This document shows, one piece after another, positions 1-64,000 of a DNA stretch of 64,000 bases. The translations under genes and the position numbers were made by a program. Below the pieces are notes generated by a model. It did no database searches and had not been told where the DNA came from. It saw only the letters and a program-made list of their open reading frames with translations. The DNA is from Clostridia bacterium (GTDB lineage: Bacteria > Bacillota > Clostridia > Christensenellales > Aristaeellaceae): the NCBI GenBank assembly GCA_017937505.1, contig JAGBDL010000060.1:1-64000 (forward strand), given 5' to 3'. How positions within the stretch are numbered: position 1 is the first letter of the stretch; each line of letters begins with the position of its first letter.

Positions 1-136
1 ACAGAGCGCATCAGATTTCTCGCTCTGACGAAGCCAAGTGCAGTGAGGCGTACTGGAGGTACGTTGAACGGAACGAGGCAAAGTCAGGGCGGAAAAGATG
101 GTGCGCGGATTGGGTCATTTTAACAAGAATTAGTAT
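1..136. repeat. Dispersed palindromic intergenic element, left-truncated copy
   Basis: This stretch matches the complete element at 50509-50670 almost base for base, close to 90% by eye. It holds an inner hairpin, CGTAC (49-53) with GTACG (59-63), and an outer stem, CGCTCTGAC (21-29) with GTCAGGGCG (83-91). It ends at 127-136 in GAATTAGTAT, which is the right terminal repeat of the full copy. The left terminal repeat lies before the window. No open frame or transposase is associated with it. Confidence 0.85.
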
Positions 137-150
137 GAGAATCATATGAA

Positions 151-182
151 AAGCCTCGAAACCCTTGCAGGTTTCGAGGCTT
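151..182 (-). terminator. Intrinsic terminator after the LPxTG surface-protein gene
   Basis: A perfect 12-bp stem, AAGCCTCGAAAC (151-162) with GTTTCGAGGCTT (171-182), closes an 8-base loop. Leftward transcripts would continue into CTTTTCATATG, a modest T-run. The stem could also stop rightward transcripts coming from outside the window. Confidence 0.75.
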
Positions 183-236
183 GATTGCTATTGAGCACGT
201 TGTCATCGATTCTGTCCTATCGAGACGGAGCCGGCT

Positions 237-2108
237 TTAGTTCCGCTGCTTCCGAACGATCCTAAAATGCAGGAGCATCGCGCTCGAAATCAGAATCAGA
301 GCAAGCCAGATCATCATATGGGTATCATCGCCGGTCTGAGGCAGATCAATCATTGGCTGCTCTTCCCAGGTGATCTCAAACGGGCTGAAGGATGTCACCT
401 CAATGCACATGCCCTGCTTCAGGAACTCAATTTCTCCGTTCTGCGAAAAGTAGGTTTCAGTTTTCCCGTTTTTCAGCGTATGAACGATCGTGATCTGGTA
501 GCCGCCCGCACTGTTCCGATCCATGCCGTCAGGATACGGGAAGCACAGCTTGCTGCCCGCCGGCAGCGGAATCTCGTTGCCGGCTTCATCCACCCAATGC
601 ACGTTGAAGATCATTGTATTGTCGGTATCGACAGAAACCTCTGTGAAGGTCAACACGCCGTTTGCCGTTCCGGAGGCGTCCTCCGGCAGAATCAGCGTCG
701 GCACCTGTACCGGTTTCTGCTGGCTGAGTTCAGCTTCTCCCAGAACCACATTGCCTTTCTCCTGCAGAAGCTTCTGCGGCCCAACGAGAACACAACGGGA
801 ATACGAAATCAGACCGGTGATATCTGTTTTGCTGTCAAAAGGAGAGCTCTGCAGTTCAGCCGCATTGTTCTCATTGCTGCCTGCAAGCACCGTGGTTTCC
901 TTCCCATTTCCGGGAGCAACGAAAATACCGCTCGGGGCCTTCACATATGCGGCGTGATGGCCAAGATAGCCGCCGCGGCCAATTCCCTCTCCATCCGTGC
1001 CGGGATCATTGCTGATATCCTCCATAATGCCGCCGATCGCTGTCACCTGACCGCCGGAGATGACGATATTCTGCGCGGTGCCGTTATAGCCGCCGCCAAT
1101 GCCTGCCCCGGCATACGAGCTGACTGCCGTCACCGTGCCGCCGGAAATCTGAATATCACTGCCCGAGCCATCCTGGCCGCCGCCGATGCCAGCCGCCTTC
1201 TCGCCGCCGATGGCCGTCACGGTGCCGCCATTGATCGCAATCCGACTCGCAGGACCGTGGAAGCCGCCGCCGCCGATGCCCGCTGCGAAGGCACCACCGC
1301 GCGCCGTCACAACACCGCCGTTAATGATGATATCCTCCGCTGCGCCAATGCGGTATTCCGAAAACTCTCCGGCTGCGCCGATGCCGGCGCCATCCATCTG
1401 CGCCTGCGCATCGACAATGCCGCCGTTGATGACGATGTTGTATGCCTGAGCGCCATATCCGCTGCCAATGCCGGCACCGCTGAATTCAACAGAACCATAC
1501 CGCTGCGGCGTCGCACAGCCCTTGGCCGTGATTCTGCCGCCATTGATGGTGATGTCGTGACCTGCCTGACCGCTGCTGCCGCCAATGCCTGCCGCGCTGT
1601 AACCACCAACCGCAAGGAGTGAGCCGCAGGCCTCGGTGCACTGATGCCCCTTCCCTGAAGCCGACTCGCACTGAATACTCAAGCCCTTGCCATCATTGGA
1701 AATGGCAGCGTTGCCGCTTCCCCGTTCCTGATACCAGTCCATGATTGGCCCGTTGCTTGCCTTGAGGGTGTTGCTGGAATGATCCGCGAGCACCAGCGTC
1801 AGCTCTGCATCCCAAAAAACTGAAATCGGGCTCTGCCACCAATCAGAGTTCTTGGACAGATCAATTTTCACAGAATCCAGAATCAGTCTGACATTCGATT
1901 GTTCTCTGATCACGATCTGGGCTGTATTCGACTCGCCCGAAACCGTATACTCGCCACTGCCCAGCACATAGACCGCATCCCATTCCGGGGTCAGCTTCTG
2001 TCCGTTTGCATCTCTGATACTGAACGATTCCGCAAGCGCCGCATTGCCCAGCGACAGCACACACAGGAGGCAAAGAATCATCCATACTTTCTTCATCTGT
2101 ATGCTCAT
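237..2108 (-). CDS. LPxTG-anchored surface protein with glycine-rich beta-helix-like repeats
   Basis: This is a secreted cell-wall protein of 623 residues. The N-terminus is a signal peptide with a hydrophobic core and an A-L-A-E-type cleavage region near residue 26. The C-terminus has LPQTG followed by a hydrophobic segment and RIVRKQRN, a classical sortase sorting signal. Residues about 35-150 resemble the beta-helical carbohydrate-binding family around Cthe_2159. Residues about 165-370 hold about seven imperfect repeats built on 'AGIGGG...INGGxVTAxGG', likely one right-handed helix turn or more each. Ligand is unknown; a pectic glycan is conceivable given the GH28/GH105 operon elsewhere in the window. 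The start at 2108 is served by GGAG five bases upstream; ATG at 2096 is an alternative. Confidence 0.85.
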   Translation of the reverse strand: MSIQMKKVWMILCLLCVLSLGNAALAESFSIRDANGQKLTPEWDAVYVLGSGEYTVSGESNTAQIVIREQSNVRLILDSVKIDLSKNSDWWQSPISVFWDAELTLVLADHSSNTLKASNGPIMDWYQERGSGNAAISNDGKGLSIQCESASGKGHQCTEACGSLLAVGGYSAAGIGGSSGQAGHDITINGGRITAKGCATPQRYGSVEFSGAGIGSGYGAQAYNIVINGGIVDAQAQMDGAGIGAAGEFSEYRIGAAEDIIINGGVVTARGGAFAAGIGGGGFHGPASRIAINGGTVTAIGGEKAAGIGGGQDGSGSDIQISGGTVTAVSSYAGAGIGGGYNGTAQNIVISGGQVTAIGGIMEDISNDPGTDGEGIGRGGYLGHHAAYVKAPSGIFVAPGNGKETTVLAGSNENNAAELQSSPFDSKTDITGLISYSRCVLVGPQKLLQEKGNVVLGEAELSQQKPVQVPTLILPEDASGTANGVLTFTEVSVDTDNTMIFNVHWVDEAGNEIPLPAGSKLCFPYPDGMDRNSAGGYQITIVHTLKNGKTETYFSQNGEIEFLKQGMCIEVTSFSPFEITWEEQPMIDLPQTGDDTHMMIWLALILISSAMLLHFRIVRKQRN

Positions 2109-2146
2109 TTCCTCTCCACAAATAATTTTTCTTCCTCGTTGCGCCT

Positions 2147-2175
2147 ATTATAGCACACGTTTCATAAGGAATCAA
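2147..2175 (-). promoter_or_regulatory. Sigma-A promoter of the LPxTG surface-protein gene
   Basis: Read on the minus strand, TTGATT (2170-2175) is followed after 17 bases by a perfect TATAAT (2147-2152), about 38 bases before the start codon. Confidence 0.75.
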
Positions 2176-2223
2176 CGAATTATCAACAGAATATGAAGTT
2201 ATAGTGCTATTTGCACAGAACGG

Positions 2224-3147
2224 TTATAGGATGTAATCGCTGATCATTTCCTCAATCTTTTCCACGCTCATGTCCGCGCTGATGGTCTCCGGAGAGGACG
2301 TCGCGATCATGCCCGCCGCCATGGCCGTGCAGACGATCTCGTCCGCCGTCATGCCCTGACGGCTGCCCCAGACGATGCCGGCCATGGCCGCCTCGCCCGC
2401 GCTGGTCACGTCCACCACATCCGGGAACGGGCGCGCAATGCGGTGCACCGTGCCCTCGCGCCCGCGATAGAGCATGCCTTCCCGGCCCAGCGAGACGAAC
2501 ACCCGGCGCACGCCCTCGCGCAGCAGGAGATCGCACGCTTTCAGCATGCCGCTGAGCGTGTCCGTCGGGCAGCCCGTCAGCGCCGCGAGCTCCATGCGGT
2601 TGGGCTTCACCGTGTCAAAATAGCCGATCAGCGGCGCGAGCTCCTTCGCGCACGCCGTGGATGCGGGATCCAGGTACAGCGGCGCAAGGCAGACCTCCGT
2701 CAGATGGGACACCGTGCTGCGCGAGAGGTTGCCGTCGCACACCACGATGTCGGCGTTGCTCAGCACCACGGACGCCTGATCCACAAACGCCTCGTCCATC
2801 CGCCTGGCGATGCGCACATCGCTCATGGCCAGCACCTTGTCGCCCTTCTCGTCGAGGATGGACATGTAGCTCGAGGAGCGCTCGTCCTCCAGCACGCTCG
2901 TATGGCGCATGTCGATGCCCGCTGCCTCGCAGCCGCGCAGGATGCTGCGGCCGCTCTCGTCGTCGCCCACGACCGTCACCAGCTTCACATCGCTGCCCAG
3001 GCGCGCCAGATTCTCGCAGATGTTGCGGCACACGCCGCCCAGCGTCGTATACAGCATGCCGGGGTTGGAATCCCCCATGATCAGCCTGCCTTCGCTCCTG
3101 CCGCGGATGTCCACGTTCGCTGCACCAATGCCCGCAATGTAGCCCAT
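2224..3147 (-). CDS. PfkB-family sugar/nucleoside kinase, pseudouridine-kinase-like
   Basis: The product is a 307-residue cytoplasmic PfkB/ribokinase-fold kinase. The N-terminus (GIGAANVDIRG) and the middle (VKPNRMELAALTG, about residues 180-192) fit the family, and it looks closest to pseudouridine/nucleoside kinases of the YeiC type. The usual C-terminal DTxGAGD signature is altered to DVTSAGE (residues 246-252), so the catalytic aspartate is glutamate. That could mean changed substrate or lost activity. ATG at 3147 is preferred over upstream starts because AAAGGAG precedes it at good spacing. It is divergent from the uracil permease, which suggests nucleobase/nucleoside salvage. No PsuG-like glycosidase is adjacent. 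Confidence 0.8.
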   Translation of the reverse strand: MGYIAGIGAANVDIRGRSEGRLIMGDSNPGMLYTTLGGVCRNICENLARLGSDVKLVTVVGDDESGRSILRGCEAAGIDMRHTSVLEDERSSSYMSILDEKGDKVLAMSDVRIARRMDEAFVDQASVVLSNADIVVCDGNLSRSTVSHLTEVCLAPLYLDPASTACAKELAPLIGYFDTVKPNRMELAALTGCPTDTLSGMLKACDLLLREGVRRVFVSLGREGMLYRGREGTVHRIARPFPDVVDVTSAGEAAMAGIVWGSRQGMTADEIVCTAMAAGMIATSSPETISADMSVEKIEEMISDYIL

Positions 3148-3193
3148 AACCTCGTCTCCTTTGCGCGTGATATGCTGTTGCCTTTCCTTATAC

Positions 3194-3222
3194 ATTGTAC
3201 CCTTTCTTCGCCAAAAAGACAA
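3194..3222 (-). promoter_or_regulatory. Promoter of the PfkB kinase gene
   Basis: On the minus strand TTGTCT (3217-3222) and TACAAT (3194-3199) are separated by exactly 17 bases. It is back to back with the permease promoter at 3243-3271, so a shared regulator is possible, though I see no clear operator. Confidence 0.7.
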
Positions 3223-3242
3223 GGGAACGCGGCGTTCGGGTC

Positions 3243-3271
3243 TTGCATTTCACGCCCGTTTCCCGTATAAT
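3243..3271 (+). promoter_or_regulatory. Promoter of the uracil permease gene
   Basis: TTGCAT (3243-3248) and a perfect TATAAT (3266-3271) are spaced by 17 bases. The leader to the start codon is about 55 bases. I see no purine-riboswitch or PyrR-type structure in it. Confidence 0.7.
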
Positions 3272-3331
3272 ATCGTCCGATGCAAATGCAAGTTTGCTTT
3301 CAAAGAATTTCATACTAAAGGAGTCATGATT

Positions 3332-4645
3332 ATGGAGAATCAAGGTATCCGCGACGCGCGCCAGCTCGGCGTGCCGAAGATGCTCATCCTGGGCCTGCAG
3401 CACATGTTCGCCATGTTCGGTGCGACCGTGCTTGTGCCTGCGCTGACCGGCCTGAGCGTATCCGCGACCCTTCTGTTTGCGGGTCTGGGCACCCTGCTGT
3501 TCCACTTCCTGGTGAAGGGCAGGGTTCCGGCGTTCCTGGGCAGCTCGTTCGCGTTCCTGGCCGGCTATGCCGCCATCGCGCCGAACGGAGAGGCAGCGCT
3601 TCTGCCGTACGCCTGCGTGGGCGTGGCCTGCTCCGCGCTGCTGTACCTGGTGCTGGCCGCGCTGGTCAAGAGCTTCGGCACCCAGAAGGTCATGAGCTTC
3701 TTCCCGCCTGTCGTCACCGGCCCGATCATCATCTGCATCGGCATGACGCTGGCCAACTCCGCCATCAACAACTGCACCGGCAACTGGGCCGTGGCGCTGC
3801 TGGCGATCATCACCGTCGTCGTCTTCAACATCTGGGGCAGGGGCATGCTGAGGATCATCCCGATCCTGATGGGCGTGCTCGTCTCCTACGTCTTCGCCGC
3901 GCTGCTGGGCCATGTGGATTTCTCCGGCGTGGCGCAGGCTGCGTGGATCGGCCTGCCGGTCAAGTTTGAGAACACCGTCTTCTCCCTCATCGGCAACTGC
4001 GACGTCAACCTGCTCGTCACCGCGATCATCGCGATCATGCCGATCGCGTTTGCGACCATGATCGAGCACATTGGCGACATCTGCGCCATCTCCTCCACCG
4101 TGGGCGAGAACTTCATCGAGAATCCGGGCCTGCACCGCACCCTGCTGGGCGACGGCCTGGCCACCGCGCTGGCTTCCCTCTTCGGCGCCCCGGCGAACAC
4201 CACCTACGGCGAGAACACCGGCGTGCTGGCGCTGACCAAGGTGTATGACCCGCGCGTGGTCCGCATCGCGGCCATCTTCGCGATCATCGCCTCCTTCTGC
4301 CCGAAGTTCTCCGCGCTCGTCGCGGCGATGCCGGCAGGCACCATCGGCGGCGTCTCCCTGATCCTCTACGGCATGATCTCCGCCATCGGCGTGCGCAATC
4401 TGGTGGAGAACCACGTTGACCTCGCGCAGAGCCGCAATGTCATCGTCGTCTCCCTGATCCTCTCCCTGGGTCTGGGCATCACCTTCTCCGCCGCCGGCGC
4501 CATCACCTTCACGGTCGGCGCCATCACCCTCAAGTTCTCCGGTCTGGCCGTGGCGGCCATCACCGGCATCGTGGTCAACGCCATCCTACCGGGCAAGGAC
4601 TACACCTTCTCCAGCGACTACTCCAACGGCAAAAAGGAACGCTGA
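3332..4645 (+). CDS. uraA: NCS2 uracil/xanthine permease (UraA-like)
   Basis: This is a 437-residue polytopic membrane protein of the nucleobase:cation symporter-2 family, expected to import uracil or xanthine with protons. Family marks visible are LGLQHMFAMFGATVLVP near the N-terminus, the conserved TMIEHIGD segment holding the Glu/His pair of UraA, and NTTYGENTGVLALTKVYDP, which carries the second substrate-binding glutamate. ATG at 3332 is chosen because AAAGGAG lies 8 bases upstream; ATG at 3326 is too close. Uracil versus xanthine specificity cannot be settled by eye. It is divergent from the PfkB kinase. Confidence 0.9.
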   Translation: MENQGIRDARQLGVPKMLILGLQHMFAMFGATVLVPALTGLSVSATLLFAGLGTLLFHFLVKGRVPAFLGSSFAFLAGYAAIAPNGEAALLPYACVGVACSALLYLVLAALVKSFGTQKVMSFFPPVVTGPIIICIGMTLANSAINNCTGNWAVALLAIITVVVFNIWGRGMLRIIPILMGVLVSYVFAALLGHVDFSGVAQAAWIGLPVKFENTVFSLIGNCDVNLLVTAIIAIMPIAFATMIEHIGDICAISSTVGENFIENPGLHRTLLGDGLATALASLFGAPANTTYGENTGVLALTKVYDPRVVRIAAIFAIIASFCPKFSALVAAMPAGTIGGVSLILYGMISAIGVRNLVENHVDLAQSRNVIVVSLILSLGLGITFSAAGAITFTVGAITLKFSGLAVAAITGIVVNAILPGKDYTFSSDYSNGKKER

Positions 4646-4670
4646 GCGAAGGAAAACAGCAAAACCGAAA

Positions 4671-4704
4671 AGCCTCCTGCTGCATATGCGGCGGGAGGCT
4701 TTTT
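4671..4704 (+). terminator. Intrinsic terminator after the uracil permease gene
   Basis: AGCCTCC (4671-4677) pairs with GGAGGCT (4694-4700), with further pairing inside, and is followed directly by TTTT. It lies 26 bases after the permease stop codon. Confidence 0.85.
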
Positions 4705-4949
4705 ATGCTGCTTTGCGGTATGCCTCAAGCGGGCGAATCCGCTTTGGCCGGAGCATCGGGAGAATGCCCTTCGGTTTGCTTACAGGCGCTCAAATCTCGG
4801 TATATCCGCCAGCGACGCATCCAGCACCAGCTTTGCGGGGCTCTCGCAGCATTCTCCGCAGCAGCGAATCACACCGGTATCCGCCGACAGCACAAACCCC
4901 TTGCCGCTGGAGACGCTGCGCCCTCTGGCGGGCGGCCATGCAGGCCTTG
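4705..4949. other. Gap between convergent genes; no convincing gene
   Basis: A 63-codon minus-strand frame (4780-4971) overlaps the end of the glucosidase gene. Its product, containing VIRCCGECCESPAKLVLDAS, resembles nothing I know, and it has no clear ribosome binding site. It could be a remnant or chance. Confidence 0.3.
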
Positions 4950-6620
4950 TTATCTGTGGAGCACGAAGCACTCATACGGCGCGAGCGTCATGCCGCCGGA
5001 TATCCTCTCGCGCTTCATGTTGGCGATCAGGCACTGCGCGCCCTCAAACGCTCCGGGCAGTTCAAACGCGGCGGCCTTGTCCGAATCATTGCACACACAC
5101 AGCAGCTGCTCATCCTCCAGCGTGCGGGTATAGGCAAAGATCTGCGGATCGTCCTTCAGGATCAGCTCATACCTGCCGTAGGTGATGACTGCATACTGCT
5201 TGCGCAGGGCAATGAGCTTCTTATAGTAGCTGAACACGGAATCCGGATCGTTCATCTGCGCCTTTGCATTGATGGTCCTGTAATTCGGATTCACGTTGAT
5301 CCACGGCGTTCCGGTCGTGAAGCCGGCGTTCTCGCTGTCATCCCACTGCATCGGCGTGCGGGCATTGTCCCTGCTCTTGAACACAAGGCACGGCCAGAAG
5401 GCCTCGTAGCTCGCCCGGCCGGATTCCACCCACTCATGGCAGGCGTCGATGCTCTCGATATCGCGGAACTCGCTCACATCCGTGAACGGATAGTTGGTCA
5501 TGCCCAGCTCCTGTCCCTGATAGATGTAGGGCGTGCCCTGCATCATGTGCAGCATCGTCGCCAGCATCTTGGCGGAGGCCTCGCGGAATTCCTCGCTGTC
5601 GTTGCCGAAATGCGACACGGCGCGCGGCTGATCGTGGTTATCCAGGAACAGGGAATTCCACGCCTTGCCCTCCAGGGCAGTCTGCCACTTGGACAGATTC
5701 TCGCGGACAAACGCGAGCGTTTCCGGCTCGTCGGTCCACTTGCCGAACTTGCGTTCCGCCTCCACATGCTCAAACTGGAAGACCATGCCCAGCTCGCTGC
5801 CGTCCAGGTTGGCATACTTCGCCGCCTCTTCCACGGTGACACCGGCGGTCTCGCCCACGGTCAGCAGATCGTATTTGGAGAGCACCCTGCGGTTCATTTC
5901 CTTCAGGTATTCGTGCTCGTGCGGACCGTGGGTGGTATAGGGCGCATGCTTGCCGTAGAGCGCCCCGGGATCCTTCTCGCCGTCCGGCAGGCCCGGCACC
6001 TTCGAGATCAGGCTGATGACGTCCATGCGGAAGCCGTCGATGCCCTTCTCACACCACCAGGTCATCATATCGTACACCGCATCGCGAACCTTCGGATTGT
6101 CCCAGTTGAGATCCGGCTGCTGCGGTGTGAACAGATGCAGGTAATACTGCCCGGTCGTCTCATCCAGCGTCCACGCCGGGCCGCCGAACCACGCGCCCCA
6201 GTTGTTGGGCCGGCTGCCGTCCTCCTTCGGATCGCGCCAGATATAGAAATCGCGGTACGGATTGTTCCTGCTTTTCCGGCTCTCGATGAACCACCGGTGC
6301 TCTGAGGACGTGTGATTGACCACCAGATCCATGACGATTTTGATGCCGCGCGCATGCGCCTGAGCGAGCATCTCGTCAAAGTCCTCCATGGTACCGAATT
6401 CGTCCATAATGTCCTGATAATCGCTGATGTCGTAGCCGTTATCGTAATTCGGCGATTGATACACCGGAGAAAGCCAGATCACGTCGATGCCCAGCTCCTT
6501 GAGGTAATCCAGCCGGCTGATAATGCCCCTGATATCGCCGATGCCGTCCCCATTGCTGTCCATGAAGCTGCGGGGATAGATCTGATAGACGACCGCTTCT
6601 TTCCACCATGCCTTGTTCAT
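4950..6620 (-). CDS. malL: Oligo-1,6-glucosidase/alpha-glucosidase, GH13
   Basis: This 556-residue cytoplasmic enzyme (no signal peptide) of GH13, subfamily-31 type, releases glucose from the non-reducing end of isomalto- or malto-oligosaccharides. The canonical regions are present: DLVVNH (98-103), GFRMDVIS with nucleophile Asp200, TVGETAG with acid/base Glu257, and FLDNHDQPR with Asp330. Valine right after the nucleophile is the residue linked in this group to alpha-1,6 rather than alpha-1,4 preference. ATG at 6620 is preferred because GGGAGGG lies 6 bases upstream. It is monocistronic with its own promoter at 6703-6731. Confidence 0.92.
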   Translation of the reverse strand: MNKAWWKEAVVYQIYPRSFMDSNGDGIGDIRGIISRLDYLKELGIDVIWLSPVYQSPNYDNGYDISDYQDIMDEFGTMEDFDEMLAQAHARGIKIVMDLVVNHTSSEHRWFIESRKSRNNPYRDFYIWRDPKEDGSRPNNWGAWFGGPAWTLDETTGQYYLHLFTPQQPDLNWDNPKVRDAVYDMMTWWCEKGIDGFRMDVISLISKVPGLPDGEKDPGALYGKHAPYTTHGPHEHEYLKEMNRRVLSKYDLLTVGETAGVTVEEAAKYANLDGSELGMVFQFEHVEAERKFGKWTDEPETLAFVRENLSKWQTALEGKAWNSLFLDNHDQPRAVSHFGNDSEEFREASAKMLATMLHMMQGTPYIYQGQELGMTNYPFTDVSEFRDIESIDACHEWVESGRASYEAFWPCLVFKSRDNARTPMQWDDSENAGFTTGTPWINVNPNYRTINAKAQMNDPDSVFSYYKKLIALRKQYAVITYGRYELILKDDPQIFAYTRTLEDEQLLCVCNDSDKAAAFELPGAFEGAQCLIANMKRERISGGMTLAPYECFVLHR

Positions 6621-6702
6621 GCGTATCCCTCCCGAAATCATCTCAAATCTGATCAGGCGACCGCCCGTCTCTTCCGTCAGGCTGTCATTTTTTGCTATAT
6701 AC

Positions 6703-6731
6703 ATTCTAATTCATTGGTGCAAAACTTTCAA
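6703..6731 (-). promoter_or_regulatory. Promoter of the oligo-1,6-glucosidase gene
   Basis: On the minus strand TTGAAA (6726-6731) and TAGAAT (6703-6708) are spaced by 17 bases, about 82 bases before the start codon. The rest of 6621-6828 shows no gene. Confidence 0.65.
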
Positions 6732-6828
6732 TCTTTTCTATGAGATTGATCGCCCTGAAACCGCAGAAGCCGCCTCTTTTTCATCATATTCCCCGCCGGC
6801 GGCATGGCCTTTTCAGGCGCCTGCGGCC

Positions 6829-6874
6829 AAAAACAAAACCGCCTCCAACCCATGATCATTCAAGGATTGGAGGC
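6829..6874 (-). terminator. Intrinsic terminator of the first CUT1 importer operon
   Basis: GCCTCCAA (6841-6848) pairs with TTGGAGGC (6867-6874). Leftward transcripts then run into GGTTTTGTTTTTGG. It lies 48 bases after the binding-protein stop codon. Confidence 0.85.
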
Positions 6875-6921
6875 AGTTGCTGACGGGGCTGCGATTGAAT
6901 TCGCAGCCCCTGCGCGCTCAA

Positions 6922-8364
6922 TCAGAAGATGGAGTCAAAGTACTCGGAGAATTCATCTCCGCCATTGGCGTTCCATTCGCTGACGAAGTTGTCCCATTCG
7001 GCGTCGATATCACGCTGGCCGGTAATGAAATCAGCATAGTACTCATTGTAGATGTTGTTCATGGCGTCCTTCTGGGTGATCAGATCCTCAGGCGTCAGAA
7101 CGCCGTAGGTATCCTCGGCATAGTACTCGTTTGCCATTTCAACGGACTTGAGCACGGCGTCGGAATACAGGGAGGAAACCAGCTCAGCCGGCTGGAGGTT
7201 GTCGGTGCTCTCAAAGAAGCGGTTCCACCACTCGGGCCACTTCTCCGTGGTGGTCACCGTGCCGTCCTCAGCCTTCACAAAGTGCTTGCCCTCGATGCCC
7301 AGCAGATCGATCTCACGTCCGGCGGGGCTGCAAATGAACTCGAACACGGCGAACGCGGCGTCCTTGACCTCGGAATCCTCCATGATCGCAAAGCCGCGGG
7401 GCTCACGGATGACGTCCACAGCGGCATAAGCCTGGCCAACGCCCTTGAGCGGCGGCAGGATCGTCAGCGTAGCGCCTTCGCCATGGGTGGCGACCATCTT
7501 GTCGTCATAGATCTTGGTGGTGGCGCCCACGCGGCCGCTGATGATCTGGGCAATGCCCTCATAGTAGCGCTGCTCCATCACGTCCCAGGTATTGGTCAGG
7601 AATTCGTGGTCAAACAGCCCCTCCTCGTAGAGCTGATGCAGGAACTTCAGCTTGGCCTTGCTGCCTTCGGTGACCTCAGCGAACACATACTTTCCATCCA
7701 CGTTCATCACGGTGCCGGTGATGCCGAACGCCTGGTTCATGAAGCCGTCCAGACGCAGCTTGTTGTTGTCGGTGGTCAGCGGATACTCAGCCAGGCCCTT
7801 GTCCTTGATTTCCTTCAGCAGGGCGTGGAAATTCTCCACCGTAGGATCGGCCAGGAACGTGTCCTTGCAGTCCAGCTGATTCAGGATATCCGTGCGGATA
7901 TTGGCGGTGTAGGTGAAGGCCGGGCACAGCCACAGCAGGTAGGGGAATTTCTCCAGACGCGCCCAGTTGTAGTCCTTGTAGAGCGCCTTCACGTTGGTGG
8001 AGTTGTTGACGTATTCGGTCAGGTCAGCCAGCATGCCTTCCTGCGCCAGCTCCAGCTCCACGCCGTTCTGGAAGTACACGATGTCCGCGGCGATCTGACC
8101 GGTGCGCAGGGCCAGCGGCACAACGTCCACATACTTGCCCGCAGGCGCTTCCAGGTATTCCAGGTCCACATAATTGCCTTCGGCCGCCATGCCCTTTTCG
8201 ACGGCCTCGATCATCAGCTGCACATCTTCTTCAGTGGGCAGCACGTCCTTTTCCAGGATGACCACCTTCACGGGGGCATCCGGGGAACCGATGCCGTCAG
8301 CCAACACGCCGGCAGCGCTCAGCATCATGGACATCACAAGCAGGATCACGAGCAGTTTTTTCAT
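6922..8364 (-). CDS. CUT1 extracellular sugar-binding protein
   Basis: The product is a 480-residue substrate-binding protein with a signal peptide (MKKLLVILLVMSMMLSAAG, cleavage near VLADG). It lacks the lipobox cysteine usual for Gram-positive binding proteins. The body has the layout of family-1 solute-binding proteins of LplA type: an early VVILEKD strand, a middle rich in Tyr/Trp, and the EFICSPAGREIDLLGIEG region near the C-terminus. It is the last gene of the permease-permease-binding-protein operon. ATG at 8364 has AAAGGAG upstream. The operator at 10370 and the divergent ribokinase/ADP-ribosylglycohydrolase operon suggest a ribose-containing ligand, which is inference. Confidence 0.88.
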   Translation of the reverse strand: MKKLLVILLVMSMMLSAAGVLADGIGSPDAPVKVVILEKDVLPTEEDVQLMIEAVEKGMAAEGNYVDLEYLEAPAGKYVDVVPLALRTGQIAADIVYFQNGVELELAQEGMLADLTEYVNNSTNVKALYKDYNWARLEKFPYLLWLCPAFTYTANIRTDILNQLDCKDTFLADPTVENFHALLKEIKDKGLAEYPLTTDNNKLRLDGFMNQAFGITGTVMNVDGKYVFAEVTEGSKAKLKFLHQLYEEGLFDHEFLTNTWDVMEQRYYEGIAQIISGRVGATTKIYDDKMVATHGEGATLTILPPLKGVGQAYAAVDVIREPRGFAIMEDSEVKDAAFAVFEFICSPAGREIDLLGIEGKHFVKAEDGTVTTTEKWPEWWNRFFESTDNLQPAELVSSLYSDAVLKSVEMANEYYAEDTYGVLTPEDLITQKDAMNNIYNEYYADFITGQRDIDAEWDNFVSEWNANGGDEFSEYFDSIF

Positions 8365-8424
8365 AGCGGTTCTCCTTTTCATTTTTTATTTTCAGGCGGC
8401 GTCCTCCGCCCGAGTTTCAAAGCG

Positions 8425-9318
8425 TCATTCCTTTACCGAGCCGGCCATGATATCCTTGGCGTAGAAGCGCAGCACCAGCGGATACACCAGCAGGATCGGC
8501 ACAATGGCGATCACGATGGTGGCGCTCTTGAGCGCGTTGTAATCGATCTTGGCGAACTCGTTGTAATTGAGCAGGTTCTGCGCGCCGATGATCGCTGCGG
8601 TGTCGCCGGAGACCACGAACTGACGCAGGATCACCTGCAATGTGGTCTTGGAAGAGGAGGTCAGGTAAATTCCGGGACGGAAGTATTCATTCCAACGCAC
8701 AACGGCATAGAACATGCTCAGCGTGGCCACGCCCGATTTGGCCAGCGGCAGGTAGATCTGCGCGAAGATGCGCGGATGGCCCGCGCCTTCCATGGAGGCC
8801 GCCTCGTACAGCGTGTTCGGGACCGCCTCGAAATAGCGCATGCAGATCACCAGGTAGTACACGTTCACCGCGGAAACCAGAATGACCGACCAATGGTTGT
8901 TCATCAGGCCGAATTTCTGGATCACCAGATACTCGGGCACCAAGCCGGGATCAAACAGCATCATGACGATGAGGAAGCCCATGATGTACTTCTTGAACAT
9001 CAGCCGCGGGCGGGTGAGCACATACGCCGCCGTGGTCGTCAGCAACACATTGATCACCGTGCCCACCACGGTAATGAAGATGGAATTGAACAGGGCGGGC
9101 ACGATCAGGTTGTTGGAAAACACCACCTGGTAGTTCAGCGTGCTGAAGCCCCGGGGAATGATCTCCATGCCGCTCATGCCCAGCGACCGGGAGGGCTCGG
9201 ACAGCGAGCGCGCCAGGATGTTGAGCAGCGGCACGACCATGGTGAGCACAATCAGCACCATCAGCAGGCACAAAAGGACCTGACCAGGGGTAAACCGGCG
9301 CGCGAGTTTCTTTTTCAT
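8425..9318 (-). CDS. CUT1 sugar ABC transporter permease, LplC/MalG type
   Basis: This 297-residue inner-membrane protein has about six hydrophobic segments. It carries the EAA loop that contacts the ATPase (EAASMEGAGHPRIFAQIYLP, about 190-209), and its C-terminus AKDIMAGSVKE is typical of MalG/LplC proteins. It pairs with the permease at 9332-10279. No ATPase is encoded in the operon, so a shared MsmX-like ATPase elsewhere is expected. Confidence 0.9.
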   Translation of the reverse strand: MKKKLARRFTPGQVLLCLLMVLIVLTMVVPLLNILARSLSEPSRSLGMSGMEIIPRGFSTLNYQVVFSNNLIVPALFNSIFITVVGTVINVLLTTTAAYVLTRPRLMFKKYIMGFLIVMMLFDPGLVPEYLVIQKFGLMNNHWSVILVSAVNVYYLVICMRYFEAVPNTLYEAASMEGAGHPRIFAQIYLPLAKSGVATLSMFYAVVRWNEYFRPGIYLTSSSKTTLQVILRQFVVSGDTAAIIGAQNLLNYNEFAKIDYNALKSATIVIAIVPILLVYPLVLRFYAKDIMAGSVKE

Positions 9319-9331
9319 ATGCAGCGCCCCC

Positions 9332-10279
9332 TTACCACACGCCTGTTCCGGTCAGCTTCTTGCTGGTGATATGCGTGAGGAACACCAGGATACAGCCCAC
9401 CACGCCCTTGAACAGGCTCATGGCCGTTGCCAGCGAATACTGGCCGCGCTCCAGGCCGATACGGTAGATGTAGGTATCCAGGATATCGATCACGCTGTTG
9501 ACTGAATCGTTTGTGAAGTTGAACACCTGATCAAAGCCCGCGCTGAGGAAGTAGCCCAGGTTCAGGATAAACATGGTGGTCATGGGCGCCACCAGGGCGG
9601 GAAGCACGATATAGCGGATGATGTCCAGACGGCTCGCGCCGTCAATGGCGGCGGCTTCATAGAGCGAGGCGTCGATAGCCAGGATGGCGGTAAAATAGAT
9701 GATGGAATCCCAGCCCAGGCTGCGCCACATTTCGCTGAAAAACAGCACCCAGCGAATCGTCCCCTTATTGGTCATGAAACGAACGGGGGACACGCCAAAC
9801 CATCCGATGATCTGGTTGACCGCGCCATCCACCGCCAGCATGCTGATCCAGATGCCGGCAATGACGGGCCAGGACAGGAAGTGGGGCAGGTAGCTGATGA
9901 CCTGCACGCCCTTGCGGAAACGCAGGGAGCGGATCTCATTGAGCAGGATGGCAAAAACCACGAAGACGGGAAAGAGCAGCACATATTTCATCAGGCTGAT
10001 GATCAGCGTGTTCCCAAGGATTTTGCCGAACTGCGGACTGGAGAAAATCTGCTTGAAGTACTTTGCGCCGACATATACCCACGGCCCTTTGGCCTTAAAG
10101 GTATAAAAAGCGAGGCGCATATTCAGGATGGGCAGTACCCGGAACAGCACAAAATACAGCAGGGTGGGAAAGAGCATCGCATACAGCACCCAGTCGGCGC
10201 GCAGGCGCTGCCAGGCGCTCTTCCTGCGAGGCTTCATTTGAACGGTCTGGGCTGGACTGCCTGCAGAAGGGCGGGGCAT
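9332..10279 (-). CDS. CUT1 sugar ABC transporter permease, LplB/MalF type
   Basis: This 315-residue polytopic permease has a basic cytoplasmic N-terminus, then WVLYAMLFPTLLYFVLF as first membrane segment. The EAA motif is EAAAIDGASRLDIIRYIVLP. It is the first gene of the importer operon. GGAGG lies 8 bases before ATG 10279, and the operator/promoter at 10370-10417 controls it. The next gene starts 13 bases downstream. Confidence 0.9.
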   Translation of the reverse strand: MPRPSAGSPAQTVQMKPRRKSAWQRLRADWVLYAMLFPTLLYFVLFRVLPILNMRLAFYTFKAKGPWVYVGAKYFKQIFSSPQFGKILGNTLIISLMKYVLLFPVFVVFAILLNEIRSLRFRKGVQVISYLPHFLSWPVIAGIWISMLAVDGAVNQIIGWFGVSPVRFMTNKGTIRWVLFFSEMWRSLGWDSIIYFTAILAIDASLYEAAAIDGASRLDIIRYIVLPALVAPMTTMFILNLGYFLSAGFDQVFNFTNDSVNSVIDILDTYIYRIGLERGQYSLATAMSLFKGVVGCILVFLTHITSKKLTGTGVW

Positions 10280-10369
10280 TGAGAATTCCTCCCATCATAC
10301 GGTATGACAATCGTCTCAAAGTACAACGGTGGAGCCATGATTCCGATTGTTTAGGTCAAACTGTACAGG

Positions 10370-10417
10370 GTAAACGTTTACGTTACCATTATATTCAATC
10401 GGAATACGATTTTTCAA
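10370..10417 (-). promoter_or_regulatory. Importer promoter with LacI-type operator
   Basis: On the minus strand TTGAAA (10412-10417) and a perfect TATAAT (10388-10393) are 18 bases apart. Immediately downstream lies the 12-base palindrome GTAAACGTTTAC (10370-10381), positioned over the transcription start. Related sites at 11600 and 11707 point to the adjacent LacI protein, although this motif also resembles a CcpA cre site. Confidence 0.8.
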
Positions 10418-10476
10418 CCCCATTCTTGCCCAATATTGATGTTCATTTTTTGTGCATTTTGTGCATTTTCTATAAT

Positions 10477-11481
10477 TTATCGCTGAAAACGTGTGCTCTG
10501 GCGAAGAACCAGCTCCGGATCGAACACGATGCGGCGGTTGCCGGAGATCTTTCCCGTCACCATACCCACCAGCATTTTTACGGCCTCCTCCGCCATTTCC
10601 GTGACGGGCTGGCGCATGGTGGAAATGCCGGGATCGATCACCTCGGCCATTTCGATGCCGTCAAAGCCGATGACCTCGCAGTCCTCCGGCACGCGGAGTC
10701 CCATCTCCCTCAAGGCCTTCACGGCGCCGATGGCAATCAGGTCGTTCCCGGCGACAATGGCTGTGGGCCGATAGCCGGAAGCGGCCAGGGAGCGGGTCAT
10801 GGAAATCCCGGAGGAAATGCTGAATTCCCCGTACAGGACAGCCGCTTTATGGATTTTGATCCCGGCCTCGTCCATGGCCTCCCGGTATCCTTCATAACGC
10901 TGCGTGGTGGGCGAAACGCCCTGGGGTCCGCCCAGGAAGGCAATCTTTTTGTTCTCATGGGCAATCAGCAGGCGCGTCGCCTCGCACATGCCCTTGCGGT
11001 TATCCACGGTCACGCAGGCGCCGTCCGTCGCGGCCACGCGGTCGATCTGCACAAGGGGCACGTTGTTCTGCGCGCAGAGCAGCGGCACCCGGTTTTCCTG
11101 ACCGTTCGGGGCAAAAATCAACCCATCCACCCGTTTTTCCAGCATCATGCGCACACAGTTCTCCTCATTCTGGGGATCGTTTCCCGTATCCGCCAGGAAA
11201 ACGGTGTATCCTTCCAGCGCGGCATGCTGCACAATGGATCGCACGATCTGCGGGAAAAAAGGATTCGTGATGTCAGGCACGATCAGGCCCAGGGTCTTGG
11301 TCTCGCTCATCACGATGCTGCGGGCCTGGAGGTTGGGAACATAGCCCAGTTCCTCAATCACCTTCAGGATGCGCTCCCGCGTTTCAGCGCCGACTCCGCG
11401 ATCCTTGTTATTGATGACGCGGGATACCGAAGCGGTGGATACATTGGCGATGCGGGCGATATCGGAAATGGTGTACTTCAT
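10477..11481 (-). CDS. LacI-family transcriptional repressor of the riboside-type regulon
   Basis: The product is a 334-residue LacI/GalR regulator. The N-terminal helix-turn-helix and hinge read MKYTISDIARIANVSTASVS, and the periplasmic-binding-protein-like effector domain starts at TLGLIVPDITNPFFPQIV. ATG at 11481 is chosen because the DNA-binding domain begins there. It is upstream of and codirectional with the importer, and divergent from the ribokinase operon. Operators GTAAACGTTTAC, CAAACGTTTAC and GTAAGCGTTTAC flank it at all three promoters, so it probably represses importer, itself and catabolic operon together. The effector is unknown; ribose or a riboside is likely. Confidence 0.9.
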   Translation of the reverse strand: MKYTISDIARIANVSTASVSRVINNKDRGVGAETRERILKVIEELGYVPNLQARSIVMSETKTLGLIVPDITNPFFPQIVRSIVQHAALEGYTVFLADTGNDPQNEENCVRMMLEKRVDGLIFAPNGQENRVPLLCAQNNVPLVQIDRVAATDGACVTVDNRKGMCEATRLLIAHENKKIAFLGGPQGVSPTTQRYEGYREAMDEAGIKIHKAAVLYGEFSISSGISMTRSLAASGYRPTAIVAGNDLIAIGAVKALREMGLRVPEDCEVIGFDGIEMAEVIDPGISTMRQPVTEMAEEAVKMLVGMVTGKISGNRRIVFDPELVLRQSTRFQR

Positions 11482-11526
11482 GGCAGTCCTGTCCGTTTCT
11501 TTCAAATAATGATGTTTTCTCAAATC

Positions 11527-11555
11527 ATCATATCTCAAAAGCAAGAACATTTCAA
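11527..11555 (-). promoter_or_regulatory. Promoter of the LacI-family regulator
   Basis: On the minus strand TTGAAA (11550-11555) and TATGAT (11527-11532) are spaced by 17 bases, about 45 bases before the regulator start. Confidence 0.7.
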
Positions 11556-11597
11556 GTGTTTTCTTCCCTTTCCGCAGTCAGAGAGGCGGAATTGACA

Positions 11598-11610
11598 GCA
11601 AACGTTTACA
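11598..11610. promoter_or_regulatory. LacI-type operator, middle site
   Basis: GCAAACGTTTACA carries the perfect core AAACGTTT (11600-11607). It lies about 45 bases upstream of the regulator's -35 box and 60 bases upstream of the ribokinase promoter, a position suited to looping or autoregulation. Confidence 0.65.
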
Positions 11611-11667
11611 AAGAACAGGGAATTCATGTCAAAAAGTCCAAATAATCTACGCTGAACCATTTTATAC

Positions 11668-11718
11668 TTGACAAAAAACAGCTGATTCTATATAATGTCC
11701 CCAAGAGTAAGCGTTTAC
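11668..11718 (+). promoter_or_regulatory. Consensus promoter plus operator of the ribokinase operon
   Basis: TTGACA (11668-11673) and TATAAT (11691-11696) are a perfect consensus pair with a 17-base spacer. The operator GTAAGCGTTTAC (11707-11718) sits just downstream of the expected start point. Repression by a LacI-family protein here would block a very strong promoter. Confidence 0.85.
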
Positions 11719-11772
11719 GTCATTTCTTTCCCTGCCCCATTCTTCGCATCATAGAAAAAGAGGCGAATCAGT

Positions 11773-12690
11773 ATGAGAGATATCCTGGTCATCGGAAGCC
11801 TGAATATGGACATGGTGATCAAGACGCCGCACATCCCGGCGCCGGGCGAAACCATTACCGGTACATTCAGCGCCTATCTGCCCGGCGGAAAGGGCGCGAA
11901 TCAGGCCTGCGCAGCCGGCAAGCTGGGCGGTTCCGCCGCCATGCTGGGCATGGTCGGCAGAGATGCCTTCGGCGAGTCGCTGCTGAACAGCCTGCGCACG
12001 GCGGGTGTGGATACGTCGCTGATCGGACGCTGCGATGAGCATACCGGCCAGGCCATCATCTACGTCGGCAGCACGGGCAACAACAGCATCGTGGTGCTGC
12101 CGGGAGCCAATCAGGCCTGCGACGCGGCCTTCGTTGCCGCGTACGAGGAGGAAATCGCGGCAAGCCGGTGTGTGATGCTCCAGATGGAAATCCCCTTTGA
12201 GGCGGTCTGCACCGCGCTGGAGCTGGCCGCAAAGCACGGCTGCAAAGTGGTGCTCAATCCGGCGCCTGCCGTCGGCCCGCTGCCCGCGTCGATCCTCAAG
12301 ACCGTGGATTTCCTGACGCCCAATGAAACCGAGCTTTCCCTGCTCACCGGACTGCCGGTGGAAAACGACGAGCAGGCCGTATCTGCCGCCCGCAGCCTGA
12401 TTGCGGAGGGCGTGCGCTGTGTGCTGGCCACCCTGGGAAGCAAAGGCGCACTGCTTGTGACGGCTCAGGAAAGCCGCCTGTTCCCCGCCTGCCGCGTGCA
12501 GCCGGTGGACACCACCGCGGCGGGCGATACCTTCAACGCCGCATTCGCTGTGCGCATGGCGGAAGGCGCGTCCATGGAGGAGGCGATCACCTTTGCCAAC
12601 GCCGCCGCCGCCATTTCGGTCACCCGGCCCGGCGCGCAGCCATCCATCCCCAGCCGGGCAGAAACAGACGCAATGCTGCAAGGAGAATAA
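11773..12690 (+). CDS. rbsK: Ribokinase
   Basis: This 305-residue cytoplasmic PfkB kinase phosphorylates ribose to ribose-5-phosphate. Ribokinase marks are GSLNMDMV at the N-terminus, the sugar-binding PGGKGANQA segment, FLTPNETELSLLTG, and VDTTAAGDTFNAAF with catalytic Asp252. It opens the operon with three ADP-ribosylglycohydrolase-family genes, so its substrate is plausibly the ribose those enzymes release. The upstream AGAGG is a weak ribosome binding site. Confidence 0.92.
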   Translation: MRDILVIGSLNMDMVIKTPHIPAPGETITGTFSAYLPGGKGANQACAAGKLGGSAAMLGMVGRDAFGESLLNSLRTAGVDTSLIGRCDEHTGQAIIYVGSTGNNSIVVLPGANQACDAAFVAAYEEEIAASRCVMLQMEIPFEAVCTALELAAKHGCKVVLNPAPAVGPLPASILKTVDFLTPNETELSLLTGLPVENDEQAVSAARSLIAEGVRCVLATLGSKGALLVTAQESRLFPACRVQPVDTTAAGDTFNAAFAVRMAEGASMEEAITFANAAAAISVTRPGAQPSIPSRAETDAMLQGE

Positions 12691-12694
12691 CGCC

Positions 12695-14794
12695 ATGATC
12701 CCAACCGATTATCTGGAGAGAGTTTACGCGGGCTTCCTGGGCATGAACATCGGCATCCGCCTGGGCGCGCCGGTGGAGGCCACGATCTGGTCGTATGACC
12801 GCATCCGCAATACCTACGGCGATATCCACGCGTATGTCAAGGATTATATCCATTTTGCGGCGGATGACGACGCCAACGGCCCCTATTACTTCCTCCGCGC
12901 GCTCAAGGACGACGCGGTGGACCGCGAGCCCTGTCCCCAGGACGTGGGCCGCGCGTGGCTCAATTACGCCCGGGAGGGCGTGGGCATGTTCTGGTGGGGC
13001 GGCTACGGACGCAGCACCGAGCATACCGCCTATCTGAACCTCAAGGCCGGGGTGCCTGCGCCGCAGTCCGGCTCCATCGCGCAAAACGGAAAGACCATCG
13101 CCGAGCAGATCGGCGGACAAATCTTCATTGACACCTGGGGCCTGATCTCTCCCTGCGACCCCGCTGCCGCCGCCCGGCGTGCCGCCGTGAGCGCCAGCGT
13201 TTCCCACGACGGGGAAGGACTGGAAGGCGCGCGGTTCATCGCCGCCTGCATCGCCCTGGCATTCAGCATGCAGGATATTGGCCGGATCGTGGAGGAAGCT
13301 CTGAAGCAGGTCGGGCCGGAATCGACCTACCGCCGGGTGGCTGAAGCGGTCATCGCCTTCCACCGGGCGCATCCGGAGGATTTCCGCGCCTGCCGGCAGA
13401 TGCTGGAGGAGGATTTCGGCTACGACAAATATCCGGGCGTCTGCCATATCATCCCCAACGCGGGCGTATGTGTGTTGTCCATGCTCTACGGAGAGGGCGA
13501 CTTCGCCCGCACGGTGGAAATCGCCACCATGTGCGGCTGGGATACCGACTGCAACGCGGGCAATGTCGGCACTGTGCTGGGCGTGATGTGCGGCATTGAC
13601 AGCATTCCCGACCGCTATCGGAAGCCCATCAACGACCTCCTGGTGCTGTCCGGCATCGCCGGCAGCCTGAATATCCTGGATATCCCCAGCTATGCCAAGG
13701 AGCTGGCGCTGCTGGGCTATCGCATGAGCGGCGAGGAAGCGCCCGCCGCCCTGCGGGACAGCTTCCATGAAGAGGAAACCTTCTTTGATTTTGAGCTGCC
13801 CGGCTCCACCCACGGCTTCCATGTGTCCGATCCTTTCACCACCGCCCTTCGGCACACCGACGAGCTGGCTTTCCGGGGCCATGGCGCATTGAGCATCCTG
13901 GTCGACCGTGTAGGCCGATTCGAGGGAGGCCGCGTCTACTACAAGCCTTTCTTCCGCCGCGCGGATTTCAGCGACGAACGCTACAGCCCGGTATTCTCGC
14001 CCAGGGCATACGCCGGTCAGCAGGTTTCCTTCCAGCTCTATCTCGACCAGTGGGAAGGCAGCCAGCCTGTTCTGGTCGCGCCTTATGTGCGCCTGTCCAT
14101 GAGCGGGAAGATCCTGGACCTGGGCTATCGTCCGCTGTGCCGCGGCCAGTGGCAGGAGATTTCCTTTACCATTCCCGATACCGAGGGCGAGCCTGTGGAT
14201 GAGGTGGGCTTCCTGTACGAGGGCAACTGCAAGGACAGAACCCTGGGCCGCATCCTGCTGGACGAGTTCCGCATCTACGGCAAGGCCGATTACCGGATCG
14301 AGCTGGCCAGGCAGAAGACGGAGTTCGGCTGCCTGACGCCCTTCTCCCAGAACCATGGCGCATGGACGATGGAGAGCGGACGCCTGCACGCCATGTCCTG
14401 CGATACTGCCCAGTGCTTCACCGGCCAATACTTCACCCGGGACGTCAAATTGACCGTGCCGGTGCAGCCGGAGCATGGCGAAGGCCATACGCTCGCCGTA
14501 CGCGCTCAGGGCGCGATGCGCGGATACTACGCGGGCTTCGGAAAGCCCGGCAAGGCGGTGATCTTCAAGCAGGACTTTGGCCTGAGCGTGCTGGCGGAAT
14601 GCGATTTTGACTGGCACTGCGGCCGGAATTATCAGCTGACGGTCACAGCCCAGGGCAATTGCATCACGCTGTTTGCAGATGGCAAAGCGCTGCTTTCCGC
14701 CCAGGACGAGGCGTTTGCCTACGGCATGGTGGGTCTGGTGCGCGTCGGCATGGGGCGCACGCTGTACGGCGATCTGCAGGTCAAGGCGCTTTGA
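12695..14794 (+). CDS. ADP-ribosylglycohydrolase-family protein with C-terminal beta-sandwich extension
   Basis: This 699-residue protein has no signal peptide. Residues about 5-370 form an ADP-ribosylglycohydrolase (DraG) domain: the first metal motif is AADDDA (55-60), a middle SVSHDGEG follows (168-174), and the second metal motif is GWDTDCNAG (281-289). Residues about 375-699 are an extension absent from ordinary family members; its alternating polar/aromatic strands suggest one or two jelly-roll or laminin-G-like modules, the last ending in FADGKALLSAQDEAFAYGMV. AGGAG overlaps the ribokinase stop codon, so the two are translationally coupled. The family hydrolyses N- or O-ribosyl bonds; the natural substrate here is unknown. 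Confidence 0.88.
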   Translation: MIPTDYLERVYAGFLGMNIGIRLGAPVEATIWSYDRIRNTYGDIHAYVKDYIHFAADDDANGPYYFLRALKDDAVDREPCPQDVGRAWLNYAREGVGMFWWGGYGRSTEHTAYLNLKAGVPAPQSGSIAQNGKTIAEQIGGQIFIDTWGLISPCDPAAAARRAAVSASVSHDGEGLEGARFIAACIALAFSMQDIGRIVEEALKQVGPESTYRRVAEAVIAFHRAHPEDFRACRQMLEEDFGYDKYPGVCHIIPNAGVCVLSMLYGEGDFARTVEIATMCGWDTDCNAGNVGTVLGVMCGIDSIPDRYRKPINDLLVLSGIAGSLNILDIPSYAKELALLGYRMSGEEAPAALRDSFHEEETFFDFELPGSTHGFHVSDPFTTALRHTDELAFRGHGALSILVDRVGRFEGGRVYYKPFFRRADFSDERYSPVFSPRAYAGQQVSFQLYLDQWEGSQPVLVAPYVRLSMSGKILDLGYRPLCRGQWQEISFTIPDTEGEPVDEVGFLYEGNCKDRTLGRILLDEFRIYGKADYRIELARQKTEFGCLTPFSQNHGAWTMESGRLHAMSCDTAQCFTGQYFTRDVKLTVPVQPEHGEGHTLAVRAQGAMRGYYAGFGKPGKAVIFKQDFGLSVLAECDFDWHCGRNYQLTVTAQGNCITLFADGKALLSAQDEAFAYGMVGLVRVGMGRTLYGDLQVKAL

Positions 14795-14808
14795 GAGGAG
14801 GTTTCATC

Positions 14809-15975
14809 ATGAACAGAGAGCGTTTTCTGGATAAGCTTCGCGGCGTCGTGTATGGCACGGCCTTCGGCGATGCGCTGGGCGCGCCGGTGGAACGCATGAC
14901 CCATGAGGGAATTCTGGATTTTTACGGCGGGCCGGTCACCACGGTTCAGGTCAAGTGGTTCAAGGCCGATCTGCCCGCCGTCGACCGGCTCAACCGCATG
15001 CGCGGTTACGGCATCGTGACGGACGATACCCTGATGACCCTTTCCCTGATGAATGTCTACTGCGCCGTCCGGCGCCATATTGACGCCTTCGACATGGCCA
15101 CCGAGTTTGTCAAGGAGATCGGTTATCGGCCCCGCTACGTGCCGGAGTTTGATCGCCAGGCACTGATTCTGGAGAGGCTGTTTTATCCCGAAAAGCATAT
15201 TTTCAACCGTCACGCCCTGGCCAACTGCGATCCCCGCGAGGGCGGCATGGGCAACATGGTCAACTGCGGCGCCGCCATGTATATTGCGCCGGTGGGCGTG
15301 GTGAATCCCGGCCGGCCGCGGGCTGCCTACAATGAAGCCATTGATTTTGCCGCAGGCCATCAGCTCAGCTACGGCCTGGAGGCGGCCGGCGTGCTGGCGG
15401 CCGCTGTGGCTGCCGCCTTCACCAACGGCGCCACCCTGGACACCGTGCTGGACGCCGCGCTGTCAGTGGCAAAGGACGGCACCAGGAATGCCATTGCCGC
15501 CCTGCTGGAGACGGCGGAGAATCTGCGCCAGCAGCGCGAGGAAAAGGCCCTGGTGGTGCACCGGCTGCATGAAGCGCTGCTGCCCTATTCCCCGGTGGGT
15601 GAAAACTTCAATCGCTGCGAGCAGCGGGCCGGCTTGCCCACGGCCAATTACACCCCCAGCCGCCTCTTCGCCATCGAGGAACTGCCCATCGCGCTGGCGT
15701 ATCTGTCGCTGTGGCGCGACGATCCTCTCCAGGCCATTGTGGACGGTGTGAACTCCGGGCGCGACGCCGACTCCATCGGCGTGATGGCGGGCGTCATCGC
15801 CGGAGCGCTGCACGGCAGCGGCATCTTTGCGCCCTCGGAGATCAGCGCCATCGATCAGAAGAGCCGGCTTTCGCTTGATGCGTGCTGCGATCGGTTCGGC
15901 GAGGCAGCGCTGGAAATCATCGCCAACGACAGACGCGAGGCCGCGGCTTTCGCAGCGGCGGTTCAGGATCTGTAA
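14809..15975 (+). CDS. ADP-ribosylglycohydrolase-family protein, second paralogue
   Basis: The product is a 388-residue DraG-fold hydrolase. GVVYGTAFGDALGAPVE starts the domain, TDDTLMTL (71-78) gives the first metal cluster and RDADSIGVMAG (about 317-327) the second, so the dinuclear Mg site looks intact. GAGAGGAGG lies directly upstream of ATG 14809. It is only distantly like its neighbours, so the three paralogues are probably not redundant. It most likely cleaves a ribosidic bond in an imported compound or intermediate. Confidence 0.9.
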   Translation: MNRERFLDKLRGVVYGTAFGDALGAPVERMTHEGILDFYGGPVTTVQVKWFKADLPAVDRLNRMRGYGIVTDDTLMTLSLMNVYCAVRRHIDAFDMATEFVKEIGYRPRYVPEFDRQALILERLFYPEKHIFNRHALANCDPREGGMGNMVNCGAAMYIAPVGVVNPGRPRAAYNEAIDFAAGHQLSYGLEAAGVLAAAVAAAFTNGATLDTVLDAALSVAKDGTRNAIAALLETAENLRQQREEKALVVHRLHEALLPYSPVGENFNRCEQRAGLPTANYTPSRLFAIEELPIALAYLSLWRDDPLQAIVDGVNSGRDADSIGVMAGVIAGALHGSGIFAPSEISAIDQKSRLSLDACCDRFGEAALEIIANDRREAAAFAAAVQDL

Positions 15976-15992
15976 CAGAAAAGGAGGCCTGC

Positions 15993-17366
15993 ATGAAACC
16001 ATTTAAAATCCTTTCTCCGTGCGGCATGCTGGGCTACGGCTTCCCGGAGGAATCCTTCCGCCGGGGCATGGAGATGCACCCGGACGCCATCGTGGTGGAC
16101 GCGGGTTCCACCGATGCCGGGCCGCACAAGCTGGGCCTGGGCACAGCCATCGTCAGCCCCCAGGCCTGCAAAAAGGACCTCACGCTCATGATCACCGCCG
16201 GCGCGGAGGCCGGCATCCCGGTCATCATCGGCTCCGCAGGCGGCAGCGGCGCACGCAAGCATGTGCTGTGGACGCGCCGGATCATTGACGAAATCCTGGA
16301 AGAGCATCATCTGAAGGACAGGAAGATCGCCACCATCTGGGCCGATATCCCCAAGGACAGGATCCTCGCGTCCATGGAAGCGGGCAAGGTACAGCCCCTG
16401 GGGCTTGCCGTCAAGCCGCTTACGCCCGAACGGCTGGAAAAAACCACCGGCGTCGTGGCGCAGATGGGCCATGAGCCCTTTATGGAAGCGCTGGAAAACG
16501 GCGCAGACATCATCATCGGCGGCCGCGCCTACGATCCCTCCCCCTTCGCGGCGCCCGCCATCCTGCACGGCTGCGATCCGGCCTACGCCTATCACCTGGG
16601 CAAGGTGCTGGAGTGCGCCGCGCTGTGCGCCATGCCCGGCACCACCAAGGACTGTATGCTGGGCACGATCGAGGAGGACGGCTTCATCGTGACGCCGCTG
16701 TCTCCCGACCGCGTGTGCACCCCGCTGAGCGTGGCGGCCCATACCTTCTACGAAAAAGATCATCCCTACATTCTACACGGCCCGGGCTTCACCATGGACT
16801 TGTCCGGCTGCACCTTTACAGAATGCGGAAACGGCGCTGTGCGGGTAACGGGCAGCAGGCTTTCCTGGGACGCGGAATACCGCATCAAGCTGGAAGGCGC
16901 GCTGCAGGTGGCCTACCGGACCTTTGTGCTGGCCGGCATCCGGGATGAGCTGCTGCTCTCCCGTCTGCGGGAGGTGGAAGACCTGGTCGTGCGCCAGGTA
17001 CAGCGCTATTACCGGGAAATCGACCCTGATACCTATACGATTCACTTCATGAATTACGGCATCGACGCCGTGCTGGGAGAAACAGAGCCGAATCCGACGC
17101 CGGGTCACGAGGCAGGCGTCATGTTTGAAGTGCTGGCGCCCACCCAGGAGATGGCCAACATGATCTGCGCCACCACGCGTTCCACCTTCCTGCATTACGG
17201 CTACGAGGGCCGCAAATCCACCGCCGGCAACCTGGCCTTCCCCTTCGCCCCCAGCGACATCCCCTTCGGGCCGGTTTTTGAGTTTTCGGTCTATCATCTG
17301 ATGCAGGTGCCGGACGGCAAGTGCATGTTCCCCATCGAATACGATACGGCGGGAGGCGAGCGATAA
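15993..17366 (+). CDS. AtuA/DUF1446-family protein
   Basis: This 457-residue cytoplasmic protein resembles the AtuA N-terminal family (DUF1446), named from acyclic terpene utilisation, whose chemistry remains poorly defined. Visible features are the early DAIVVDAGSTDAGPHKLGLG segment, IGSAGGSGARKHV, DIIIGGRAYDPSPFAAPA, and a C-terminal half with YGIDAVLGETEP. AAGGAGG at 15981-15987 serves ATG 15993. It is followed after one base by a DUF4387 gene, the usual partner of this family. In this operon it may process the aglycone after removal of ribose; that role is inference. Confidence 0.85.
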   Translation: MKPFKILSPCGMLGYGFPEESFRRGMEMHPDAIVVDAGSTDAGPHKLGLGTAIVSPQACKKDLTLMITAGAEAGIPVIIGSAGGSGARKHVLWTRRIIDEILEEHHLKDRKIATIWADIPKDRILASMEAGKVQPLGLAVKPLTPERLEKTTGVVAQMGHEPFMEALENGADIIIGGRAYDPSPFAAPAILHGCDPAYAYHLGKVLECAALCAMPGTTKDCMLGTIEEDGFIVTPLSPDRVCTPLSVAAHTFYEKDHPYILHGPGFTMDLSGCTFTECGNGAVRVTGSRLSWDAEYRIKLEGALQVAYRTFVLAGIRDELLLSRLREVEDLVVRQVQRYYREIDPDTYTIHFMNYGIDAVLGETEPNPTPGHEAGVMFEVLAPTQEMANMICATTRSTFLHYGYEGRKSTAGNLAFPFAPSDIPFGPVFEFSVYHLMQVPDGKCMFPIEYDTAGGER

Positions 17367-17367
17367 C

Positions 17368-17688
17368 ATGGCGAGGCTTTATGATTTGGCCAAGGTGGTG
17401 CGCAGCAAAAACAGCGGCCCATTTGAGATCACGCTGGACGCACTGTTTGACGATCCCGCCGTGTATGAGCGCGTCAAGCGCTCGGGCGTCATCACCAAAG
17501 AACTGATCGCCCGGCTGTATCACGTGCCGGAAGAGCATGTCACCACGTTGGTTTTCTTTGATCCCGCCTGCGGCTTCAAGGCAACGTTCGCCCGCCGCGT
17601 TTCTTCCGGCACCTGCCTGGACAGCGACGTATACGGCGCGCAGCAGCACGTCCCCCTGGCTCAGGTGGAAATACCCGACGAAATCTAA
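17368..17688 (+). CDS. DUF4387 protein, small partner of the AtuA-like protein
   Basis: This 106-residue protein matches what I know of DUF4387: an N-terminal LAKVVRSKNSGPFEITLD segment, which is highly typical, and a C-terminal DVYGAQQHVPLAQVEIPDEI. Its gene starts one base after the preceding stop codon, consistent with a two-subunit complex with the DUF1446 protein. The biochemical function is not established to my knowledge. Confidence 0.85.
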   Translation: MARLYDLAKVVRSKNSGPFEITLDALFDDPAVYERVKRSGVITKELIARLYHVPEEHVTTLVFFDPACGFKATFARRVSSGTCLDSDVYGAQQHVPLAQVEIPDEI

Positions 17689-17707
17689 TCAGAATGAGGA
17701 TGAGAAA

Positions 17708-18694
17708 ATGCTGAAGCGTGAAGACCTGATCAAGAATCCTGCGCTCAAGGAGAGCAAAGCCATCGGCTGCCTGTGCGGCCTGGCCATCGGCGACAGTCTG
17801 GGCGACGCTGCCAGAAAGCAGCAGAACCGCGAAAACTACGGCATTACCACCGATTTCGGAAGCGGGGCTTCCTGGAGCACGGATGATACGGAATTCGCCA
17901 TGCTGACCGCGCGGATCCTCCTGGACTGCCGCGGCGAACTCACCAGCGACGCGGTCGTGGAGGCCTGGCTGCGGGACGTAGCCATTCAGGATGAATTCAA
18001 GCGCGGCGGAGCCAGCGAAGTGACTGCGGCCAGAAACCTGCTGCGCGGCCTTCGTCCGCCGGAATCCGGCAGATTCAACACCTTCCACATGAGCGACGGC
18101 ACGGCCATGCGCATCAGCCCGGTTGGCGTGATCTGCGCAGGCGATCCCGAACGCGCTGCCCGTCTGGCCGAAATCGACGCCTCTGTCAGCCACTCTGAGG
18201 ACGGCATATGGGGTGCGCAGGCGGTGGCCGTGGCTGTGGCGACGGCGATGGTGGACGGCACGATGGACGAGATCATCGACGCGGCGATCAGCGTGATGCC
18301 CACCGATTCCTGGCTGTATCACAACATGACGGCCGGGCTTGCGCTGGTGGAAAAGAGCCAGGGAAGCATACTGGACTGCTGGATGGAGCTGCATGATACG
18401 CTGCTGGCCAGCGCCTGGGCCACCACGGCGGAGGCCATTCCCGCCGCGTTCGCCTGCCTGAAGCTGTGCCACAAGGATTTCCGCTCCGGTCTGGTGCTGG
18501 CGGCCAACTTTGCCCGCGACGCGGACACGATCGGCGCGGTTGCCGGCGCCATTCTCGGCGCAAAATACGGCGTGGAAAGCATCCCGTCCCGCTGGGTGGA
18601 AAAGACGCGCTATCCCTCCGGCACCTGCCTGCAGTTTGCCAAGGGCCTGGATATTGTGGAAGTCGGCAAGCAGCTGGCTGAATTGATCAAATGA
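17708..18694 (+). CDS. ADP-ribosylglycohydrolase-family protein, third paralogue
   Basis: The 328-residue DraG-fold hydrolase has GCLCGLAIGDSLGDAARKQ at the start of the domain, STDDTEFAM (57-65) as first metal motif and RDADTIGAVAG (270-280) as second. Length is that of a minimal family member. AGGATGAG lies upstream of ATG 17708, and only 19 bases separate it from the DUF4387 gene. As the last gene of the six-gene operon it completes a set of three divergent paralogues sharing one promoter. Confidence 0.9.
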   Translation: MLKREDLIKNPALKESKAIGCLCGLAIGDSLGDAARKQQNRENYGITTDFGSGASWSTDDTEFAMLTARILLDCRGELTSDAVVEAWLRDVAIQDEFKRGGASEVTAARNLLRGLRPPESGRFNTFHMSDGTAMRISPVGVICAGDPERAARLAEIDASVSHSEDGIWGAQAVAVAVATAMVDGTMDEIIDAAISVMPTDSWLYHNMTAGLALVEKSQGSILDCWMELHDTLLASAWATTAEAIPAAFACLKLCHKDFRSGLVLAANFARDADTIGAVAGAILGAKYGVESIPSRWVEKTRYPSGTCLQFAKGLDIVEVGKQLAELIK

Positions 18695-18699
18695 CAAAA

Positions 18700-18727
18700 G
18701 GCGCAGGCTCCCTCATATCCCTGCGCC
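18700..18727 (+). terminator. Hairpin after the ADP-ribosylglycohydrolase operon
   Basis: GGCGCAGG (18700-18707) pairs with CCTGCGCC (18720-18727). It begins six bases after the stop codon but lacks a following T-run, so it may act as an mRNA end-protecting hairpin rather than an efficient terminator. Confidence 0.5.
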
Positions 18728-18807
18728 GTCAGGCACGGATCGTCTGTTGACGGTTCCCGCCTTCTCCTTTGCCCGCCTTGATGGGCAGCTGATATCTCAG
18801 ATTGAAT

Positions 18808-18850
18808 TGCCCCGCCTTGTCCGGTCATTTGGCCGTACAGGGCGGGGCAA
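18808..18850. terminator. Long GC-rich hairpin between convergent operons
   Basis: TTGCCCCGCC (18808-18817) pairs with GGCGGGGCAA (18841-18850), and the pairing continues inward with a small bulge. It lies between the converging ribokinase operon and polysaccharide operon. No T-run follows on either strand, so bidirectional termination is plausible but not certain. Confidence 0.55.
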
Positions 18851-18900
18851 TGCTCTTGATACCCATCTCATTTTCAAAGCATTTTTGAAACGGTGACAGC

Positions 18901-20019
18901 TCACCGGTTCAGCTCACGCGCAGCGCAGTTCAGCGCGGACGCGATCACCGCATCCATATCGTAGTACCTGTACTCGCCCAGCCGCCCGCCGAAGATCACG
19001 CGCGATTCTCCGTCTGCCAGCGCCCTGTACCGGGCGTACAGCGCGCCGTTCTTCTCGTCGTTCACCGGATAGTAGGGCTCGTCGCCGGGATGCCATTCGC
19101 TGGAATACTCCCGGCTGATGACGGTTTTGGGCAGGTCGTTCCCCTGCTCGTCCTTGCCGAAGGTAAACCACTTGTGCTCGATGATCCTGGTGTAGGGCGT
19201 CTCGGCGTCGGTGTAGTTCACGGCGGCATTGCCCTGGAAGTTGGGCATGTCCAGCAGCTCGGTTTCAAACCGCACGGAGCGGTATTCCAGCGCCCCCAGC
19301 CGGTAGCCGAAGTATGCGTCGATGGGCCCGGTGTAGACCACACGCTCTGCCAGCGCATTCAGCTCGTTCCTGTACTCCAGATAATCAATGCCCAGGCGCA
19401 CCTCGATCCCTTCCAGCAGCTTCTCCACCAGCCGGGTATAGCCGCCGACAGGAATACCCTGATAGAGCGCATTGAAGTAGTTGTTATCGAAGGTCAGGCG
19501 CACGGGCAGGCGCTTGATGATGAAGCTGGGCAGCTGATCGCAGGGGCGGCCCCACTGCTTCTGGGTATAGCCCTTGACGAGCTTCTCATAGATGTCCGTG
19601 CCCACCAGCGAAATGGCCTGCTCCTCGAGATTTCGGGGCTCGGTGATGCCCGCAGCGGCCCGCTGCTCTGCGATTTTCGCAGCGGCCTCTTCCGGCATCA
19701 CCACGCCCCACATCCGATTGAAGGTGTACATGTTGAAGGGCAGGCTGTACAGCTCGCCCTTGTAATTGGCAACAGGCGAGTTGGTGAAGCGGTTGAACGT
19801 CGCAAAGCGGCCCACATAATCCCACACCTCTTTGTTGTTGGTGTGGAAGATATGCGCGCCGTAGCGGTGGACGTCGATGCCCTCCACCTTTTCGGTGTAG
19901 ATATTGCCGGCGATGTGAGGCCGCTTGTCGATGACGAGGACGGATTTGCCGGCGGCTTTCGTCTGCTGGGCGAAGACGGAGCCGAAGAGGCCGGCGCCTG
20001 AGATTATATAATCACACAT
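18901..20019 (-). CDS. glf: UDP-galactopyranose mutase
   Basis: This 372-residue FAD-dependent enzyme converts UDP-galactopyranose to UDP-galactofuranose. The N-terminus IISGAGLFGSVFAQQ is the dinucleotide-binding loop, followed by DKRPHIAGNIYT and VHRYGAHIFHTNNKEVW, hallmark segments of Glf. Length is typical. It is the last gene of the polysaccharide operon, 120 bases after the large glycosyltransferase gene, and implies that the exported glycan contains galactofuranose. Base composition is GC-rich again, unlike the preceding gene. Confidence 0.95.
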   Translation of the reverse strand: MCDYIISGAGLFGSVFAQQTKAAGKSVLVIDKRPHIAGNIYTEKVEGIDVHRYGAHIFHTNNKEVWDYVGRFATFNRFTNSPVANYKGELYSLPFNMYTFNRMWGVVMPEEAAAKIAEQRAAAGITEPRNLEEQAISLVGTDIYEKLVKGYTQKQWGRPCDQLPSFIIKRLPVRLTFDNNYFNALYQGIPVGGYTRLVEKLLEGIEVRLGIDYLEYRNELNALAERVVYTGPIDAYFGYRLGALEYRSVRFETELLDMPNFQGNAAVNYTDAETPYTRIIEHKWFTFGKDEQGNDLPKTVISREYSSEWHPGDEPYYPVNDEKNGALYARYRALADGESRVIFGGRLGEYRYYDMDAVIASALNCAARELNR

Positions 20020-20139
20020 TCCTTCTTCATTACTATCTAATACATCAAGATCAATGCTGCACTATGGGAGTTGTGGGCTTCGGCGGCGGATCTTCTCGCT
20101 CTATTATACGATGTACCCAAGTTCATAACATTAGCTTTT

Positions 20140-23100
20140 CTAGTGAAGAAACAGTCTTACGATGTTCTTAATTTTCTCTCTCATAGCGCTTCCTCGTGGA
20201 AAAGTTCTGTTCAACCAACGATAAAATCTTACATATAATCCGTTGGGATAAATGCCCTCAAACCAGTTATTCTCGTCATAATAGTGGCTCCCACTAGAGC
20301 GACATGTAGCAAGATGATGGTTTGCGATTTCTGCATTCCAGAAGTTTAGGACACTGATAAAATCATTCCCATTGGCATCATCTTCAAAGGGAAGGGTTCC
20401 GAATGCCTGACGGTCAAACAAGTCGGAATAATGGAGGTAGTACTCATATGGAGCAGAAATAATCGCATATTGATAATCCATTTGGGAAATATAGTTTCCA
20501 AATATCTTTTTATAATCTTCAATAAACTGAATTGCGGATTCCTGAAGCAACTTGGTTATTCGCACTCCGTCGTATTCCGGCTTGTATTCCTCAAAGATAG
20601 GTTCCACTGTGCCGCTGTTCCAATGATATCCAATACATGATGGTGCCAACTCCATAAACAAATGCTCGCGTATAACGCCCGTGATAGATGGTTTGTACTG
20701 ATAGAAGCATTCGCAGGGACAGTGATACTTTACCTGCCGCTTGAAAGCAATATCGGAATTCGTGTGCATATAAAAGCTGCCCACGGGAAAACCCAGGATG
20801 TTGGAAAGCGCCGCTTCAGTCCGTCCGCTGTATCCAATATCAAAAATATAATCCCCTGGTTGAATAAAAGAGCCAAAGTATTCTTTCAGAGCATGCTTAT
20901 AAGCCGGCAAAAGCTCTAAATCAATGCATTGATCAATAATCACACGCATACAGCGAAGATAGCATGTTTGGTCAATTATCGGGCGTGAGTAGGCGATACC
21001 AGCATTTTTCAGAATAGAATGAAGGTTTTCCCACCGTTCATTCGGAATAATTGGTCTAAGATATTCCAACAGCTTAATGGGAGTAGCACTGTATACATCA
21101 ATTTTATGGCAGAGTGAATATAAATCCATTTCACTCTCAACATCCGCAAGCACCATAGCCTTTCGGCTTACCCGGATATAATTCGATTTCGTAGAAGTAT
21201 TATTTAGAATATCAAACGCTTTCTTTACTAAATAGCCATCCCGTGCAACAAAATGAATGGTTCCGATTTTCCGCTCAGCAGCGTGCTTGCTCAACCATGT
21301 GGCAACTGCAAGAAGATGAGGTCCCAAGGCTTGATAACCAATATAATTAGGGTCTCCGTTAAACGCTGTTTTTGGCCGGTAGGAAACAAAGGGGTCTCCA
21401 TAAATATGATTAGCGGTCAAAGCGAAAATATTTCGAACAGCAGGAAAATCCTTGTAACACTGGTAATAATCTTCTCGCTCCGGGTTCTCCAAGAACACAT
21501 TATGGAACAAATTTCCTCCGTATCCATCTTCATTTTGATTCTGGAAAACATCTGCGGCTTTATTAATATGACCGCTTCTCATTCCCAGTTTCTGGGGGTT
21601 TTGAAAATCAGAAATCCAATTGTCACCAATATGAAGAATAGAAGCAGGCTTCTTTACACCAAGTTTTTTGAGCATTGCTCTATAAAGATTTATGCTGTAT
21701 TTGGTTTGGAGATAGGTGGAGGAAACGAAAATATCATGATAATTCGTGTAACCATTATTTAGCAGGATTGTTTCTATGGTCTGCTGTGAGAGATACATAT
21801 CTGAGCAAATCAGTATTTTTTTGCCAGCCTCCATTGCCAGCTCGTATAATTCTTTTCCGATAGCCCTTTTTGTACAGAAATATTCTTCCAGCTCGATTTC
21901 TTTTTCCATCAAATGAATAAGCATTTCATGGTCAAAGTGATAATCCGCCTCAATTTTTTCATAAATTTCCTGAAGTGTAATTTCTTCCTTGTCAGAATTA
22001 TGCCGACTACTCTGGTTACGACATAGTTGCTCAGAGGTTATTCTAATCTGTTTGAAATTAACATAAGAAGCGGTACACTTGTTTAGCTCGTCAGAGAGAA
22101 AGTCAAACAAATCAGTGGGATTCATAAATGGGCGCTCAATTAAGGTATCAAAAACATCAAAGCTGATGTAGTCCACAGTTTTGTCAACAATTGCTTTTTT
22201 GATACCCTCTAACCAGTTGAAAGAATCCGCCAACGGAGACAGACTCCAAGAAAGATTATTCGCCTCTGTCAAATCAGGTATAATGTTAAACTGATGAATC
22301 ACTTCTGAATGCATAGAGCGCTGTCCACCTTGAATACATATATCTCGGTAGACCATACTGCCCCAACGCTGATTCCAAGCAGCATAGTGCTTCTCCAACT
22401 CCTCGTAGCGACCAGCATTCTCCAGCTGCAACTTCATAAACCGAATGGCCGCCGAGGAATCTTTGAGGTATTTTTCCAATCTTTTTCTATTACGGTGAAC
22501 CACAGTAGCTGAATCTAAATTTTTACAGTAGTAGTACAGACCTCCATGCACATTAGCTACACTCTTGGCTTGTGACCAAATTACCGAGGAAAAAGCCACA
22601 TCCTCCCACATAAGCATATGTCCGTGAGCTTTAGAAAAGCTGACAAATATCGGGTAACAGCGCTTCCAAAGTCCCATAGAATAGAGCTTATTCCAAACAA
22701 CACTCCAGCTAAAACTGCGTCCCTCCTGTTCCATGAAGGCCCGAAGGACATCCGCGCCGGACAAGTTCCAATTCTGAATACGAAAAGGATCTAAATTGCA
22801 ATATTCCTGACTATTTGTTCCCTCATAACTGTAACACCAATCACCAACCACCATTTCAGCATCAGAACTCTCTGCTTTACGGAGCAGCTTGCGATACCAG
22901 TCGAAAGAGACATAATCATCACTGTCAACAAATGCAATATAGTCACCCGTTGCGAGTTCGGAACCAGTTATGCGTGCTTGAAAAAGCCCTCTGTTTTCTC
23001 CATGATTTATTGAAACAATACGTTCATCCGCATCCATATAGCGTTGAACGATTTTTCCCGTTCCATCGGTACTGCCATCGTCCACCACAATCACTTCGAG

Positions 23101-23217
23101 ATTACTGTAGCTTTGTTCCAAAATGCTGTCCAAGCATCGCTCAAGATATTTTTCAACATTATAGGCTGGAACGACAACAGAAATCTTCTTTCCACATTCG
23201 AGTTGGTTAGTACTCAT
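20140..23217 (-). CDS. GT2 glycosyltransferase fused to a HAD-like domain
   Basis: This 1025-residue protein begins with a GT-A family-2 glycosyltransferase domain (KISVVVPAYNVEKYLERCLD; VVDDGSTDGT; VDSDDY near 98-102) to about residue 235. A HAD-superfamily domain follows, with DVFDTL (354-359), an ILICSDMYLS segment and HIGDNWISDF. The region beyond about 650 (HFVARDGYLVKKAF and following) is the conserved tail seen in large polysaccharide-locus HAD proteins. The start overlaps the exporter ATPase stop by one base, with GGGAGG upstream. The gene is visibly AT-rich, in the low 40s per cent GC by eye, against a much richer background, so it was probably acquired. Donor and acceptor sugars are unknown. 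Confidence 0.88.
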   Translation of the reverse strand: MSTNQLECGKKISVVVPAYNVEKYLERCLDSILEQSYSNLEVIVVDDGSTDGTGKIVQRYMDADERIVSINHGENRGLFQARITGSELATGDYIAFVDSDDYVSFDWYRKLLRKAESSDAEMVVGDWCYSYEGTNSQEYCNLDPFRIQNWNLSGADVLRAFMEQEGRSFSWSVVWNKLYSMGLWKRCYPIFVSFSKAHGHMLMWEDVAFSSVIWSQAKSVANVHGGLYYYCKNLDSATVVHRNRKRLEKYLKDSSAAIRFMKLQLENAGRYEELEKHYAAWNQRWGSMVYRDICIQGGQRSMHSEVIHQFNIIPDLTEANNLSWSLSPLADSFNWLEGIKKAIVDKTVDYISFDVFDTLIERPFMNPTDLFDFLSDELNKCTASYVNFKQIRITSEQLCRNQSSRHNSDKEEITLQEIYEKIEADYHFDHEMLIHLMEKEIELEEYFCTKRAIGKELYELAMEAGKKILICSDMYLSQQTIETILLNNGYTNYHDIFVSSTYLQTKYSINLYRAMLKKLGVKKPASILHIGDNWISDFQNPQKLGMRSGHINKAADVFQNQNEDGYGGNLFHNVFLENPEREDYYQCYKDFPAVRNIFALTANHIYGDPFVSYRPKTAFNGDPNYIGYQALGPHLLAVATWLSKHAAERKIGTIHFVARDGYLVKKAFDILNNTSTKSNYIRVSRKAMVLADVESEMDLYSLCHKIDVYSATPIKLLEYLRPIIPNERWENLHSILKNAGIAYSRPIIDQTCYLRCMRVIIDQCIDLELLPAYKHALKEYFGSFIQPGDYIFDIGYSGRTEAALSNILGFPVGSFYMHTNSDIAFKRQVKYHCPCECFYQYKPSITGVIREHLFMELAPSCIGYHWNSGTVEPIFEEYKPEYDGVRITKLLQESAIQFIEDYKKIFGNYISQMDYQYAIISAPYEYYLHYSDLFDRQAFGTLPFEDDANGNDFISVLNFWNAEIANHHLATCRSSGSHYYDENNWFEGIYPNGLYVRFYRWLNRTFPRGSAMREKIKNIVRLFLH

Positions 23218-23978
23218 TATTGTGAACGCCTCCCTATTTCTTGAGCTGCTAAATAGGATTCGACAACGCTTGCGCAAGAACCCCACATCATTAGTTCTCC
23301 TCTTTGCAGCCAAACCGCCTTCTGGCAAAGCTCGCGAACCTGTTCCTCGCTGTGGCTGACAAAGAGCAGGGTTGTTCCTCCCTTCATCATGTCCGCCATA
23401 CGTTCCTTGCATTTCTGCTGAAAACGAAAATCACCGACCGCCAGAATTTCGTCAACCACAAGAATATCCGCACTAACCTCAGTCGCGATAGAAAAGCCCA
23501 GCCGTGCCACCATGCCGCTGGAAAAGTTCTTCACCGGCACATCGATAAAATCCCAAAGCTCCGCAAAATCCACGATACTCTTGAAATGCTCATCCATAAA
23601 CTCTCGGTCATGGCCGAACACCGCACCGTTGAGATAGATATTCTCCCTGGCTGTCAAATCTGGATCAAAGCCTGCACCCAACTCAATCAGCGGCGCAATG
23701 CTGCCCCGCACCTGGATGCTGCCGGTGGTGGGATAAAGTACACCCGCAATACATTTGAGCAGCGTACTCTTTCCGCTGCCATTAGCTCCGATCAGTGCGA
23801 CCGCTTCTCCCCTGTTGACAGTCAGGCTTACGTCCCTTAGCGCATAAAACTCGTTAAACATCAGCTGTCTCTTGAGCAGCTTAACGATGTATTCCTTCAC
23901 CGTGTCTGTTTTCTCAGTTGCCAAATTGAAGCGCATGGATACATTTCTTACTTCAATAATGGGTGAGCCTTTATTCAT
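23217..23978 (-). CDS. Polysaccharide ABC exporter ATPase (Wzt/TagH-like)
   Basis: The 253-residue cytoplasmic ATPase energises export of a lipid-linked glycan. Walker A is GANGSGKST, the degenerate signature NFSSGMVARLGF is typical of the Wzt/TagH group, and Walker B is ILVVDEILAVGD. It lacks the C-terminal glycan-binding domain of long Wzt proteins, so export is probably not coupled to recognition of a terminal cap. The stop codon overlaps the next start in TAATG, implying coupled translation. It works with the permease at 23991-24767. Confidence 0.93.
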   Translation of the reverse strand: MNKGSPIIEVRNVSMRFNLATEKTDTVKEYIVKLLKRQLMFNEFYALRDVSLTVNRGEAVALIGANGSGKSTLLKCIAGVLYPTTGSIQVRGSIAPLIELGAGFDPDLTARENIYLNGAVFGHDREFMDEHFKSIVDFAELWDFIDVPVKNFSSGMVARLGFSIATEVSADILVVDEILAVGDFRFQQKCKERMADMMKGGTTLLFVSHSEEQVRELCQKAVWLQRGELMMWGSCASVVESYLAAQEIGRRSQ

Positions 23979-23990
23979 TGTTATCCTCCA

Positions 23991-24767
23991 TCAGATGTAC
24001 AGAATAAAGTTGCGCTGCATTTTGCGGAACACCACCAAGCCCAAAGCCAACGTCGTCAGGCTGATGAGCACGCACTTCAGCCATAGAATCGGTTCCGGAA
24101 CGGTACCATACAGAACAATTTCCCGGAAGAAGGTGATGTAGGCATACATGGGATTTCCCAAAATAACCGGCAGAACTTCCTCAGGCAACGCACTCACAGG
24201 ATAGAATATCGGCGTCAAATACATCCATGCCAGCGTCAACACACCATACAGATGGGTGATATCCCGGAAATATACGCTCAGTGCCGACAGTACCATACCA
24301 ATTCCCATAGCAAACAACAGCAGGAAGAACAGCGGCACCGGAAACAGCAGAATGGTCCAGTAGAAGGGGGACTTAGAGAAAACCATCACGACCAGAATTG
24401 CCACAAGTGAAAAGCTCATGGTCACGAAGCTGGACAATACCCGGCTGATAGGAAATATGAATTTGGGAATATATACCTTCTTAATCAAAGCACCGTTTTG
24501 CAGGACAGAATACATGCTCATATTGGTGCTCTCATTGAAGAACGTCCATAGTGTCTGACCGGTAATCAGGTAAAGTGGGTAATTTGGAATGTCAAACCGA
24601 AACATATAGCTGAATACCAGTGTCATCACACACATCATCAGCAGCGGATTCAGCAAACTCCATATATACCCGAGAAAGCTGCGCCTGTACTTTACCTTTA
24701 GATCCCGTCTGACCAGCTCTTTTAAGAGCGGCTTATACTGCAAAAAATGCTGCCATGCTTGTTTCAT
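23991..24767 (-). CDS. Polysaccharide ABC exporter permease (Wzm/TagG-like)
   Basis: This 258-residue integral membrane protein of the ABC-2 type has the amphipathic N-terminus and LKVKYRRSFLGYIWSLLNPL, the classic Wzm/TagG motif. About six hydrophobic segments follow. The start overlaps the stop of the preceding glycosyltransferase gene by four bases. Together with the neighbouring ATPase it should export a teichoic-acid-like or O-antigen-like polymer. Confidence 0.93.
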   Translation of the reverse strand: MKQAWQHFLQYKPLLKELVRRDLKVKYRRSFLGYIWSLLNPLLMMCVMTLVFSYMFRFDIPNYPLYLITGQTLWTFFNESTNMSMYSVLQNGALIKKVYIPKFIFPISRVLSSFVTMSFSLVAILVVMVFSKSPFYWTILLFPVPLFFLLLFAMGIGMVLSALSVYFRDITHLYGVLTLAWMYLTPIFYPVSALPEEVLPVILGNPMYAYITFFREIVLYGTVPEPILWLKCVLISLTTLALGLVVFRKMQRNFILYI

Positions 24768-25699
24768 TCTTTACCCCTTGATTCACAAGAATTCCGTTTC
24801 TCGATATGTTCTATGTCCGATCGGAAAAAGATTCCCGCCCACATTCCCCATAGAAGAACTCGGAATCTGGGCCATTTGGGCTTTCCATGCCAGACAATCC
24901 AGAATAAATCCCGACACCGCTTGGCCAAGCAATAGGCTCTCCCTTTGAACCCCTCCTGACGGTAGAGATGCGCTTCATTGCGGAATGCATAGAAGTATCG
25001 TCCGATCCGCTCCACATCATCAAGCGCCACGTTGGAACCCACATTGCTTTTTGTAGCATGAACCACCTGACTCTGTCCTGCTATAAAGCAGGGCATACCG
25101 CCTCTCACTGCAATCCGTCGGGTATACTCAATATCGTCACCCCATATCCAGTATTGCTTTATCGGTAGCCCAAAGCTGCAAATTGTTTCTGATCGGAGGA
25201 AGAGCGACACAAACGTTGCCTGCTCCGCCTGCACCAAACCATGCTTCAGCAGAGGACTGTATTCATAAAAGCTCCTTTTCAGCTTCTGCCGGTTCATCTC
25301 GCATTCGCTGCCGTCGGTCCACAGCGCCACACTGCTGAGCCAACCGTATTTTCCATTCAGGATGTGATCCGCTTCCAACAGCTTTTCAAGCGCATCGGAT
25401 TCCGGCAGGGTATCGTCATCCATCACCCATACATAGTCGTACCCAGCCTCCACCGCCCAGCGCATGCCGTAGTTGAAGCCACCAGCGCCGCCCAGATTGC
25501 TGCCGGTATTGCGATGGTTCAGGTCTTGCTGCTCATTCAGCCACTTGGCTGTTCCATCCGTGCTGGCATTATCCACAATCAGAATATCGCAGGCTTCCGT
25601 CTGGCTCCGAAGGGCTTGTACACACTGCCGCATCAAATCCAGCCGATTATATGTGACGACTACCGCCGCAACCGGTCGTTTTGTTCCGCTCCTCGGCAT
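24764..25699 (-). CDS. GT2 glycosyltransferase, galactofuranosyltransferase-like
   Basis: This 311-residue family-2 glycosyltransferase has VAAVVVTYNRLDLMRQCV at the start of the GT-A fold, DNASTDGT, the metal-binding WVMDDDT and the downstream WGDDIEYTRR motif shared with GlfT1-type and rhamnosyl transferases. UDP-galactopyranose mutase in the same operon makes galactofuranose a likely donor. ATG at 25699 has AGGAG nine bases upstream, inside the helicase gene, so the two coding regions overlap by 53 bases. Confidence 0.88.
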   Translation of the reverse strand: MPRSGTKRPVAAVVVTYNRLDLMRQCVQALRSQTEACDILIVDNASTDGTAKWLNEQQDLNHRNTGSNLGGAGGFNYGMRWAVEAGYDYVWVMDDDTLPESDALEKLLEADHILNGKYGWLSSVALWTDGSECEMNRQKLKRSFYEYSPLLKHGLVQAEQATFVSLFLRSETICSFGLPIKQYWIWGDDIEYTRRIAVRGGMPCFIAGQSQVVHATKSNVGSNVALDDVERIGRYFYAFRNEAHLYRQEGFKGRAYCLAKRCRDLFWIVWHGKPKWPRFRVLLWGMWAGIFFRSDIEHIEKRNSCESRGKE

Positions 25700-27812
25700 C
25701 CCACACAACTCCTATGTCTTCCAATTTTGCGAACCGCTCCGTGGTCATGATACAGTTGCTGTTCTTTCCCGGAGTCTTTTTTGCGCTCTTCTGCCTGGCC
25801 AGCCACTTCCCCAGCTTGTAGCCATCCGGCGTGCAGTAAACATAAGGAATGTCCAGATTCCCATTTTGCCGGTAGTATTCCTCCGCCCTGGCATAGGCGC
25901 TGCTCCACTGGGCGTCAAACGTACCGTCCCAGATCATCCCGATGGCGCTGAGCTTGTCGATCTGCGTCTGAGACAGTGTTTTGCCTTTTCCCTCGCTGGT
26001 TCGGTTTCTTCTCTGCGCCGCGACCCAAAGCCCCAGCAGGAAGCCGTCCCCCGTCCGGTAGGTACGGGGAATGTCCAGACTGCCATGCGTCTCAAAATAT
26101 GCCTTTGCCTGCCTGTAATGCATTTCCCAGCGGGCATCAAACACATCCCAGACCATGCCGATTTCCTCCAGCTTGACGGCCCGATCTGCCGGAAGCTTTC
26201 CGTTCTTCCTTCGGCTTCGCTGGTAGGCAATCCACTTGCCCAGGTCGAATCCGCCGATCATCAGGCTGTCCGGAACCAGCAGGTCTCCGTTCGCCTGCGC
26301 ATACTCCCGGGCCAGCTCAAAGGCGTCGTTCCAGGCAGTGTCCGGCAGATTCCCCCAGACCATGCCGATAGCGTCAAGCGCCTCCACCCGTTCCGGGGAT
26401 AGCTCCCCCTTTCCGGTGCCGCTGTATATCGCCCGCTGGCTCTGAATCCAGACGCCCAGCTGCATGCCGCTATCCGTGACGTAGCGTCTGGGCACCTTCA
26501 GATTCCCATGCCTGATATAGTAGGAACGGGCCTCGGCATACCACATGTCCCACGTATTGCTGAGCGCCTTTTCCAACTCCTGCACCAGATGCGCGCCATC
26601 CTCCACCTGCTCCTCGATTTGAAACGCCTCTACCCGGATCAGGCTGTCCTGCCCGGTCTGGCGCAGTCTGCGGGCGGCGTCCGCCATCTCTGCGCGGATG
26701 GTTCCAATGCTGGTCAGGCCATCGAAGTTGTTGACCACGTCCAGAATCAGGGGCGTTTCCATGGTGCCGGCGGTCAGCGCTCTGCCGATCTGCTGCTTGT
26801 ACAGGATCGGTGAACTCGTGGGCCGGAACAGGATCACACCGCTGACATCCGGCACATGAATGCCCTCATTCAGCCGGTTGATGCACAGCAGCAGCTTGAT
26901 ATGCTCACTCTGATCCGCCAGGAATGCGGCGTATTCCGCCTCCGTTTCGGGCTTTCCCGCATACAGGCAATAGCAGTGGGGTGCACTGTCCACTTCCCGA
27001 AACCAGCGCGGGATGCTTGATCGGATCTCTTGAACATGTGCCCAGTCGGCACAGAAGAGAATGTACTTCCCGCCCTTTTTCAACCAGCGGGCAAAGATGC
27101 TCTCCAGCCCGTCAGCCCGGCACAGCGCCCGGCGCAGGGCATCCAGACACCGCTGACCGGGCTCCTTCATGCCCTGGGGCACCATGGTATCGATGTGCTT
27201 CTGGTAGCGACGCAGCTCGTGCTGATATCGAAGCATGGTCGTCACATACCTCGGCGCGGGCAGAATTCCCCGGACGATCGCCTCGCTCAGCGTCATCTCG
27301 CTGGCCACGCAGAGCCGGCCATCCACGGTGAACAGCTCCTCCGCCATGTTCCGGCAGTTGTCCAGATAGCGGATCGGGGTCGCCGACAGGCCCAGCACCT
27401 TCGCCTTGGGATACGCCTTCAGCAGCCGTTCCACGCCCCTGCCCCAGCAGTAGGCGCCGCAGCGATGGAACTCGTCCGGAATGATGGTTTCCGGCCGCAG
27501 CGCCATAAGCGCCTCCTCCGAGAGCCGCAGGAGCTTCGTGTAGGTCATGAATTCCACATTGGAGAACTTCCTCTGCGCATTGCGCTTCTGGTTCTCGAAG
27601 ATATAATCATTGGGAGACAGCCACAGGAACCGGTCATCCGGATGATCCTCGACGAGCTGGAAGGCCAGAAAGCTCTTTCCGGTCCCAGTGGGATGGATCA
27701 CGGCGGCGCGGCGGTGGCGCTCCAGCATGGTCACTGCCGCTTCATAGGCTATTTGGTTGTGCGTATAAAGCCGCACCGCTGCGCTCCCTTCCGCAATCAA
27801 CATAATCAGCAT
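25647..27812 (-). CDS. DEAD/DEAH-type helicase with four helicase-associated (HA) repeats
   Basis: The product is a 721-residue SF2 helicase-like ATPase: Walker A PTGTGKS (41-47), DEFH (113-116) in place of DEAD, SATP (143-146), and a C-terminal helicase lobe with YKQQIGRAL. From about residue 430 four tandem HA repeats follow, each with a YxxxxGxLxVP-like segment, an LGxWxxxQR segment and an LxxIGMVWD end. They probably bind nucleic acid. It is the first gene downstream of the invertible segment. As sequenced, its ATG (27812) lies inside the left inverted repeat with no Shine-Dalgarno sequence; inversion would give a five-residue-longer form with one. Its job in a polysaccharide operon is unknown. 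Confidence 0.88.
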   Translation of the reverse strand: MLIMLIAEGSAAVRLYTHNQIAYEAAVTMLERHRRAAVIHPTGTGKSFLAFQLVEDHPDDRFLWLSPNDYIFENQKRNAQRKFSNVEFMTYTKLLRLSEEALMALRPETIIPDEFHRCGAYCWGRGVERLLKAYPKAKVLGLSATPIRYLDNCRNMAEELFTVDGRLCVASEMTLSEAIVRGILPAPRYVTTMLRYQHELRRYQKHIDTMVPQGMKEPGQRCLDALRRALCRADGLESIFARWLKKGGKYILFCADWAHVQEIRSSIPRWFREVDSAPHCYCLYAGKPETEAEYAAFLADQSEHIKLLLCINRLNEGIHVPDVSGVILFRPTSSPILYKQQIGRALTAGTMETPLILDVVNNFDGLTSIGTIRAEMADAARRLRQTGQDSLIRVEAFQIEEQVEDGAHLVQELEKALSNTWDMWYAEARSYYIRHGNLKVPRRYVTDSGMQLGVWIQSQRAIYSGTGKGELSPERVEALDAIGMVWGNLPDTAWNDAFELAREYAQANGDLLVPDSLMIGGFDLGKWIAYQRSRRKNGKLPADRAVKLEEIGMVWDVFDARWEMHYRQAKAYFETHGSLDIPRTYRTGDGFLLGLWVAAQRRNRTSEGKGKTLSQTQIDKLSAIGMIWDGTFDAQWSSAYARAEEYYRQNGNLDIPYVYCTPDGYKLGKWLARQKSAKKTPGKNSNCIMTTERFAKLEDIGVVWDAEERNKTTGCGGSRHI

Positions 27813-27817
27813 TATGT
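27800..27817 (+). repeat. Left inverted repeat of the switch
   Basis: ACATAATCAGCATTATGT, the exact reverse complement of 28043-28060. It contains the present helicase start codon on the minus strand. Past a one-base mismatch outside the 18 bp, GTT is also shared. Confidence 0.88.
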
Positions 27818-27931
27818 CGTTTTGCAGGAGTGCAGATCATCTATAAACGTCCAAAAAGAGTATAAATAACAAAGCTCTTCTTATTCCCTGTAAAAAACGG
27901 GCATTGAAGGGCTTTTGGTGTTCATGCGATT

Positions 27932-27958
27932 AAAAACCTGTTGTCATCATTTCAGGTT
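27932..27958 (-). terminator. Terminator of the recombinase transcript, inside the invertible segment
   Basis: AACCTG (27935-27940) pairs with CAGGTT (27953-27958), and leftward transcripts run into GGTTTTTAAT. It would stop read-through from the recombinase into the helicase operon, leaving the operon dependent on the invertible promoter. Confidence 0.6.
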
Positions 27959-27976
27959 ATTTGTGTATATAGGGGA

Positions 27977-28005
27977 TTGAATGTAACCGGAAATCGTGCT
28001 AGAAT
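27977..28005 (+). promoter_or_regulatory. Promoter inside the invertible segment, currently pointing away from the operon
   Basis: TTGAAT (27977-27982) and TAGAAT (28000-28005) are 17 bases apart, with TG one base before the -10 box (extended -10). A second, weaker pair is TTGTCA (27941-27946) with TGTATA (27964-27969). Downstream, GGAG (28021-28024) precedes ATG (28033) by 8 bases; this ATG becomes the helicase start after inversion. Confidence 0.65.
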
Positions 28006-28042
28006 GGATTGAACGACTATGGAGTATAGTGGATGATTAACA

Positions 28043-28060
28043 ACATAATGCTGATTATGT
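28043..28060 (-). repeat. Right inverted repeat of the switch
   Basis: ACATAATGCTGATTATGT on the plus strand, exact reverse complement of 27800-27817. It lies between the recombinase stop codon and the segment interior. Confidence 0.88.
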
Positions 28061-28066
28061 CGCTTT

Positions 28067-28906
28067 CTAGAGCACGAGCCCCAGGCATTCCATCTTCCGG
28101 CGGTGCTCCACGCCCGTTGTCATGATGTAGATTCGGGTTGTGTTGATGCTGCTGTGGCCCAGAATGTCCGCCAGCTTCGCGATATCCTTCTCCAGTCCAT
28201 AGAATGTACGGGCAAACAGCTTGCGCAGATTGTGCGGAAAGACCTTGCTGGCCTTCACGCACGCCTTTTCGCACAGCGCCTTCATCTGCGCCCAGATACT
28301 GCTTCGATTGAGCGGCTGTCCGCTTCGGGTGATGAAAATCGCGCCGGAGCGGATGTCGCTTTTCTTTGCGTAGGCCAGCAGAAAGCCGCGCAGCTTTCCG
28401 GGGATCAGAATGGTCCGGGTCTTGCTCTTGCACCGGACGGTAATCTCTCCGCGCTGAACATCCTCCACGGTGAAAAAGCGCAGCTCACTCACGCGGATGC
28501 CGGTTCCGCAGATGGTTTCCAGAATCAGCCGAAGCCGGGAGTGCCGCCCTGCCGCGTCAAGCAGGCGCAGATACTCTGCCTTCGTCAGCTCCTTTTCCTC
28601 CGCGCAGTAGGCCGGCTGCTGCAGCTTCAGGCTCTTCACCCTGCAGTCCTGCCAGTTCTTATGATCCAGAAAGCAGTTGATGCTGGCCAGCATGGAATTG
28701 ATGGAGCGAACCGCGTAGCCCTTCTCCAGCAGATGCTGCTTGTAGGCCATCACCACCTCCTTGGTCACCGCCTGATTCTCCGCAAAGACAGAAAAAGCGC
28801 GGACGTCCCGAAGATACTTCTCCACGGTCGCCCTGCTCTTTTCTTCCAGCACAAGGGATTCCTCAAAGGCGTCAAGCTCGTTTTTTGTCAGCAATCGCTC
28901 TTTCAT
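28067..28906 (-). CDS. Tyrosine site-specific recombinase (likely DNA invertase)
   Basis: This 279-residue protein has an N-terminal SAM-like core-binding domain (about 15-100) and a C-terminal catalytic domain. Active-site residues appear complete: Arg138 (GTGIRVSEL), a lysine near 160, His225 and Arg228 (PHNLRK), His251 (LGHSS) and nucleophile Tyr260 (TRIYI). ATG at 28906 is chosen over an upstream start because the domain and GAGGG site fit. Placed directly beside the inverted repeats, it is the obvious candidate to flip them. No excisionase or phage genes are nearby, so a prophage integrase is less likely. Confidence 0.92.
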   Translation of the reverse strand: MKERLLTKNELDAFEESLVLEEKSRATVEKYLRDVRAFSVFAENQAVTKEVVMAYKQHLLEKGYAVRSINSMLASINCFLDHKNWQDCRVKSLKLQQPAYCAEEKELTKAEYLRLLDAAGRHSRLRLILETICGTGIRVSELRFFTVEDVQRGEITVRCKSKTRTILIPGKLRGFLLAYAKKSDIRSGAIFITRSGQPLNRSSIWAQMKALCEKACVKASKVFPHNLRKLFARTFYGLEKDIAKLADILGHSSINTTRIYIMTTGVEHRRKMECLGLVL

Positions 28907-29177
28907 TTCAATCAACCCTCGGCCGCCATGTGTCCGCACCCTTCGAAAGGAAAGCATGCGGACAGGCGGCCGCCTTTCTCATCAATTGAATCCGGGCAGC
29001 TGCACGCCCGGCGATCCCTGTTCCCGAACGCAGCAGCGGCATTCCCTCTGTATGCTTTCACCCACATTGAATGCAGCGATCCCAATGATCGCAAAAGCAG
29101 AGATACTGTTCAATTCCTTTTCAAATGGCTATATCCTTCAAGGACTTGCCTGCATCCCCGGATATATACCGCTCCAT

Positions 29178-29210
29178 GACAAAAAGGACAGAATACATCT
29201 TCTGTCCTTT
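29178..29210 (-). terminator. Strong intrinsic terminator hairpin
   Basis: AAAGGACAGAA (29183-29193) pairs perfectly with TTCTGTCCTTT (29200-29210) around a 6-base loop. Leftward transcripts continue into TTTTTGTC. It is the second terminator after the GntR gene, which leaves room for a short transcript between 29210 and 29440. Confidence 0.7.
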
Positions 29211-29441
29211 GAGCGCTTTCAAACAGAAGAACGGATTCTGTCCCTTCCGGATTTCCCATGTATGGTTTGCAGCTATACCGTTGACATGCTCGGACGATGG
29301 CGATATCTTCTTCCCGGAGCATCGATCCAGCTTCCTTCATTGCTGTCTCAGCGGCTTCAATGAGAAGCCATCCATGCCCTTCTCCAATCCCCAGGCTTCC
29401 GCGAAGAACCGGTTTATTCAGCGGATGTGCCCGCACAGATC

Positions 29442-29472
29442 AAAAGGGACCGCCTCCTGTTAAGGCAGTCCC
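29442..29472 (-). terminator. Terminator after the GntR regulator
   Basis: GGGAC and GCCT (29446-29455, one mismatch) pair with AGGC and GTCCC (29463-29472), followed leftward by TTTTGATC. It lies 36 bases after the regulator stop codon. Confidence 0.7.
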
Positions 29473-29507
29473 TGAAGGTTCGAAGAGATGATCGATTTGC
29501 AGTCGCG

Positions 29508-30227
29508 TTACTGCCTTTCCTCCTTGTCGCTTCGGATCTTGTTGAGCACATCAAACAGATGCTCCTGCATCGCATCCGACGCCTCCTGCGGCTTGTGCTC
29601 CGCAATCGCAACACAGATTCTCGAATGATACTCGTGACTCTTCTCAACACCGTGGTTGCGCTGGAATCCGATCAACCAAGTGGTATACATCGTCTCGATC
29701 ATTTCTGCCGTGCGAATGAACAGCGGGTTGCAGGAGGCCTCGGCTACCATCCGGTGAAACGCCATGTCGTATTTCGCGAACTGATCGTCATCCCCCTCCA
29801 TGTACTTAGCTGCTTCCTCACACAGCTCATACAGCCGGGAAATCTGCTCCGGCGTAGCCTTCTGCGCAGCCAGCCGGGCCGCCATGCTCTCTATGCCAAT
29901 GCGGTACTCCGTCGCAGCGGCCAGATCCTGCCCATTTGCCAGCATGCACGGCAGAATGGAATTGGCATACATGCCGATGTTCATGCTTCGCACACAGTTG
30001 CCATAGCCCTGCTGGTTCTCCACAATGCCCAGCGCGATCAGCTTGCTCATCGCCGTGCGTACCGTATTGCGGCTGACGCCCAGCGCTTCAGAAAGCTGCG
30101 ATTCCGAAGGCAGCTTGCTGCCCTCCGGGTATTGTCCGGAAGCCAGAATCACCAGCAGCTGGGAATACACCTCGTCAACGAGATTGCTCTTCTTGATTTT
30201 TTCCATACAATCAACCATCCTGTTCAT
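29508..30227 (-). CDS. GntR-family (FadR/FCD type) transcriptional regulator
   Basis: The 239-residue regulator has a winged helix-turn-helix at about 18-80 (GSKLPSESQLSEALGVSRNT) and an all-helical FCD effector domain (YDMAFHRMVAEASCNPLF is typical, with Asp and His metal ligands). GGGGAG lies five bases before ATG 30227, so this start is preferred over the two internal ATGs. FCD regulators respond to sugar acids or related metabolites. A FadR-like site at 38571-38581 in the importer promoter is a plausible target. Confidence 0.9.
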   Translation of the reverse strand: MNRMVDCMEKIKKSNLVDEVYSQLLVILASGQYPEGSKLPSESQLSEALGVSRNTVRTAMSKLIALGIVENQQGYGNCVRSMNIGMYANSILPCMLANGQDLAAATEYRIGIESMAARLAAQKATPEQISRLYELCEEAAKYMEGDDDQFAKYDMAFHRMVAEASCNPLFIRTAEMIETMYTTWLIGFQRNHGVEKSHEYHSRICVAIAEHKPQEASDAMQEHLFDVLNKIRSDKEERQ

Positions 30228-30241
30228 TGGTACTCCCCATA

Positions 30242-30270
30242 ATATTAGTTTTTCTGGTTCCCATTGTCAA
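30242..30270 (-). promoter_or_regulatory. Promoter of the GntR regulator
   Basis: On the minus strand TTGACA (30265-30270) and TAATAT (30242-30247) are 17 bases apart; the regulator start is only 15 bases beyond the -10 box, so the leader is very short. Confidence 0.7.
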
Positions 30271-30282
30271 CGATTTTGTCTT

Positions 30283-30642
30283 CTACTCCTTCAAAAACAG
30301 CACAATTGCCAGATAGACCAGATCCTCGCTTTCATCCAAATTGAGGATCTCATGCGCGTGACCGGAGGGCGTGATGTTCACATCGCCCGGATACACCGTG
30401 TATTCGCTGCCGTCCTCCTCCCGAACCACGCCGCGGCCGGAAAGGAAATAGCAGATCTCCGTATCCCCGGAATGCCGGTGCATGCCCACAGAATGCCCCG
30501 GCTTCAGCGTACCGCGGACAAACAGCCTGCCCGCCTGCCCCAGCTGCTCCCGCGTGAGGATCGTCTCCACGCCAAATTCTCCGTTGCCGCCATGCTTGGC
30601 CACATCGCTGGAGCGCGGATAAGCGTCGCTTCGAATAATCAT
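30283..30642 (-). CDS. Small single-domain cupin protein
   Basis: This 119-residue cytoplasmic cupin shows the first cupin motif as GHSVGMHRHSGDTEICYFLSG (His ligands in MHRH, Glu downstream) and the second as PGDVNITPSGHAHEILN. GGGGGAG precedes ATG 30642. It sits between a lipoprotein gene and the GntR gene. Substrate is unknown; small metal-dependent cupins in sugar operons often act as isomerases, lyases or sensors of sugar acids. Confidence 0.87.
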   Translation of the reverse strand: MIIRSDAYPRSSDVAKHGGNGEFGVETILTREQLGQAGRLFVRGTLKPGHSVGMHRHSGDTEICYFLSGRGVVREEDGSEYTVYPGDVNITPSGHAHEILNLDESEDLVYLAIVLFLKE

Positions 30643-30653
30643 GCGTCTCCCCC

Positions 30654-30971
30654 CTATTTCCTGACGTAATCCACTGAATCGATGGTGATCGTCTTTTCGT
30701 CCTTCTGCTCATAGGCATACGAGAAATTGCCGAACCTGGTCAGCAGCGTCAGCGTGCCATCCTTGATCTGATAGTCGACCGTCTGCTGCACGTCGCCCGA
30801 GATCATCGTCACCTTGTTGCCCGTGAACGTGACCTCCTGAATGACCATTTCCCCGCTGTCGACGGGCGGGTTCACCGCCGCATAGGTGCCCTCCAGCGTG
30901 TTCGCCTGCTGGCAGCCTGTCAGCAGGATCAGCACGAGCAGCAGAGCGATCCACAAAGCGCTTCGTTTCAT
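30654..30971 (-). CDS. Small lipoprotein of unknown function
   Basis: This 105-residue exported lipoprotein has a short basic N-terminus, the hydrophobic stretch ALWIALLLVLILLTGC and a canonical lipobox LTGC. The mature part (about 84 residues) has alternating strands such as TFTGNKVTMISGD and YQIKDGTLTLLTRFG, suggesting a small beta-barrel of the DUF5640/lipocalin-like kind. AGGAGG lies 8 bases before ATG 30971. Its canonical lipobox contrasts with the binding proteins of this window. Confidence 0.8.
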   Translation of the reverse strand: MKRSALWIALLLVLILLTGCQQANTLEGTYAAVNPPVDSGEMVIQEVTFTGNKVTMISGDVQQTVDYQIKDGTLTLLTRFGNFSYAYEQKDEKTITIDSVDYVRK

Positions 30972-30995
30972 CGTCAATCCTCCTGTCGCCCCGAA

Positions 30996-31592
30996 TCAGC
31001 GGGTAGCATGGGCCATTTCCCAGTAGACCCGTGCGTTCTCCTCGATCAGCTCCGCGTTGTTCTGCGCGTCCTGCATCGTCCCGGCAAAAGATACGAGGCC
31101 ATGCTCCTCCAGCAGGAAGCAGCGTACATCCGGTTGGCTGTCCAGCAGCGCGTCAATCATCGCCATGCCCGCCTCGTCAACCGTGTTGTGCTTGATCTTG
31201 AGGATCGGCACGGGCCGGCTGGTGATCTGCTTCATCTGCTTGGTGACCAGCGGCAGCTCATCAAAGCAGTTGGCACACATGATGGCGTACACAGGATGCA
31301 CGTGCACCACGGCCCCGATCTGCGGCAGCCTGCGGTACAGCCCGCCGTGAAGAATCGTTTCCTTCGTGGGCTTGGCGCTGCCCTCCACCAGATTGCCATG
31401 CAGATCGGCGATGACCAGGTTGGACTCGTCCACCTCTCCCAGCGTAATGCCGGAGGGCTTGACGATCATCAGCTCCGTATTGGGGATGCGGATGCTCAGG
31501 TTGCCGCCGGAGCCGGCCGCCAGGCCGCACGCAAACGCCCGGCGCGACGCAGCCAGATAGGCATTCTTGGCCTTGAGGAATTCCAGATACAT
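30996..31592 (-). CDS. Class II aldolase/adducin-family protein (fuculose-phosphate aldolase-like)
   Basis: The 198-residue cytoplasmic Zn-dependent aldolase has SGGNLSIRI at the start, the catalytic glutamate in PTKETILHGGLYR (Glu78), zinc ligands in VVHVHP (His97, His99) and a third histidine in EEHGL (His164). The family cleaves L-fuculose-, L-rhamnulose- or tetronate-type phosphates or epimerises ribulose-5-phosphate. No sugar kinase is adjacent, so the true substrate is unclear. AAAGGAG lies 9 bases upstream of ATG 31592. It follows the terminator at 31654-31690 and has its own promoter-like boxes. Confidence 0.9.
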   Translation of the reverse strand: MYLEFLKAKNAYLAASRRAFACGLAAGSGGNLSIRIPNTELMIVKPSGITLGEVDESNLVIADLHGNLVEGSAKPTKETILHGGLYRRLPQIGAVVHVHPVYAIMCANCFDELPLVTKQMKQITSRPVPILKIKHNTVDEAGMAMIDALLDSQPDVRCFLLEEHGLVSFAGTMQDAQNNAELIEENARVYWEMAHATR

Positions 31593-31624
31593 GTCAAGAC
31601 ACTCCTTTGTCCATGGTTTTCCCT

Positions 31625-31653
31625 ATGATATCACGCAAGCTCTGCAGAAACAA
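31625..31653 (-). promoter_or_regulatory. Probable promoter of the aldolase-lipoprotein-cupin genes
   Basis: On the minus strand TTGTTT (31648-31653) and TATCAT (31625-31630) are spaced by 17 bases, directly after the hairpin that ends the importer transcript. Confidence 0.5.
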
Positions 31654-31690
31654 GACCGGCCTATGACCCATGAAGGGGCATAGGCCGGTC
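31654..31690 (-). terminator. Terminator hairpin after the Rbs-type importer operon
   Basis: GACCGGCCTATG (31654-31665) pairs perfectly with CATAGGCCGGTC (31679-31690), followed leftward by TTGTTT. It splits the long minus-strand gene run into an importer transcript and an aldolase transcript. Confidence 0.75.
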
Positions 31691-31757
31691 ACTATTTAGC
31701 TGGCAGGAGCTTTTCAGGAATCAGATTTCAGTTCTTGCGCCCTCGCGCGGTATGCAA

Positions 31758-32690
31758 TCAGCGATACAGGCTGGTGTTGTCCTTGGTCACCAGCGTCATC
31801 GGGATGTACTGCTCCGGCGCGACCTTGTAGCCGTTGCACGCCAGCAGGCAGGCGTAGATGCAGTTGGCAATCTGGCTCTTCTCCTCCTGCGCGCCGGTCA
31901 GCAGGATCTCGCCCGCGTCGATAGCGTCCAGGCAGTCGTTATCCACGTCGAAGGTGACCTGGATCATCTCGTCCTGACGGTCCGCATCCTTGATGGCCTC
32001 GATCGCGCCCATCGTCATGTCCTTGTTGACAGAGGCGACGCCGTCGATGTGGTCATAGCGCTGCAGGAAGTTCTCCATGACCGTCATGCCCTTCTCACGG
32101 TTGAAGTCAGCCGGCTGAGAGTCGAGCAGCACGATGTCCGGATACTCGGCGAACGCATCCTTGTAGCCGTCAACACGCTCGGTCGAGGTGGAGTTGCCCG
32201 CCGTGCCTTCGATCAGCACCACGTTGCCCTTGCCCTCGAGCGCGTCGCACAGCGCCTTGCCCAGCTGATAGCCGACGGTGTAGTTGTCCACGCCGACCCA
32301 GCAGAGCACGTCGCCGCCGTATGCCTTGGTGTTCGGGGTCGCAATCGGGATGCCCGCCGCATTGGCGGCCTCAATCGCGGGGATGATGCCCGTGGAATCC
32401 GCAGGCGTGATCATGATGGCGTCCACGCCGTTGGTAATGGCCTGCTCAACGAGCTCAATCTGCTCGCTGACGCTGTACGGGGTCTCGGGGCCCTCGCAAA
32501 CGATGTGGATGTTGTCCACCAAGGAAGCGGCAGCCTCGGCGCCATCGATCATGCTCAGCATGAAGCTGAACTGCATGCTCTTGACGATAAAGACGAACTC
32601 ATAGGTCTTGTCGGCAGCTTCCGCAGCGCCGAAGGAGACCATGGACAGGCACAGGGCGATCGTCAGCAGAATCGAAACAAACTTCTTCAT
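31758..32690 (-). CDS. RbsB-type sugar-binding protein
   Basis: This 310-residue exported binding protein of the periplasmic-binding-protein type-1 family recognises a small sugar or polyol for the importer encoded upstream. A signal peptide with FGAAEAAD cleavage region is present, without a lipobox cysteine. The body has YEFVFIVKSMQFSFM, QAITNGVDAIMITPAD, and AANAAGIPIATPNTKAYGG, all characteristic. ATG at 32690 has AAAGGAGG at 6-base spacing; ATG at 32696 is too close to it. It is the last gene before the terminator. Confidence 0.9.
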   Translation of the reverse strand: MKKFVSILLTIALCLSMVSFGAAEAADKTYEFVFIVKSMQFSFMLSMIDGAEAAASLVDNIHIVCEGPETPYSVSEQIELVEQAITNGVDAIMITPADSTGIIPAIEAANAAGIPIATPNTKAYGGDVLCWVGVDNYTVGYQLGKALCDALEGKGNVVLIEGTAGNSTSTERVDGYKDAFAEYPDIVLLDSQPADFNREKGMTVMENFLQRYDHIDGVASVNKDMTMGAIEAIKDADRQDEMIQVTFDVDNDCLDAIDAGEILLTGAQEEKSQIANCIYACLLACNGYKVAPEQYIPMTLVTKDNTSLYR

Positions 32691-32754
32691 GTTCATCCTC
32701 CTTTGGTCATGTTGGTTCCCAGCTCGTTTCCTTACCAGCGTAAATGCGATTCAA

Positions 32755-33588
32755 TCAGCGCACCTGCTTGAACTCCTTCACCGTCTTGACGATGGCTTCC
32801 TCCGTCGGGATGCGCTCCATGGAGGAGGCGCCGACGAAGCCGTCGATCTCCGGCAGATACTTGAGGAACGCGTCGAAATCCTTCGGGGTCGCCAGCGGGC
32901 CGCCGTGCGCCAGATAGATCACGTCGTCGCGCTTGCTCTTGCCCGCCTCCATGATCTCGCGGGTGAGCTTGGCGGAATCCTCGATGGTCAGGCTCTTGGT
33001 GGTGCCGATCATGCCGCCGACGGTCAGGCCAACATGCGCGATGATGGCATCCGCGCCGGCCTCTGCCATCGCGGCGGCCTCCTGCGCATTGAAGACATAG
33101 ACGATGGTGAAGATGTCCTTGCTGCGGGCGATGCGCACCATGTCCACTTCCTTCTGGAAGCCCAGGCCGGTCAGCTCCAGCTGCTCGCGGAAGTTGCCGT
33201 CAATCATGCCGATGGTCGGGAAGTTATTGATGCCGGAGAAGTTTTCCGTCATCACACGATCCAGGTGGGTGCCAATCTCGCGGGTCACATCCTGGCCAAA
33301 GCAGGAGCAGATCACCGGCACATCCTTGACGACCGGCAGCACCTCGTTCGCGCCCATGGAGAACGCGACCTCGTTCGCGTTGCCGAAGGCCAGCCAGCCG
33401 CTCAGGCTGCCGTGGCCCGCCATGCGGTACTTGCCGCTGTTGAACACCATCAGCATATCCGCGCCGCCGGCCTCGATCGTCTTGCCCGTCAGGCCGCTGC
33501 CCGCGCCCGCCACAACGATGCGCTCACCCCTGTCACGGATGGCGTGCAGGTAGGAAAGGACCTCACTTCTGGAATACTTCTTCGCCAT
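32755..33588 (-). CDS. PEP-hydrolase-like TIM-barrel protein
   Basis: The 277-residue cytoplasmic protein resembles the 'phosphoenolpyruvate hydrolase-like' TIM-barrel family. GERIVVAGAGSGLTGKTIEAGGADMLM begins the barrel; other conserved stretches are PVICSCFGQD, GMIDGNFREQLE and AHVGLTVGGMIGTTKSL. In plant Tm-1 this domain is fused behind a UPF0261 domain; here the two are adjacent separate genes. Reaction unknown in bacteria to my knowledge; placement with an importer suggests a catabolic step after uptake. Confidence 0.83.
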   Translation of the reverse strand: MAKKYSRSEVLSYLHAIRDRGERIVVAGAGSGLTGKTIEAGGADMLMVFNSGKYRMAGHGSLSGWLAFGNANEVAFSMGANEVLPVVKDVPVICSCFGQDVTREIGTHLDRVMTENFSGINNFPTIGMIDGNFREQLELTGLGFQKEVDMVRIARSKDIFTIVYVFNAQEAAAMAEAGADAIIAHVGLTVGGMIGTTKSLTIEDSAKLTREIMEAGKSKRDDVIYLAHGGPLATPKDFDAFLKYLPEIDGFVGASSMERIPTEEAIVKTVKEFKQVR

Positions 33589-33653
33589 TTGAAAAACCTC
33601 CTTACTTGATCACGGAGCATTGCTCCTTTGTTTGCCTTGTTTGCCGTCCGCGC

Positions 33654-34898
33654 TCAGCGAGCCTTGCGCATCAGCTCGTCCATCAGGGCCGCCGCATCCT
33701 CGCCGAAGCCGGGATCGTAGAGATGGCGCTCATCCTCGATGACCTCAACCCCGGTGCCGGCGAAGCCCTTCTTCAGCGTCTCAAGCAGCATCTCGCTCGC
33801 CTCCGGCAGATAGAAGACCGCGCCGGGCTTGTCGATCGAAGACAGACCGCCCTTCGGGAAGAGAATCTTCACCGGGCCCTTGGCGTCCTTCAGCTTGCGC
33901 ACGATGAACTCGCCGATCTGCTTGTTCTCCTCCACATTCGTGCGCATGGTGGTCATGGTCGGATTGTGCTTGTTGAGAATACGGCCGTTGCGGAATTTGT
34001 CCGGCAGATCCGCCAGCGGCGGCAGAACGATCGTGTCGGCGCCGCCGGGAACCATCACATAGGGAATGCCCGTGTCGCGCATGGCATCCAGTCTGCCGGG
34101 GCCGGCATCATGCAACCCGCCCACCAGGTGCGCGCCGATCTCTGCGATCGTCATGTCCAGCACGCCGTGGATCACGCCGCGCCGCACGAGGCTCTCCATG
34201 GCCCGTCCGCCAGCGCCGGAGGCATGGAAGACAAGCGTCTCATAGCCTCTGCGCTCCAGCTCCTCGCGGGCGCGGGTCACGCCCTTGGTCGTCGTGCCGT
34301 ACATCGTCTGGCCGATGCGTGGAACGCTGTCATCCAGCATGCGCGCCTCGTGCTCCGGGAAGCGCTCCGCATACCACTGCGCAGCTTTCGCAGCCTCCGC
34401 GGCAAAGCGGTCAAATACCATCTGCGTCATGCAGTTGATGCCCGCCACATCGGTGATGGAGGGGAACATCGAGATATCGCTGTCCGCCACATACCATTTC
34501 ATGTTGCCGGCTGCCAGCGTGCTCATCATCAGCTTGGGCAGGCCCAGCGGCAGCGTGCGCATCGTCTGCGTGCAGATCTGCGTGCCGCCTGCGCCGCCGA
34601 TGCCGATCACCGCGCTGCATTCTCCCCTGGCAAACAGAGCCTGCACATACTGCTCGCACAGGTTGGATGCCACGCCCACCGCATCGCCTCGGGGCATCGC
34701 GTGGATCGCGTCCACCGTGTACGGGGAGCCTGCACACAGGTCGGCCAGCGATACATCCGGCACGGCCGTAGGCTTGCCGCCGACACCGACGTCGATGGTC
34801 AAGCAGCGGGCGCCGTTGGCCTCGACGCGTTTTTTGATGTAGTCCGATTCAACGCCCTTCGTGTCATAGGTTGCCACAAATACAACTGTCGGTTCCAT
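33654..34898 (-). CDS. Tm-1-like ATP-binding (UPF0261) protein
   Basis: This 414-residue cytoplasmic protein matches UPF0261: TVVFVATYDTKGVESDYIKK at the start, the glycine-rich SAVIGIGGAGGTQICTQTM, and GVLDMTIAEIGAHLVGG, VPGGADTIVLPP and HNPTMTTMRTN farther on. Family members bind ATP; plant Tm-1 uses this domain to inhibit a tobamovirus, but the bacterial role is metabolic and undefined. GGAG is nine bases upstream of ATG 34898. It is operonic with the PEP-hydrolase-like gene. Confidence 0.88.
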   Translation of the reverse strand: MEPTVVFVATYDTKGVESDYIKKRVEANGARCLTIDVGVGGKPTAVPDVSLADLCAGSPYTVDAIHAMPRGDAVGVASNLCEQYVQALFARGECSAVIGIGGAGGTQICTQTMRTLPLGLPKLMMSTLAAGNMKWYVADSDISMFPSITDVAGINCMTQMVFDRFAAEAAKAAQWYAERFPEHEARMLDDSVPRIGQTMYGTTTKGVTRAREELERRGYETLVFHASGAGGRAMESLVRRGVIHGVLDMTIAEIGAHLVGGLHDAGPGRLDAMRDTGIPYVMVPGGADTIVLPPLADLPDKFRNGRILNKHNPTMTTMRTNVEENKQIGEFIVRKLKDAKGPVKILFPKGGLSSIDKPGAVFYLPEASEMLLETLKKGFAGTGVEVIEDERHLYDPGFGEDAAALMDELMRKAR

Positions 34899-34916
34899 AT
34901 GCTTTCACTCCAATCC

Positions 34917-35957
34917 TCAGTTTTTTTCCAATCGCGCAGCACGCTCGTCGCGCAGATCGTTTTCCAGCTGCATGCGGCGATTGGCAAGAATCTGATTGAT
35001 AAACACGGCAAAGATGATCAGCGCGCCGCTAATGAGATCCTGAAGCTGGCTGGGCATCTGCAGGCTGTTCATGCCCGCCTGGATGGTGTAGACCACCAAC
35101 GCGCCGCCGGCCACGCCCCAGATGTTGCCATAGCCGCCCGCCATCGAGAATCCGCCGATGAGCGCGACCGTGATGGCCTCGAAGTTGCTGTCCGTACCCA
35201 GGCCCGGCTCGCAGGCATTCAGGCGCGCAACATACATCAGGCCGGCAAACGCGGCAATCACGCCGGAAGCGACATACACGCCCACCTTGACGCGGTTGGT
35301 ATTGATGCCCGAGAAGCGTGCCGCCACCGGGTTGGAGCCGGTGAAATAGATCTTGCGGCCGACATTGGTCTTGCACAGGATATACCATGCCGCCAGCAGG
35401 AACAGCAGCGCAATGAGCATCGGCCACTTGACCACGAACTTGCTGATCTTGAAGAGCTTGCCCGTGGCAATGGTGCGGAAGGCGGGGTCCAGCGGATACA
35501 GGACGCGGTTGCGCAGGTAAATCCAGCCCAGGCCCCTGCAGGCGTACATCGTGGCAAAGGTCGCGATGAAGGGCGGGATGTTCAGCCGCGTGATCAGAAG
35601 GCCATTGATCAGGCCAATCGCAGCGCCTGTCAGCAGGATCATCAGCGCCGCAAACAGGAACGGCTGCTCGCTCGACTTGAGCAGGCCCTCACCCCAGAAG
35701 ACCGTGGAAAACGCCATCAGCGCGCCGACGCTCAGGTCGATGCCGCCGGTCAGCAGCACCAGCGCCTGTCCCACGCCCAGGATCACCAGAAAGCTCGCCT
35801 GGTTGACGATGGTGCTCAGGTTGGAAAGCTTGAGGAAATTGACGCCGCCCGCTGCCGAAGCAATGGTGAACACCATGAAGACGACGATGACGATAATGGC
35901 TGTGGACGCGCCATACAGGCGAACCAGCATTTTCTTTTTGGCTGTCTCCTTGTTCAT
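34917..35957 (-). CDS. RbsC-type sugar ABC permease, second copy
   Basis: The 346-residue membrane protein of the CUT2/RbsC family has the hallmark segment ALVLLTGGIDLSVGALMAFS and the later GVYVASGVIAAFAGLMYVARL. About eight to ten hydrophobic segments are visible. It pairs with the permease at 35961-37016 as a heterodimer, since two different RbsC-like genes occur side by side. Confidence 0.92.
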   Translation of the reverse strand: MNKETAKKKMLVRLYGASTAIIVIVVFMVFTIASAAGGVNFLKLSNLSTIVNQASFLVILGVGQALVLLTGGIDLSVGALMAFSTVFWGEGLLKSSEQPFLFAALMILLTGAAIGLINGLLITRLNIPPFIATFATMYACRGLGWIYLRNRVLYPLDPAFRTIATGKLFKISKFVVKWPMLIALLFLLAAWYILCKTNVGRKIYFTGSNPVAARFSGINTNRVKVGVYVASGVIAAFAGLMYVARLNACEPGLGTDSNFEAITVALIGGFSMAGGYGNIWGVAGGALVVYTIQAGMNSLQMPSQLQDLISGALIIFAVFINQILANRRMQLENDLRDERAARLEKN

Positions 35958-35960
35958 GCG

Positions 35961-37016
35961 TCACGCCCCCTTCCCGCTGCTGTGCTGTGCCCTGGCACGG
36001 CTGAGCGTCGCCTGGCTGTTCTTCTTCTCCTGATGCGCCGCCATGTTGTTGAGCACCATGCCGATCACCAGCACCATGCCGATCACGACCTGCACCCAGC
36101 TGGTGTCGATGCCCAGCAGGCTCATCGCGCTGCGAATCGTATAGAGCGTCAGCGCGCCCAGAACCGCGCCGGGCACGGAGCCCTTGCCGCCCTCCATGAC
36201 GTTGCCGCCCAGCACCGCCGCCACGCACGCCTGGAACTCCAGATTCGCGCCGATCGTCGGCTGCACGCTGTTGGAGCGGATCATCACGACGATGCCGCCC
36301 AGCGCCGCCAGCAGGCCGGAAATCATGAAGACGATGATGCGCCACTTGCTCACGTCGATGCCGGAGAGGCGGGCCGTCTCCTCGTTGGCGCCCAGCGCAT
36401 AGATGTTGCTGCCCAGGGTCGTCTTGCGGAAAAGAAGCCAGACCACGCCGACCGCAATCGCGGTGATCACCAGAAGGTTGGAGATGGTCAGCCGCTGCGC
36501 TGCATCGGCGCCCAGCTCAATGCTCAGCGCCTTGTCGCCCAGGAAGTCAATCAGGCGCGTGTGGGGGCCTGGCGTCCAGGAAATCGTGCGCTCGTCGCTG
36601 ATGGTATTGGCAATGCTCTGCGCGATGCCCATCGAGCCGAACGTCGCGATAAAGGCCGGCACCCTGAGCTTAGTGACCATCAGGCCGTTAAACAGGCCGA
36701 ACATCGCGCCGATGAAAAGGCCGATGAGCAGCGCAAAGCCCGCGTGCATGCCTTCGCGCATGCAGTAGGCCATGATGACGCCGCCCATGGAAACGACGCC
36801 GCCAACGGACAGGTCGATGCTGCCCATCATCAGGCTGAGCGCCATCGCCACGGACAGCAGCGTCAGCGTGCATGCCTGCAGCAACATGGTGGACAGATTG
36901 CCTACCGTGAAGAACTTGGGGACACCAATGGATGCCGCAACAAACACGATCAAGAATATATAGGTGACGCCGGGGATGCGGTTGAGCATCGACGACGCGT
37001 TCCGCTTTTTCTCCAT
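35961..37016 (-). CDS. RbsC-type sugar ABC permease, first copy
   Basis: This 351-residue CUT2 permease carries ALSLMMGSIDLSVGGVVSMGG and ISGLLAALGGIVVMIRSNSVQP. It lies 15 bases after the ATPase gene and 3 bases before the next permease. The C-terminal tail is basic and Gln/Ser-rich, likely cytoplasmic. Confidence 0.92.
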   Translation of the reverse strand: MEKKRNASSMLNRIPGVTYIFLIVFVAASIGVPKFFTVGNLSTMLLQACTLTLLSVAMALSLMMGSIDLSVGGVVSMGGVIMAYCMREGMHAGFALLIGLFIGAMFGLFNGLMVTKLRVPAFIATFGSMGIAQSIANTISDERTISWTPGPHTRLIDFLGDKALSIELGADAAQRLTISNLLVITAIAVGVVWLLFRKTTLGSNIYALGANEETARLSGIDVSKWRIIVFMISGLLAALGGIVVMIRSNSVQPTIGANLEFQACVAAVLGGNVMEGGKGSVPGAVLGALTLYTIRSAMSLLGIDTSWVQVVIGMVLVIGMVLNNMAAHQEKKNSQATLSRARAQHSSGKGA

Positions 37017-37031
37017 GATGACTCACCTCGC

Positions 37032-38519
37032 TTATACGTTGGAAAAGGCCATTTGCAGGATGTCGTTCTGATTGGCGTCGGCACTGTCGACCTCGCCCAC
37101 CACACTGCCGCCGGACATCACGTAGATCCGGTCGCTCATGCCCAGGATCTCCGTCAGATCGCTGGAGATCATCAGGATGGCCGCGCCCTGTCCCACCAGA
37201 TCGTCCATCAGCTGGTAGATGCTGCTCTTCGCGCCCACATCGATGCCGCGCGTCGGCTCGTCAAAAATGAACACTTTCGACTGCGACAGCAGCCACTTGG
37301 CGACGACCACCTTCTGCTGCGTGCCGCCGCTCAGGAACTTGGCCAGCTTTTCCATCGAAGAAGTAGCAATGCCCAGATCCCTGATGGACTGCTGCACGAC
37401 CTCCCGTTCCTTCTTCTGCCCAACAATTCCGCTGGGGTTCATCGCCTTGAGCGAGGAGATCACGATGTTTTCGCGGATGCTCAGCGCCAGCGCCAGGCCC
37501 TCGACCTTGCGGTCCTCCGGCAGCAGGCACATGCCCAGCCGGTTCGCACGCGCAGGGCTGTTGCCGGGCAGTCGCTGCCCGCAGACGCGCACCTCGCCCG
37601 CCGTATACGGGTCAACGCCGAAGGCTGCTCTGGCCACCTCCGAGCGTCCCGCACCCACCAGTCCGGATACGCCGACGATTTCGCCCGCGCGCACCATCAT
37701 GCTCACATTGCTGAATTTCTCGCCCGTCAGGCCGCAGATCTCCAGCATGGGCTCGCCGGCCTGCTTGCGCGTGTGCGGAAACAGATTTTCGATTTTCCTG
37801 CCCGCGATGCTCTCGATGACCGAATCCATGGTCATGTTGCTGATCACATCCGTCTTGATCTGCCTGCCATCGCGCAGCACGGTCACGCGGTCGCCGATGA
37901 CAAACAGCTCCTCCAGCCGGTGGCTGATGTAGAACATGCCCACGCTGCGCTTCTTGAGCAGGCGGATGATGTTGAACAGCTCCTCGATCTCCGAATCGGT
38001 GAGCGAGCTGGTCGGCTCGTCAAAGACGATCACCTTGGCATTGCGCGAGAGCGCCTTGGCGATCTCCACCATCTGCTGCGCGCCGATACTCAGATGCTTG
38101 ACCAGCGTGCGCGAATCGATCTGCACGCCGATCTCCGAAAGGATCTCGTTTGCGCGCTTCTCCTGGGCGGCCGTGTCCACGAACGGCCCCTTGCGAAGCT
38201 CGTGTCCCAAGTAAATGTTCGAAGCAATGGACAGCTCCGGCACCAGATTCAGCTCCTGATAGATCATGCTGATGCCCAGCTCTTCGCTGATTCTCGGGGA
38301 ATTTTTTTCGATCTTCTTCCCCTCGACATACAGCTCGCCCGTCGTCGCCTCATACGCGCCGGAAAGCACCTTCATCAGCGTTGACTTTCCCGCGCCGTTC
38401 TCGCCGACCAGGATATGCACTTCGCCCTTGTACAGATCGACGTTGATATCCTCCAGTGCCTTCACGCCCGGGAAAGACTTGCTGATATGCCGGAACTCCA
38501 GCAACTTGTTTTCTGCCAA
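37032..38519 (-). CDS. RbsA/MglA-type sugar ABC ATPase (two ABC domains)
   Basis: The 495-residue peripheral ATPase has two fused nucleotide-binding domains. The first is complete: Walker A GENGAGKST, signature LSIGAQQ, Walker B VIVFDEPTSSL. The second has a degenerate Walker A (VGAGRSE) with LSGGTQQKVVVAKWL and FIFDEPTRGIDVGAKS, the usual asymmetry of CUT2 systems. It is the first gene of the importer operon. In contrast to the three CUT1 systems of this window, this importer has its own ATPase. Confidence 0.95.
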   Translation of the reverse strand: MAENKLLEFRHISKSFPGVKALEDINVDLYKGEVHILVGENGAGKSTLMKVLSGAYEATTGELYVEGKKIEKNSPRISEELGISMIYQELNLVPELSIASNIYLGHELRKGPFVDTAAQEKRANEILSEIGVQIDSRTLVKHLSIGAQQMVEIAKALSRNAKVIVFDEPTSSLTDSEIEELFNIIRLLKKRSVGMFYISHRLEELFVIGDRVTVLRDGRQIKTDVISNMTMDSVIESIAGRKIENLFPHTRKQAGEPMLEICGLTGEKFSNVSMMVRAGEIVGVSGLVGAGRSEVARAAFGVDPYTAGEVRVCGQRLPGNSPARANRLGMCLLPEDRKVEGLALALSIRENIVISSLKAMNPSGIVGQKKEREVVQQSIRDLGIATSSMEKLAKFLSGGTQQKVVVAKWLLSQSKVFIFDEPTRGIDVGAKSSIYQLMDDLVGQGAAILMISSDLTEILGMSDRIYVMSGGSVVGEVDSADANQNDILQMAFSNV

Positions 38520-38570
38520 CTGAAATCACCCTTTTCTGCCTGGCCCTTTTATCCGGTGGTTACTCGTCAC

Positions 38571-38581
38571 TTGTTGCACAA
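38571..38581. promoter_or_regulatory. FadR-like GntR operator at the CUT2 promoter
   Basis: TTGTTGCACAA fits the FCD-GntR pattern TNGTNNNACNA, as an imperfect palindrome. It lies about 5 to 15 bases downstream of the predicted start point, a repressing position. The GntR protein at 29508-30227 is the natural candidate. Confidence 0.5.
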
Positions 38582-38592
38582 CCTATGAGCGT

Positions 38593-38621
38593 ATTATAGC
38601 ATCATACACAGGTCGTGTCAA
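38593..38621 (-). promoter_or_regulatory. Consensus promoter of the CUT2 importer operon
   Basis: On the minus strand TTGACA (38616-38621) and TATAAT (38593-38598) match consensus perfectly with a 17-base spacer. Confidence 0.88.
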
Positions 38622-38942
38622 CAACTTTTACAAATGTTTCACCTTATTTTTGTCTTCCATGTCTCTTTCGCTCAATCTGACGCCCGTACACCGGACAATC
38701 TTGTCCATTGCTCCACCCGTCACAGGTTCCCCGGCTTCTTGGAGTAAAGCAGCACACCCGGCACAGATCCGTCCGTGCTCTCTCTTAACCGTTTTTGAAT
38801 AAGCCCCCAGTTTCCTTGAAGAACCAAAGGATTCTCCTTTCCGCGCATCAAAACCGGCATGATGCCGGTTGCAAGCCCTCCAAAGTGCTGTAAATCCCGA
38901 TACTTTGCGCCCGAGGCCGATGCCTTGCGGTAGGATTTACAT
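38622..38942. other. Intergenic stretch with one doubtful small ORF
   Basis: A 75-codon minus-strand frame (38720-38947) is open but unrecognised, has no convincing ribosome binding site and runs into the terminator. A short hairpin CCGGCATGATGCCGG occurs within it. It may be a lineage-specific intergenic repeat; a genome-wide copy count would tell. Confidence 0.3.
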
Positions 38943-38982
38943 AACAAAAAGCCGGACAGAGGCGAACTCTATCCGGCCTTTT
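38943..38982 (-). terminator. Terminator of the pectin operon
   Basis: GCCGGA (38951-38956) pairs with TCCGGC (38972-38977), extended inward by AGAG/CTCT after one mismatch. Leftward transcripts then meet TTTTTGTTAT. It lies about 150 bases after the last gene; nothing else is seen between 38983 and 39123. Confidence 0.8.
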
Positions 38983-39123
38983 GGGTTACCAGTTGCGATT
39001 TTTGATTCGAGAAACCGAGGGAGCAGGGAGGGCTCAGGCTGCGCCTCCTTCATGGTTTCAACGCCCGAACACGGCCTTTTGCCGCTCCGGCGCATGCACC
39101 TCTTCGTTGCCGTCCTGTCCCAT

Positions 39124-39939
39124 TCAGCGGGCAAGCAGTGCCGACAAATACGCCAGACTCTTTCTTCCGGCTGTTTGGCTGTCCGGATACGGCTTCATCT
39201 CCAGCGCCAGAGCGCCGTCGTATCCGATATCCTGAAGCGCGCGGATCGTCTCCTCAAAAGGATAATGCGCCTGACCGGGATAGCAGCGATTGTTGTCCGC
39301 GACATGAACATGGTTGATCATGCCGGCAGCGCTGCGAATGGCATCTGCGATGTTGGCCTCTTCGATATTCATGTGCACCGTATCGATATGCAGACCGATA
39401 TGGGAGAATCCTCCGCTGCGGAGAAAGGCGCAGGCTTCCTCTATGGTGTTGAGGGCGTCGCTTTCAAACCGGTTCATCGCTTCCAGACCGAGCCTCACAT
39501 TCATCCGGCCTGCCAAGTCATCCAGCTCTGTCAGGCTCTCCCGCAGATGATTCAGCAATTCTTCCCTGCTCTGGCCGGGCTGAAGGCGCCCCTGAACACA
39601 GCCCACAATCACCACTGCGCCATAGGGCTGCGCCGTCTCCAGATGCGCCGCCATGTGCCTGATGCATTTTTTCCGAATCTCTCTGTCGGGGGAGGACAGG
39701 CTGTAACCCCGGGAAAAATAGACCGCGCCGGTTCCAATGGAAGTCAGCTTCAGCCGGTGGTTTTCCAGCGCGCGATAGACCGCCGTACGATCGATGGCGT
39801 TTGAATCCAGGATGTGCAGCTCGATGGCCCGGAAGCCATCCCGGGCAGCCGACGAACAAATCGCTTCATAGGTCGCCTCACCGTAGAGAATGGGGGCATT
39901 CGGGCTCGAATTCACCTGCCCCGTCGCTGCAATCTGCAT
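39124..39939 (-). CDS. Sugar phosphate isomerase/epimerase-like TIM barrel
   Basis: This 271-residue xylose-isomerase-like TIM barrel of the AP-endonuclease-2 family has presumed metal ligands in LGLEAMNRFES, HIGLHIDTVHMNIEE, NHVHVADNNR and ALEMKPY. The set Glu-Asp-His-Glu is that of keto-sugar 3-epimerases and related isomerases. Seven bases separate it from the GH28 gene, of which it is the downstream partner. A role in isomerising a galacturonate- or rhamnose-derived intermediate is likely but not provable here. Confidence 0.85.
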   Translation of the reverse strand: MQIAATGQVNSSPNAPILYGEATYEAICSSAARDGFRAIELHILDSNAIDRTAVYRALENHRLKLTSIGTGAVYFSRGYSLSSPDREIRKKCIRHMAAHLETAQPYGAVVIVGCVQGRLQPGQSREELLNHLRESLTELDDLAGRMNVRLGLEAMNRFESDALNTIEEACAFLRSGGFSHIGLHIDTVHMNIEEANIADAIRSAAGMINHVHVADNNRCYPGQAHYPFEETIRALQDIGYDGALALEMKPYPDSQTAGRKSLAYLSALLAR

Positions 39940-39945
39940 GGCGTC

Positions 39946-41502
39946 TCACTCCTTTATCAGTTCTCCGATGCCTTCAGTCACAAAGGGCTGCTGGCACTCC
40001 GGCCCAATCGTCACATCGCGCAGCTCCAGCTTTTCCACATTGTAGAAGCATGCGCCCATCCAGGTGCGCTCTTCATCAATGTCATCCATCATCGCAGGCT
40101 CCATGGCAATGGGGTTGGGCGCATAGGTCACATGAAAATCCTCCAGCGCGATGCAGTCAATCGGATTCTCCGGCAGTCCATAGACAAATGCTGCCGCCAC
40201 ATGGCAGTTGCTGCACTGAATATGGCGGAACTCCAGCTTGTGGACAGACGGCGTTCTGTCGTCTACAGGAAGCGGCTCCTTCGTCCGGACATACTCCGTA
40301 TGTCTGTCCGGGTCGCAGCAGTTGTAGAAGCAGTTGACCACAATCGGCGTACGCACATGATCCATCTGGATATTGTCAAAGACGATATCCTCCACGACCG
40401 CATTCTTTCCGCGTCCGCGTCTGGTCTTCACCCTCAGTCCGCGATCTGTGTTTTCAAACACACAGCTTTCAGCGCGAATGTGATATACGCCGCCGGAGTT
40501 TTCGCTGCCGATGGACACCGCGCCGTGGCCGTTTCTCATGTAGCAGTGCCGGATGCTGATGTTCTGGGACGGCTCAGCATACTTTTTTCCCATGTAGGCC
40601 TTGCCCGATTTGATGGCGATGCAGTCATCGCCAAGCGAGAAGTACACGCCGGCGATCGTCAGGCCGTTGACCGACTCCGGGTCGATGCCGTCGGTGTTGG
40701 GCGAATCCCAGGGATTCTCCAGCCGGACGTTCAGGATGGACATATCCCTGGTAAAGTAGGGATGGATCGTCCAGGACGGGCTGTTGGTGATCGTGACGCC
40801 CTCGATGAACACATGCTCGCAGCGGTTGAGGAAGACACTCCGCGGCCGGAAGGCGACGATCTTTGCGCGGTCATCCTTCCACCAGTCCTGCTCGGAAGCA
40901 TTGCCGTCGATCGTTCCCTCGCCGCAGATCACGACATTCTTCACGCCAATGCCGGTGATCATCGCCGCGAAACAGTCCAGCGGATTGCCCTCCCAGGTGC
41001 CCAGATTGAGCTCATCCTCCTCGTTGTAGCACTGGACGATGCCGGGGAGCACGGGCACATGACGGCGATCCTTGCATCCCTTGAGCACCGCGCCCTTGGC
41101 CAGCTCGAGAATCAGATTGTCCTTGAGGAAGAGCGATGTGACGCAATACGTTCCCCGGGGGATCAGCACTCTGCCGCCGGGCGGACAGGCAGCGATGGCC
41201 GCCTGGATGGCCGCCGTGTCATCGTGCACGCCGTCGCCCGCCGCGTTCATCGCCAGAACGCTGAGCGTGACGCTTTCCTGCGGCGTATCCAGCGCAAGCG
41301 TCTCTGTGCAGCCATCCTTTTCGATGACAATGTGGTTGGTTCTGCCCGGAATCAGGCCGCTGATCGTGCGGACGACGCGGGTGTCCTGCTCCGCTACGCC
41401 ATTGACACGCAGCGTGTACGGCGCATCCGTTTCATAGCGTTCCCGCGTGTCCAGCTCGATGACGGCCCTTCTGGGCGTCAGCATGAGAATTCTACTGCTC
41501 AT
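39946..41502 (-). CDS. GH28 polygalacturonase-family glycosidase, cytoplasmic
   Basis: The 518-residue right-handed beta-helix enzyme has GH28 motifs NTDGID (269-274), GDDCIAIKSG (291-300), GHG (325-327) and RVKT (357-360), which carry the catalytic aspartates and substrate-binding residues. There is no signal peptide, so it probably trims imported oligogalacturonides or rhamnogalacturonan fragments as an exo-acting enzyme. The N-terminal 80 residues form a small beta domain, common in exo-type members. ATG at 41502 is preceded by AAGGGGTGAG. It lies between the permease and the isomerase genes. Confidence 0.93.
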   Translation of the reverse strand: MSSRILMLTPRRAVIELDTRERYETDAPYTLRVNGVAEQDTRVVRTISGLIPGRTNHIVIEKDGCTETLALDTPQESVTLSVLAMNAAGDGVHDDTAAIQAAIAACPPGGRVLIPRGTYCVTSLFLKDNLILELAKGAVLKGCKDRRHVPVLPGIVQCYNEEDELNLGTWEGNPLDCFAAMITGIGVKNVVICGEGTIDGNASEQDWWKDDRAKIVAFRPRSVFLNRCEHVFIEGVTITNSPSWTIHPYFTRDMSILNVRLENPWDSPNTDGIDPESVNGLTIAGVYFSLGDDCIAIKSGKAYMGKKYAEPSQNISIRHCYMRNGHGAVSIGSENSGGVYHIRAESCVFENTDRGLRVKTRRGRGKNAVVEDIVFDNIQMDHVRTPIVVNCFYNCCDPDRHTEYVRTKEPLPVDDRTPSVHKLEFRHIQCSNCHVAAAFVYGLPENPIDCIALEDFHVTYAPNPIAMEPAMMDDIDEERTWMGACFYNVEKLELRDVTIGPECQQPFVTEGIGELIKE

Positions 41503-41507
41503 TTGTC

Positions 41508-42386
41508 TCACCCCTTCACACCGCCCATGGCGATGCCGTCGATAAACTGCTTTTGCGACAGGAAGAACACCAGCAGGGTCGGCAGAATCGAGATCACCGA
41601 CAGCGCAAGCACCATGTTCCATTCAATGCCGGTCTCAGCGTCCATGATGATCTTCAGGCCCATCGTCGCCGGGTATTTCGACACGGTGTTGATGTAAATC
41701 AGCGGACCCTGGAAGTCATTGGATGCCCACATGAACTGGAACAGCGCCACGGAAACCACCGCCGGCCAAATCATCGGCACGATGACGTAGATTAAGCGTC
41801 TGAATGAGTTGCAGCCGTCGATTTCAGCCGCCTCCTCGATTTCGCGCGGAATGGTTTTCATGAATTGAACGAGCAGGAAGATGAAGTATGGCTCATTGGC
41901 AAAGAATGCCGGCACAATCAGCGGCAGATAGGTGTTAATCCATCCGAGGTCCACATACAGCAGGTACTGCGGAATATTGAGCACAACCTGCGGCAGGAAC
42001 AGCATGGACATCACCAGCGCAAACAGGACCGACCGGCCCCTGAATTTGAAGCGGGCAAAGCCGTATGCCGTCAGCACGGAGGAAATCACCACGCCGATCA
42101 CCTTGGGAAAGACGATCTTGTAGGTGTTGAGCATGAAGGTCGAAAACGGATAGCCGGTGCCCGTCCAGCCCTTGACATACGCGTCCAGGCTGAACTTTTT
42201 GGGGAGCAGCCCGATGCCCGCAAAGATTTCGGTATTGTCCGCCTTGAAGGAGGAACCCAGCATCCACAGCAGGGGATACATCATGACAATGCCGACCGCA
42301 AACAGAACCGTATACCGGAGAATCATGCTGATCTTCTTTCTCAGCCAGATCCTCTGATTGCTCCTTTGAATCGCCGTTGTACGCAT
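41508..42386 (-). CDS. CUT1 sugar ABC permease, MalG/LacG type (pectin operon)
   Basis: This 292-residue permease has six hydrophobic segments, the EAA loop EAAEIDGCNSFRRLIYVIVP and a C-terminus FIDGIAMGGVKG, typical of the MalG/LacG half. GAGAGG lies 8 bases before ATG 42386, within the end of the preceding permease gene; a GTG at 42395 is an alternative start. It transports the pectic oligosaccharide captured by the binding protein at 44553. Confidence 0.92.
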   Translation of the reverse strand: MRTTAIQRSNQRIWLRKKISMILRYTVLFAVGIVMMYPLLWMLGSSFKADNTEIFAGIGLLPKKFSLDAYVKGWTGTGYPFSTFMLNTYKIVFPKVIGVVISSVLTAYGFARFKFRGRSVLFALVMSMLFLPQVVLNIPQYLLYVDLGWINTYLPLIVPAFFANEPYFIFLLVQFMKTIPREIEEAAEIDGCNSFRRLIYVIVPMIWPAVVSVALFQFMWASNDFQGPLIYINTVSKYPATMGLKIIMDAETGIEWNMVLALSVISILPTLLVFFLSQKQFIDGIAMGGVKG

Positions 42387-42391
42387 CTTGA

Positions 42392-43318
42392 TCACCTCTC
42401 ATCCCCGGAATAGTAGACCCAGTACTTCTGGCTGAGGAATGCGATGGCGGTAAATATGGCCACGATCACAAACAGAAGCCACGCCATTGCGGAAGCCAGG
42501 CCCATGTCGTAGGACAGGAAGGCCTTCTGATAAATCAGCAGAGAAATCAGGGTCGTCGAGCCGCGCGGACCGCCCTGGGTGATCAGATAAGCGCTGTTGA
42601 ATTCCTGGAAGGCCGTGCACAGCTGTGTGATCAGGTTGTAGAACACAACCGGCGTAATCATGGGAACCGTGATGCTGAAGAACTGGCGAAGCTTGCCGGC
42701 GCCGTCGATCTCCGCCGCTTCATACAGATCCGCGGGCACGCCCTTGAGCGCCGCCAGGAAGATGACCATCGCAGAACCGAACTGCCAGACATGGAGCAGC
42801 ACGATGATCCAGATCGCATACGTGGTACTGCCAAACCAGGGAACGGGCGATATGCCGACCATCCCGAGCACGCGGTTGATGATGCCGTCCTCCTTGAAGA
42901 CAAAGCGCCATACGACGGAAATCGCCACAGAGCTGCCCAGAATCGACGGGATATAGTACGCCGTTCTGAAGAAATTGACAAAGCGGATTTTAAAATTGAG
43001 GATGTAGGCGATAAACAGCGAGAAGGCCAGCTTGATCGGAACGGTCAGCAGCGCGTACTTGAACGTCGTCTTGTAGGCCTTGATGTACTTGGATGTGTTC
43101 AGAATGTCCAGATAGTTCTTGAATCCGATCCATTTCGTGCCCGATTTGAACAGGTTGTAGTCCATGAAGCTGAAGCGAAGCGACGAGATGAAGGGATACG
43201 CGGTGAAAACCAGAAAGCCCAGCAGCCACGGCAGCACATAGAAGAATCCTTCATTCCGGGCAAGCGTCTTGCGCCAGCTCCGTCTGGGCTGGGGCGTTCT
43301 ATTGTTGACAGCAACCAT
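42392..43318 (-). CDS. CUT1 sugar ABC permease, MalF/LacF type (pectin operon)
   Basis: The 308-residue permease has GFFYVLPWLLGFLVFTAYPF as first membrane segment and the EAA loop EAAEIDGAGKLRQFFSITVP. GAGGAGGGG lies upstream of ATG 43318, overlapping the end of the GH105 gene region by close spacing of two bases. It forms the membrane channel with the following permease; no ATPase gene is present. Confidence 0.92.
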   Translation of the reverse strand: MVAVNNRTPQPRRSWRKTLARNEGFFYVLPWLLGFLVFTAYPFISSLRFSFMDYNLFKSGTKWIGFKNYLDILNTSKYIKAYKTTFKYALLTVPIKLAFSLFIAYILNFKIRFVNFFRTAYYIPSILGSSVAISVVWRFVFKEDGIINRVLGMVGISPVPWFGSTTYAIWIIVLLHVWQFGSAMVIFLAALKGVPADLYEAAEIDGAGKLRQFFSITVPMITPVVFYNLITQLCTAFQEFNSAYLITQGGPRGSTTLISLLIYQKAFLSYDMGLASAMAWLLFVIVAIFTAIAFLSQKYWVYYSGDER

Positions 43319-43320
43319 CG

Positions 43321-44457
43321 TCACCCCTCCTCGCTATGCAGCTTCATATACTCCGCGCAGCACATCATCAGCACGCCCTGCGCCTTGGGATCGTCCCACA
43401 CAATCGGCTCGGACAAGTAGTATGCCACGCTGCCGTTGCGCTCATGGCGCGGGCCGAGGCCCGCTACGGCACAGGTATCCTTCAGATGGAGCGTACCCTC
43501 CGCCTCCACGAGCTTCTGGCTGACGATCTGTTCAAGGATCTGCTCGCCGGTCTTCTGGTACTTGTCAGGGAGCAGAAGGCCCAGACGGCATGCCTTCAGG
43601 ATAGAATACGAAACCATCAGCGATCCAGAGGTCTCCAGGTAATTGCCCGGCTCCTCCGGCAGCGCGGGGAGCTGATAGAACAGCCCGCTGGCAGGATCCT
43701 GCCAGGACAGCACGCCATGAATGGCCTTCCTGTACAGATCGCCGAGGGTCCGCTTGCTGTCGTAGAGCTCCTCGTTGGCCAGCGCATAGCAGTCCACCAG
43801 CGCCATCAGATACCAGCCGATCGATCGCATCCAGAAGTTGGGAGACAGTCCGGTCTGCTTGTCCGCCCAGTCGCGTTCCATGTATTCGTCATAGGCGTGG
43901 TGGAACAATCCGGTCTTCTCGTCGCGCAGCAGCTTGTCCGCCTGAACAAACTGATTGACGATGTCCTCGTAGCCCAGATATCCGTCGAAGCGGTTTTCAT
44001 ACTCCATGTAGAACGGCTGCGCCATGTACAGGCCGTCGAGCCAGACCTGCCACGGATAGATCAGCTTGTGCCAGAAATTGCCGGTTGTCAGCCGGGGCTG
44101 ATAGCGCAGCTGCTCCATCAGCGTATCGCATGCCTTGCGATAGCGCTGCTCGCCGGTCTCATCCAGCAGGAAATAGAAGACCTTGCCCGCGTTGATGAAG
44201 TCCAGATTGTATTCCCGCATGTCGTAGCTTCGGATAGCGCCCGTCTCGGAGACATACGGGTCGACAAAACGGACGATGTAGTCACGGTATTCGCGGTCTC
44301 CCGTTGCTTCGTACATCGCCTTGCAGCCCAGCATCAGGCAGCCGTCCTCGTAATTCCATTGATAGAAGCAGGGCTTGCCGCCCTCCTCCTTGTAAACCGA
44401 CAATCCCTTGTATTGCTTCAGGTATTGTCTGAAAAAGGTCTGAAGTCTGTCTGTCAT
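43321..44457 (-). CDS. GH105 unsaturated rhamnogalacturonyl hydrolase
   Basis: This 378-residue cytoplasmic (alpha/alpha)6-barrel enzyme of the YteR/YesR type removes 4,5-unsaturated galacturonate from oligosaccharides made by pectate or rhamnogalacturonan lyases. Asp86 in NLDFINAGK and Asp141 in WQVWLDGLYM match the two conserved acidic residues. The sequence GLFHHAYDE and SPNFWMRSIGWYLMALVD are further GH105 signatures. It lies just after the internal hairpin following the binding protein gene and two bases before the permease gene. Confidence 0.93.
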   Translation of the reverse strand: MTDRLQTFFRQYLKQYKGLSVYKEEGGKPCFYQWNYEDGCLMLGCKAMYEATGDREYRDYIVRFVDPYVSETGAIRSYDMREYNLDFINAGKVFYFLLDETGEQRYRKACDTLMEQLRYQPRLTTGNFWHKLIYPWQVWLDGLYMAQPFYMEYENRFDGYLGYEDIVNQFVQADKLLRDEKTGLFHHAYDEYMERDWADKQTGLSPNFWMRSIGWYLMALVDCYALANEELYDSKRTLGDLYRKAIHGVLSWQDPASGLFYQLPALPEEPGNYLETSGSLMVSYSILKACRLGLLLPDKYQKTGEQILEQIVSQKLVEAEGTLHLKDTCAVAGLGPRHERNGSVAYYLSEPIVWDDPKAQGVLMMCCAEYMKLHSEEG

Positions 44458-44495
44458 GGCTCAAAACCCCCTCAAAGCAGCGCAACAATTCGAAT

Positions 44496-44536
44496 CGAAA
44501 AATATGCGGGGAGAGGAGCCCGTCTCCTCTCCCCGC
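44496..44536 (-). terminator. Internal terminator between binding protein and GH105 genes
   Basis: GCGGGGAGAGGAG (44506-44518) pairs perfectly with CTCCTCTCCCCGC (44524-44536) around a 5-base loop, and leftward transcripts then meet ATATTTTTCG. Partial termination here would make more binding protein and bicupin than permeases and enzymes. Confidence 0.85.
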
Positions 44537-44552
44537 ACGCGGTGATCAGGAA

Positions 44553-45839
44553 TCAATAGCGGTTTTCCGCGTTCACGGTGTTGACAGATTCGACGAGATA
44601 CTCAGCCAGCTCCGCAGCATCCTCACCCGCGGACAGCGCCTCGAATACCTCGTAATAGACGCCCGTGGTCTCCTTCAGTTCGGCATTCTCAAAGTTCGGA
44701 TCGAAGCTGTAAACGCAGGTGTCCATCGCGATGGTGTTGGCGGTCAGCACGTCCTTGTCCACCAGGCCGGCCTCGTCGAGCACCTGCTTGGCATGCTTGT
44801 TGACCGGAATGCCGCGCTGCGTCTCCATCAGCTTGACGCCCTCATCCTCGGCGAGCAGGAAGTTCATCAGCATCACCGCTTCGCGCTTGTGCTGAGAGCT
44901 CTCCGGAATGGCGAACGCCTGAGAAACCTTGCTCATGCCAAAGGGCTTGGCGCCCTCGTTGGCCAGGTAGCCATGAACCACCATGTTCTGATTCTCGTCC
45001 ACGGAGTTCCTGATCTCATTGGCGGCGGAATCATACTCCGGCATGCCGGCGTAGACACCCTGGATCCACTTCGGGTTGGTGTACAGATCGGAATAGCCGT
45101 CGTTCTTGTAGTCAGCCAGCTTCGGCATCACGTGGCTCTCTTCGAGGGAGGTGACAAACTCCAGGCCCTCGGTGACCTCTTCCACGGTGTACTGGCAGGT
45201 GTAATCCGCAACCCACGGCTTGCCGTAGGTCTGCTGGAGGTACCAGACCATCAGCCACATGCGCTCCCAGCAATTGGCCTGGATCGGATAGTACTGCGCG
45301 CCCAGCACCTCTTCAAACGTCTTGCCGCAGGCCTTCAGCTCGTCCCAGGTCGTGGGCAGCGCGCAGCCGGCCTTGTCGAAGGTCGCCTTGTTGAAGAAGA
45401 ACAGCTTGCTGGTCATGGAGATCGGCAGGCCCTGCAGCTTGCCGCCGATGGTCATCGCTTCGAGCTGCTCAGGCGTGTAGTTGTTCTTGTCAATGATGTC
45501 GGTATATTCGTTCAGATCGATGAACTTGGAGCCGTCAGCAGAGAACTGATAGATCCACTGCCAGTTGACCTGCATCAGATCCGGCGCGGTGCCGCCAGCC
45601 AGCTGGGTCGCGCACTTCTCCTGCCAGCCGTCCCAGGCGGCGTACTCGCATTCCACCATGATCCACGGATACTTCTGCATGAAGGCTTCCACAGCCGCCT
45701 TGGTGGCAGCCGCACGGGACTCACCGCCCCACCAGCTCATGCGGAGGTTGACAGGTTCCTGCTCTGCCAGGGCAGCGCCGCTCAGGAACAGCGTCGCCAT
45801 CATGCACAGCGCCAACAGAGTCGCAAGCCACTTTTTCAT
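44553..45839 (-). CDS. CUT1 binding protein of the pectin operon
   Basis: The 428-residue family-1 solute-binding protein has signal peptide MKKWLATLLALCMMATLFLS and cleavage region GAALAEQE, with no lipobox. Typical segments are NLRMSWWGGESRAAATKAAVEAF, a TAPDLMQVNWQWIYQFSADG region and LNEYTDI. Ligand is inferred from GH28/GH105 neighbours to be an unsaturated or saturated oligogalacturonide or rhamnogalacturonan fragment. Confidence 0.9.
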   Translation of the reverse strand: MKKWLATLLALCMMATLFLSGAALAEQEPVNLRMSWWGGESRAAATKAAVEAFMQKYPWIMVECEYAAWDGWQEKCATQLAGGTAPDLMQVNWQWIYQFSADGSKFIDLNEYTDIIDKNNYTPEQLEAMTIGGKLQGLPISMTSKLFFFNKATFDKAGCALPTTWDELKACGKTFEEVLGAQYYPIQANCWERMWLMVWYLQQTYGKPWVADYTCQYTVEEVTEGLEFVTSLEESHVMPKLADYKNDGYSDLYTNPKWIQGVYAGMPEYDSAANEIRNSVDENQNMVVHGYLANEGAKPFGMSKVSQAFAIPESSQHKREAVMLMNFLLAEDEGVKLMETQRGIPVNKHAKQVLDEAGLVDKDVLTANTIAMDTCVYSFDPNFENAELKETTGVYYEVFEALSAGEDAAELAEYLVESVNTVNAENRY

Positions 45840-45857
45840 TTGGAAACAATCCTCCTT

Positions 45858-46589
45858 TTATTTGTTGAGTTCCGCTTTGGGAACCTCTATCTCAAACCAG
45901 ACGTAATTCACGTTCTCGCCTGGTTCGATTTCAATCGCATGGTCGATATGGGTCGGGATGAAGGCGAAGTCGCCCTCGCTGAGCACGATGGACTCGCCGC
46001 CTGCGATATAGGTGAACTTCGTGCCCGGCATGCCGTAGTACCACTGATACAGGTTGTCGTGAGAATGCGGTTCAGCCTTGTTGGGGCCCTTGCCGATGAT
46101 CGCGCCCATGGTCATGCGGGTCACCCAGTGCGTATCCAGAATCGAGTACGCATGGATTGCCTCAGGCCTGAAGCCCTCGGTATACTCGATGCAGTTCTTC
46201 AGCGGCACAAAATACGGCAGCTTGACATGCCAATGCGCCCACTGTTCCTTGTCCTGCTCGATCATGTCGCAGGTCAGCTGCAGGTACTCCATGTCCGTCG
46301 CCGCATGGAGCTGCTGCCTGGCCGGAGCCATCTCCGGCACGAACAGCGACGGCTCGTTGATCGGGAAGGCCTTTTTCTGCGTCGTCACATAGCCCTCGCC
46401 AGCCGTGAAGTAATACAGCACCGTCGTCTGCTCATAGCTTTCCAGCTCGACAATCGCGCCGGCCTTCACCCTGCACACGAACGTCTTCACGCCCGAAACG
46501 CGGCCCGGGAGCAGCTCAGCACGCTCGATGCCGGTGCTCAACTGCTCATACACCCTGTCTTCCTTCTTCTGATAGTGAACGATTCCCAT
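45858..46589 (-). CDS. Bicupin protein of the pectin operon
   Basis: This 243-residue protein has two cupin barrels. The C-terminal one is clear: AEPHSHDNLYQWYYGMPG with His ligands, then GDFAFIPTHIDHAIEIEPGE. The N-terminal barrel (about 20-110) keeps the fold but few obvious ligands. It is a distant paralogue of the proteins at 48047 and 48921, sharing the DMEYLQLTCDM-type middle and the final NVNYVWFE segment. As first gene of the operon with GH28 and GH105, it may act on unsaturated galacturonate like KdgF, or sense it; KdgF is much smaller, so this is a guess. Confidence 0.85.
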   Translation of the reverse strand: MGIVHYQKKEDRVYEQLSTGIERAELLPGRVSGVKTFVCRVKAGAIVELESYEQTTVLYYFTAGEGYVTTQKKAFPINEPSLFVPEMAPARQQLHAATDMEYLQLTCDMIEQDKEQWAHWHVKLPYFVPLKNCIEYTEGFRPEAIHAYSILDTHWVTRMTMGAIIGKGPNKAEPHSHDNLYQWYYGMPGTKFTYIAGGESIVLSEGDFAFIPTHIDHAIEIEPGENVNYVWFEIEVPKAELNK

Positions 46590-46618
46590 GGTAACAGCTT
46601 CCTTTCGCGTCTTATTCT

Positions 46619-46633
46619 CCCGAGATCATCGGG
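46619..46633. promoter_or_regulatory. Palindrome in the leader of the pectin operon
   Basis: CCCGAGATCATCGGG has 5-bp arms. It lies between promoter and start codon and could be an operator or a short leader hairpin. Confidence 0.35.
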
Positions 46634-46658
46634 CAAATTCCTTGTTCAATTTTCCATC

Positions 46659-46687
46659 ATTATATCAGTAAATTTTATATATGTCAA
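46659..46687 (-). promoter_or_regulatory. Consensus promoter of the pectin operon
   Basis: On the minus strand TTGACA (46682-46687) and TATAAT (46659-46664) are a perfect pair with a 17-base, AT-rich spacer. Confidence 0.88.
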
Positions 46688-46757
46688 CCAGCGGTTCCAT
46701 TTAATTTCTCAAAATTCTGTCCATTTTCAACAATACTTAGTGAGGCTGCAAGCTCTG

Positions 46758-47804
46758 TTATGTTTTCGTCACAAACGAGCTCCAGCCTTCGGCATTTTCG
46801 CCGTTCTCCGGGATCTCCTCCGGTCTGGGGAACGACTCTCTCCAGCAGAACGTCCCTTCCAGCGTCAGGCACTGCGTCGGCTTTTCTCCGTGAAGCACGC
46901 TGCGCAGCGTGGAAATGACAATGCTGCACTGCTGGCACAGATGGTTGTCAATCGAGGTCAGCTCCGGCGATGTGCAGGCGCCCAGAATGGTGTTGTTGAA
47001 GCCGATCACCGGTGTCTCACTCCGCCCCATCGCCGTCAGCGCCTTCATGGCCCCGGCTGCCAGAGAGTCATCGGCCGTGAACACCGCATCGAAATTCAGC
47101 TTTCCCTGACTCTGACGAACAATTTCCGCCGCGCCGTAGAAGGAGCTGCGTTCGCTGTCCAGCATGATTTCAATCGGCTCGCTGGCGGAATACGCGCGCA
47201 TGCCCTCGCGGTAGCCCGCCAGCTTTTTCACGCCGCTGTAGGTCTGGGAGTCGTACAGATACAAAACCTTCTCATGCCCCGACTGGCACAGCAGCCGGAC
47301 AGCCTCCCTTGCAATCGCCGCCTCATTGCACAGGCAGCAGTATATGTTCTCCCCGTCAATCCGTCCGTTGATGATGAAAACCGGGATATGCTCAGCGGCA
47401 TACTGGAAGTCCTCCTTCTCCCGCTGTGTTGTGTTGCAGCCGATCACGATGGCCGCGTCCACCTGCCTGTTGATCAGGGAGACGAAAAACGCGCGCTTGG
47501 ACTCCATGTTGCTCTCGGTATTGATCAAAAGCACCTCAAAGCCCTCCCGGCGCAGCAGGCGACTCAGCTCGGAAACGGGATTGGCGTGGTTGACATCCGA
47601 AATCACAGGACAGATGATGCCGATGGTCGCGCTCTTCTTCGTGTTGAGGCTATGCGCAAAGGCGTTGGGAATGTAGCCTTCACGTGCGATCACATTCTCA
47701 ACTTTCCTCCTCGATTCCTCGCTGACCTTGCCGGAATGATTGATCACGCGCGAAACCGTCGCCGTGGATACTCCTGCCAAGCGCGCCACATCGTATATGT
47801 TCAT
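46758..47804 (-). CDS. LacI-family transcriptional regulator of the pectin/bicupin region
   Basis: The 348-residue LacI/GalR protein has MNIYDVARLAGVSTATVSR as DNA-binding helix-turn-helix and SATIGIICPVISDVNHANPV at the start of the effector domain. ATG at 47804 begins the family domain; ATG at 47813 is an alternative, though its GAGGGG is very close. It lies between the leftward pectin operon and the rightward bicupin genes. The 18-bp palindrome at 47997-48014 is a good candidate operator. Confidence 0.9.
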   Translation of the reverse strand: MNIYDVARLAGVSTATVSRVINHSGKVSEESRRKVENVIAREGYIPNAFAHSLNTKKSATIGIICPVISDVNHANPVSELSRLLRREGFEVLLINTESNMESKRAFFVSLINRQVDAAIVIGCNTTQREKEDFQYAAEHIPVFIINGRIDGENIYCCLCNEAAIAREAVRLLCQSGHEKVLYLYDSQTYSGVKKLAGYREGMRAYSASEPIEIMLDSERSSFYGAAEIVRQSQGKLNFDAVFTADDSLAAGAMKALTAMGRSETPVIGFNNTILGACTSPELTSIDNHLCQQCSIVISTLRSVLHGEKPTQCLTLEGTFCWRESFPRPEEIPENGENAEGWSSFVTKT

Positions 47805-47835
47805 GCTGCCCATTTCCCCTCAATATTTCTTTAAC

Positions 47836-47864
47836 ATTGTAATCCGTTTCACAGATTTTGTCAA
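47836..47864 (-). promoter_or_regulatory. Promoter of the LacI-family regulator
   Basis: On the minus strand TTGACA (47859-47864) and TACAAT (47836-47841) are 17 bases apart. Confidence 0.75.
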
Positions 47865-47952
47865 ATATTTTTTGTGAAGGGGAGAATTTTGACATCTTTT
47901 GCCCGGTATTTGGTTACGATTTTGCTGACTTACCCTTTTTTATCTAAACCAA

Positions 47953-47982
47953 TTGACACACTTCGGCACACCATGCCATAAT
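47953..47982 (+). promoter_or_regulatory. Promoter of the bicupin genes
   Basis: TTGACA (47953-47958) and CATAAT (47977-47982) are 18 bases apart with TG one base before the -10 box (extended -10). Confidence 0.7.
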
Positions 47983-47996
47983 GTGGCTAACCACTT

Positions 47997-48014
47997 TGTG
48001 TAACCCGTTACACA
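47997..48014. promoter_or_regulatory. LacI-type operator before the bicupin gene
   Basis: TGTGTAACCCGTTACACA has perfect 8-bp arms around CC. It lies about 8 to 25 bases downstream of the predicted transcription start of the bicupin genes. Confidence 0.7.
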
Positions 48015-48046
48015 CTCAAACCGTTCAGAGGAGGTTGTTATCGATC

Positions 48047-48811
48047 ATGGAAAAGTATTATATCGTTCACAACGACGAAATCAGCGTGAACTACGATGAT
48101 CATGGCTACGCCTGCACAGAGCTGCTTGCAGGCACCTACGACGGAGGCGTCCGCAACTACAAGTGTTTCCTGAAGGCAGGAAGCGAGGTCGCGCCGGAGA
48201 TGTTTGCGGACAAGACCGTCATCTTCTTCTTCGGCAAGGGCCGCGGCTATATCTGCGACCAGGAGGCTGCCTACAACATCACTGAGCTTTCCTTCTACGC
48301 GCCGAATTTCGACAAGTGCGCTTACAGGATTCACGCGGTCGAGGACATGGAATACATCATGAGCATCGTTGAGCTCAACGAGTGGGACAAGCAGATCATT
48401 GCGGAAAACCACACCTATCTGCCCTTCTTCCGCGCGCACAGCGATTGCCCGAAGTATGTGCAGGACTGCAAGGGCCCCCATACGGAAGCCCGCAGCGTTC
48501 TGAACTGCAAGCAGCTGGGCCGCATCATGGTGGGCACCACCCGTGCCATCGGCGAGGGCACGATGGAGAAGGGGCATCCGGCCGTTCATCAGTGGAATTA
48601 CTGCGTCGGCAATTCCGATTTCCATATGACCGTGGATCATGGTACACCGGTCAATCACAAGGCCGGTGAGTTCAGCTTCATTCCTGCCGGCCCGGATCAT
48701 GACCTGGTCGCCGATCCCGGCAAGGAGGTCTTCTACGTTTGGTATGAGCAGTTTGCCCGCGAAAAGGACTTTGATGTCAAGGTTCTGCCCGGTCAGAAGC
48801 TGCCGGAATAA
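48047..48811 (+). CDS. Bicupin protein, single copy
   Basis: This 254-residue bicupin has no signal peptide. The C-terminal barrel has MEKGHPAVHQWNYCVGNSDF with His ligands and PAGPDHDLVADPGKEVFYVW. The N-terminal barrel includes FLKAGSEVAPEMFADKTVIF. It is closely related to each half of the next gene (shared stretches such as ELLAGTYDGG, QDCKGPHT and GKEVFYVWYEQ). A terminator follows, so it may be transcribed mainly alone. No enzyme partner is present, and function is unknown. Confidence 0.88.
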   Translation: MEKYYIVHNDEISVNYDDHGYACTELLAGTYDGGVRNYKCFLKAGSEVAPEMFADKTVIFFFGKGRGYICDQEAAYNITELSFYAPNFDKCAYRIHAVEDMEYIMSIVELNEWDKQIIAENHTYLPFFRAHSDCPKYVQDCKGPHTEARSVLNCKQLGRIMVGTTRAIGEGTMEKGHPAVHQWNYCVGNSDFHMTVDHGTPVNHKAGEFSFIPAGPDHDLVADPGKEVFYVWYEQFAREKDFDVKVLPGQKLPE

Positions 48812-48857
48812 CCCATCATCATCCGCACTGTTTTCCCTCGCGAAGGATTGATGCAAA

Positions 48858-48894
48858 AACAGGCGTGGGGGCTTTTGTTCCCATGCCTGTTTTT
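48858..48894 (+). terminator. Intrinsic terminator between the two bicupin genes
   Basis: AACAGGCGTGGG (48858-48869) pairs with CCCATGCCTGTT (48880-48891), with one G-U pair, followed by TTTTC. The next start codon is only 26 bases farther on with no room for a separate promoter, so its expression depends on read-through. Confidence 0.85.
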
Positions 48895-48920
48895 CTCCTC
48901 ATGTCAAAGGAGTTACGGCT

Positions 48921-50456
48921 ATGAATTTCTACATCGCTCACAATGAAGACATCGCCTGTGAATACAACGAGCAGGGCTATTCCTGCACCGAGCTGCTGCC
49001 CAATACCAACGACGGCAGCATTCACAGCTACAAGTATTTTCTCAAAGCCAACTGCAAGGTGGCCCCTGCGCTGTATGCTGATCAGCTGGTTCTGATCATG
49101 TTTGGCAAGGGCGAAGGTTATGTCTGTGACGCCAAGTCCGCCAACGAGATCCGCGAGCTTTGCTTCTATGCCCCCGAGTTCGATCGGACGCCCTATGAAA
49201 TCCACGCATATACCGACATGGAATTCGTGCTCAACGTGATCGATATGAACGAGGGCGATCACGAGGATTACGCTGCCTCCCATGCGCGCCTGCCCTTCTT
49301 CCGTACGCTGAGCAAGTGCGTCAAGTATGACCAGGACTGCAAGGGACCGCATACCACCTCCTGGCATGTGCTCAACGGCAAGCAGTTTGGTCACGTCATG
49401 TGCGGCGTCGTGCGGGCCATCGGCGAGGGCACCATCGAGAAGGGCCATCCCGCCGTTCACCAATGGAACTACTGCGTCGGCGATTCCGACTTTGACCTGA
49501 CGGTAGACGGTGTGACCGTTCCGCACAAGGCCGGCGAGTGGAGCTTTATCCCGGGCGGTCTGGATCACAGCCTGACCGCCAAGCCGGGCAAGGAGGTCTT
49601 CTACGTCTGGTTTGAGCAGTTCACCCGCAAGGATCGTGACTTCATCATCAAGCCGCTGGCCAAGAAGCAGCTGCCTGCTCCTGCCCCGGCCAAGTTCTAT
49701 GTCTCGCGCGACGCGGAGATGAAGAAGGACTTTGATGCCAACGGCTTTGCCATGACCGAGCTGCTTGCCGGCACCTATGACGGCGGCATCCGCAACTACA
49801 AGTGCTGGCTCAAGCGCGGCTGCCATGTGACGCCCGAGCTGCAGAGCGAGAGCACCGTCCTCATCATGTTCGGCAAGGGCAAGGGGTACGTCGCTTCCGA
49901 CAGCCATCTGTTCAACGTCACCGAGCCTGCGTTCTATGCGCCGGATTTTGACAGGGAGCCGTACAGCATCCATGCCATCGAGGACATGGAATTCGTCATC
50001 AGCATCGTCGAAAACAACGAGGATGACAAAAAGCTGCTCAACGCCTGCCGTGTTCGTCTGCCGTTCTTCACGCTGTACAGCGACGCCGTTGTGTACGATC
50101 AGGACTGCAAGGGCCCGCATACCACCTCCTGGAGCGTGCTGGGGCCAAAGCAGCTGGGCCGTATCATGTGCGGCGTCGTGCGGGCCACGGGCGAGGGCAC
50201 GACAGAAAAGGGACATCCGCGCGTTGAGCAGTGGAACTACTGCCTGGGCGACGCCGACTTTGAGCTCAAGGTGGACAACGAACCCGCTGTGCCGCACAAG
50301 GGCGGCGACTGGAGCTATGTGCCCGCCGGTTGGGATCACGCGCTGGTCGCTCAGCCCGGCAAGGAAGTCTTCTATGTCTGGTATGAGCACTATACCCGTG
50401 AAAAGGATTTCTGCGTCACGCTGGCAGATGGAGACGACGCCTCCATGTACGACTGA
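48921..50456 (+). CDS. Tandem-duplicated bicupin (four cupin barrels)
   Basis: This 511-residue protein is two bicupins joined head to tail by a proline-alanine linker (QLPAPAPAKFY, about 254-264). Both halves carry a KGPHTTSW stretch, a histidine motif (EKGHPAVHQWNYC; EKGHPRVEQWNYC) and GKEVFYVW. In the second half the second histidine of the motif is glutamate, so its metal site may differ. AAAGGAG precedes ATG 48921. It looks like a recent duplication and fusion of a gene like its neighbour. No signal peptide; function unknown, though a pectin link is suggested by the paralogue at 45858. Confidence 0.9.
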   Translation: MNFYIAHNEDIACEYNEQGYSCTELLPNTNDGSIHSYKYFLKANCKVAPALYADQLVLIMFGKGEGYVCDAKSANEIRELCFYAPEFDRTPYEIHAYTDMEFVLNVIDMNEGDHEDYAASHARLPFFRTLSKCVKYDQDCKGPHTTSWHVLNGKQFGHVMCGVVRAIGEGTIEKGHPAVHQWNYCVGDSDFDLTVDGVTVPHKAGEWSFIPGGLDHSLTAKPGKEVFYVWFEQFTRKDRDFIIKPLAKKQLPAPAPAKFYVSRDAEMKKDFDANGFAMTELLAGTYDGGIRNYKCWLKRGCHVTPELQSESTVLIMFGKGKGYVASDSHLFNVTEPAFYAPDFDREPYSIHAIEDMEFVISIVENNEDDKKLLNACRVRLPFFTLYSDAVVYDQDCKGPHTTSWSVLGPKQLGRIMCGVVRATGEGTTEKGHPRVEQWNYCLGDADFELKVDNEPAVPHKGGDWSYVPAGWDHALVAQPGKEVFYVWYEHYTREKDFCVTLADGDDASMYD

Positions 50457-50472
50457 TTTTACGCCTCCCGAT

Positions 50473-50508
50473 CAGCCCCGGCTACTCCGTTTGTCGGGGC
50501 TGTCTTTT
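50473..50508 (+). terminator. Intrinsic terminator after the four-cupin gene
   Basis: CAGCCCCG (50473-50480) pairs with CGGGGCTG (50495-50502), followed by TCTTTT. The palindromic element begins directly after it. Confidence 0.88.
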
Positions 50509-50670
50509 ATACTAATTCGCAGCTAAAATGCTTAACAGAGCACATCAGATTTTTTGTTCTGACGAAGCCAAGTGAAGTGAGGCGTACTGGAGGTACGTTG
50601 AACGAAACGAGGCAAAGTCAGAACGAAAAAGATGGTGCGCGAATTAAGCCATTTTAACAAGAATTAGTAT
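50509..50670. repeat. Dispersed palindromic element, complete 162-bp copy
   Basis: The element is bounded by perfect 10-bp terminal inverted repeats, ATACTAATTC (50509-50518) and GAATTAGTAT (50661-50670). Inside, AAAATG/CATTTT, GCAC/GTGC and GTTCTGAC (50556-50563)/GTCAGAAC (50617-50624) also pair, so nearly the whole element can fold into one long hairpin with a CGTAC/GTACG inner arm. The truncated copy at 1-136 keeps the pairing despite sequence change. It may be a MITE-like element or a mobile structured RNA; it has no coding capacity. I see no flanking duplication with certainty. Confidence 0.88.
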
Positions 50671-50715
50671 TATATCCGATCCATAAACCGTTATCTGTCA
50701 GGAGACTCATCAGAT

Positions 50716-52128
50716 ATGAACAAAACAATCAGCACAAAGAAAAGCGGCACCACCAACATGACGGTCGGCAGTCCGCTTCGATTGATTCTGCTTTTGGGTC
50801 TGCCGCTGATTCTCGCCAACACCCTCCAGCAGGTCTACTCCACCGTAGATACCATCATTCTGGGCCGGTATGGCGGCGTCATCGGTCTGGCTGTTCTGGG
50901 TACAAGCTCCTGGCCCGTCTGGCTCTCCGTCAGCATTCAGACCAACTTCTCCCAGGCGAGCTCGCTGCTGATTGCCAGGCGCTTCGGCTCGGGCAACATG
51001 GAGGAGATGAAGCGCGCGGCAGGCAACGTGCTGCTCAGCGCCGTGATCCTCTGCCTGCTGATGATGGTGGTTTCACAGCTGCTGGTCGTTCCGGCTCTTG
51101 TCTGGCAGGGAACGCCCGACGACCTGCTGGAGCAGGCCGTCCTCTATCTGCGCATCTCCTTCGGCGGCATTTTCATTCTGTTCAGCTACAATATGATGTC
51201 GGCGTTTCTGCGTGCGATCGGCGATGGCAAAACTCCGCTTTTCGCCATTCTCGCCGCCACCGTGGTCAACATCCTGCTGGATATCCAGTTTGTTGCCCGC
51301 ATGAAATGGGGTGCGCCCGGCGCGGCGCTGGCCACGCTGATTGCCCAGGCTTTCTCTGCGGCCGTCTGCTTTGTGCGCCTGTACAGCAGCCCGCTGTTCC
51401 GGCTTGAAAAGCGCCACTTTCGTCCCCATCGGGCAATCCTGAGGGAATACATCGCCCTGGCCATACCGATGCTGATGCAAAGCTGCGTCATCGCCTTGGG
51501 CGGCTTCTTCGTTCAGGCGCATGTCAACGAATACGGCTCGGTGTTTGTTGCGGGCATGAGCGCGACCACAAAGGTCTTTTCTCTGCTGGAAACGGCAGCC
51601 ATCGCCCTGGCTCAGGCCACCTCCACGTTTGTCAGCCAGAACTACGGCTGTTTCCAATTCGGCCGCATCCGCAGGGGAATTCAGCTTTCGGTGCGCTTTT
51701 CGCTGCTGATCGCCGCGCTGCTCTGCACAAGCATGATGCTCTTTGGCCGTGATCTTCTGTCGCTTTTTGTGACGAAGGAGGCCATTTCCGTGTCCTGGGG
51801 GCTTCTGGTCACCATGAGCTTCGGTCTGTTTATCATGTACCCCATGTACGTCATGCGTCAATCCATGCAGGCGCTTGGAAACACCGTCATCCCTCTTCTG
51901 GCCGCTGTCATTCAGCTTCTGGCGCGCGTGCTGGTCACGCTGATTTTTCCCCGCATCCTTGGGCAAGCCGGCCTCTACTTCCCGACGGTGACCGCCTGGC
52001 TGACCTCGCTGATTCTCATCGGCATCCTTCTGCCCCGCTGGCTCAGTCGCTGTGAAAGTCTTTCCACGCAAAGCGCCTGCGTTCCTCGCAGGGCATCCGA
52101 TTTGAAGGAAGGTGTACCCGATGAATGA
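50716..52128 (+). CDS. MATE-family efflux transporter
   Basis: This 470-residue polytopic membrane protein has about twelve hydrophobic segments in two similar halves, as expected of MATE exporters driven by sodium or protons. The N-terminal half has PLILANTLQQVYSTVDTIILG, and SAFLRAIGDGKTPL is the conserved loop. The second half has ALAQATSTFVSQNYG. It overlaps the next gene by 8 bases. Substrate unknown; family members export drugs, organic cations or metabolites. Confidence 0.93.
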   Translation: MNKTISTKKSGTTNMTVGSPLRLILLLGLPLILANTLQQVYSTVDTIILGRYGGVIGLAVLGTSSWPVWLSVSIQTNFSQASSLLIARRFGSGNMEEMKRAAGNVLLSAVILCLLMMVVSQLLVVPALVWQGTPDDLLEQAVLYLRISFGGIFILFSYNMMSAFLRAIGDGKTPLFAILAATVVNILLDIQFVARMKWGAPGAALATLIAQAFSAAVCFVRLYSSPLFRLEKRHFRPHRAILREYIALAIPMLMQSCVIALGGFFVQAHVNEYGSVFVAGMSATTKVFSLLETAAIALAQATSTFVSQNYGCFQFGRIRRGIQLSVRFSLLIAALLCTSMMLFGRDLLSLFVTKEAISVSWGLLVTMSFGLFIMYPMYVMRQSMQALGNTVIPLLAAVIQLLARVLVTLIFPRILGQAGLYFPTVTAWLTSLILIGILLPRWLSRCESLSTQSACVPRRASDLKEGVPDE

Positions 52129-52993
52129 TCTTCGTTATCCCGGTATGGTGATCGGCAGCGCCGTGCTGTACGGCATCATTCCCTCCCTGATGAAAATCAC
52201 CTTTTCATACGGGGGAAACGGCATTCTCAGCACCCTGTACAGCTGTCTTTTTGCGCTGCCGGTTTTGTATCTGTGGATGCGCATGGAGAAACTCTCTCTG
52301 CGCGTTTCTCCAGCCATCCTGAAAAAGCTGGCTGTTCTTTCCCTGGGAACCTGTCCCACGTCCATCCTTCTGTATCTCTCGTATTCGTATCTGCCCGTTG
52401 GCATGGCCACAACGCTGCACTTCATTTATCCCATAGCCACGGCGGTGTATCTCTTTGTTTTTTTCCATGAGCGATTCACCGCGGCCAGCCTGACGGCGTT
52501 GCTCCTGGCCTTTGCCGGCGTTCTCTGCCTGGGCTTCAGCCAGATGACAGGCAGTGCGCTGCTCGGTGTGGCGCTGGCCGTCAGCTCCGGCCTGACATGG
52601 GCATTTTATATCGTGTATCTGGATCGCTCCGGTCTCTCGGCTCTGCCGGCATGCCAGCTCAATTTCTATATGGCGCTGGCCAATCTCATCTCATCCGCGG
52701 TCCTGAGCCTGGTCACCGGGTGCTTCGCCGTCTACTCGGCCGCATTCATCTGGCCGCTCGTCATCCTGACCGCCATTCTTCAGCGCGTCATTGCCAATGC
52801 GCTCTTCCAGATCGGCCTTTCCGGCACCAAAGCGCTGACCACAAGCATCCTCTCCACCTTTGAGCCGCTGACCTCCATCTTTGTCGGCGCAGTTTTTCTC
52901 AGGGAATCCCTGACAGCGATGCAGATGCTGGGCATCCTGATGATCCTCATCGCCATCGTGATCAACCTGTCCTCCGGCAGGCGCGCGTCATGA
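52121..52993 (+). CDS. EamA/DMT-family transporter
   Basis: The 290-residue protein has ten hydrophobic segments and the internal two-fold EamA repeat: ATTLHFIYPIATAVYLFVFF closes the first half and LSTFEPLTSIFVGAVFLRE the second, both being the family's conserved region. ATG at 52121, preceded by AAGGAAGGTG, overlaps the MATE gene, indicating coupled translation. Substrate unknown; metabolite export is usual. It converges with the response-regulator gene, overlapping its end by six bases. Confidence 0.92.
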   Translation: MNDLRYPGMVIGSAVLYGIIPSLMKITFSYGGNGILSTLYSCLFALPVLYLWMRMEKLSLRVSPAILKKLAVLSLGTCPTSILLYLSYSYLPVGMATTLHFIYPIATAVYLFVFFHERFTAASLTALLLAFAGVLCLGFSQMTGSALLGVALAVSSGLTWAFYIVYLDRSGLSALPACQLNFYMALANLISSAVLSLVTGCFAVYSAAFIWPLVILTAILQRVIANALFQIGLSGTKALTTSILSTFEPLTSIFVGAVFLRESLTAMQMLGILMILIAIVINLSSGRRAS

Positions 52994-54577
52994 CGCCTGC
53001 CCGTCCTTGAGCGTCGTCCTGTATTCACTTGGCGTGAGCTGGGTAAAGCGCTTAAACTGGCGGGAAAAGTACTTTTCATCGTCAAAGCCCGTCAGATAGG
53101 CGATTTCGCGTATTTTCAGCTCCGTTTCCCGCATCAGCTTTTCTGCGTGAGCAATGCGGATGCGGTTCATGTAGTTAATCATGCCCTCTCCAAACACGTG
53201 CTTGAACCGTCTGCTGAGATAATCCTTGTGAACATGGAACAGCCGGGCGTATTCAGCCTGATTCAGCGGCGCGTCGAAGTTCAGCTCCATATAAAACGCG
53301 ATGCGCAAAAAGCTCTCCTCCTCTGCGCTGAACGCCGTGAACCGGTCAGACAAGCCCTGAAGGCTCTGGTATACGGCTTCCACCATCATCGGCCCGGATA
53401 TCCTGAAGTATTCATCCAAAAAGGAAATGTAGGCGATCTGGTGGGACGCTTCATCCTGAAAGCCGGGATACTTGCCGCGAATCCGTTCAACAAGGCGGGC
53501 GTACAGCGCCGCGTATCCCTCAACAATGCTGCGAATTGTCCCCATGGTCGGCACTTCGCCAAGGCTCTCTTCAATCCAATGATTGGCAAACGCGGAAATC
53601 TGCTCCGTGTCATGAAGGATGATCGAGGACAGCAGTCTTCTCTCCTTCTGAGCGCTGATCGGCTTTGCCAGCCTCTCCGGCACATCGCGGTACCTTTGAA
53701 GCACCTCGGGAATGGCCGCTGTATCGGTCTGAAAAAATGCCGTCCTGGCCCGCTCTATCCCTTCGGCGAAGTCCTGCGGAAACGCGTCGCATCTGGCCAT
53801 TCCCATGCAAAACTCCAGGCCGGTCGTCTTGAACGCAGAAACCGCAGTCGTCTCCAGCTGTCTGATGTGTTTGGGGATGTCGCGCATCAGGATCAGGCGA
53901 TCCCGGGGCTGCTGAAAGCCATCCATGAAGAATCCGCACTGCGCAACCGAGAAAAACTCCCTGATTTTGGATTCGAACATGATCAGATGCTGTGCGAAAG
54001 CCGTGTTGTTCATTGGCATGTAGTCCGTGTCATAATACATCAGCACGCAGCTGCTCAATCTGTCCTCCAGGCCGAGCAGGCTGTCCAGCTCCTCGAGGGT
54101 GGTCTGGTCTTCGCAATTGTGCAATATCCTTCTGAGCAGCGCACGCACATACTGATTGGAGCGCAGAGAAGAGGCCATCTCTCCTTTCTTCGCCTTTCCC
54201 CCTTCCTTATCGATCATCCTCTGCGCTTTTTTGATGGAATTGATCAGCGCATTGGATTCCACAGGCTTGAGCAGATAATCCACCGCTCCCCCAAGAAGCG
54301 TGGTTCTCACATATTCATAGTCGCTATGGCCCGATACAACGATAAACCTCGTTTTCAGATGATTGCAGGCGGCATACGTCATCAGGCTGATGCCCGTTTC
54401 CTTCTGCATGATGATATCCACAATGGCGATTTCCGGCTTCTCTCTGTCCAGAATAACCTTCGCTGCCGCACAGCTCTGGGCCGTCAGGATTTCCGATATG
54501 CCCAGCATTTTCGTCGGAATGAGCAGACGAATGGCATTGATCACATGCTTTTCGTCGTCAACAATCAAAATTCTCAA
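52988..54577 (-). CDS. YesN-type response regulator with AraC DNA-binding domain
   Basis: This 529-residue regulator has an N-terminal receiver domain (RILIVDDE, phospho-acceptor in AIVDIIM, Ser in VVSGHSDY, Lys in LLKPVES), a long middle region, and a C-terminal AraC-type pair of helix-turn-helices (about 430-520; AHAEKLMRETELKIREIAYL). A TTG at 54577 is the preferred start because GGGAGG lies 8 bases upstream and it gives the classic MRILIVDDE; GTG at 54586 is the alternative. It overlaps the end of the kinase gene by 20 bases. It probably activates the divergent importer operon. Confidence 0.9.
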   Translation of the reverse strand: MRILIVDDEKHVINAIRLLIPTKMLGISEILTAQSCAAAKVILDREKPEIAIVDIIMQKETGISLMTYAACNHLKTRFIVVSGHSDYEYVRTTLLGGAVDYLLKPVESNALINSIKKAQRMIDKEGGKAKKGEMASSLRSNQYVRALLRRILHNCEDQTTLEELDSLLGLEDRLSSCVLMYYDTDYMPMNNTAFAQHLIMFESKIREFFSVAQCGFFMDGFQQPRDRLILMRDIPKHIRQLETTAVSAFKTTGLEFCMGMARCDAFPQDFAEGIERARTAFFQTDTAAIPEVLQRYRDVPERLAKPISAQKERRLLSSIILHDTEQISAFANHWIEESLGEVPTMGTIRSIVEGYAALYARLVERIRGKYPGFQDEASHQIAYISFLDEYFRISGPMMVEAVYQSLQGLSDRFTAFSAEEESFLRIAFYMELNFDAPLNQAEYARLFHVHKDYLSRRFKHVFGEGMINYMNRIRIAHAEKLMRETELKIREIAYLTGFDDEKYFSRQFKRFTQLTPSEYRTTLKDGQAS

Positions 54578-56519
54578 GCAAAGCACCTCCCTGGTTATTC
54601 ACATGCATGCACATCAACGGAACACGCAGAGAAACCTCTGTTTCTTTCCTTTCGTTGATTCTCATGTTCAGCTCACACTGGCCGTCATATTGAAGCAGAA
54701 ACCGCACATACACATTGCCCAGGCCAATATGATGGCTACTGCCGTCCTCTCCCCGCCCGTCTTCATCCATCTGCACATTTTGCAGCAGCTGTGAAAAGGA
54801 GCCCGTTTCGCGGCGGATCTGCGCGTACTTTTTGCGGAAATCGCGCGCGCGTTCCATCTGGATGCGGATCTTATCCGCATCGGCCCGTTCTCCGTTATTG
54901 ACGAACGTCAGGCAGAAATCGCCGTTCTCAATCTCCAGCTTGATCAGAATACGGCTGTCCGGCTTATTGAACAGCCTGCCATGGATCACCGCATTCTCCG
55001 CCATCGGCTGAAGCGTCATCTTGGGGATCATCAGCTCTCTGACCCCCGGCGCGTACTTGACCTCAAACTCCAGACCGTGATCGTTGCGCATGGCCTGAAG
55101 CTCCAGATACCGCCGGACATAATCGACCTCCTGTTCAATTGACGCAGTGCTTTCATCCATATTCATCGCGTAATGAAGCATCTTTCCAAAGGAAGCAATG
55201 GCGTTATACGATTCTGCATCGCCGTTTTCCAGCACTCTGCTGCCAATGTACTGAAGCGTGTTATAGATGAAATGCGGATTGATCTGCGCCTGAAGCGCGC
55301 GCAGCTCGCTGTTCCGGGTCGCCAGCTGCATCTTGTACTCCCTTTCAATGTGCTGCTCGATGGTATCCAGCATGGCGTCGATCGTCTGAATCAGGATGCC
55401 GATTTCATCGTTGGCTGAATAGTGAATGACGTCCTGCAGTCTCGCCTTGAGATTGTATTTCTCCAGGCTCCGGTTGCTGTCAAAGAACATCGTCATTCGT
55501 TTCAGCGGCGAAACGATCTGGAGCATGACCGAAAAGAGCGCCGCGGCAATGAGCAGAAGCGCCAGCAAAAAGCTCGTCATCAGGGCCATCTGCGAAATAA
55601 ACGCGTCCCTGAGCACCTCTTTGGTCGGTGTAACCACATAAATGCGCCACTGATAATACGGGCTGCTAAAGTCCCGGACGCTCACCTCCATCCCTGAGCA
55701 GGTGTATCCGCTGCTTGGGCCGGCCGTCTCCTGCCGGTTCCACGGTTCATCGAGCGTTTCTCCGATGCGTTCCTCATCCGGCGCATAGATCAAGCTGCCG
55801 TCCTTGGCGACAATATACACCTCCGTCATGCTGTCGTTTCCAAAGGAGCAGATGCTCTCGATGTACTTTGTGGAAATATCGACGGAAAGAAGGCCCACAA
55901 GGCTGGTTTCGTCCGGAAGAATATACAGCGGAATCTGCACCGTGAAAACATATTGATTTCTGCTGGCCGAATTGGTGATAAAGTGCCCGTAATTGGTCAA
56001 GGGATGGCTGTTCAGCACGCGGACAGAACCCGCGATGGCCAGCCGCGGGCTCTGCGGGTATTCCTGTTCATAAGACAATCCGGGCGCCACACGCATATAG
56101 TGCACCAGATCATAGGTCGTCAGCAGAAAAGACCGCTCCAGGCGATAAGCCGACAGCTGAACCTGCACCGCGCTGGGTACGGAAGCATATGTGCTCAGCA
56201 GGTACGAGAACACCTCGTTGGAATCCCGGGTCTCGCCGTTGATGAAATTGCCGTTCTTTCCGGTCAGCAGCTTCATCACGGAATCGTTGTAGTAGATGCT
56301 GCGCGCTGATTTTGCGCAGTTGGTCACATAATAATCGATCGTTCCGACCAGATTGTCGCGGAGGATGGCGGTTTGCTCATGATAGCGTTCAGTCGCCCTG
56401 TCGCAGGAGTATCCATAGAAATAGACGGAAAAACCGACCATGGTCACGACCACAATCACCAGCACAATCAGAATCGTCTTCTCCCGAAGGCCGATAAACG
56501 GCCTCTTTTCCCGGCTCAT
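54558..56519 (-). CDS. YesM-type sensor histidine kinase
   Basis: The 653-residue membrane sensor has a first transmembrane segment at about 15-35, an extracellular dCACHE-like sensing region of about 260 residues, a second transmembrane segment (FLLALLLIAAALFSVMLQIV), a HAMP-like linker, and the His_kinase domain with phospho-acceptor in QINPHFIYNTLQYIGS. A C-terminal ATPase region has QPMAENAVIHG and GLGNVYVRFLLQYDG. ATG at 56519 is preferred; an upstream ATG at 56567 would add 16 polar residues. It likely senses an extracellular sugar or binding protein and phosphorylates the following regulator. Confidence 0.9.
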   Translation of the reverse strand: MSREKRPFIGLREKTILIVLVIVVVTMVGFSVYFYGYSCDRATERYHEQTAILRDNLVGTIDYYVTNCAKSARSIYYNDSVMKLLTGKNGNFINGETRDSNEVFSYLLSTYASVPSAVQVQLSAYRLERSFLLTTYDLVHYMRVAPGLSYEQEYPQSPRLAIAGSVRVLNSHPLTNYGHFITNSASRNQYVFTVQIPLYILPDETSLVGLLSVDISTKYIESICSFGNDSMTEVYIVAKDGSLIYAPDEERIGETLDEPWNRQETAGPSSGYTCSGMEVSVRDFSSPYYQWRIYVVTPTKEVLRDAFISQMALMTSFLLALLLIAAALFSVMLQIVSPLKRMTMFFDSNRSLEKYNLKARLQDVIHYSANDEIGILIQTIDAMLDTIEQHIEREYKMQLATRNSELRALQAQINPHFIYNTLQYIGSRVLENGDAESYNAIASFGKMLHYAMNMDESTASIEQEVDYVRRYLELQAMRNDHGLEFEVKYAPGVRELMIPKMTLQPMAENAVIHGRLFNKPDSRILIKLEIENGDFCLTFVNNGERADADKIRIQMERARDFRKKYAQIRRETGSFSQLLQNVQMDEDGRGEDGSSHHIGLGNVYVRFLLQYDGQCELNMRINERKETEVSLRVPLMCMHVNNQGGALLENFDC

Positions 56520-56657
56520 GAGCTGATCACCATCCTGTTTTCTGTCACGTGATGCATCCATGTGCATCCACGCGGCATCTGCAAACTCATTTGTATATTC
56601 AAGATCTCAGGAGCCTTTTCCTGTCGCCTCAAAGCCGGATTTGCATTTTCGCCCTGT

Positions 56658-56685
56658 ATATTATGCGTTTTTTGTCTTTCGTCAA
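56658..56685 (-). promoter_or_regulatory. Promoter of the two-component pair
   Basis: On the minus strand TTGACG (56680-56685) and TAATAT (56658-56663) are 16 bases apart. The rest of 56568-56948 is AT-rich and holds no gene. TAATAT near 56873 may be the -10 box of the divergent importer, but I see no good -35 box, which fits a promoter that needs an activator. Confidence 0.55.
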
Positions 56686-56948
56686 AATTGTGTCCCTTTC
56701 ATGTCAATTTCCTCGACCAAATTCCAAACGCCGTGTTTGGCAATTTCATTCACGTTCCATGTTATCTTCGTCAATTTCAGGCAGTCTATTATGTTCATAT
56801 TGCCTGATTAGCAATTTTTTCCACCCGAAACCTCAAGATTGTCCATTTTCTTCCTGCCCGGTTTCCCTCATAATATACACATCAGAGTTCGAACGCAAAC
56901 GTCTTCCATAATTCATTTTTGATGATCCCGCAGAAAGAGGTGCTGCAC

Positions 56949-57842
56949 ATGCAAAAAGCCATGAAGCAAAGACGGCGATTCCGTGAATTGATGGATTATG
57001 TCATTTTCATGGGACCCGCGCTTTTGCTCTTTATCACGCTTTGTCTGGTTCCATTCTTCCAGCAGATCTGGTACTCCTTTACGAACTGGGACGGAATCAA
57101 ATCCTCTTACGCAATCGTCGGTCTGAAGAATTATATTCGCGTCATGTCCGATACGAAATACTGGACCTCGATGCTGTTCACGCTGAAATTTACATTCTTT
57201 GCCACCATTTTCTCCAACCTGCTCGGTTTTTTCTGGGCCTACTGGCTTTCCAAAAGGATCCCGTTCCGCAATCTGATGCGCGCGGGCTTCTACCTGCCCA
57301 AGATCGTCGGCGGCGTCATCCTCGGCTTTGTCTGGCGCTTCATCTTCCAGAATTTCTTCCCTGTGCTTGCCAAGATCACCGGAATCGCCTGGCTCGGACA
57401 GACGTGGTTCTCCACCGCTTCCTCCTCCTTCTGGGCGCTGGTCATCGTCATGACCTGGAGCTCCGCGGGCTATATGATGATCATCTATCTGGCCGGCCTG
57501 ACCTCCATCTCCGATGATTACATTGAGGCGGCCACGGTGGACGGCGCAAAGAATCTGCAGATTCTCTTCAAGGTTGTCATCCCGCTGATCATGCCGTCCA
57601 TCACGCAGTGCCTGTTCCTGAGCATCGTCAACTGCCTGCGCATGTATGACCTGAACATCTCCCTGACCAACGGCAATCCGTTCCGAATGTCTGAAGCCGT
57701 CACGATGAATGTCTATCAGACGGCCTTCTCCTCCAACCAGCTTGGATACGGCTCTGCCAAGGCACTGATTCTGGTGCTCATCATCGCTTTCATCAGCATC
57801 CTTCAGGTATCCATCACCTCCAGAAGGGAAGTGACGCAGTAA
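56949..57842 (+). CDS. CUT1 sugar ABC permease, MalF/LacF type
   Basis: This 297-residue permease has six hydrophobic segments, beginning with VIFMGPALLLFITLCLVPFF, and the EAA loop EAATVDGAKNLQILFKVVIP. ATG at 56949 follows AAAGAGGTG; earlier in-frame starts lack a site. Its stop overlaps the next start in TAATG. The operon is divergent from the kinase/regulator pair. Confidence 0.92.
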   Translation: MQKAMKQRRRFRELMDYVIFMGPALLLFITLCLVPFFQQIWYSFTNWDGIKSSYAIVGLKNYIRVMSDTKYWTSMLFTLKFTFFATIFSNLLGFFWAYWLSKRIPFRNLMRAGFYLPKIVGGVILGFVWRFIFQNFFPVLAKITGIAWLGQTWFSTASSSFWALVIVMTWSSAGYMMIIYLAGLTSISDDYIEAATVDGAKNLQILFKVVIPLIMPSITQCLFLSIVNCLRMYDLNISLTNGNPFRMSEAVTMNVYQTAFSSNQLGYGSAKALILVLIIAFISILQVSITSRREVTQ

Positions 57843-58720
57843 TGCAGGCAACAAAACCCATGACCGCCAAGAGAGTCTCGTTCGGCTTTGGTGCGCGCAA
57901 GCGCCTGGGCATTGCGGTTCGTACGATCATCCTGCTGTTTTGCCTCGTCCTCGTGCTCATTCCGTTCTATCTGATTGTCGTCAACGCCTTCAAGCCTTAC
58001 AGCGAAATCGCCAGAGATCTGTTTGCCCTGCCGGGCAAGAGCTTCACGATCGATAACTTTACGAATGCCTGGCGCCGGCTGAAATTTGGTACGGCGCTGC
58101 GCAACACGACCATCATCACGGTGCTCTCCAACTTCGGCGGCATCTTCCTGTGCAGCATGACCGGCTATTGGATTACCCGCCATCAGAACAGATTTACCCG
58201 CGCCTGCTTCTTTGTCATCATCGCTTTCATGTCGATTCCGTTCCAGGCGCTGATGATTCCCTTCGCCCGGCTGACCAACAGCCTGCACCTGAGCAATAGT
58301 CTGGTCGGTATGAGCATCTGCTTCTGGGCGATGACCGTCTCGCTGTCCACCTTCATCATCTCCGGCGCCGTCAAGGCGGTGCCGATCGAGGTAGAGAACG
58401 CCGCCCTGATCGACGGCTGCGGCAGCATCAGAACCTTCTGGATCATCGTCTTCCCGCAGATCAAGGGCTCCGTTTTCACAGTCGCCACCATCAATTCCCT
58501 CTGGTTCTGGAACGACTACCTGATGACGCAGCTCGTGCTTTCCAAGCAGTCCTTGCGTACCATCCAAATCTCCATGCAGTCCCTGTTCAACGAAGCCTTT
58601 TTCGCGTGGGATACCGCGCTGGCTGCGCTGACGCTGTCCATCCTGCCGCTGTTCATCTTCTTCGTCATCGCGCAGAAGCAGGTTCTGGCGGGCGCCTCTG
58701 CGGGTGCCGTGAAGGGCTGA
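57842..58720 (+). CDS. CUT1 sugar ABC permease, MalG/LacG type
   Basis: The 292-residue permease has TIILLFCLVLVLIPFYLIVVNAF as first membrane segment. The EAA-loop region reads ENAALIDGCGSIRTFWIIVFP, with Glu-Asn-Ala replacing Glu-Ala-Ala, a tolerated variant. The C-terminus ends in LAGASAGAVKG. It is translated by coupling to the preceding permease gene. The partner ATPase is not encoded nearby. Confidence 0.92.
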   Translation: MQATKPMTAKRVSFGFGARKRLGIAVRTIILLFCLVLVLIPFYLIVVNAFKPYSEIARDLFALPGKSFTIDNFTNAWRRLKFGTALRNTTIITVLSNFGGIFLCSMTGYWITRHQNRFTRACFFVIIAFMSIPFQALMIPFARLTNSLHLSNSLVGMSICFWAMTVSLSTFIISGAVKAVPIEVENAALIDGCGSIRTFWIIVFPQIKGSVFTVATINSLWFWNDYLMTQLVLSKQSLRTIQISMQSLFNEAFFAWDTALAALTLSILPLFIFFVIAQKQVLAGASAGAVKG

Positions 58721-58781
58721 TTCCGGTTCCTAGCGGTTGATGCCGCTAAACATAGAGCGACAAACAAAAGGAGGAAAATGT

Positions 58782-60053
58782 ATGAAAAAACTGGTTGCTC
58801 TCGCTCTGATGCTGATGATGGTGCTTACCTGCTCGTGCAGCTTTGCCGAAGACAAGGCGCCGGGCTCCGTAAACCTCTCCATCATGCTGGCGCTTGGTCA
58901 GTGGACGGACAACTTCGACGAGCTGATTGACGCTTACAAGGCCGAGAATCCGCAGATCGGTACCATCGAGTACGAGTTCCCCTCTTCTTCCACGTATTGG
59001 GATCTGCTGAAGTCCAAGCTGGCCTCCGGCGAGATGCCCGATATCTTCGGATGCAACTATGGCGAGCAGATCGGCATGTGGTCTGACTACATGACCACGC
59101 TCGACGACCTGCCCATGGCGGCCGATCTCTCCGCTTCGCAGCGTGAAGCCTGCTCCGTGGACGGCGGCAAGACCATTCAGACCATGCCGATCTACGTCGA
59201 GGGCTGGGGCATCATCTACAACATGCGCCTGCTCAAGGAAGCCGGCTGGGAGAAGACCCCGGAGACCCGCGACGAGCTGGCTCAGCTGCTGGCCGACCTG
59301 AAGGCTGCCGGCATCAAGCCGTTCATGGCGCACTACGCCGAGACCAGCCTTGCGCTGACCAACCACATCGGTTCTGTGTGGGTCACCAACAAGTCCAATC
59401 CGCTGGAGTTCTTCGCTGAGCTGAAGAGCGGCAAGGATATGGATCTGGCCAACGATCCGGATCTGAACGACCTGCTTGACTACTACGACCTGATCCTGCA
59501 GTACTGCAACGAGGATTACCTCGCCACCGACAAGTGGACCGGCCGCAACGCCTTCTATCTCGAGGAGTACGCGATGGAGGATGACGAGGGCTCCTGGGAG
59601 ATTCCGAATATCATGAATGTCAACCCGGCGCTTGCCGACTATGTGGTGCAGGGCCTGCAGCCCATCTCCAACGACGCCGCAAAGAACAAGCTCCAGATCG
59701 CGACCATTAACGCCGGCGTCTACAAGGACAGCAAGAACGTCGACGAGGCGAAAAAGTTCCTCAACTGGCTGATTGAAAGCGATACTGCTCAGAAGTGGCA
59801 TCAGGAAAAGATGGGCAACATTCCCGCCCATACCACGACCGTGCTGCTCGACAATCTGTCCACCCTGGGCAAGGACGTGTTCTCCTACATTTCCGCTGGC
59901 AAGACCCATGAGGTCATGACCCCGTGGACGCCGGACAGCGTGAAGGACAGCATCGGTGAGGTTTGGAGTCTGTACGTCGGCAAGCAGATCGACCGCGCCA
60001 CCTTCTTCGAGATGTATTCCCAGATCTGGAAGGACTACGCTGCTTCTCTCTGA
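58782..60053 (+). CDS. CUT1 sugar-binding protein
   Basis: This 423-residue solute-binding protein has signal peptide MKKLVALALMLMMVLTC followed by SCSFAED. Two cysteines lie near the cleavage region, but neither is in a standard lipobox. The body has NLSIMLALGQWTDNFDELIDAY, EMPDIFGCNYGEQIG and INAGVYKDSKNVDEAKKFLNWL, typical of family-1 binding proteins. AAAAGGAGG precedes ATG 58782. It is the last gene of the operon, followed by a strong terminator. Ligand unknown. Confidence 0.9.
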   Translation: MKKLVALALMLMMVLTCSCSFAEDKAPGSVNLSIMLALGQWTDNFDELIDAYKAENPQIGTIEYEFPSSSTYWDLLKSKLASGEMPDIFGCNYGEQIGMWSDYMTTLDDLPMAADLSASQREACSVDGGKTIQTMPIYVEGWGIIYNMRLLKEAGWEKTPETRDELAQLLADLKAAGIKPFMAHYAETSLALTNHIGSVWVTNKSNPLEFFAELKSGKDMDLANDPDLNDLLDYYDLILQYCNEDYLATDKWTGRNAFYLEEYAMEDDEGSWEIPNIMNVNPALADYVVQGLQPISNDAAKNKLQIATINAGVYKDSKNVDEAKKFLNWLIESDTAQKWHQEKMGNIPAHTTTVLLDNLSTLGKDVFSYISAGKTHEVMTPWTPDSVKDSIGEVWSLYVGKQIDRATFFEMYSQIWKDYAASL

Positions 60054-60137
60054 TTCCTTCCGGGCATCAACAGGCTGCCTGTTGCCGGCGGGCGCTGCCC
60101 GCACACCGAATTTCTGACAATCGCATCCTTTTTACTG

Positions 60138-60166
60138 GAAGCCGCCCTCATCGGGCGGCTTCTTGA
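60138..60166 (+). terminator. Terminator of the third CUT1 operon
   Basis: GAAGCCGCCC (60138-60147) pairs perfectly with GGGCGGCTTC (60153-60162) around a 5-base loop, followed by TTGATTGT. Confidence 0.85.
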
Positions 60167-60170
60167 TTGT

Positions 60171-60218
60171 ATAACGAAAAGAACCACCCGAGCATCGCAT
60201 CAAAGCCCGGGTGGTTCT
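60171..60218 (-). terminator. Terminator of the M20 amidohydrolase operon
   Basis: AGAACCACCCG (60180-60190) pairs perfectly with CGGGTGGTTCT (60208-60218); leftward transcripts continue into TTTTCGTTAT. It stands back to back with the preceding terminator, separating two convergent operons. Confidence 0.85.
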
Positions 60219-60289
60219 ATGGCCTCCTGCGCCGATTCTGATACAAGGGACGGCTGCGCCCGATGCGAGGGTCCCTGATCTCACAGCGT

Positions 60290-61675
60290 TTAAGTTGTTT
60301 CAGACTCAAGGAGATCCGGCGTGATCTCCGGCGGAATCGGGCAATGATAGGGCTGGCTGCCCGTCTTCTCCTTCAGCTGCTTCCATGCCTCTGCGATGAT
60401 TTCGGGATGATTGCAGACATCGATCGCCGTTGCCGCGAGAACCTGACCCGCATACAGCGTTCCCCGGTGCGCAAAGTCACTCTTTCCGCAGGCGACAGCC
60501 TGCCAGGTGTGGGCGGCTGTTCCCACCGGCCAGGTGCTCGTGGCGCACTGCGAAACCGGACAGACCCAGCTCACGTCGCCGGTATCCGACGAGCCCGGGA
60601 TGGGCACATTGCCCGCTTTGTTGAAGGGCATGACCCGGAGGTCGAACGCGCGTTCAGGAAGCTCGGGATGCTGCGTCTTGACGATCTCCTGCGCAAAGGC
60701 CATATCCTGCGCATGCGCAACGGGGTTGGGAATCTCGCACATGTTCTTGTACATGACCTCGTCCAGCGCGGGAATCAGCACGGTATTGCTGGTGCCCTTC
60801 AGGAACCGGATGTCCACCTGCGTGTCGGTCATCAGGGCTGCGCCTCTTGCGATGTTGTTGACCCGCTCATAAAGCTGCGCAAGCTCCGGGGCAAAGGGCG
60901 CTCTGATCTGATACAGCGCGGACGCGTGGGGCTGAACGATATTGGGCGAGTTTCCGCCAGCGTCCGTAATGGCATAATGGATTCTGGCCGTCGACGGCAT
61001 GTGCTCCCTGAGGAACTGGACGCCGATGTTCATCAGCTCAAGCGCGTCCAGCGCGCTCCTTCCCGCCTCCGGCGCCGCCGCCGCATGGGAGGCCTTGCCG
61101 GTGAAGCTGTAGCGGACGACATCGTTCGCCAGAACTGGCCCGGGCGGCATCATGTTGCGGGTGTCCGGATGCCAGCTGAAGGCCGCATCCAGCTGATCAA
61201 AGCAGCCCTCGCGCGCCATAAAGGTCTTTCCGGAGCCGCCCTCCTCGGCCGGGCAGCCGAAGAAGACCACGGTTCCTGGCCTGCCCTCTGTTTCCAGCGC
61301 ATGCTTGAGGCCGACAGCACCCATGAGTGCGCCGACGCCAAGCAGATTGTGGCCGCAGCCGTGTCCGTTCCCGTTGTTTTCAAGGGGCTCCTTCACGGCG
61401 ACGCCTGCCTTCTGGCTCAGGCCGGCAAGCGCGTCGTACTCCCCGAGAAAACCGATCACGGGCTTCCCGCTGCCCCACTCGGCGCGAAACGCTGTCTTCA
61501 ACCCTGCGAGGCCGATGGTCACCGTGAAGCCCTCAGCCTCCAGAAAAGCGGCGTAGTCCTGGGCAGACTGCTTCTCTCCGAAGCGGATCTCCGCGTGATC
61601 CCAGATTCTGTCACTGAGCGCATAGAAATCCGTCGCTCTTTCCTCCAGGTACCGGATGGCTGTTCGTTTGTCCAT
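60290..61675 (-). CDS. M20-family amidohydrolase (AbgB-like)
   Basis: The 461-residue cytoplasmic metallopeptidase of the M20D/amidohydrolase kind hydrolyses an amide bond in N-acyl amino acids or dipeptides. Metal-site segments visible are GFLGEYDALAGLSQ, NGHGCGHNLLG (zinc-binding Cys/His), CPAEEGGSGKTFM (Glu-Glu) and SWHPD. It most resembles AbgB, the aminobenzoyl-glutamate hydrolase subunit. GGAG lies 8 bases before ATG 61675; ATG at 61693 is an alternative. It is codirectional with the transporter-like gene, 22 bases upstream. Confidence 0.9.
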   Translation of the reverse strand: MDKRTAIRYLEERATDFYALSDRIWDHAEIRFGEKQSAQDYAAFLEAEGFTVTIGLAGLKTAFRAEWGSGKPVIGFLGEYDALAGLSQKAGVAVKEPLENNGNGHGCGHNLLGVGALMGAVGLKHALETEGRPGTVVFFGCPAEEGGSGKTFMAREGCFDQLDAAFSWHPDTRNMMPPGPVLANDVVRYSFTGKASHAAAAPEAGRSALDALELMNIGVQFLREHMPSTARIHYAITDAGGNSPNIVQPHASALYQIRAPFAPELAQLYERVNNIARGAALMTDTQVDIRFLKGTSNTVLIPALDEVMYKNMCEIPNPVAHAQDMAFAQEIVKTQHPELPERAFDLRVMPFNKAGNVPIPGSSDTGDVSWVCPVSQCATSTWPVGTAAHTWQAVACGKSDFAHRGTLYAGQVLAATAIDVCNHPEIIAEAWKQLKEKTGSQPYHCPIPPEITPDLLESETT

Positions 61676-61697
61676 AGGGATATCTCCTTTCATGAAT

Positions 61698-63044
61698 TCA
61701 TGCATTGGCGCTGCGCTTTTTTGCTGTGAAGCGCTCGATCAGGATGGCGGAAAGCAGCAGCCCGGCGCTCAGGATCAGCCCGGCTGTGCGCAGCAGAAGA
61801 CTGAGGCCCGGATCCGGCGTTCCGGCGGCGTAGGCTCCAAGGAGATTCTGGTGAATGCCCAATTCGCCGAGCAGATAGATGATGAAGAACATCGCCAGCT
61901 GCTGCAGGATGCTGCCCGCCGTTTGGATTCTGAACTGGACAAGGGCGCGCTCCAGCGGCACATGGCGCTCGTCGCGCATGTAGCATGCGCCTGCTTCTGC
62001 CGCAACGATGCTGCCAAAGGCTCCGGAGAGCACAAGCCCGATCAGGTTGACAGCCTGCGACGGGACCGCCAGCAGGAAGGACAGCGCCGCTGAAAGCAGC
62101 ATGGCGGCGCGGCTCAGGCGGTCGCCCAGCAGGTGCCTCGCCAGCGGCTTTTTCAGCAGCGGCGACAAAATGCTGCCCAGCGCGATGGCAAGATAGATCC
62201 GCGACACCATGGAGGTGTTGCCGACAGAGCTGTGATAAATCAGGCTGATCAGCAGCAGATGGCTTTTCACCGCGCCTGCCCAGTACACCTGATAGACAAA
62301 GGCCACATATTTCCTTCGCCTGCACATCTCCAGCACGACAAAGATGACCAGCATCGCCGGCGTCAGCCAGATCAGCATGGAGACGCCGGACTGCTTGTAC
62401 TGGCGCAGGATGAGCAGGCAAAGCAGCGCCAGCGCGCCAAAGACGAAGAACACAGGCTTCCGCTTGCCGGCGTCAAAAGCCTTCTGCCGCGCGAAGAGCG
62501 CATCGCCGTCGAAGCGGAGCAGAATCCACGACGCGCAGGCGATGTACATCAGAAACAGGAGCACGACGACGGGCAGGCAGCTTTTCCCCAGGATCAGCGC
62601 CGACAGCATGACCAGCAGATACAGGCCTGTGCCCATGCGCTTTCCCTGTTTGAGAGAGGCGTCCTGCTGCGTGACGGCGGTATAGAGCGGGATGAACATG
62701 GCGCGAACCGGAGAGACCCCGACCCCGACCAGCAGCGCGCTGACCATCAGCAGCGGCCGGTACAGGGAGGAAAGCGCCATCAGCACGGCGCCGGCAAGCG
62801 AGAGCAGCAGCCCGCCCCGCAGAATCCTGTAGGGATTGGTGATTTCGCCGAACCCGCGCAGGGCAATCAGGCAGGCCCGCTGGATGGAATACAGGATCAC
62901 CACGGGCACAAAGAAGTTCACGGCGGTTGATTTTCCGGCCAGCAGGCTCGAAAAGACAAGGAAGGGCAGCATCATGTAGCTGTCCGACAGGCTGCACAGC
63001 ACGCCCAGCTCCAGCCTGCCGATGGATTTCTTTTGCATCTGCAT
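61698..63044 (-). CDS. MFS-like multi-spanning membrane protein
   Basis: This 448-residue protein has about twelve hydrophobic segments (for example FFVPVVILYSIQRACLIAL, LYLLVMLSALILG and AMLLSAALSFLLAV) and looks like a major-facilitator transporter, but I do not recognise a subfamily. GAGGAGG lies 10 bases before ATG 63044. It is cotranscribed with the M20 hydrolase, so it may import the peptide or acyl-amino-acid substrate; this is inference. Confidence 0.8.
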   Translation of the reverse strand: MQMQKKSIGRLELGVLCSLSDSYMMLPFLVFSSLLAGKSTAVNFFVPVVILYSIQRACLIALRGFGEITNPYRILRGGLLLSLAGAVLMALSSLYRPLLMVSALLVGVGVSPVRAMFIPLYTAVTQQDASLKQGKRMGTGLYLLVMLSALILGKSCLPVVVLLFLMYIACASWILLRFDGDALFARQKAFDAGKRKPVFFVFGALALLCLLILRQYKQSGVSMLIWLTPAMLVIFVVLEMCRRRKYVAFVYQVYWAGAVKSHLLLISLIYHSSVGNTSMVSRIYLAIALGSILSPLLKKPLARHLLGDRLSRAAMLLSAALSFLLAVPSQAVNLIGLVLSGAFGSIVAAEAGACYMRDERHVPLERALVQFRIQTAGSILQQLAMFFIIYLLGELGIHQNLLGAYAAGTPDPGLSLLLRTAGLILSAGLLLSAILIERFTAKKRSANA

Positions 63045-63144
63045 GGTGAATATGCCTCCTCTGATGTGCTGCCAGCGCCGGACATCCGGATTTTGACGCG
63101 CTGCATGTTTCCGGCCCTGCAGCAGAAGCCGGATATTGTTTTTT

Positions 63145-63173
63145 ATTATAGCGTATCGCCGCGAATTAATCAA
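63145..63173 (-). promoter_or_regulatory. Promoter of the transporter/M20 operon
   Basis: On the minus strand TTGATT (63168-63173) and TATAAT (63145-63150) are 17 bases apart. Confidence 0.75.
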
Positions 63174-63214
63174 TTGACAAAGTCAGAAGCGGCAGCATCA
63201 GCTGATGTCTGCGC

Positions 63215-63243
63215 TTGCGAAGTCCCAAATATTAGGATATAAT
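63215..63243 (+). promoter_or_regulatory. Promoter of the choloylglycine-hydrolase-like gene
   Basis: TTGCGA (63215-63220) and a perfect TATAAT (63238-63243) are 17 bases apart, about 65 bases before the start codon. Confidence 0.72.
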
Positions 63244-63309
63244 GGAACTGGCAACAAAGCGCTGCTTTATGAATACATAAAGAAAGAAATCGTGGAAAGG
63301 ATGATCATC

Positions 63310-64000
63310 ATGAAGAAAACCGGCTTTGTCCTCGCGGCCCTTGTGCTGCTCATTGCCCTGACCGGGCTTTCGGGCGCCGCCTGCGCGCAGAGCGCCAATC
63401 CGCACGCCGCCGAATGGCTGGACGAGACGATGATCGCGTCGCTCGAAACCCTCAATCGCATCGACGAGGCGGGTCTTTTCTATGAAATGACCTGCGATTA
63501 CGACTACGACAATCCCCTCTTTAAGACCCTCCTGGGCAAATTCGGCCAGTATGACGCGGGCTGCTCTGCGTTCACCACCTGGAACGAGACGGGCGACCGC
63601 TTCCTGACCGCCAGGAACTACGATTACCGGCATACCGACCCGAGCGGCGCGTATACCGGCCTCAACGTGGCCGTGCACTGCGCACCGGAGGGCAAATACA
63701 AATCCATCGGCATCGCGGACGCCTGCTGGCTCAGCCTCGCCGGCGGCGCTTACTATGCCGGCGTGCTGGATGACGGCACGACGGACACCTCGCTAGCCGT
63801 GCTGCTCCCGTATCTGTGCGTGGACGGCCTCAATGAAAAGGGCGTGAGCGTCTCCATCCTGAAGCTGGATGTGAAGGAGGGCGAGACCCCCGTCGACCAG
63901 CAGGAGCCGGGCAAGGTCGCCATCGGCCATTCCGTGCTGGCGCGCTATATCCTGGACAACTGCGCCACGGTGGAGGAGGCCGTTGCCCTGGCTGGGGAAT
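63310..64000 (+). CDS. Secreted choloylglycine-hydrolase/linear-amide C-N hydrolase-like protein, partial
   Basis: The frame opens at ATG 63310, after GGAAAGG, and runs off the window end without a stop after 230 codons. The N-terminus is a signal peptide (MKKTGFVLAALVLLIALTG) with a cleavage region at SGAACAQS. From the residues YDAGCSAFTTWNETG and FLTARNYDYRHT onward it fits the Ntn-hydrolase group of choloylglycine hydrolases and acyltransferases, where the cysteine of GCSAF is the nucleophile. That cysteine is about 85 residues in, so signal and propeptide removal would be needed to expose it. It could cleave bile-acid, penicillin-like or N-acyl amides; divergent from an M20 amidohydrolase. 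Confidence 0.82.
   Translation, partial: MKKTGFVLAALVLLIALTGLSGAACAQSANPHAAEWLDETMIASLETLNRIDEAGLFYEMTCDYDYDNPLFKTLLGKFGQYDAGCSAFTTWNETGDRFLTARNYDYRHTDPSGAYTGLNVAVHCAPEGKYKSIGIADACWLSLAGGAYYAGVLDDGTTDTSLAVLLPYLCVDGLNEKGVSVSILKLDVKEGETPVDQQEPGKVAIGHSVLARYILDNCATVEEAVALAGE

Follow-up and report, generated by a model that had tools for sequence, protein, structure and literature searches.

The window, a stretch of 64,000 nucleotides from a Clostridia bacterium, contains what is in all likelihood an on/off phase-variation switch, in which a tyrosine recombinase inverts a promoter segment ahead of a glycan operon. The first gene of this operon encodes an SF2 helicase with HA repeats, whose association with switched glycan operons is conserved in Clostridia. 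A first-pass annotation had proposed both an invertible promoter with its cognate tyrosine recombinase and a glycan-export operon behind it. Both proposals find support in the sequence and in the comparison with relatives. The switch is made up of the following features, given in window coordinates.

27800-28060, no strand: invertible segment including both repeats, 261 bp, 36% GC (57% for the window)
27800-27817, + strand: left recombination site, ACATAATCAGCATTATGT; across 38 related loci the arms are conserved and the core varies from locus to locus
28043-28060, - strand: right recombination site, a perfect inverted copy of the left and its sole other match in the genome
27977-28005, + strand: predicted extended -10 promoter, TTGAAT-17-(TG)nTAGAAT, a consensus match with the same hexamers in the related locus L039
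28067-28957, - strand: Xer-like tyrosine recombinase, 296 aa, the probable invertase (PF00589, 7e-24; XerD/XerA structure alignment)
29183-29210, - strand: terminator-like hairpin upstream of the recombinase, an 11-bp stem followed by TTTTTGT, with a putative function

The 18-bp inverted repeats described in the first-pass annotation are both perfect and lie where it had placed them. Each forms a palindrome, its 7-bp arms ACATAAT and ATTATGT enclosing an asymmetric CAGC core. The further claim that this is the layout of a tyrosine-recombinase site also holds, the cores being paired within related loci. Ungapped extension widens the repeat match to 27 nt at 89%. In dif-type terms the site reads ACATAA, a 6-bp centre and TTATGT, an arrangement that resembles dif in its inner arms. 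The chance expectation for such repeat pairs in the window is about 0.0005 under a uniform base model. A search of the whole 3.1-Mb genome with the pattern ACATAATNNNNATTATGT gave no further match beyond the two sites. The locus combines the sequence features of an inverton: an intergenic segment between inverted recombination sites, an outward promoter within the segment, and an adjacent tyrosine recombinase that is complete and has kept its catalytic residues.

Between the end of the recombinase ORF at 28067 and the right repeat there are 6 bases. The protein aligns to the XerA and XerD structures over its length, and the alignment places the catalytic residues at R155, K177/K179, H242, R245, H268 and Y277. 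It scores below the XerC/XerD equivalog cut-offs (112.1 vs 329.6 bits for XerD; 103.8 vs 335.15 bits) and, judged by its sequence, is not the housekeeping XerC or XerD. The upstream terminator-like hairpin suggests that the recombinase forms its own transcription unit. Across 29183-29246 of the - strand, three related arms, AAAGGACAGAA/TTCTGTCCTTT, may form alternative hairpins upstream of the recombinase, one of them terminator-like.

Relatives of the recombinase (45-84% identity) were collected from named genomes and from further genomes covering several genera, families and the class. Nearly all relatives with enough downstream sequence have a site pair that begins close to the stop codon of the recombinase gene, with a spacing of about 170-350 bp. 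The 38 related loci first examined come from many Clostridia, Holdemania and Collinsella. By automatic site call, both sites share an identical 4-bp core in 36 of them; the two exceptions, L050 and L051, are sites mis-located by the script. There are 27 distinct cores among the 38 loci and none is palindromic. Site pairs found later have identical cores in all but one case. Conserved arms around a core that is locus-specific but paired are the mark of a tyrosine-recombinase strand-exchange site. Among the relatives, L052 has a damaged site and L071 has no detectable site pair. Another relative, L045, has a single site with an HTH gene adjoining, possibly a decayed or different arrangement.

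Homologous segments of this family occur in opposite orientations. When compared without their repeats, the segments of L067 and L072 score 231 inverted and 20 direct, against a null maximum of 32. The same type of comparison puts L164 and L165 in the opposite orientation to L059 and L061, L164 also opposite to L058 and L064, and L153 opposite to L159. These opposite orientations between genomes indicate that the window's recombinase family inverts DNA. Relatives that retain the repeats without ever inverting had been named beforehand as an outcome that would overturn the reading. The result speaks in its favour: opposite orientations were found in the segments of the recombinase family, in helicase-linked integrase segments and, by promoter direction, between the window and L039. 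Both orientations are present across the recombinase family, and we infer that the window segment also inverts in the source strain. The source genome and Candidatus Aphodomonas merdavium (class Clostridia) belong to the same family; the same-family locus L053 lies within its contig L047.

The cargo of the recombinase family is not only glycan operons, as shown by probable surface-protein neighbours at four loci. At L041, L042 and L048 the family is found upstream of probable surface proteins with SipW/TasA-like N-termini, and at L147, from Pusillibacter faecalis, upstream of an S-layer homology protein.

The only good promoter in the window segment is directed away from the helicase, toward the 3′ end of the recombinase gene. 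The assembled orientation is accordingly read as OFF, a call that depends on promoter direction and on a promoter predicted from its consensus match. The closest relative, L039 (recombinase 84% and helicase 77% identical), has the same hexamers and the same 37 bp from the -10 to the repeat, with the promoter facing the helicase, i.e. ON. By promoter direction, the window and L039 are opposite. Direct alignment of the window segment with L039 and L052 was dropped as proof of inversion, the inverted scores of 29 and 32 vs 22 direct being near the null maximum and too weak alone; the OFF state is therefore read from the direction of the promoter. Of the 38 related segments, 28 contain a promoter scoring 11 or more, compared with 4.5% of shuffles. 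Orientation by promoter across the 38 related assemblies gave 23 OFF, 6 ON and 9 ambiguous.

The glycan operon runs leftward from the segment and consists of the following features.

27784-27792, - strand: helicase Shine-Dalgarno (SD) sequence GGAAGGGAG, outside the segment, with matching SD and starts in homologues
25647-27776, - strand: SF2 helicase with four HA repeats, first operon gene, GTG start, VRLYTHNQIAYEAA... (PF04851, PF00271, PF03457 x4)
24764-25699, - strand: GT2 glycosyltransferase by profile matches, closest NCBIfam model galactofuranosyltransferase GlfT1 (below cut-off)
23991-24767, - strand: ABC-2 permease, Wzm-like (galactan exporter model, below cut-off)
23217-23978, - strand: ABC exporter ATPase, Wzt/TagH-like (below cut-off; closest to teichoic-acid/galactan exporters)
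20140-23217, - strand: large GT2 glycosyltransferase by profile match, 1025 aa, start ATG at 23217
18901-20019, - strand: UDP-galactopyranose mutase (GLF; PF03275, 5.6e-79), last gene before convergent + strand ORFs

The GT2 gene overlaps the 3′ end of the helicase gene, and the same overlap is found in F. hattorii. The operon end was set at GLF because the minus-strand ORFs of 12620-18697 have no Pfam match at 1e-5 and long + strand ORFs lie there. The gene content points to an ABC-exported, galactofuranose-containing glycan, with NCBIfam matches that are all below their cut-offs, and the product is presumably a surface glycan. Rfam gave no match in 18000-32000. Further left, a perfect consensus TTGACA-17-TATAAT is found at 11668-11696 on the + strand, next to a LacI-family regulator gene (10477-11550, minus strand).

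The helicase most likely starts at the GTG at 27776 with its own SD, rather than at the ATG at 27812 inside the repeat. A start codon carried by the segment was considered, as the segment, when inverted in silico, supplies an ATG in frame together with an SD (MINNIMLIML...). This candidate was ruled out: homologues favour the GTG and its SD, and the ATG frame is lost in L039.

In the proposed mechanism, the adjacent recombinase would bind the two dif-like sites, and strand exchange within their common asymmetric core would invert the 261-bp segment. In the assembled state the promoter would fire toward the 3′ end of the recombinase gene, leaving the glycan operon OFF. After inversion it would read across the left repeat into the helicase gene and on into the genes for galactofuranan-type synthesis and ABC export (ON). 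The recombinase gene and the SD and start codon of the helicase lie outside the segment and would be unchanged by inversion. Transcription from the segment promoter is predicted from its motif.

Each 18-mer is palindromic and the pair flanks a promoter, so the repeats might be read as two operators for a dimeric DNA-binding protein. This reading is barely credible: operators would not need a core that is locus-specific yet identical within a locus, the sites accompany the window's recombinase family, and homologous segments are found inverted. The locus could also be a former switch that is now locked OFF in the source lineage. The excess of OFF assemblies in the family would fit such a loss, as would the site defects of L052 and L071. 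A locked state is nonetheless improbable, as the two window sites match perfectly and the full-length recombinase ORF has lost none of its catalytic residues; the OFF bias of assemblies can also come from selection in culture or gut. A working promoter-inversion switch is the preferred reading.

Helicase homologues of at least 42% identity were collected from other Clostridia together with their surroundings. Of these, 26 loci have enough upstream sequence, and 18 of the 26 carry an inverted-repeat pair with a score of at least 18 within 2 kb upstream. None of the 217 control regions taken from the same contigs does (Fisher test, p about 2e-21, for loci that are not independent). Three distant HA-helicases (about 32% identity) have no upstream inverted-repeat pair. 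The first-pass annotation had pointed to the helicase as first gene of this locus; the helicase does come first, and the arrangement is not peculiar to the window but is a recurrent architecture in Clostridia. Among the 67 genes just downstream of the helicases, 18 encode priming sugar transferases (PF02397), and the other leading families are mostly glycan enzymes. In Ruminococcus albus 7, HA-helicases are found at the end of a plasmid-borne glycan cluster.

The upstream switches of HA-helicases have at least two unrelated architectures. One is that of the window, with a short segment and the recombinase outside it. The other is a 1.3-1.5-kb segment with a phage-type integrase inside (PF14659 + PF00589) and unrelated repeats. 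In the genus Faecalibacterium, three of 12 integrase segments (L131, L133 and L136) are inverted vs the nine others, with orientation scores of up to about 2000 vs about 25. In a quick tree of the helicases, the window's switch type falls in two separate clades. It seems, from these sequences, that the recombination system has been exchanged while the helicase and glycan genes stayed together.

Several individual loci illustrate the range of arrangements. The Faecalibacterium loci, L131-L142, have 1.45-kb integrase-inside segments upstream of HA-helicase EPS operons (e.g. L135:2548-4002), with repeats such as GTATCCTCCATAGTGATAATGGAGGA. A second integrase-inside type, with repeats of the form TTTTAAGTAnnnTACTTAAAA, is found upstream of HA-helicases at L083, L084, L086 and L124, where the direction of the integrase varies among loci. 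Genome G522 has two further repeat types upstream of HA-helicases, at L087:1842-2155 and L081:605-1028 (helicase turned to +), and no recombinase is adjacent on these short contigs. At L120 (G700:C73) two tandem HA-helicases stand behind one switch, and five HA-helicase matches occur in that genome.

The function of the helicase can be approached through an analogy. Capsule loci of Bacteroides have invertible promoters and UpxY as first gene, the position that the helicase takes in the window's operon. Our guess is that the helicase is an operon-specific transcription or nucleic-acid remodelling factor, and the leading form of this guess is a UpxY-like operon factor. It is tentatively suggested, as a possibility only, that HA-repeat helicases are the Clostridia counterpart of UpxY: an operon-specific factor needed for, or favouring, long-operon expression, and retained while the inversion machinery was replaced more than once. 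Structure comparison finds generic SF2 translocases (RadD, SauUSI, XPB and CSB) and is not decisive. Phage records hold distant relatives only, the best 28% identical over 97% of the query.

Alternatively, the helicase may be switched for its own sake as an anti-phage factor, with the glycan genes secondary. Phase variation is known for defence genes, restriction- and defence-helicase models in PADLOC give weak matches to the helicase domain, and the fold resembles RadD and SauUSI. The PADLOC matches are, however, limited to the shared helicase core, and no defence partner genes were seen. The homologues instead head glycan operons of diverse gene content and occur in the R. albus 7 glycan cluster, which makes a defence role unlikely. 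The enrichment of inverted repeats upstream of helicases could also mean that the helicase is an accessory factor assisting inversion. Most related recombinases, however, switch other genes with no helicase near, the helicase accompanies different switch types, and the R. albus HA-helicases have no annotated adjacent integrase; an accessory role is highly improbable. Between these proposals, the UpxY-like operon factor is kept as the leading guess.

Phase-variable surface glycans have received far more attention in Bacteroides than in Clostridia. The latter include Faecalibacterium, in which homologues of the HA-helicase likewise lie behind segments seen in both orientations. Should the HA-helicase prove to be a dedicated operon partner, it would provide a ready genome marker for switched glycan loci and a new, testable control route for a long glycan operon.

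An invertible promoter with an adjacent tyrosine recombinase is already known in Clostridia, and the switch itself is ordinary. The less ordinary part is the link of the HA-helicase to switched glycan operons; a limited literature search combining the helicase with EPS or with invertible promoters turned up nothing relevant and no paper describing this link. In 2025, Clostridia inverton group 139 and tyrosine-type invertase group 35 were reported, with inversion shown by reads, e.g. in Clostridium sp. D5 and Intestinimonas butyriciproducens (PMC11892184). Group 139 segments measure about 200-300 bp and lie close to a tyrosine-type recombinase, and 32 of the 33 group members are in Clostridia; helicases and glycosyltransferases are not mentioned in the main text of that report (PMC11892184). 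The window fits on its Clostridia host and on a tyrosine-type recombinase less than 5 kb from the inverton, and its switch is very probably of the group 139/group 35 kind (PMC11892184).

Compared with XerC/XerD-dif, the window recombinase is of the Xer type. The difference lies in the paired inverted sites, the local switch and scores far below the XerC/XerD cut-offs. The Faecalibacterium integrase-inside switches share the first gene (about 49% identical), the glycan operon downstream and the inverted repeats upstream; they differ in the 1.45-kb segment, which holds the phage-type integrase, and in their unrelated repeats. The Bacteroides UpxY loci are similar in having an invertible promoter before a glycan operon, a conserved non-glycan first gene and several loci per genome, as with the HA-helicases of genomes G458, G700, G771, G792 and G780. 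In contrast, the first gene of the window encodes an HA-repeat SF2 helicase and not a NusG-type antiterminator, which sets the locus apart from true UpxY loci, and the recombinase gene in Clostridia adjoins the segment, or lies within it in other relatives.
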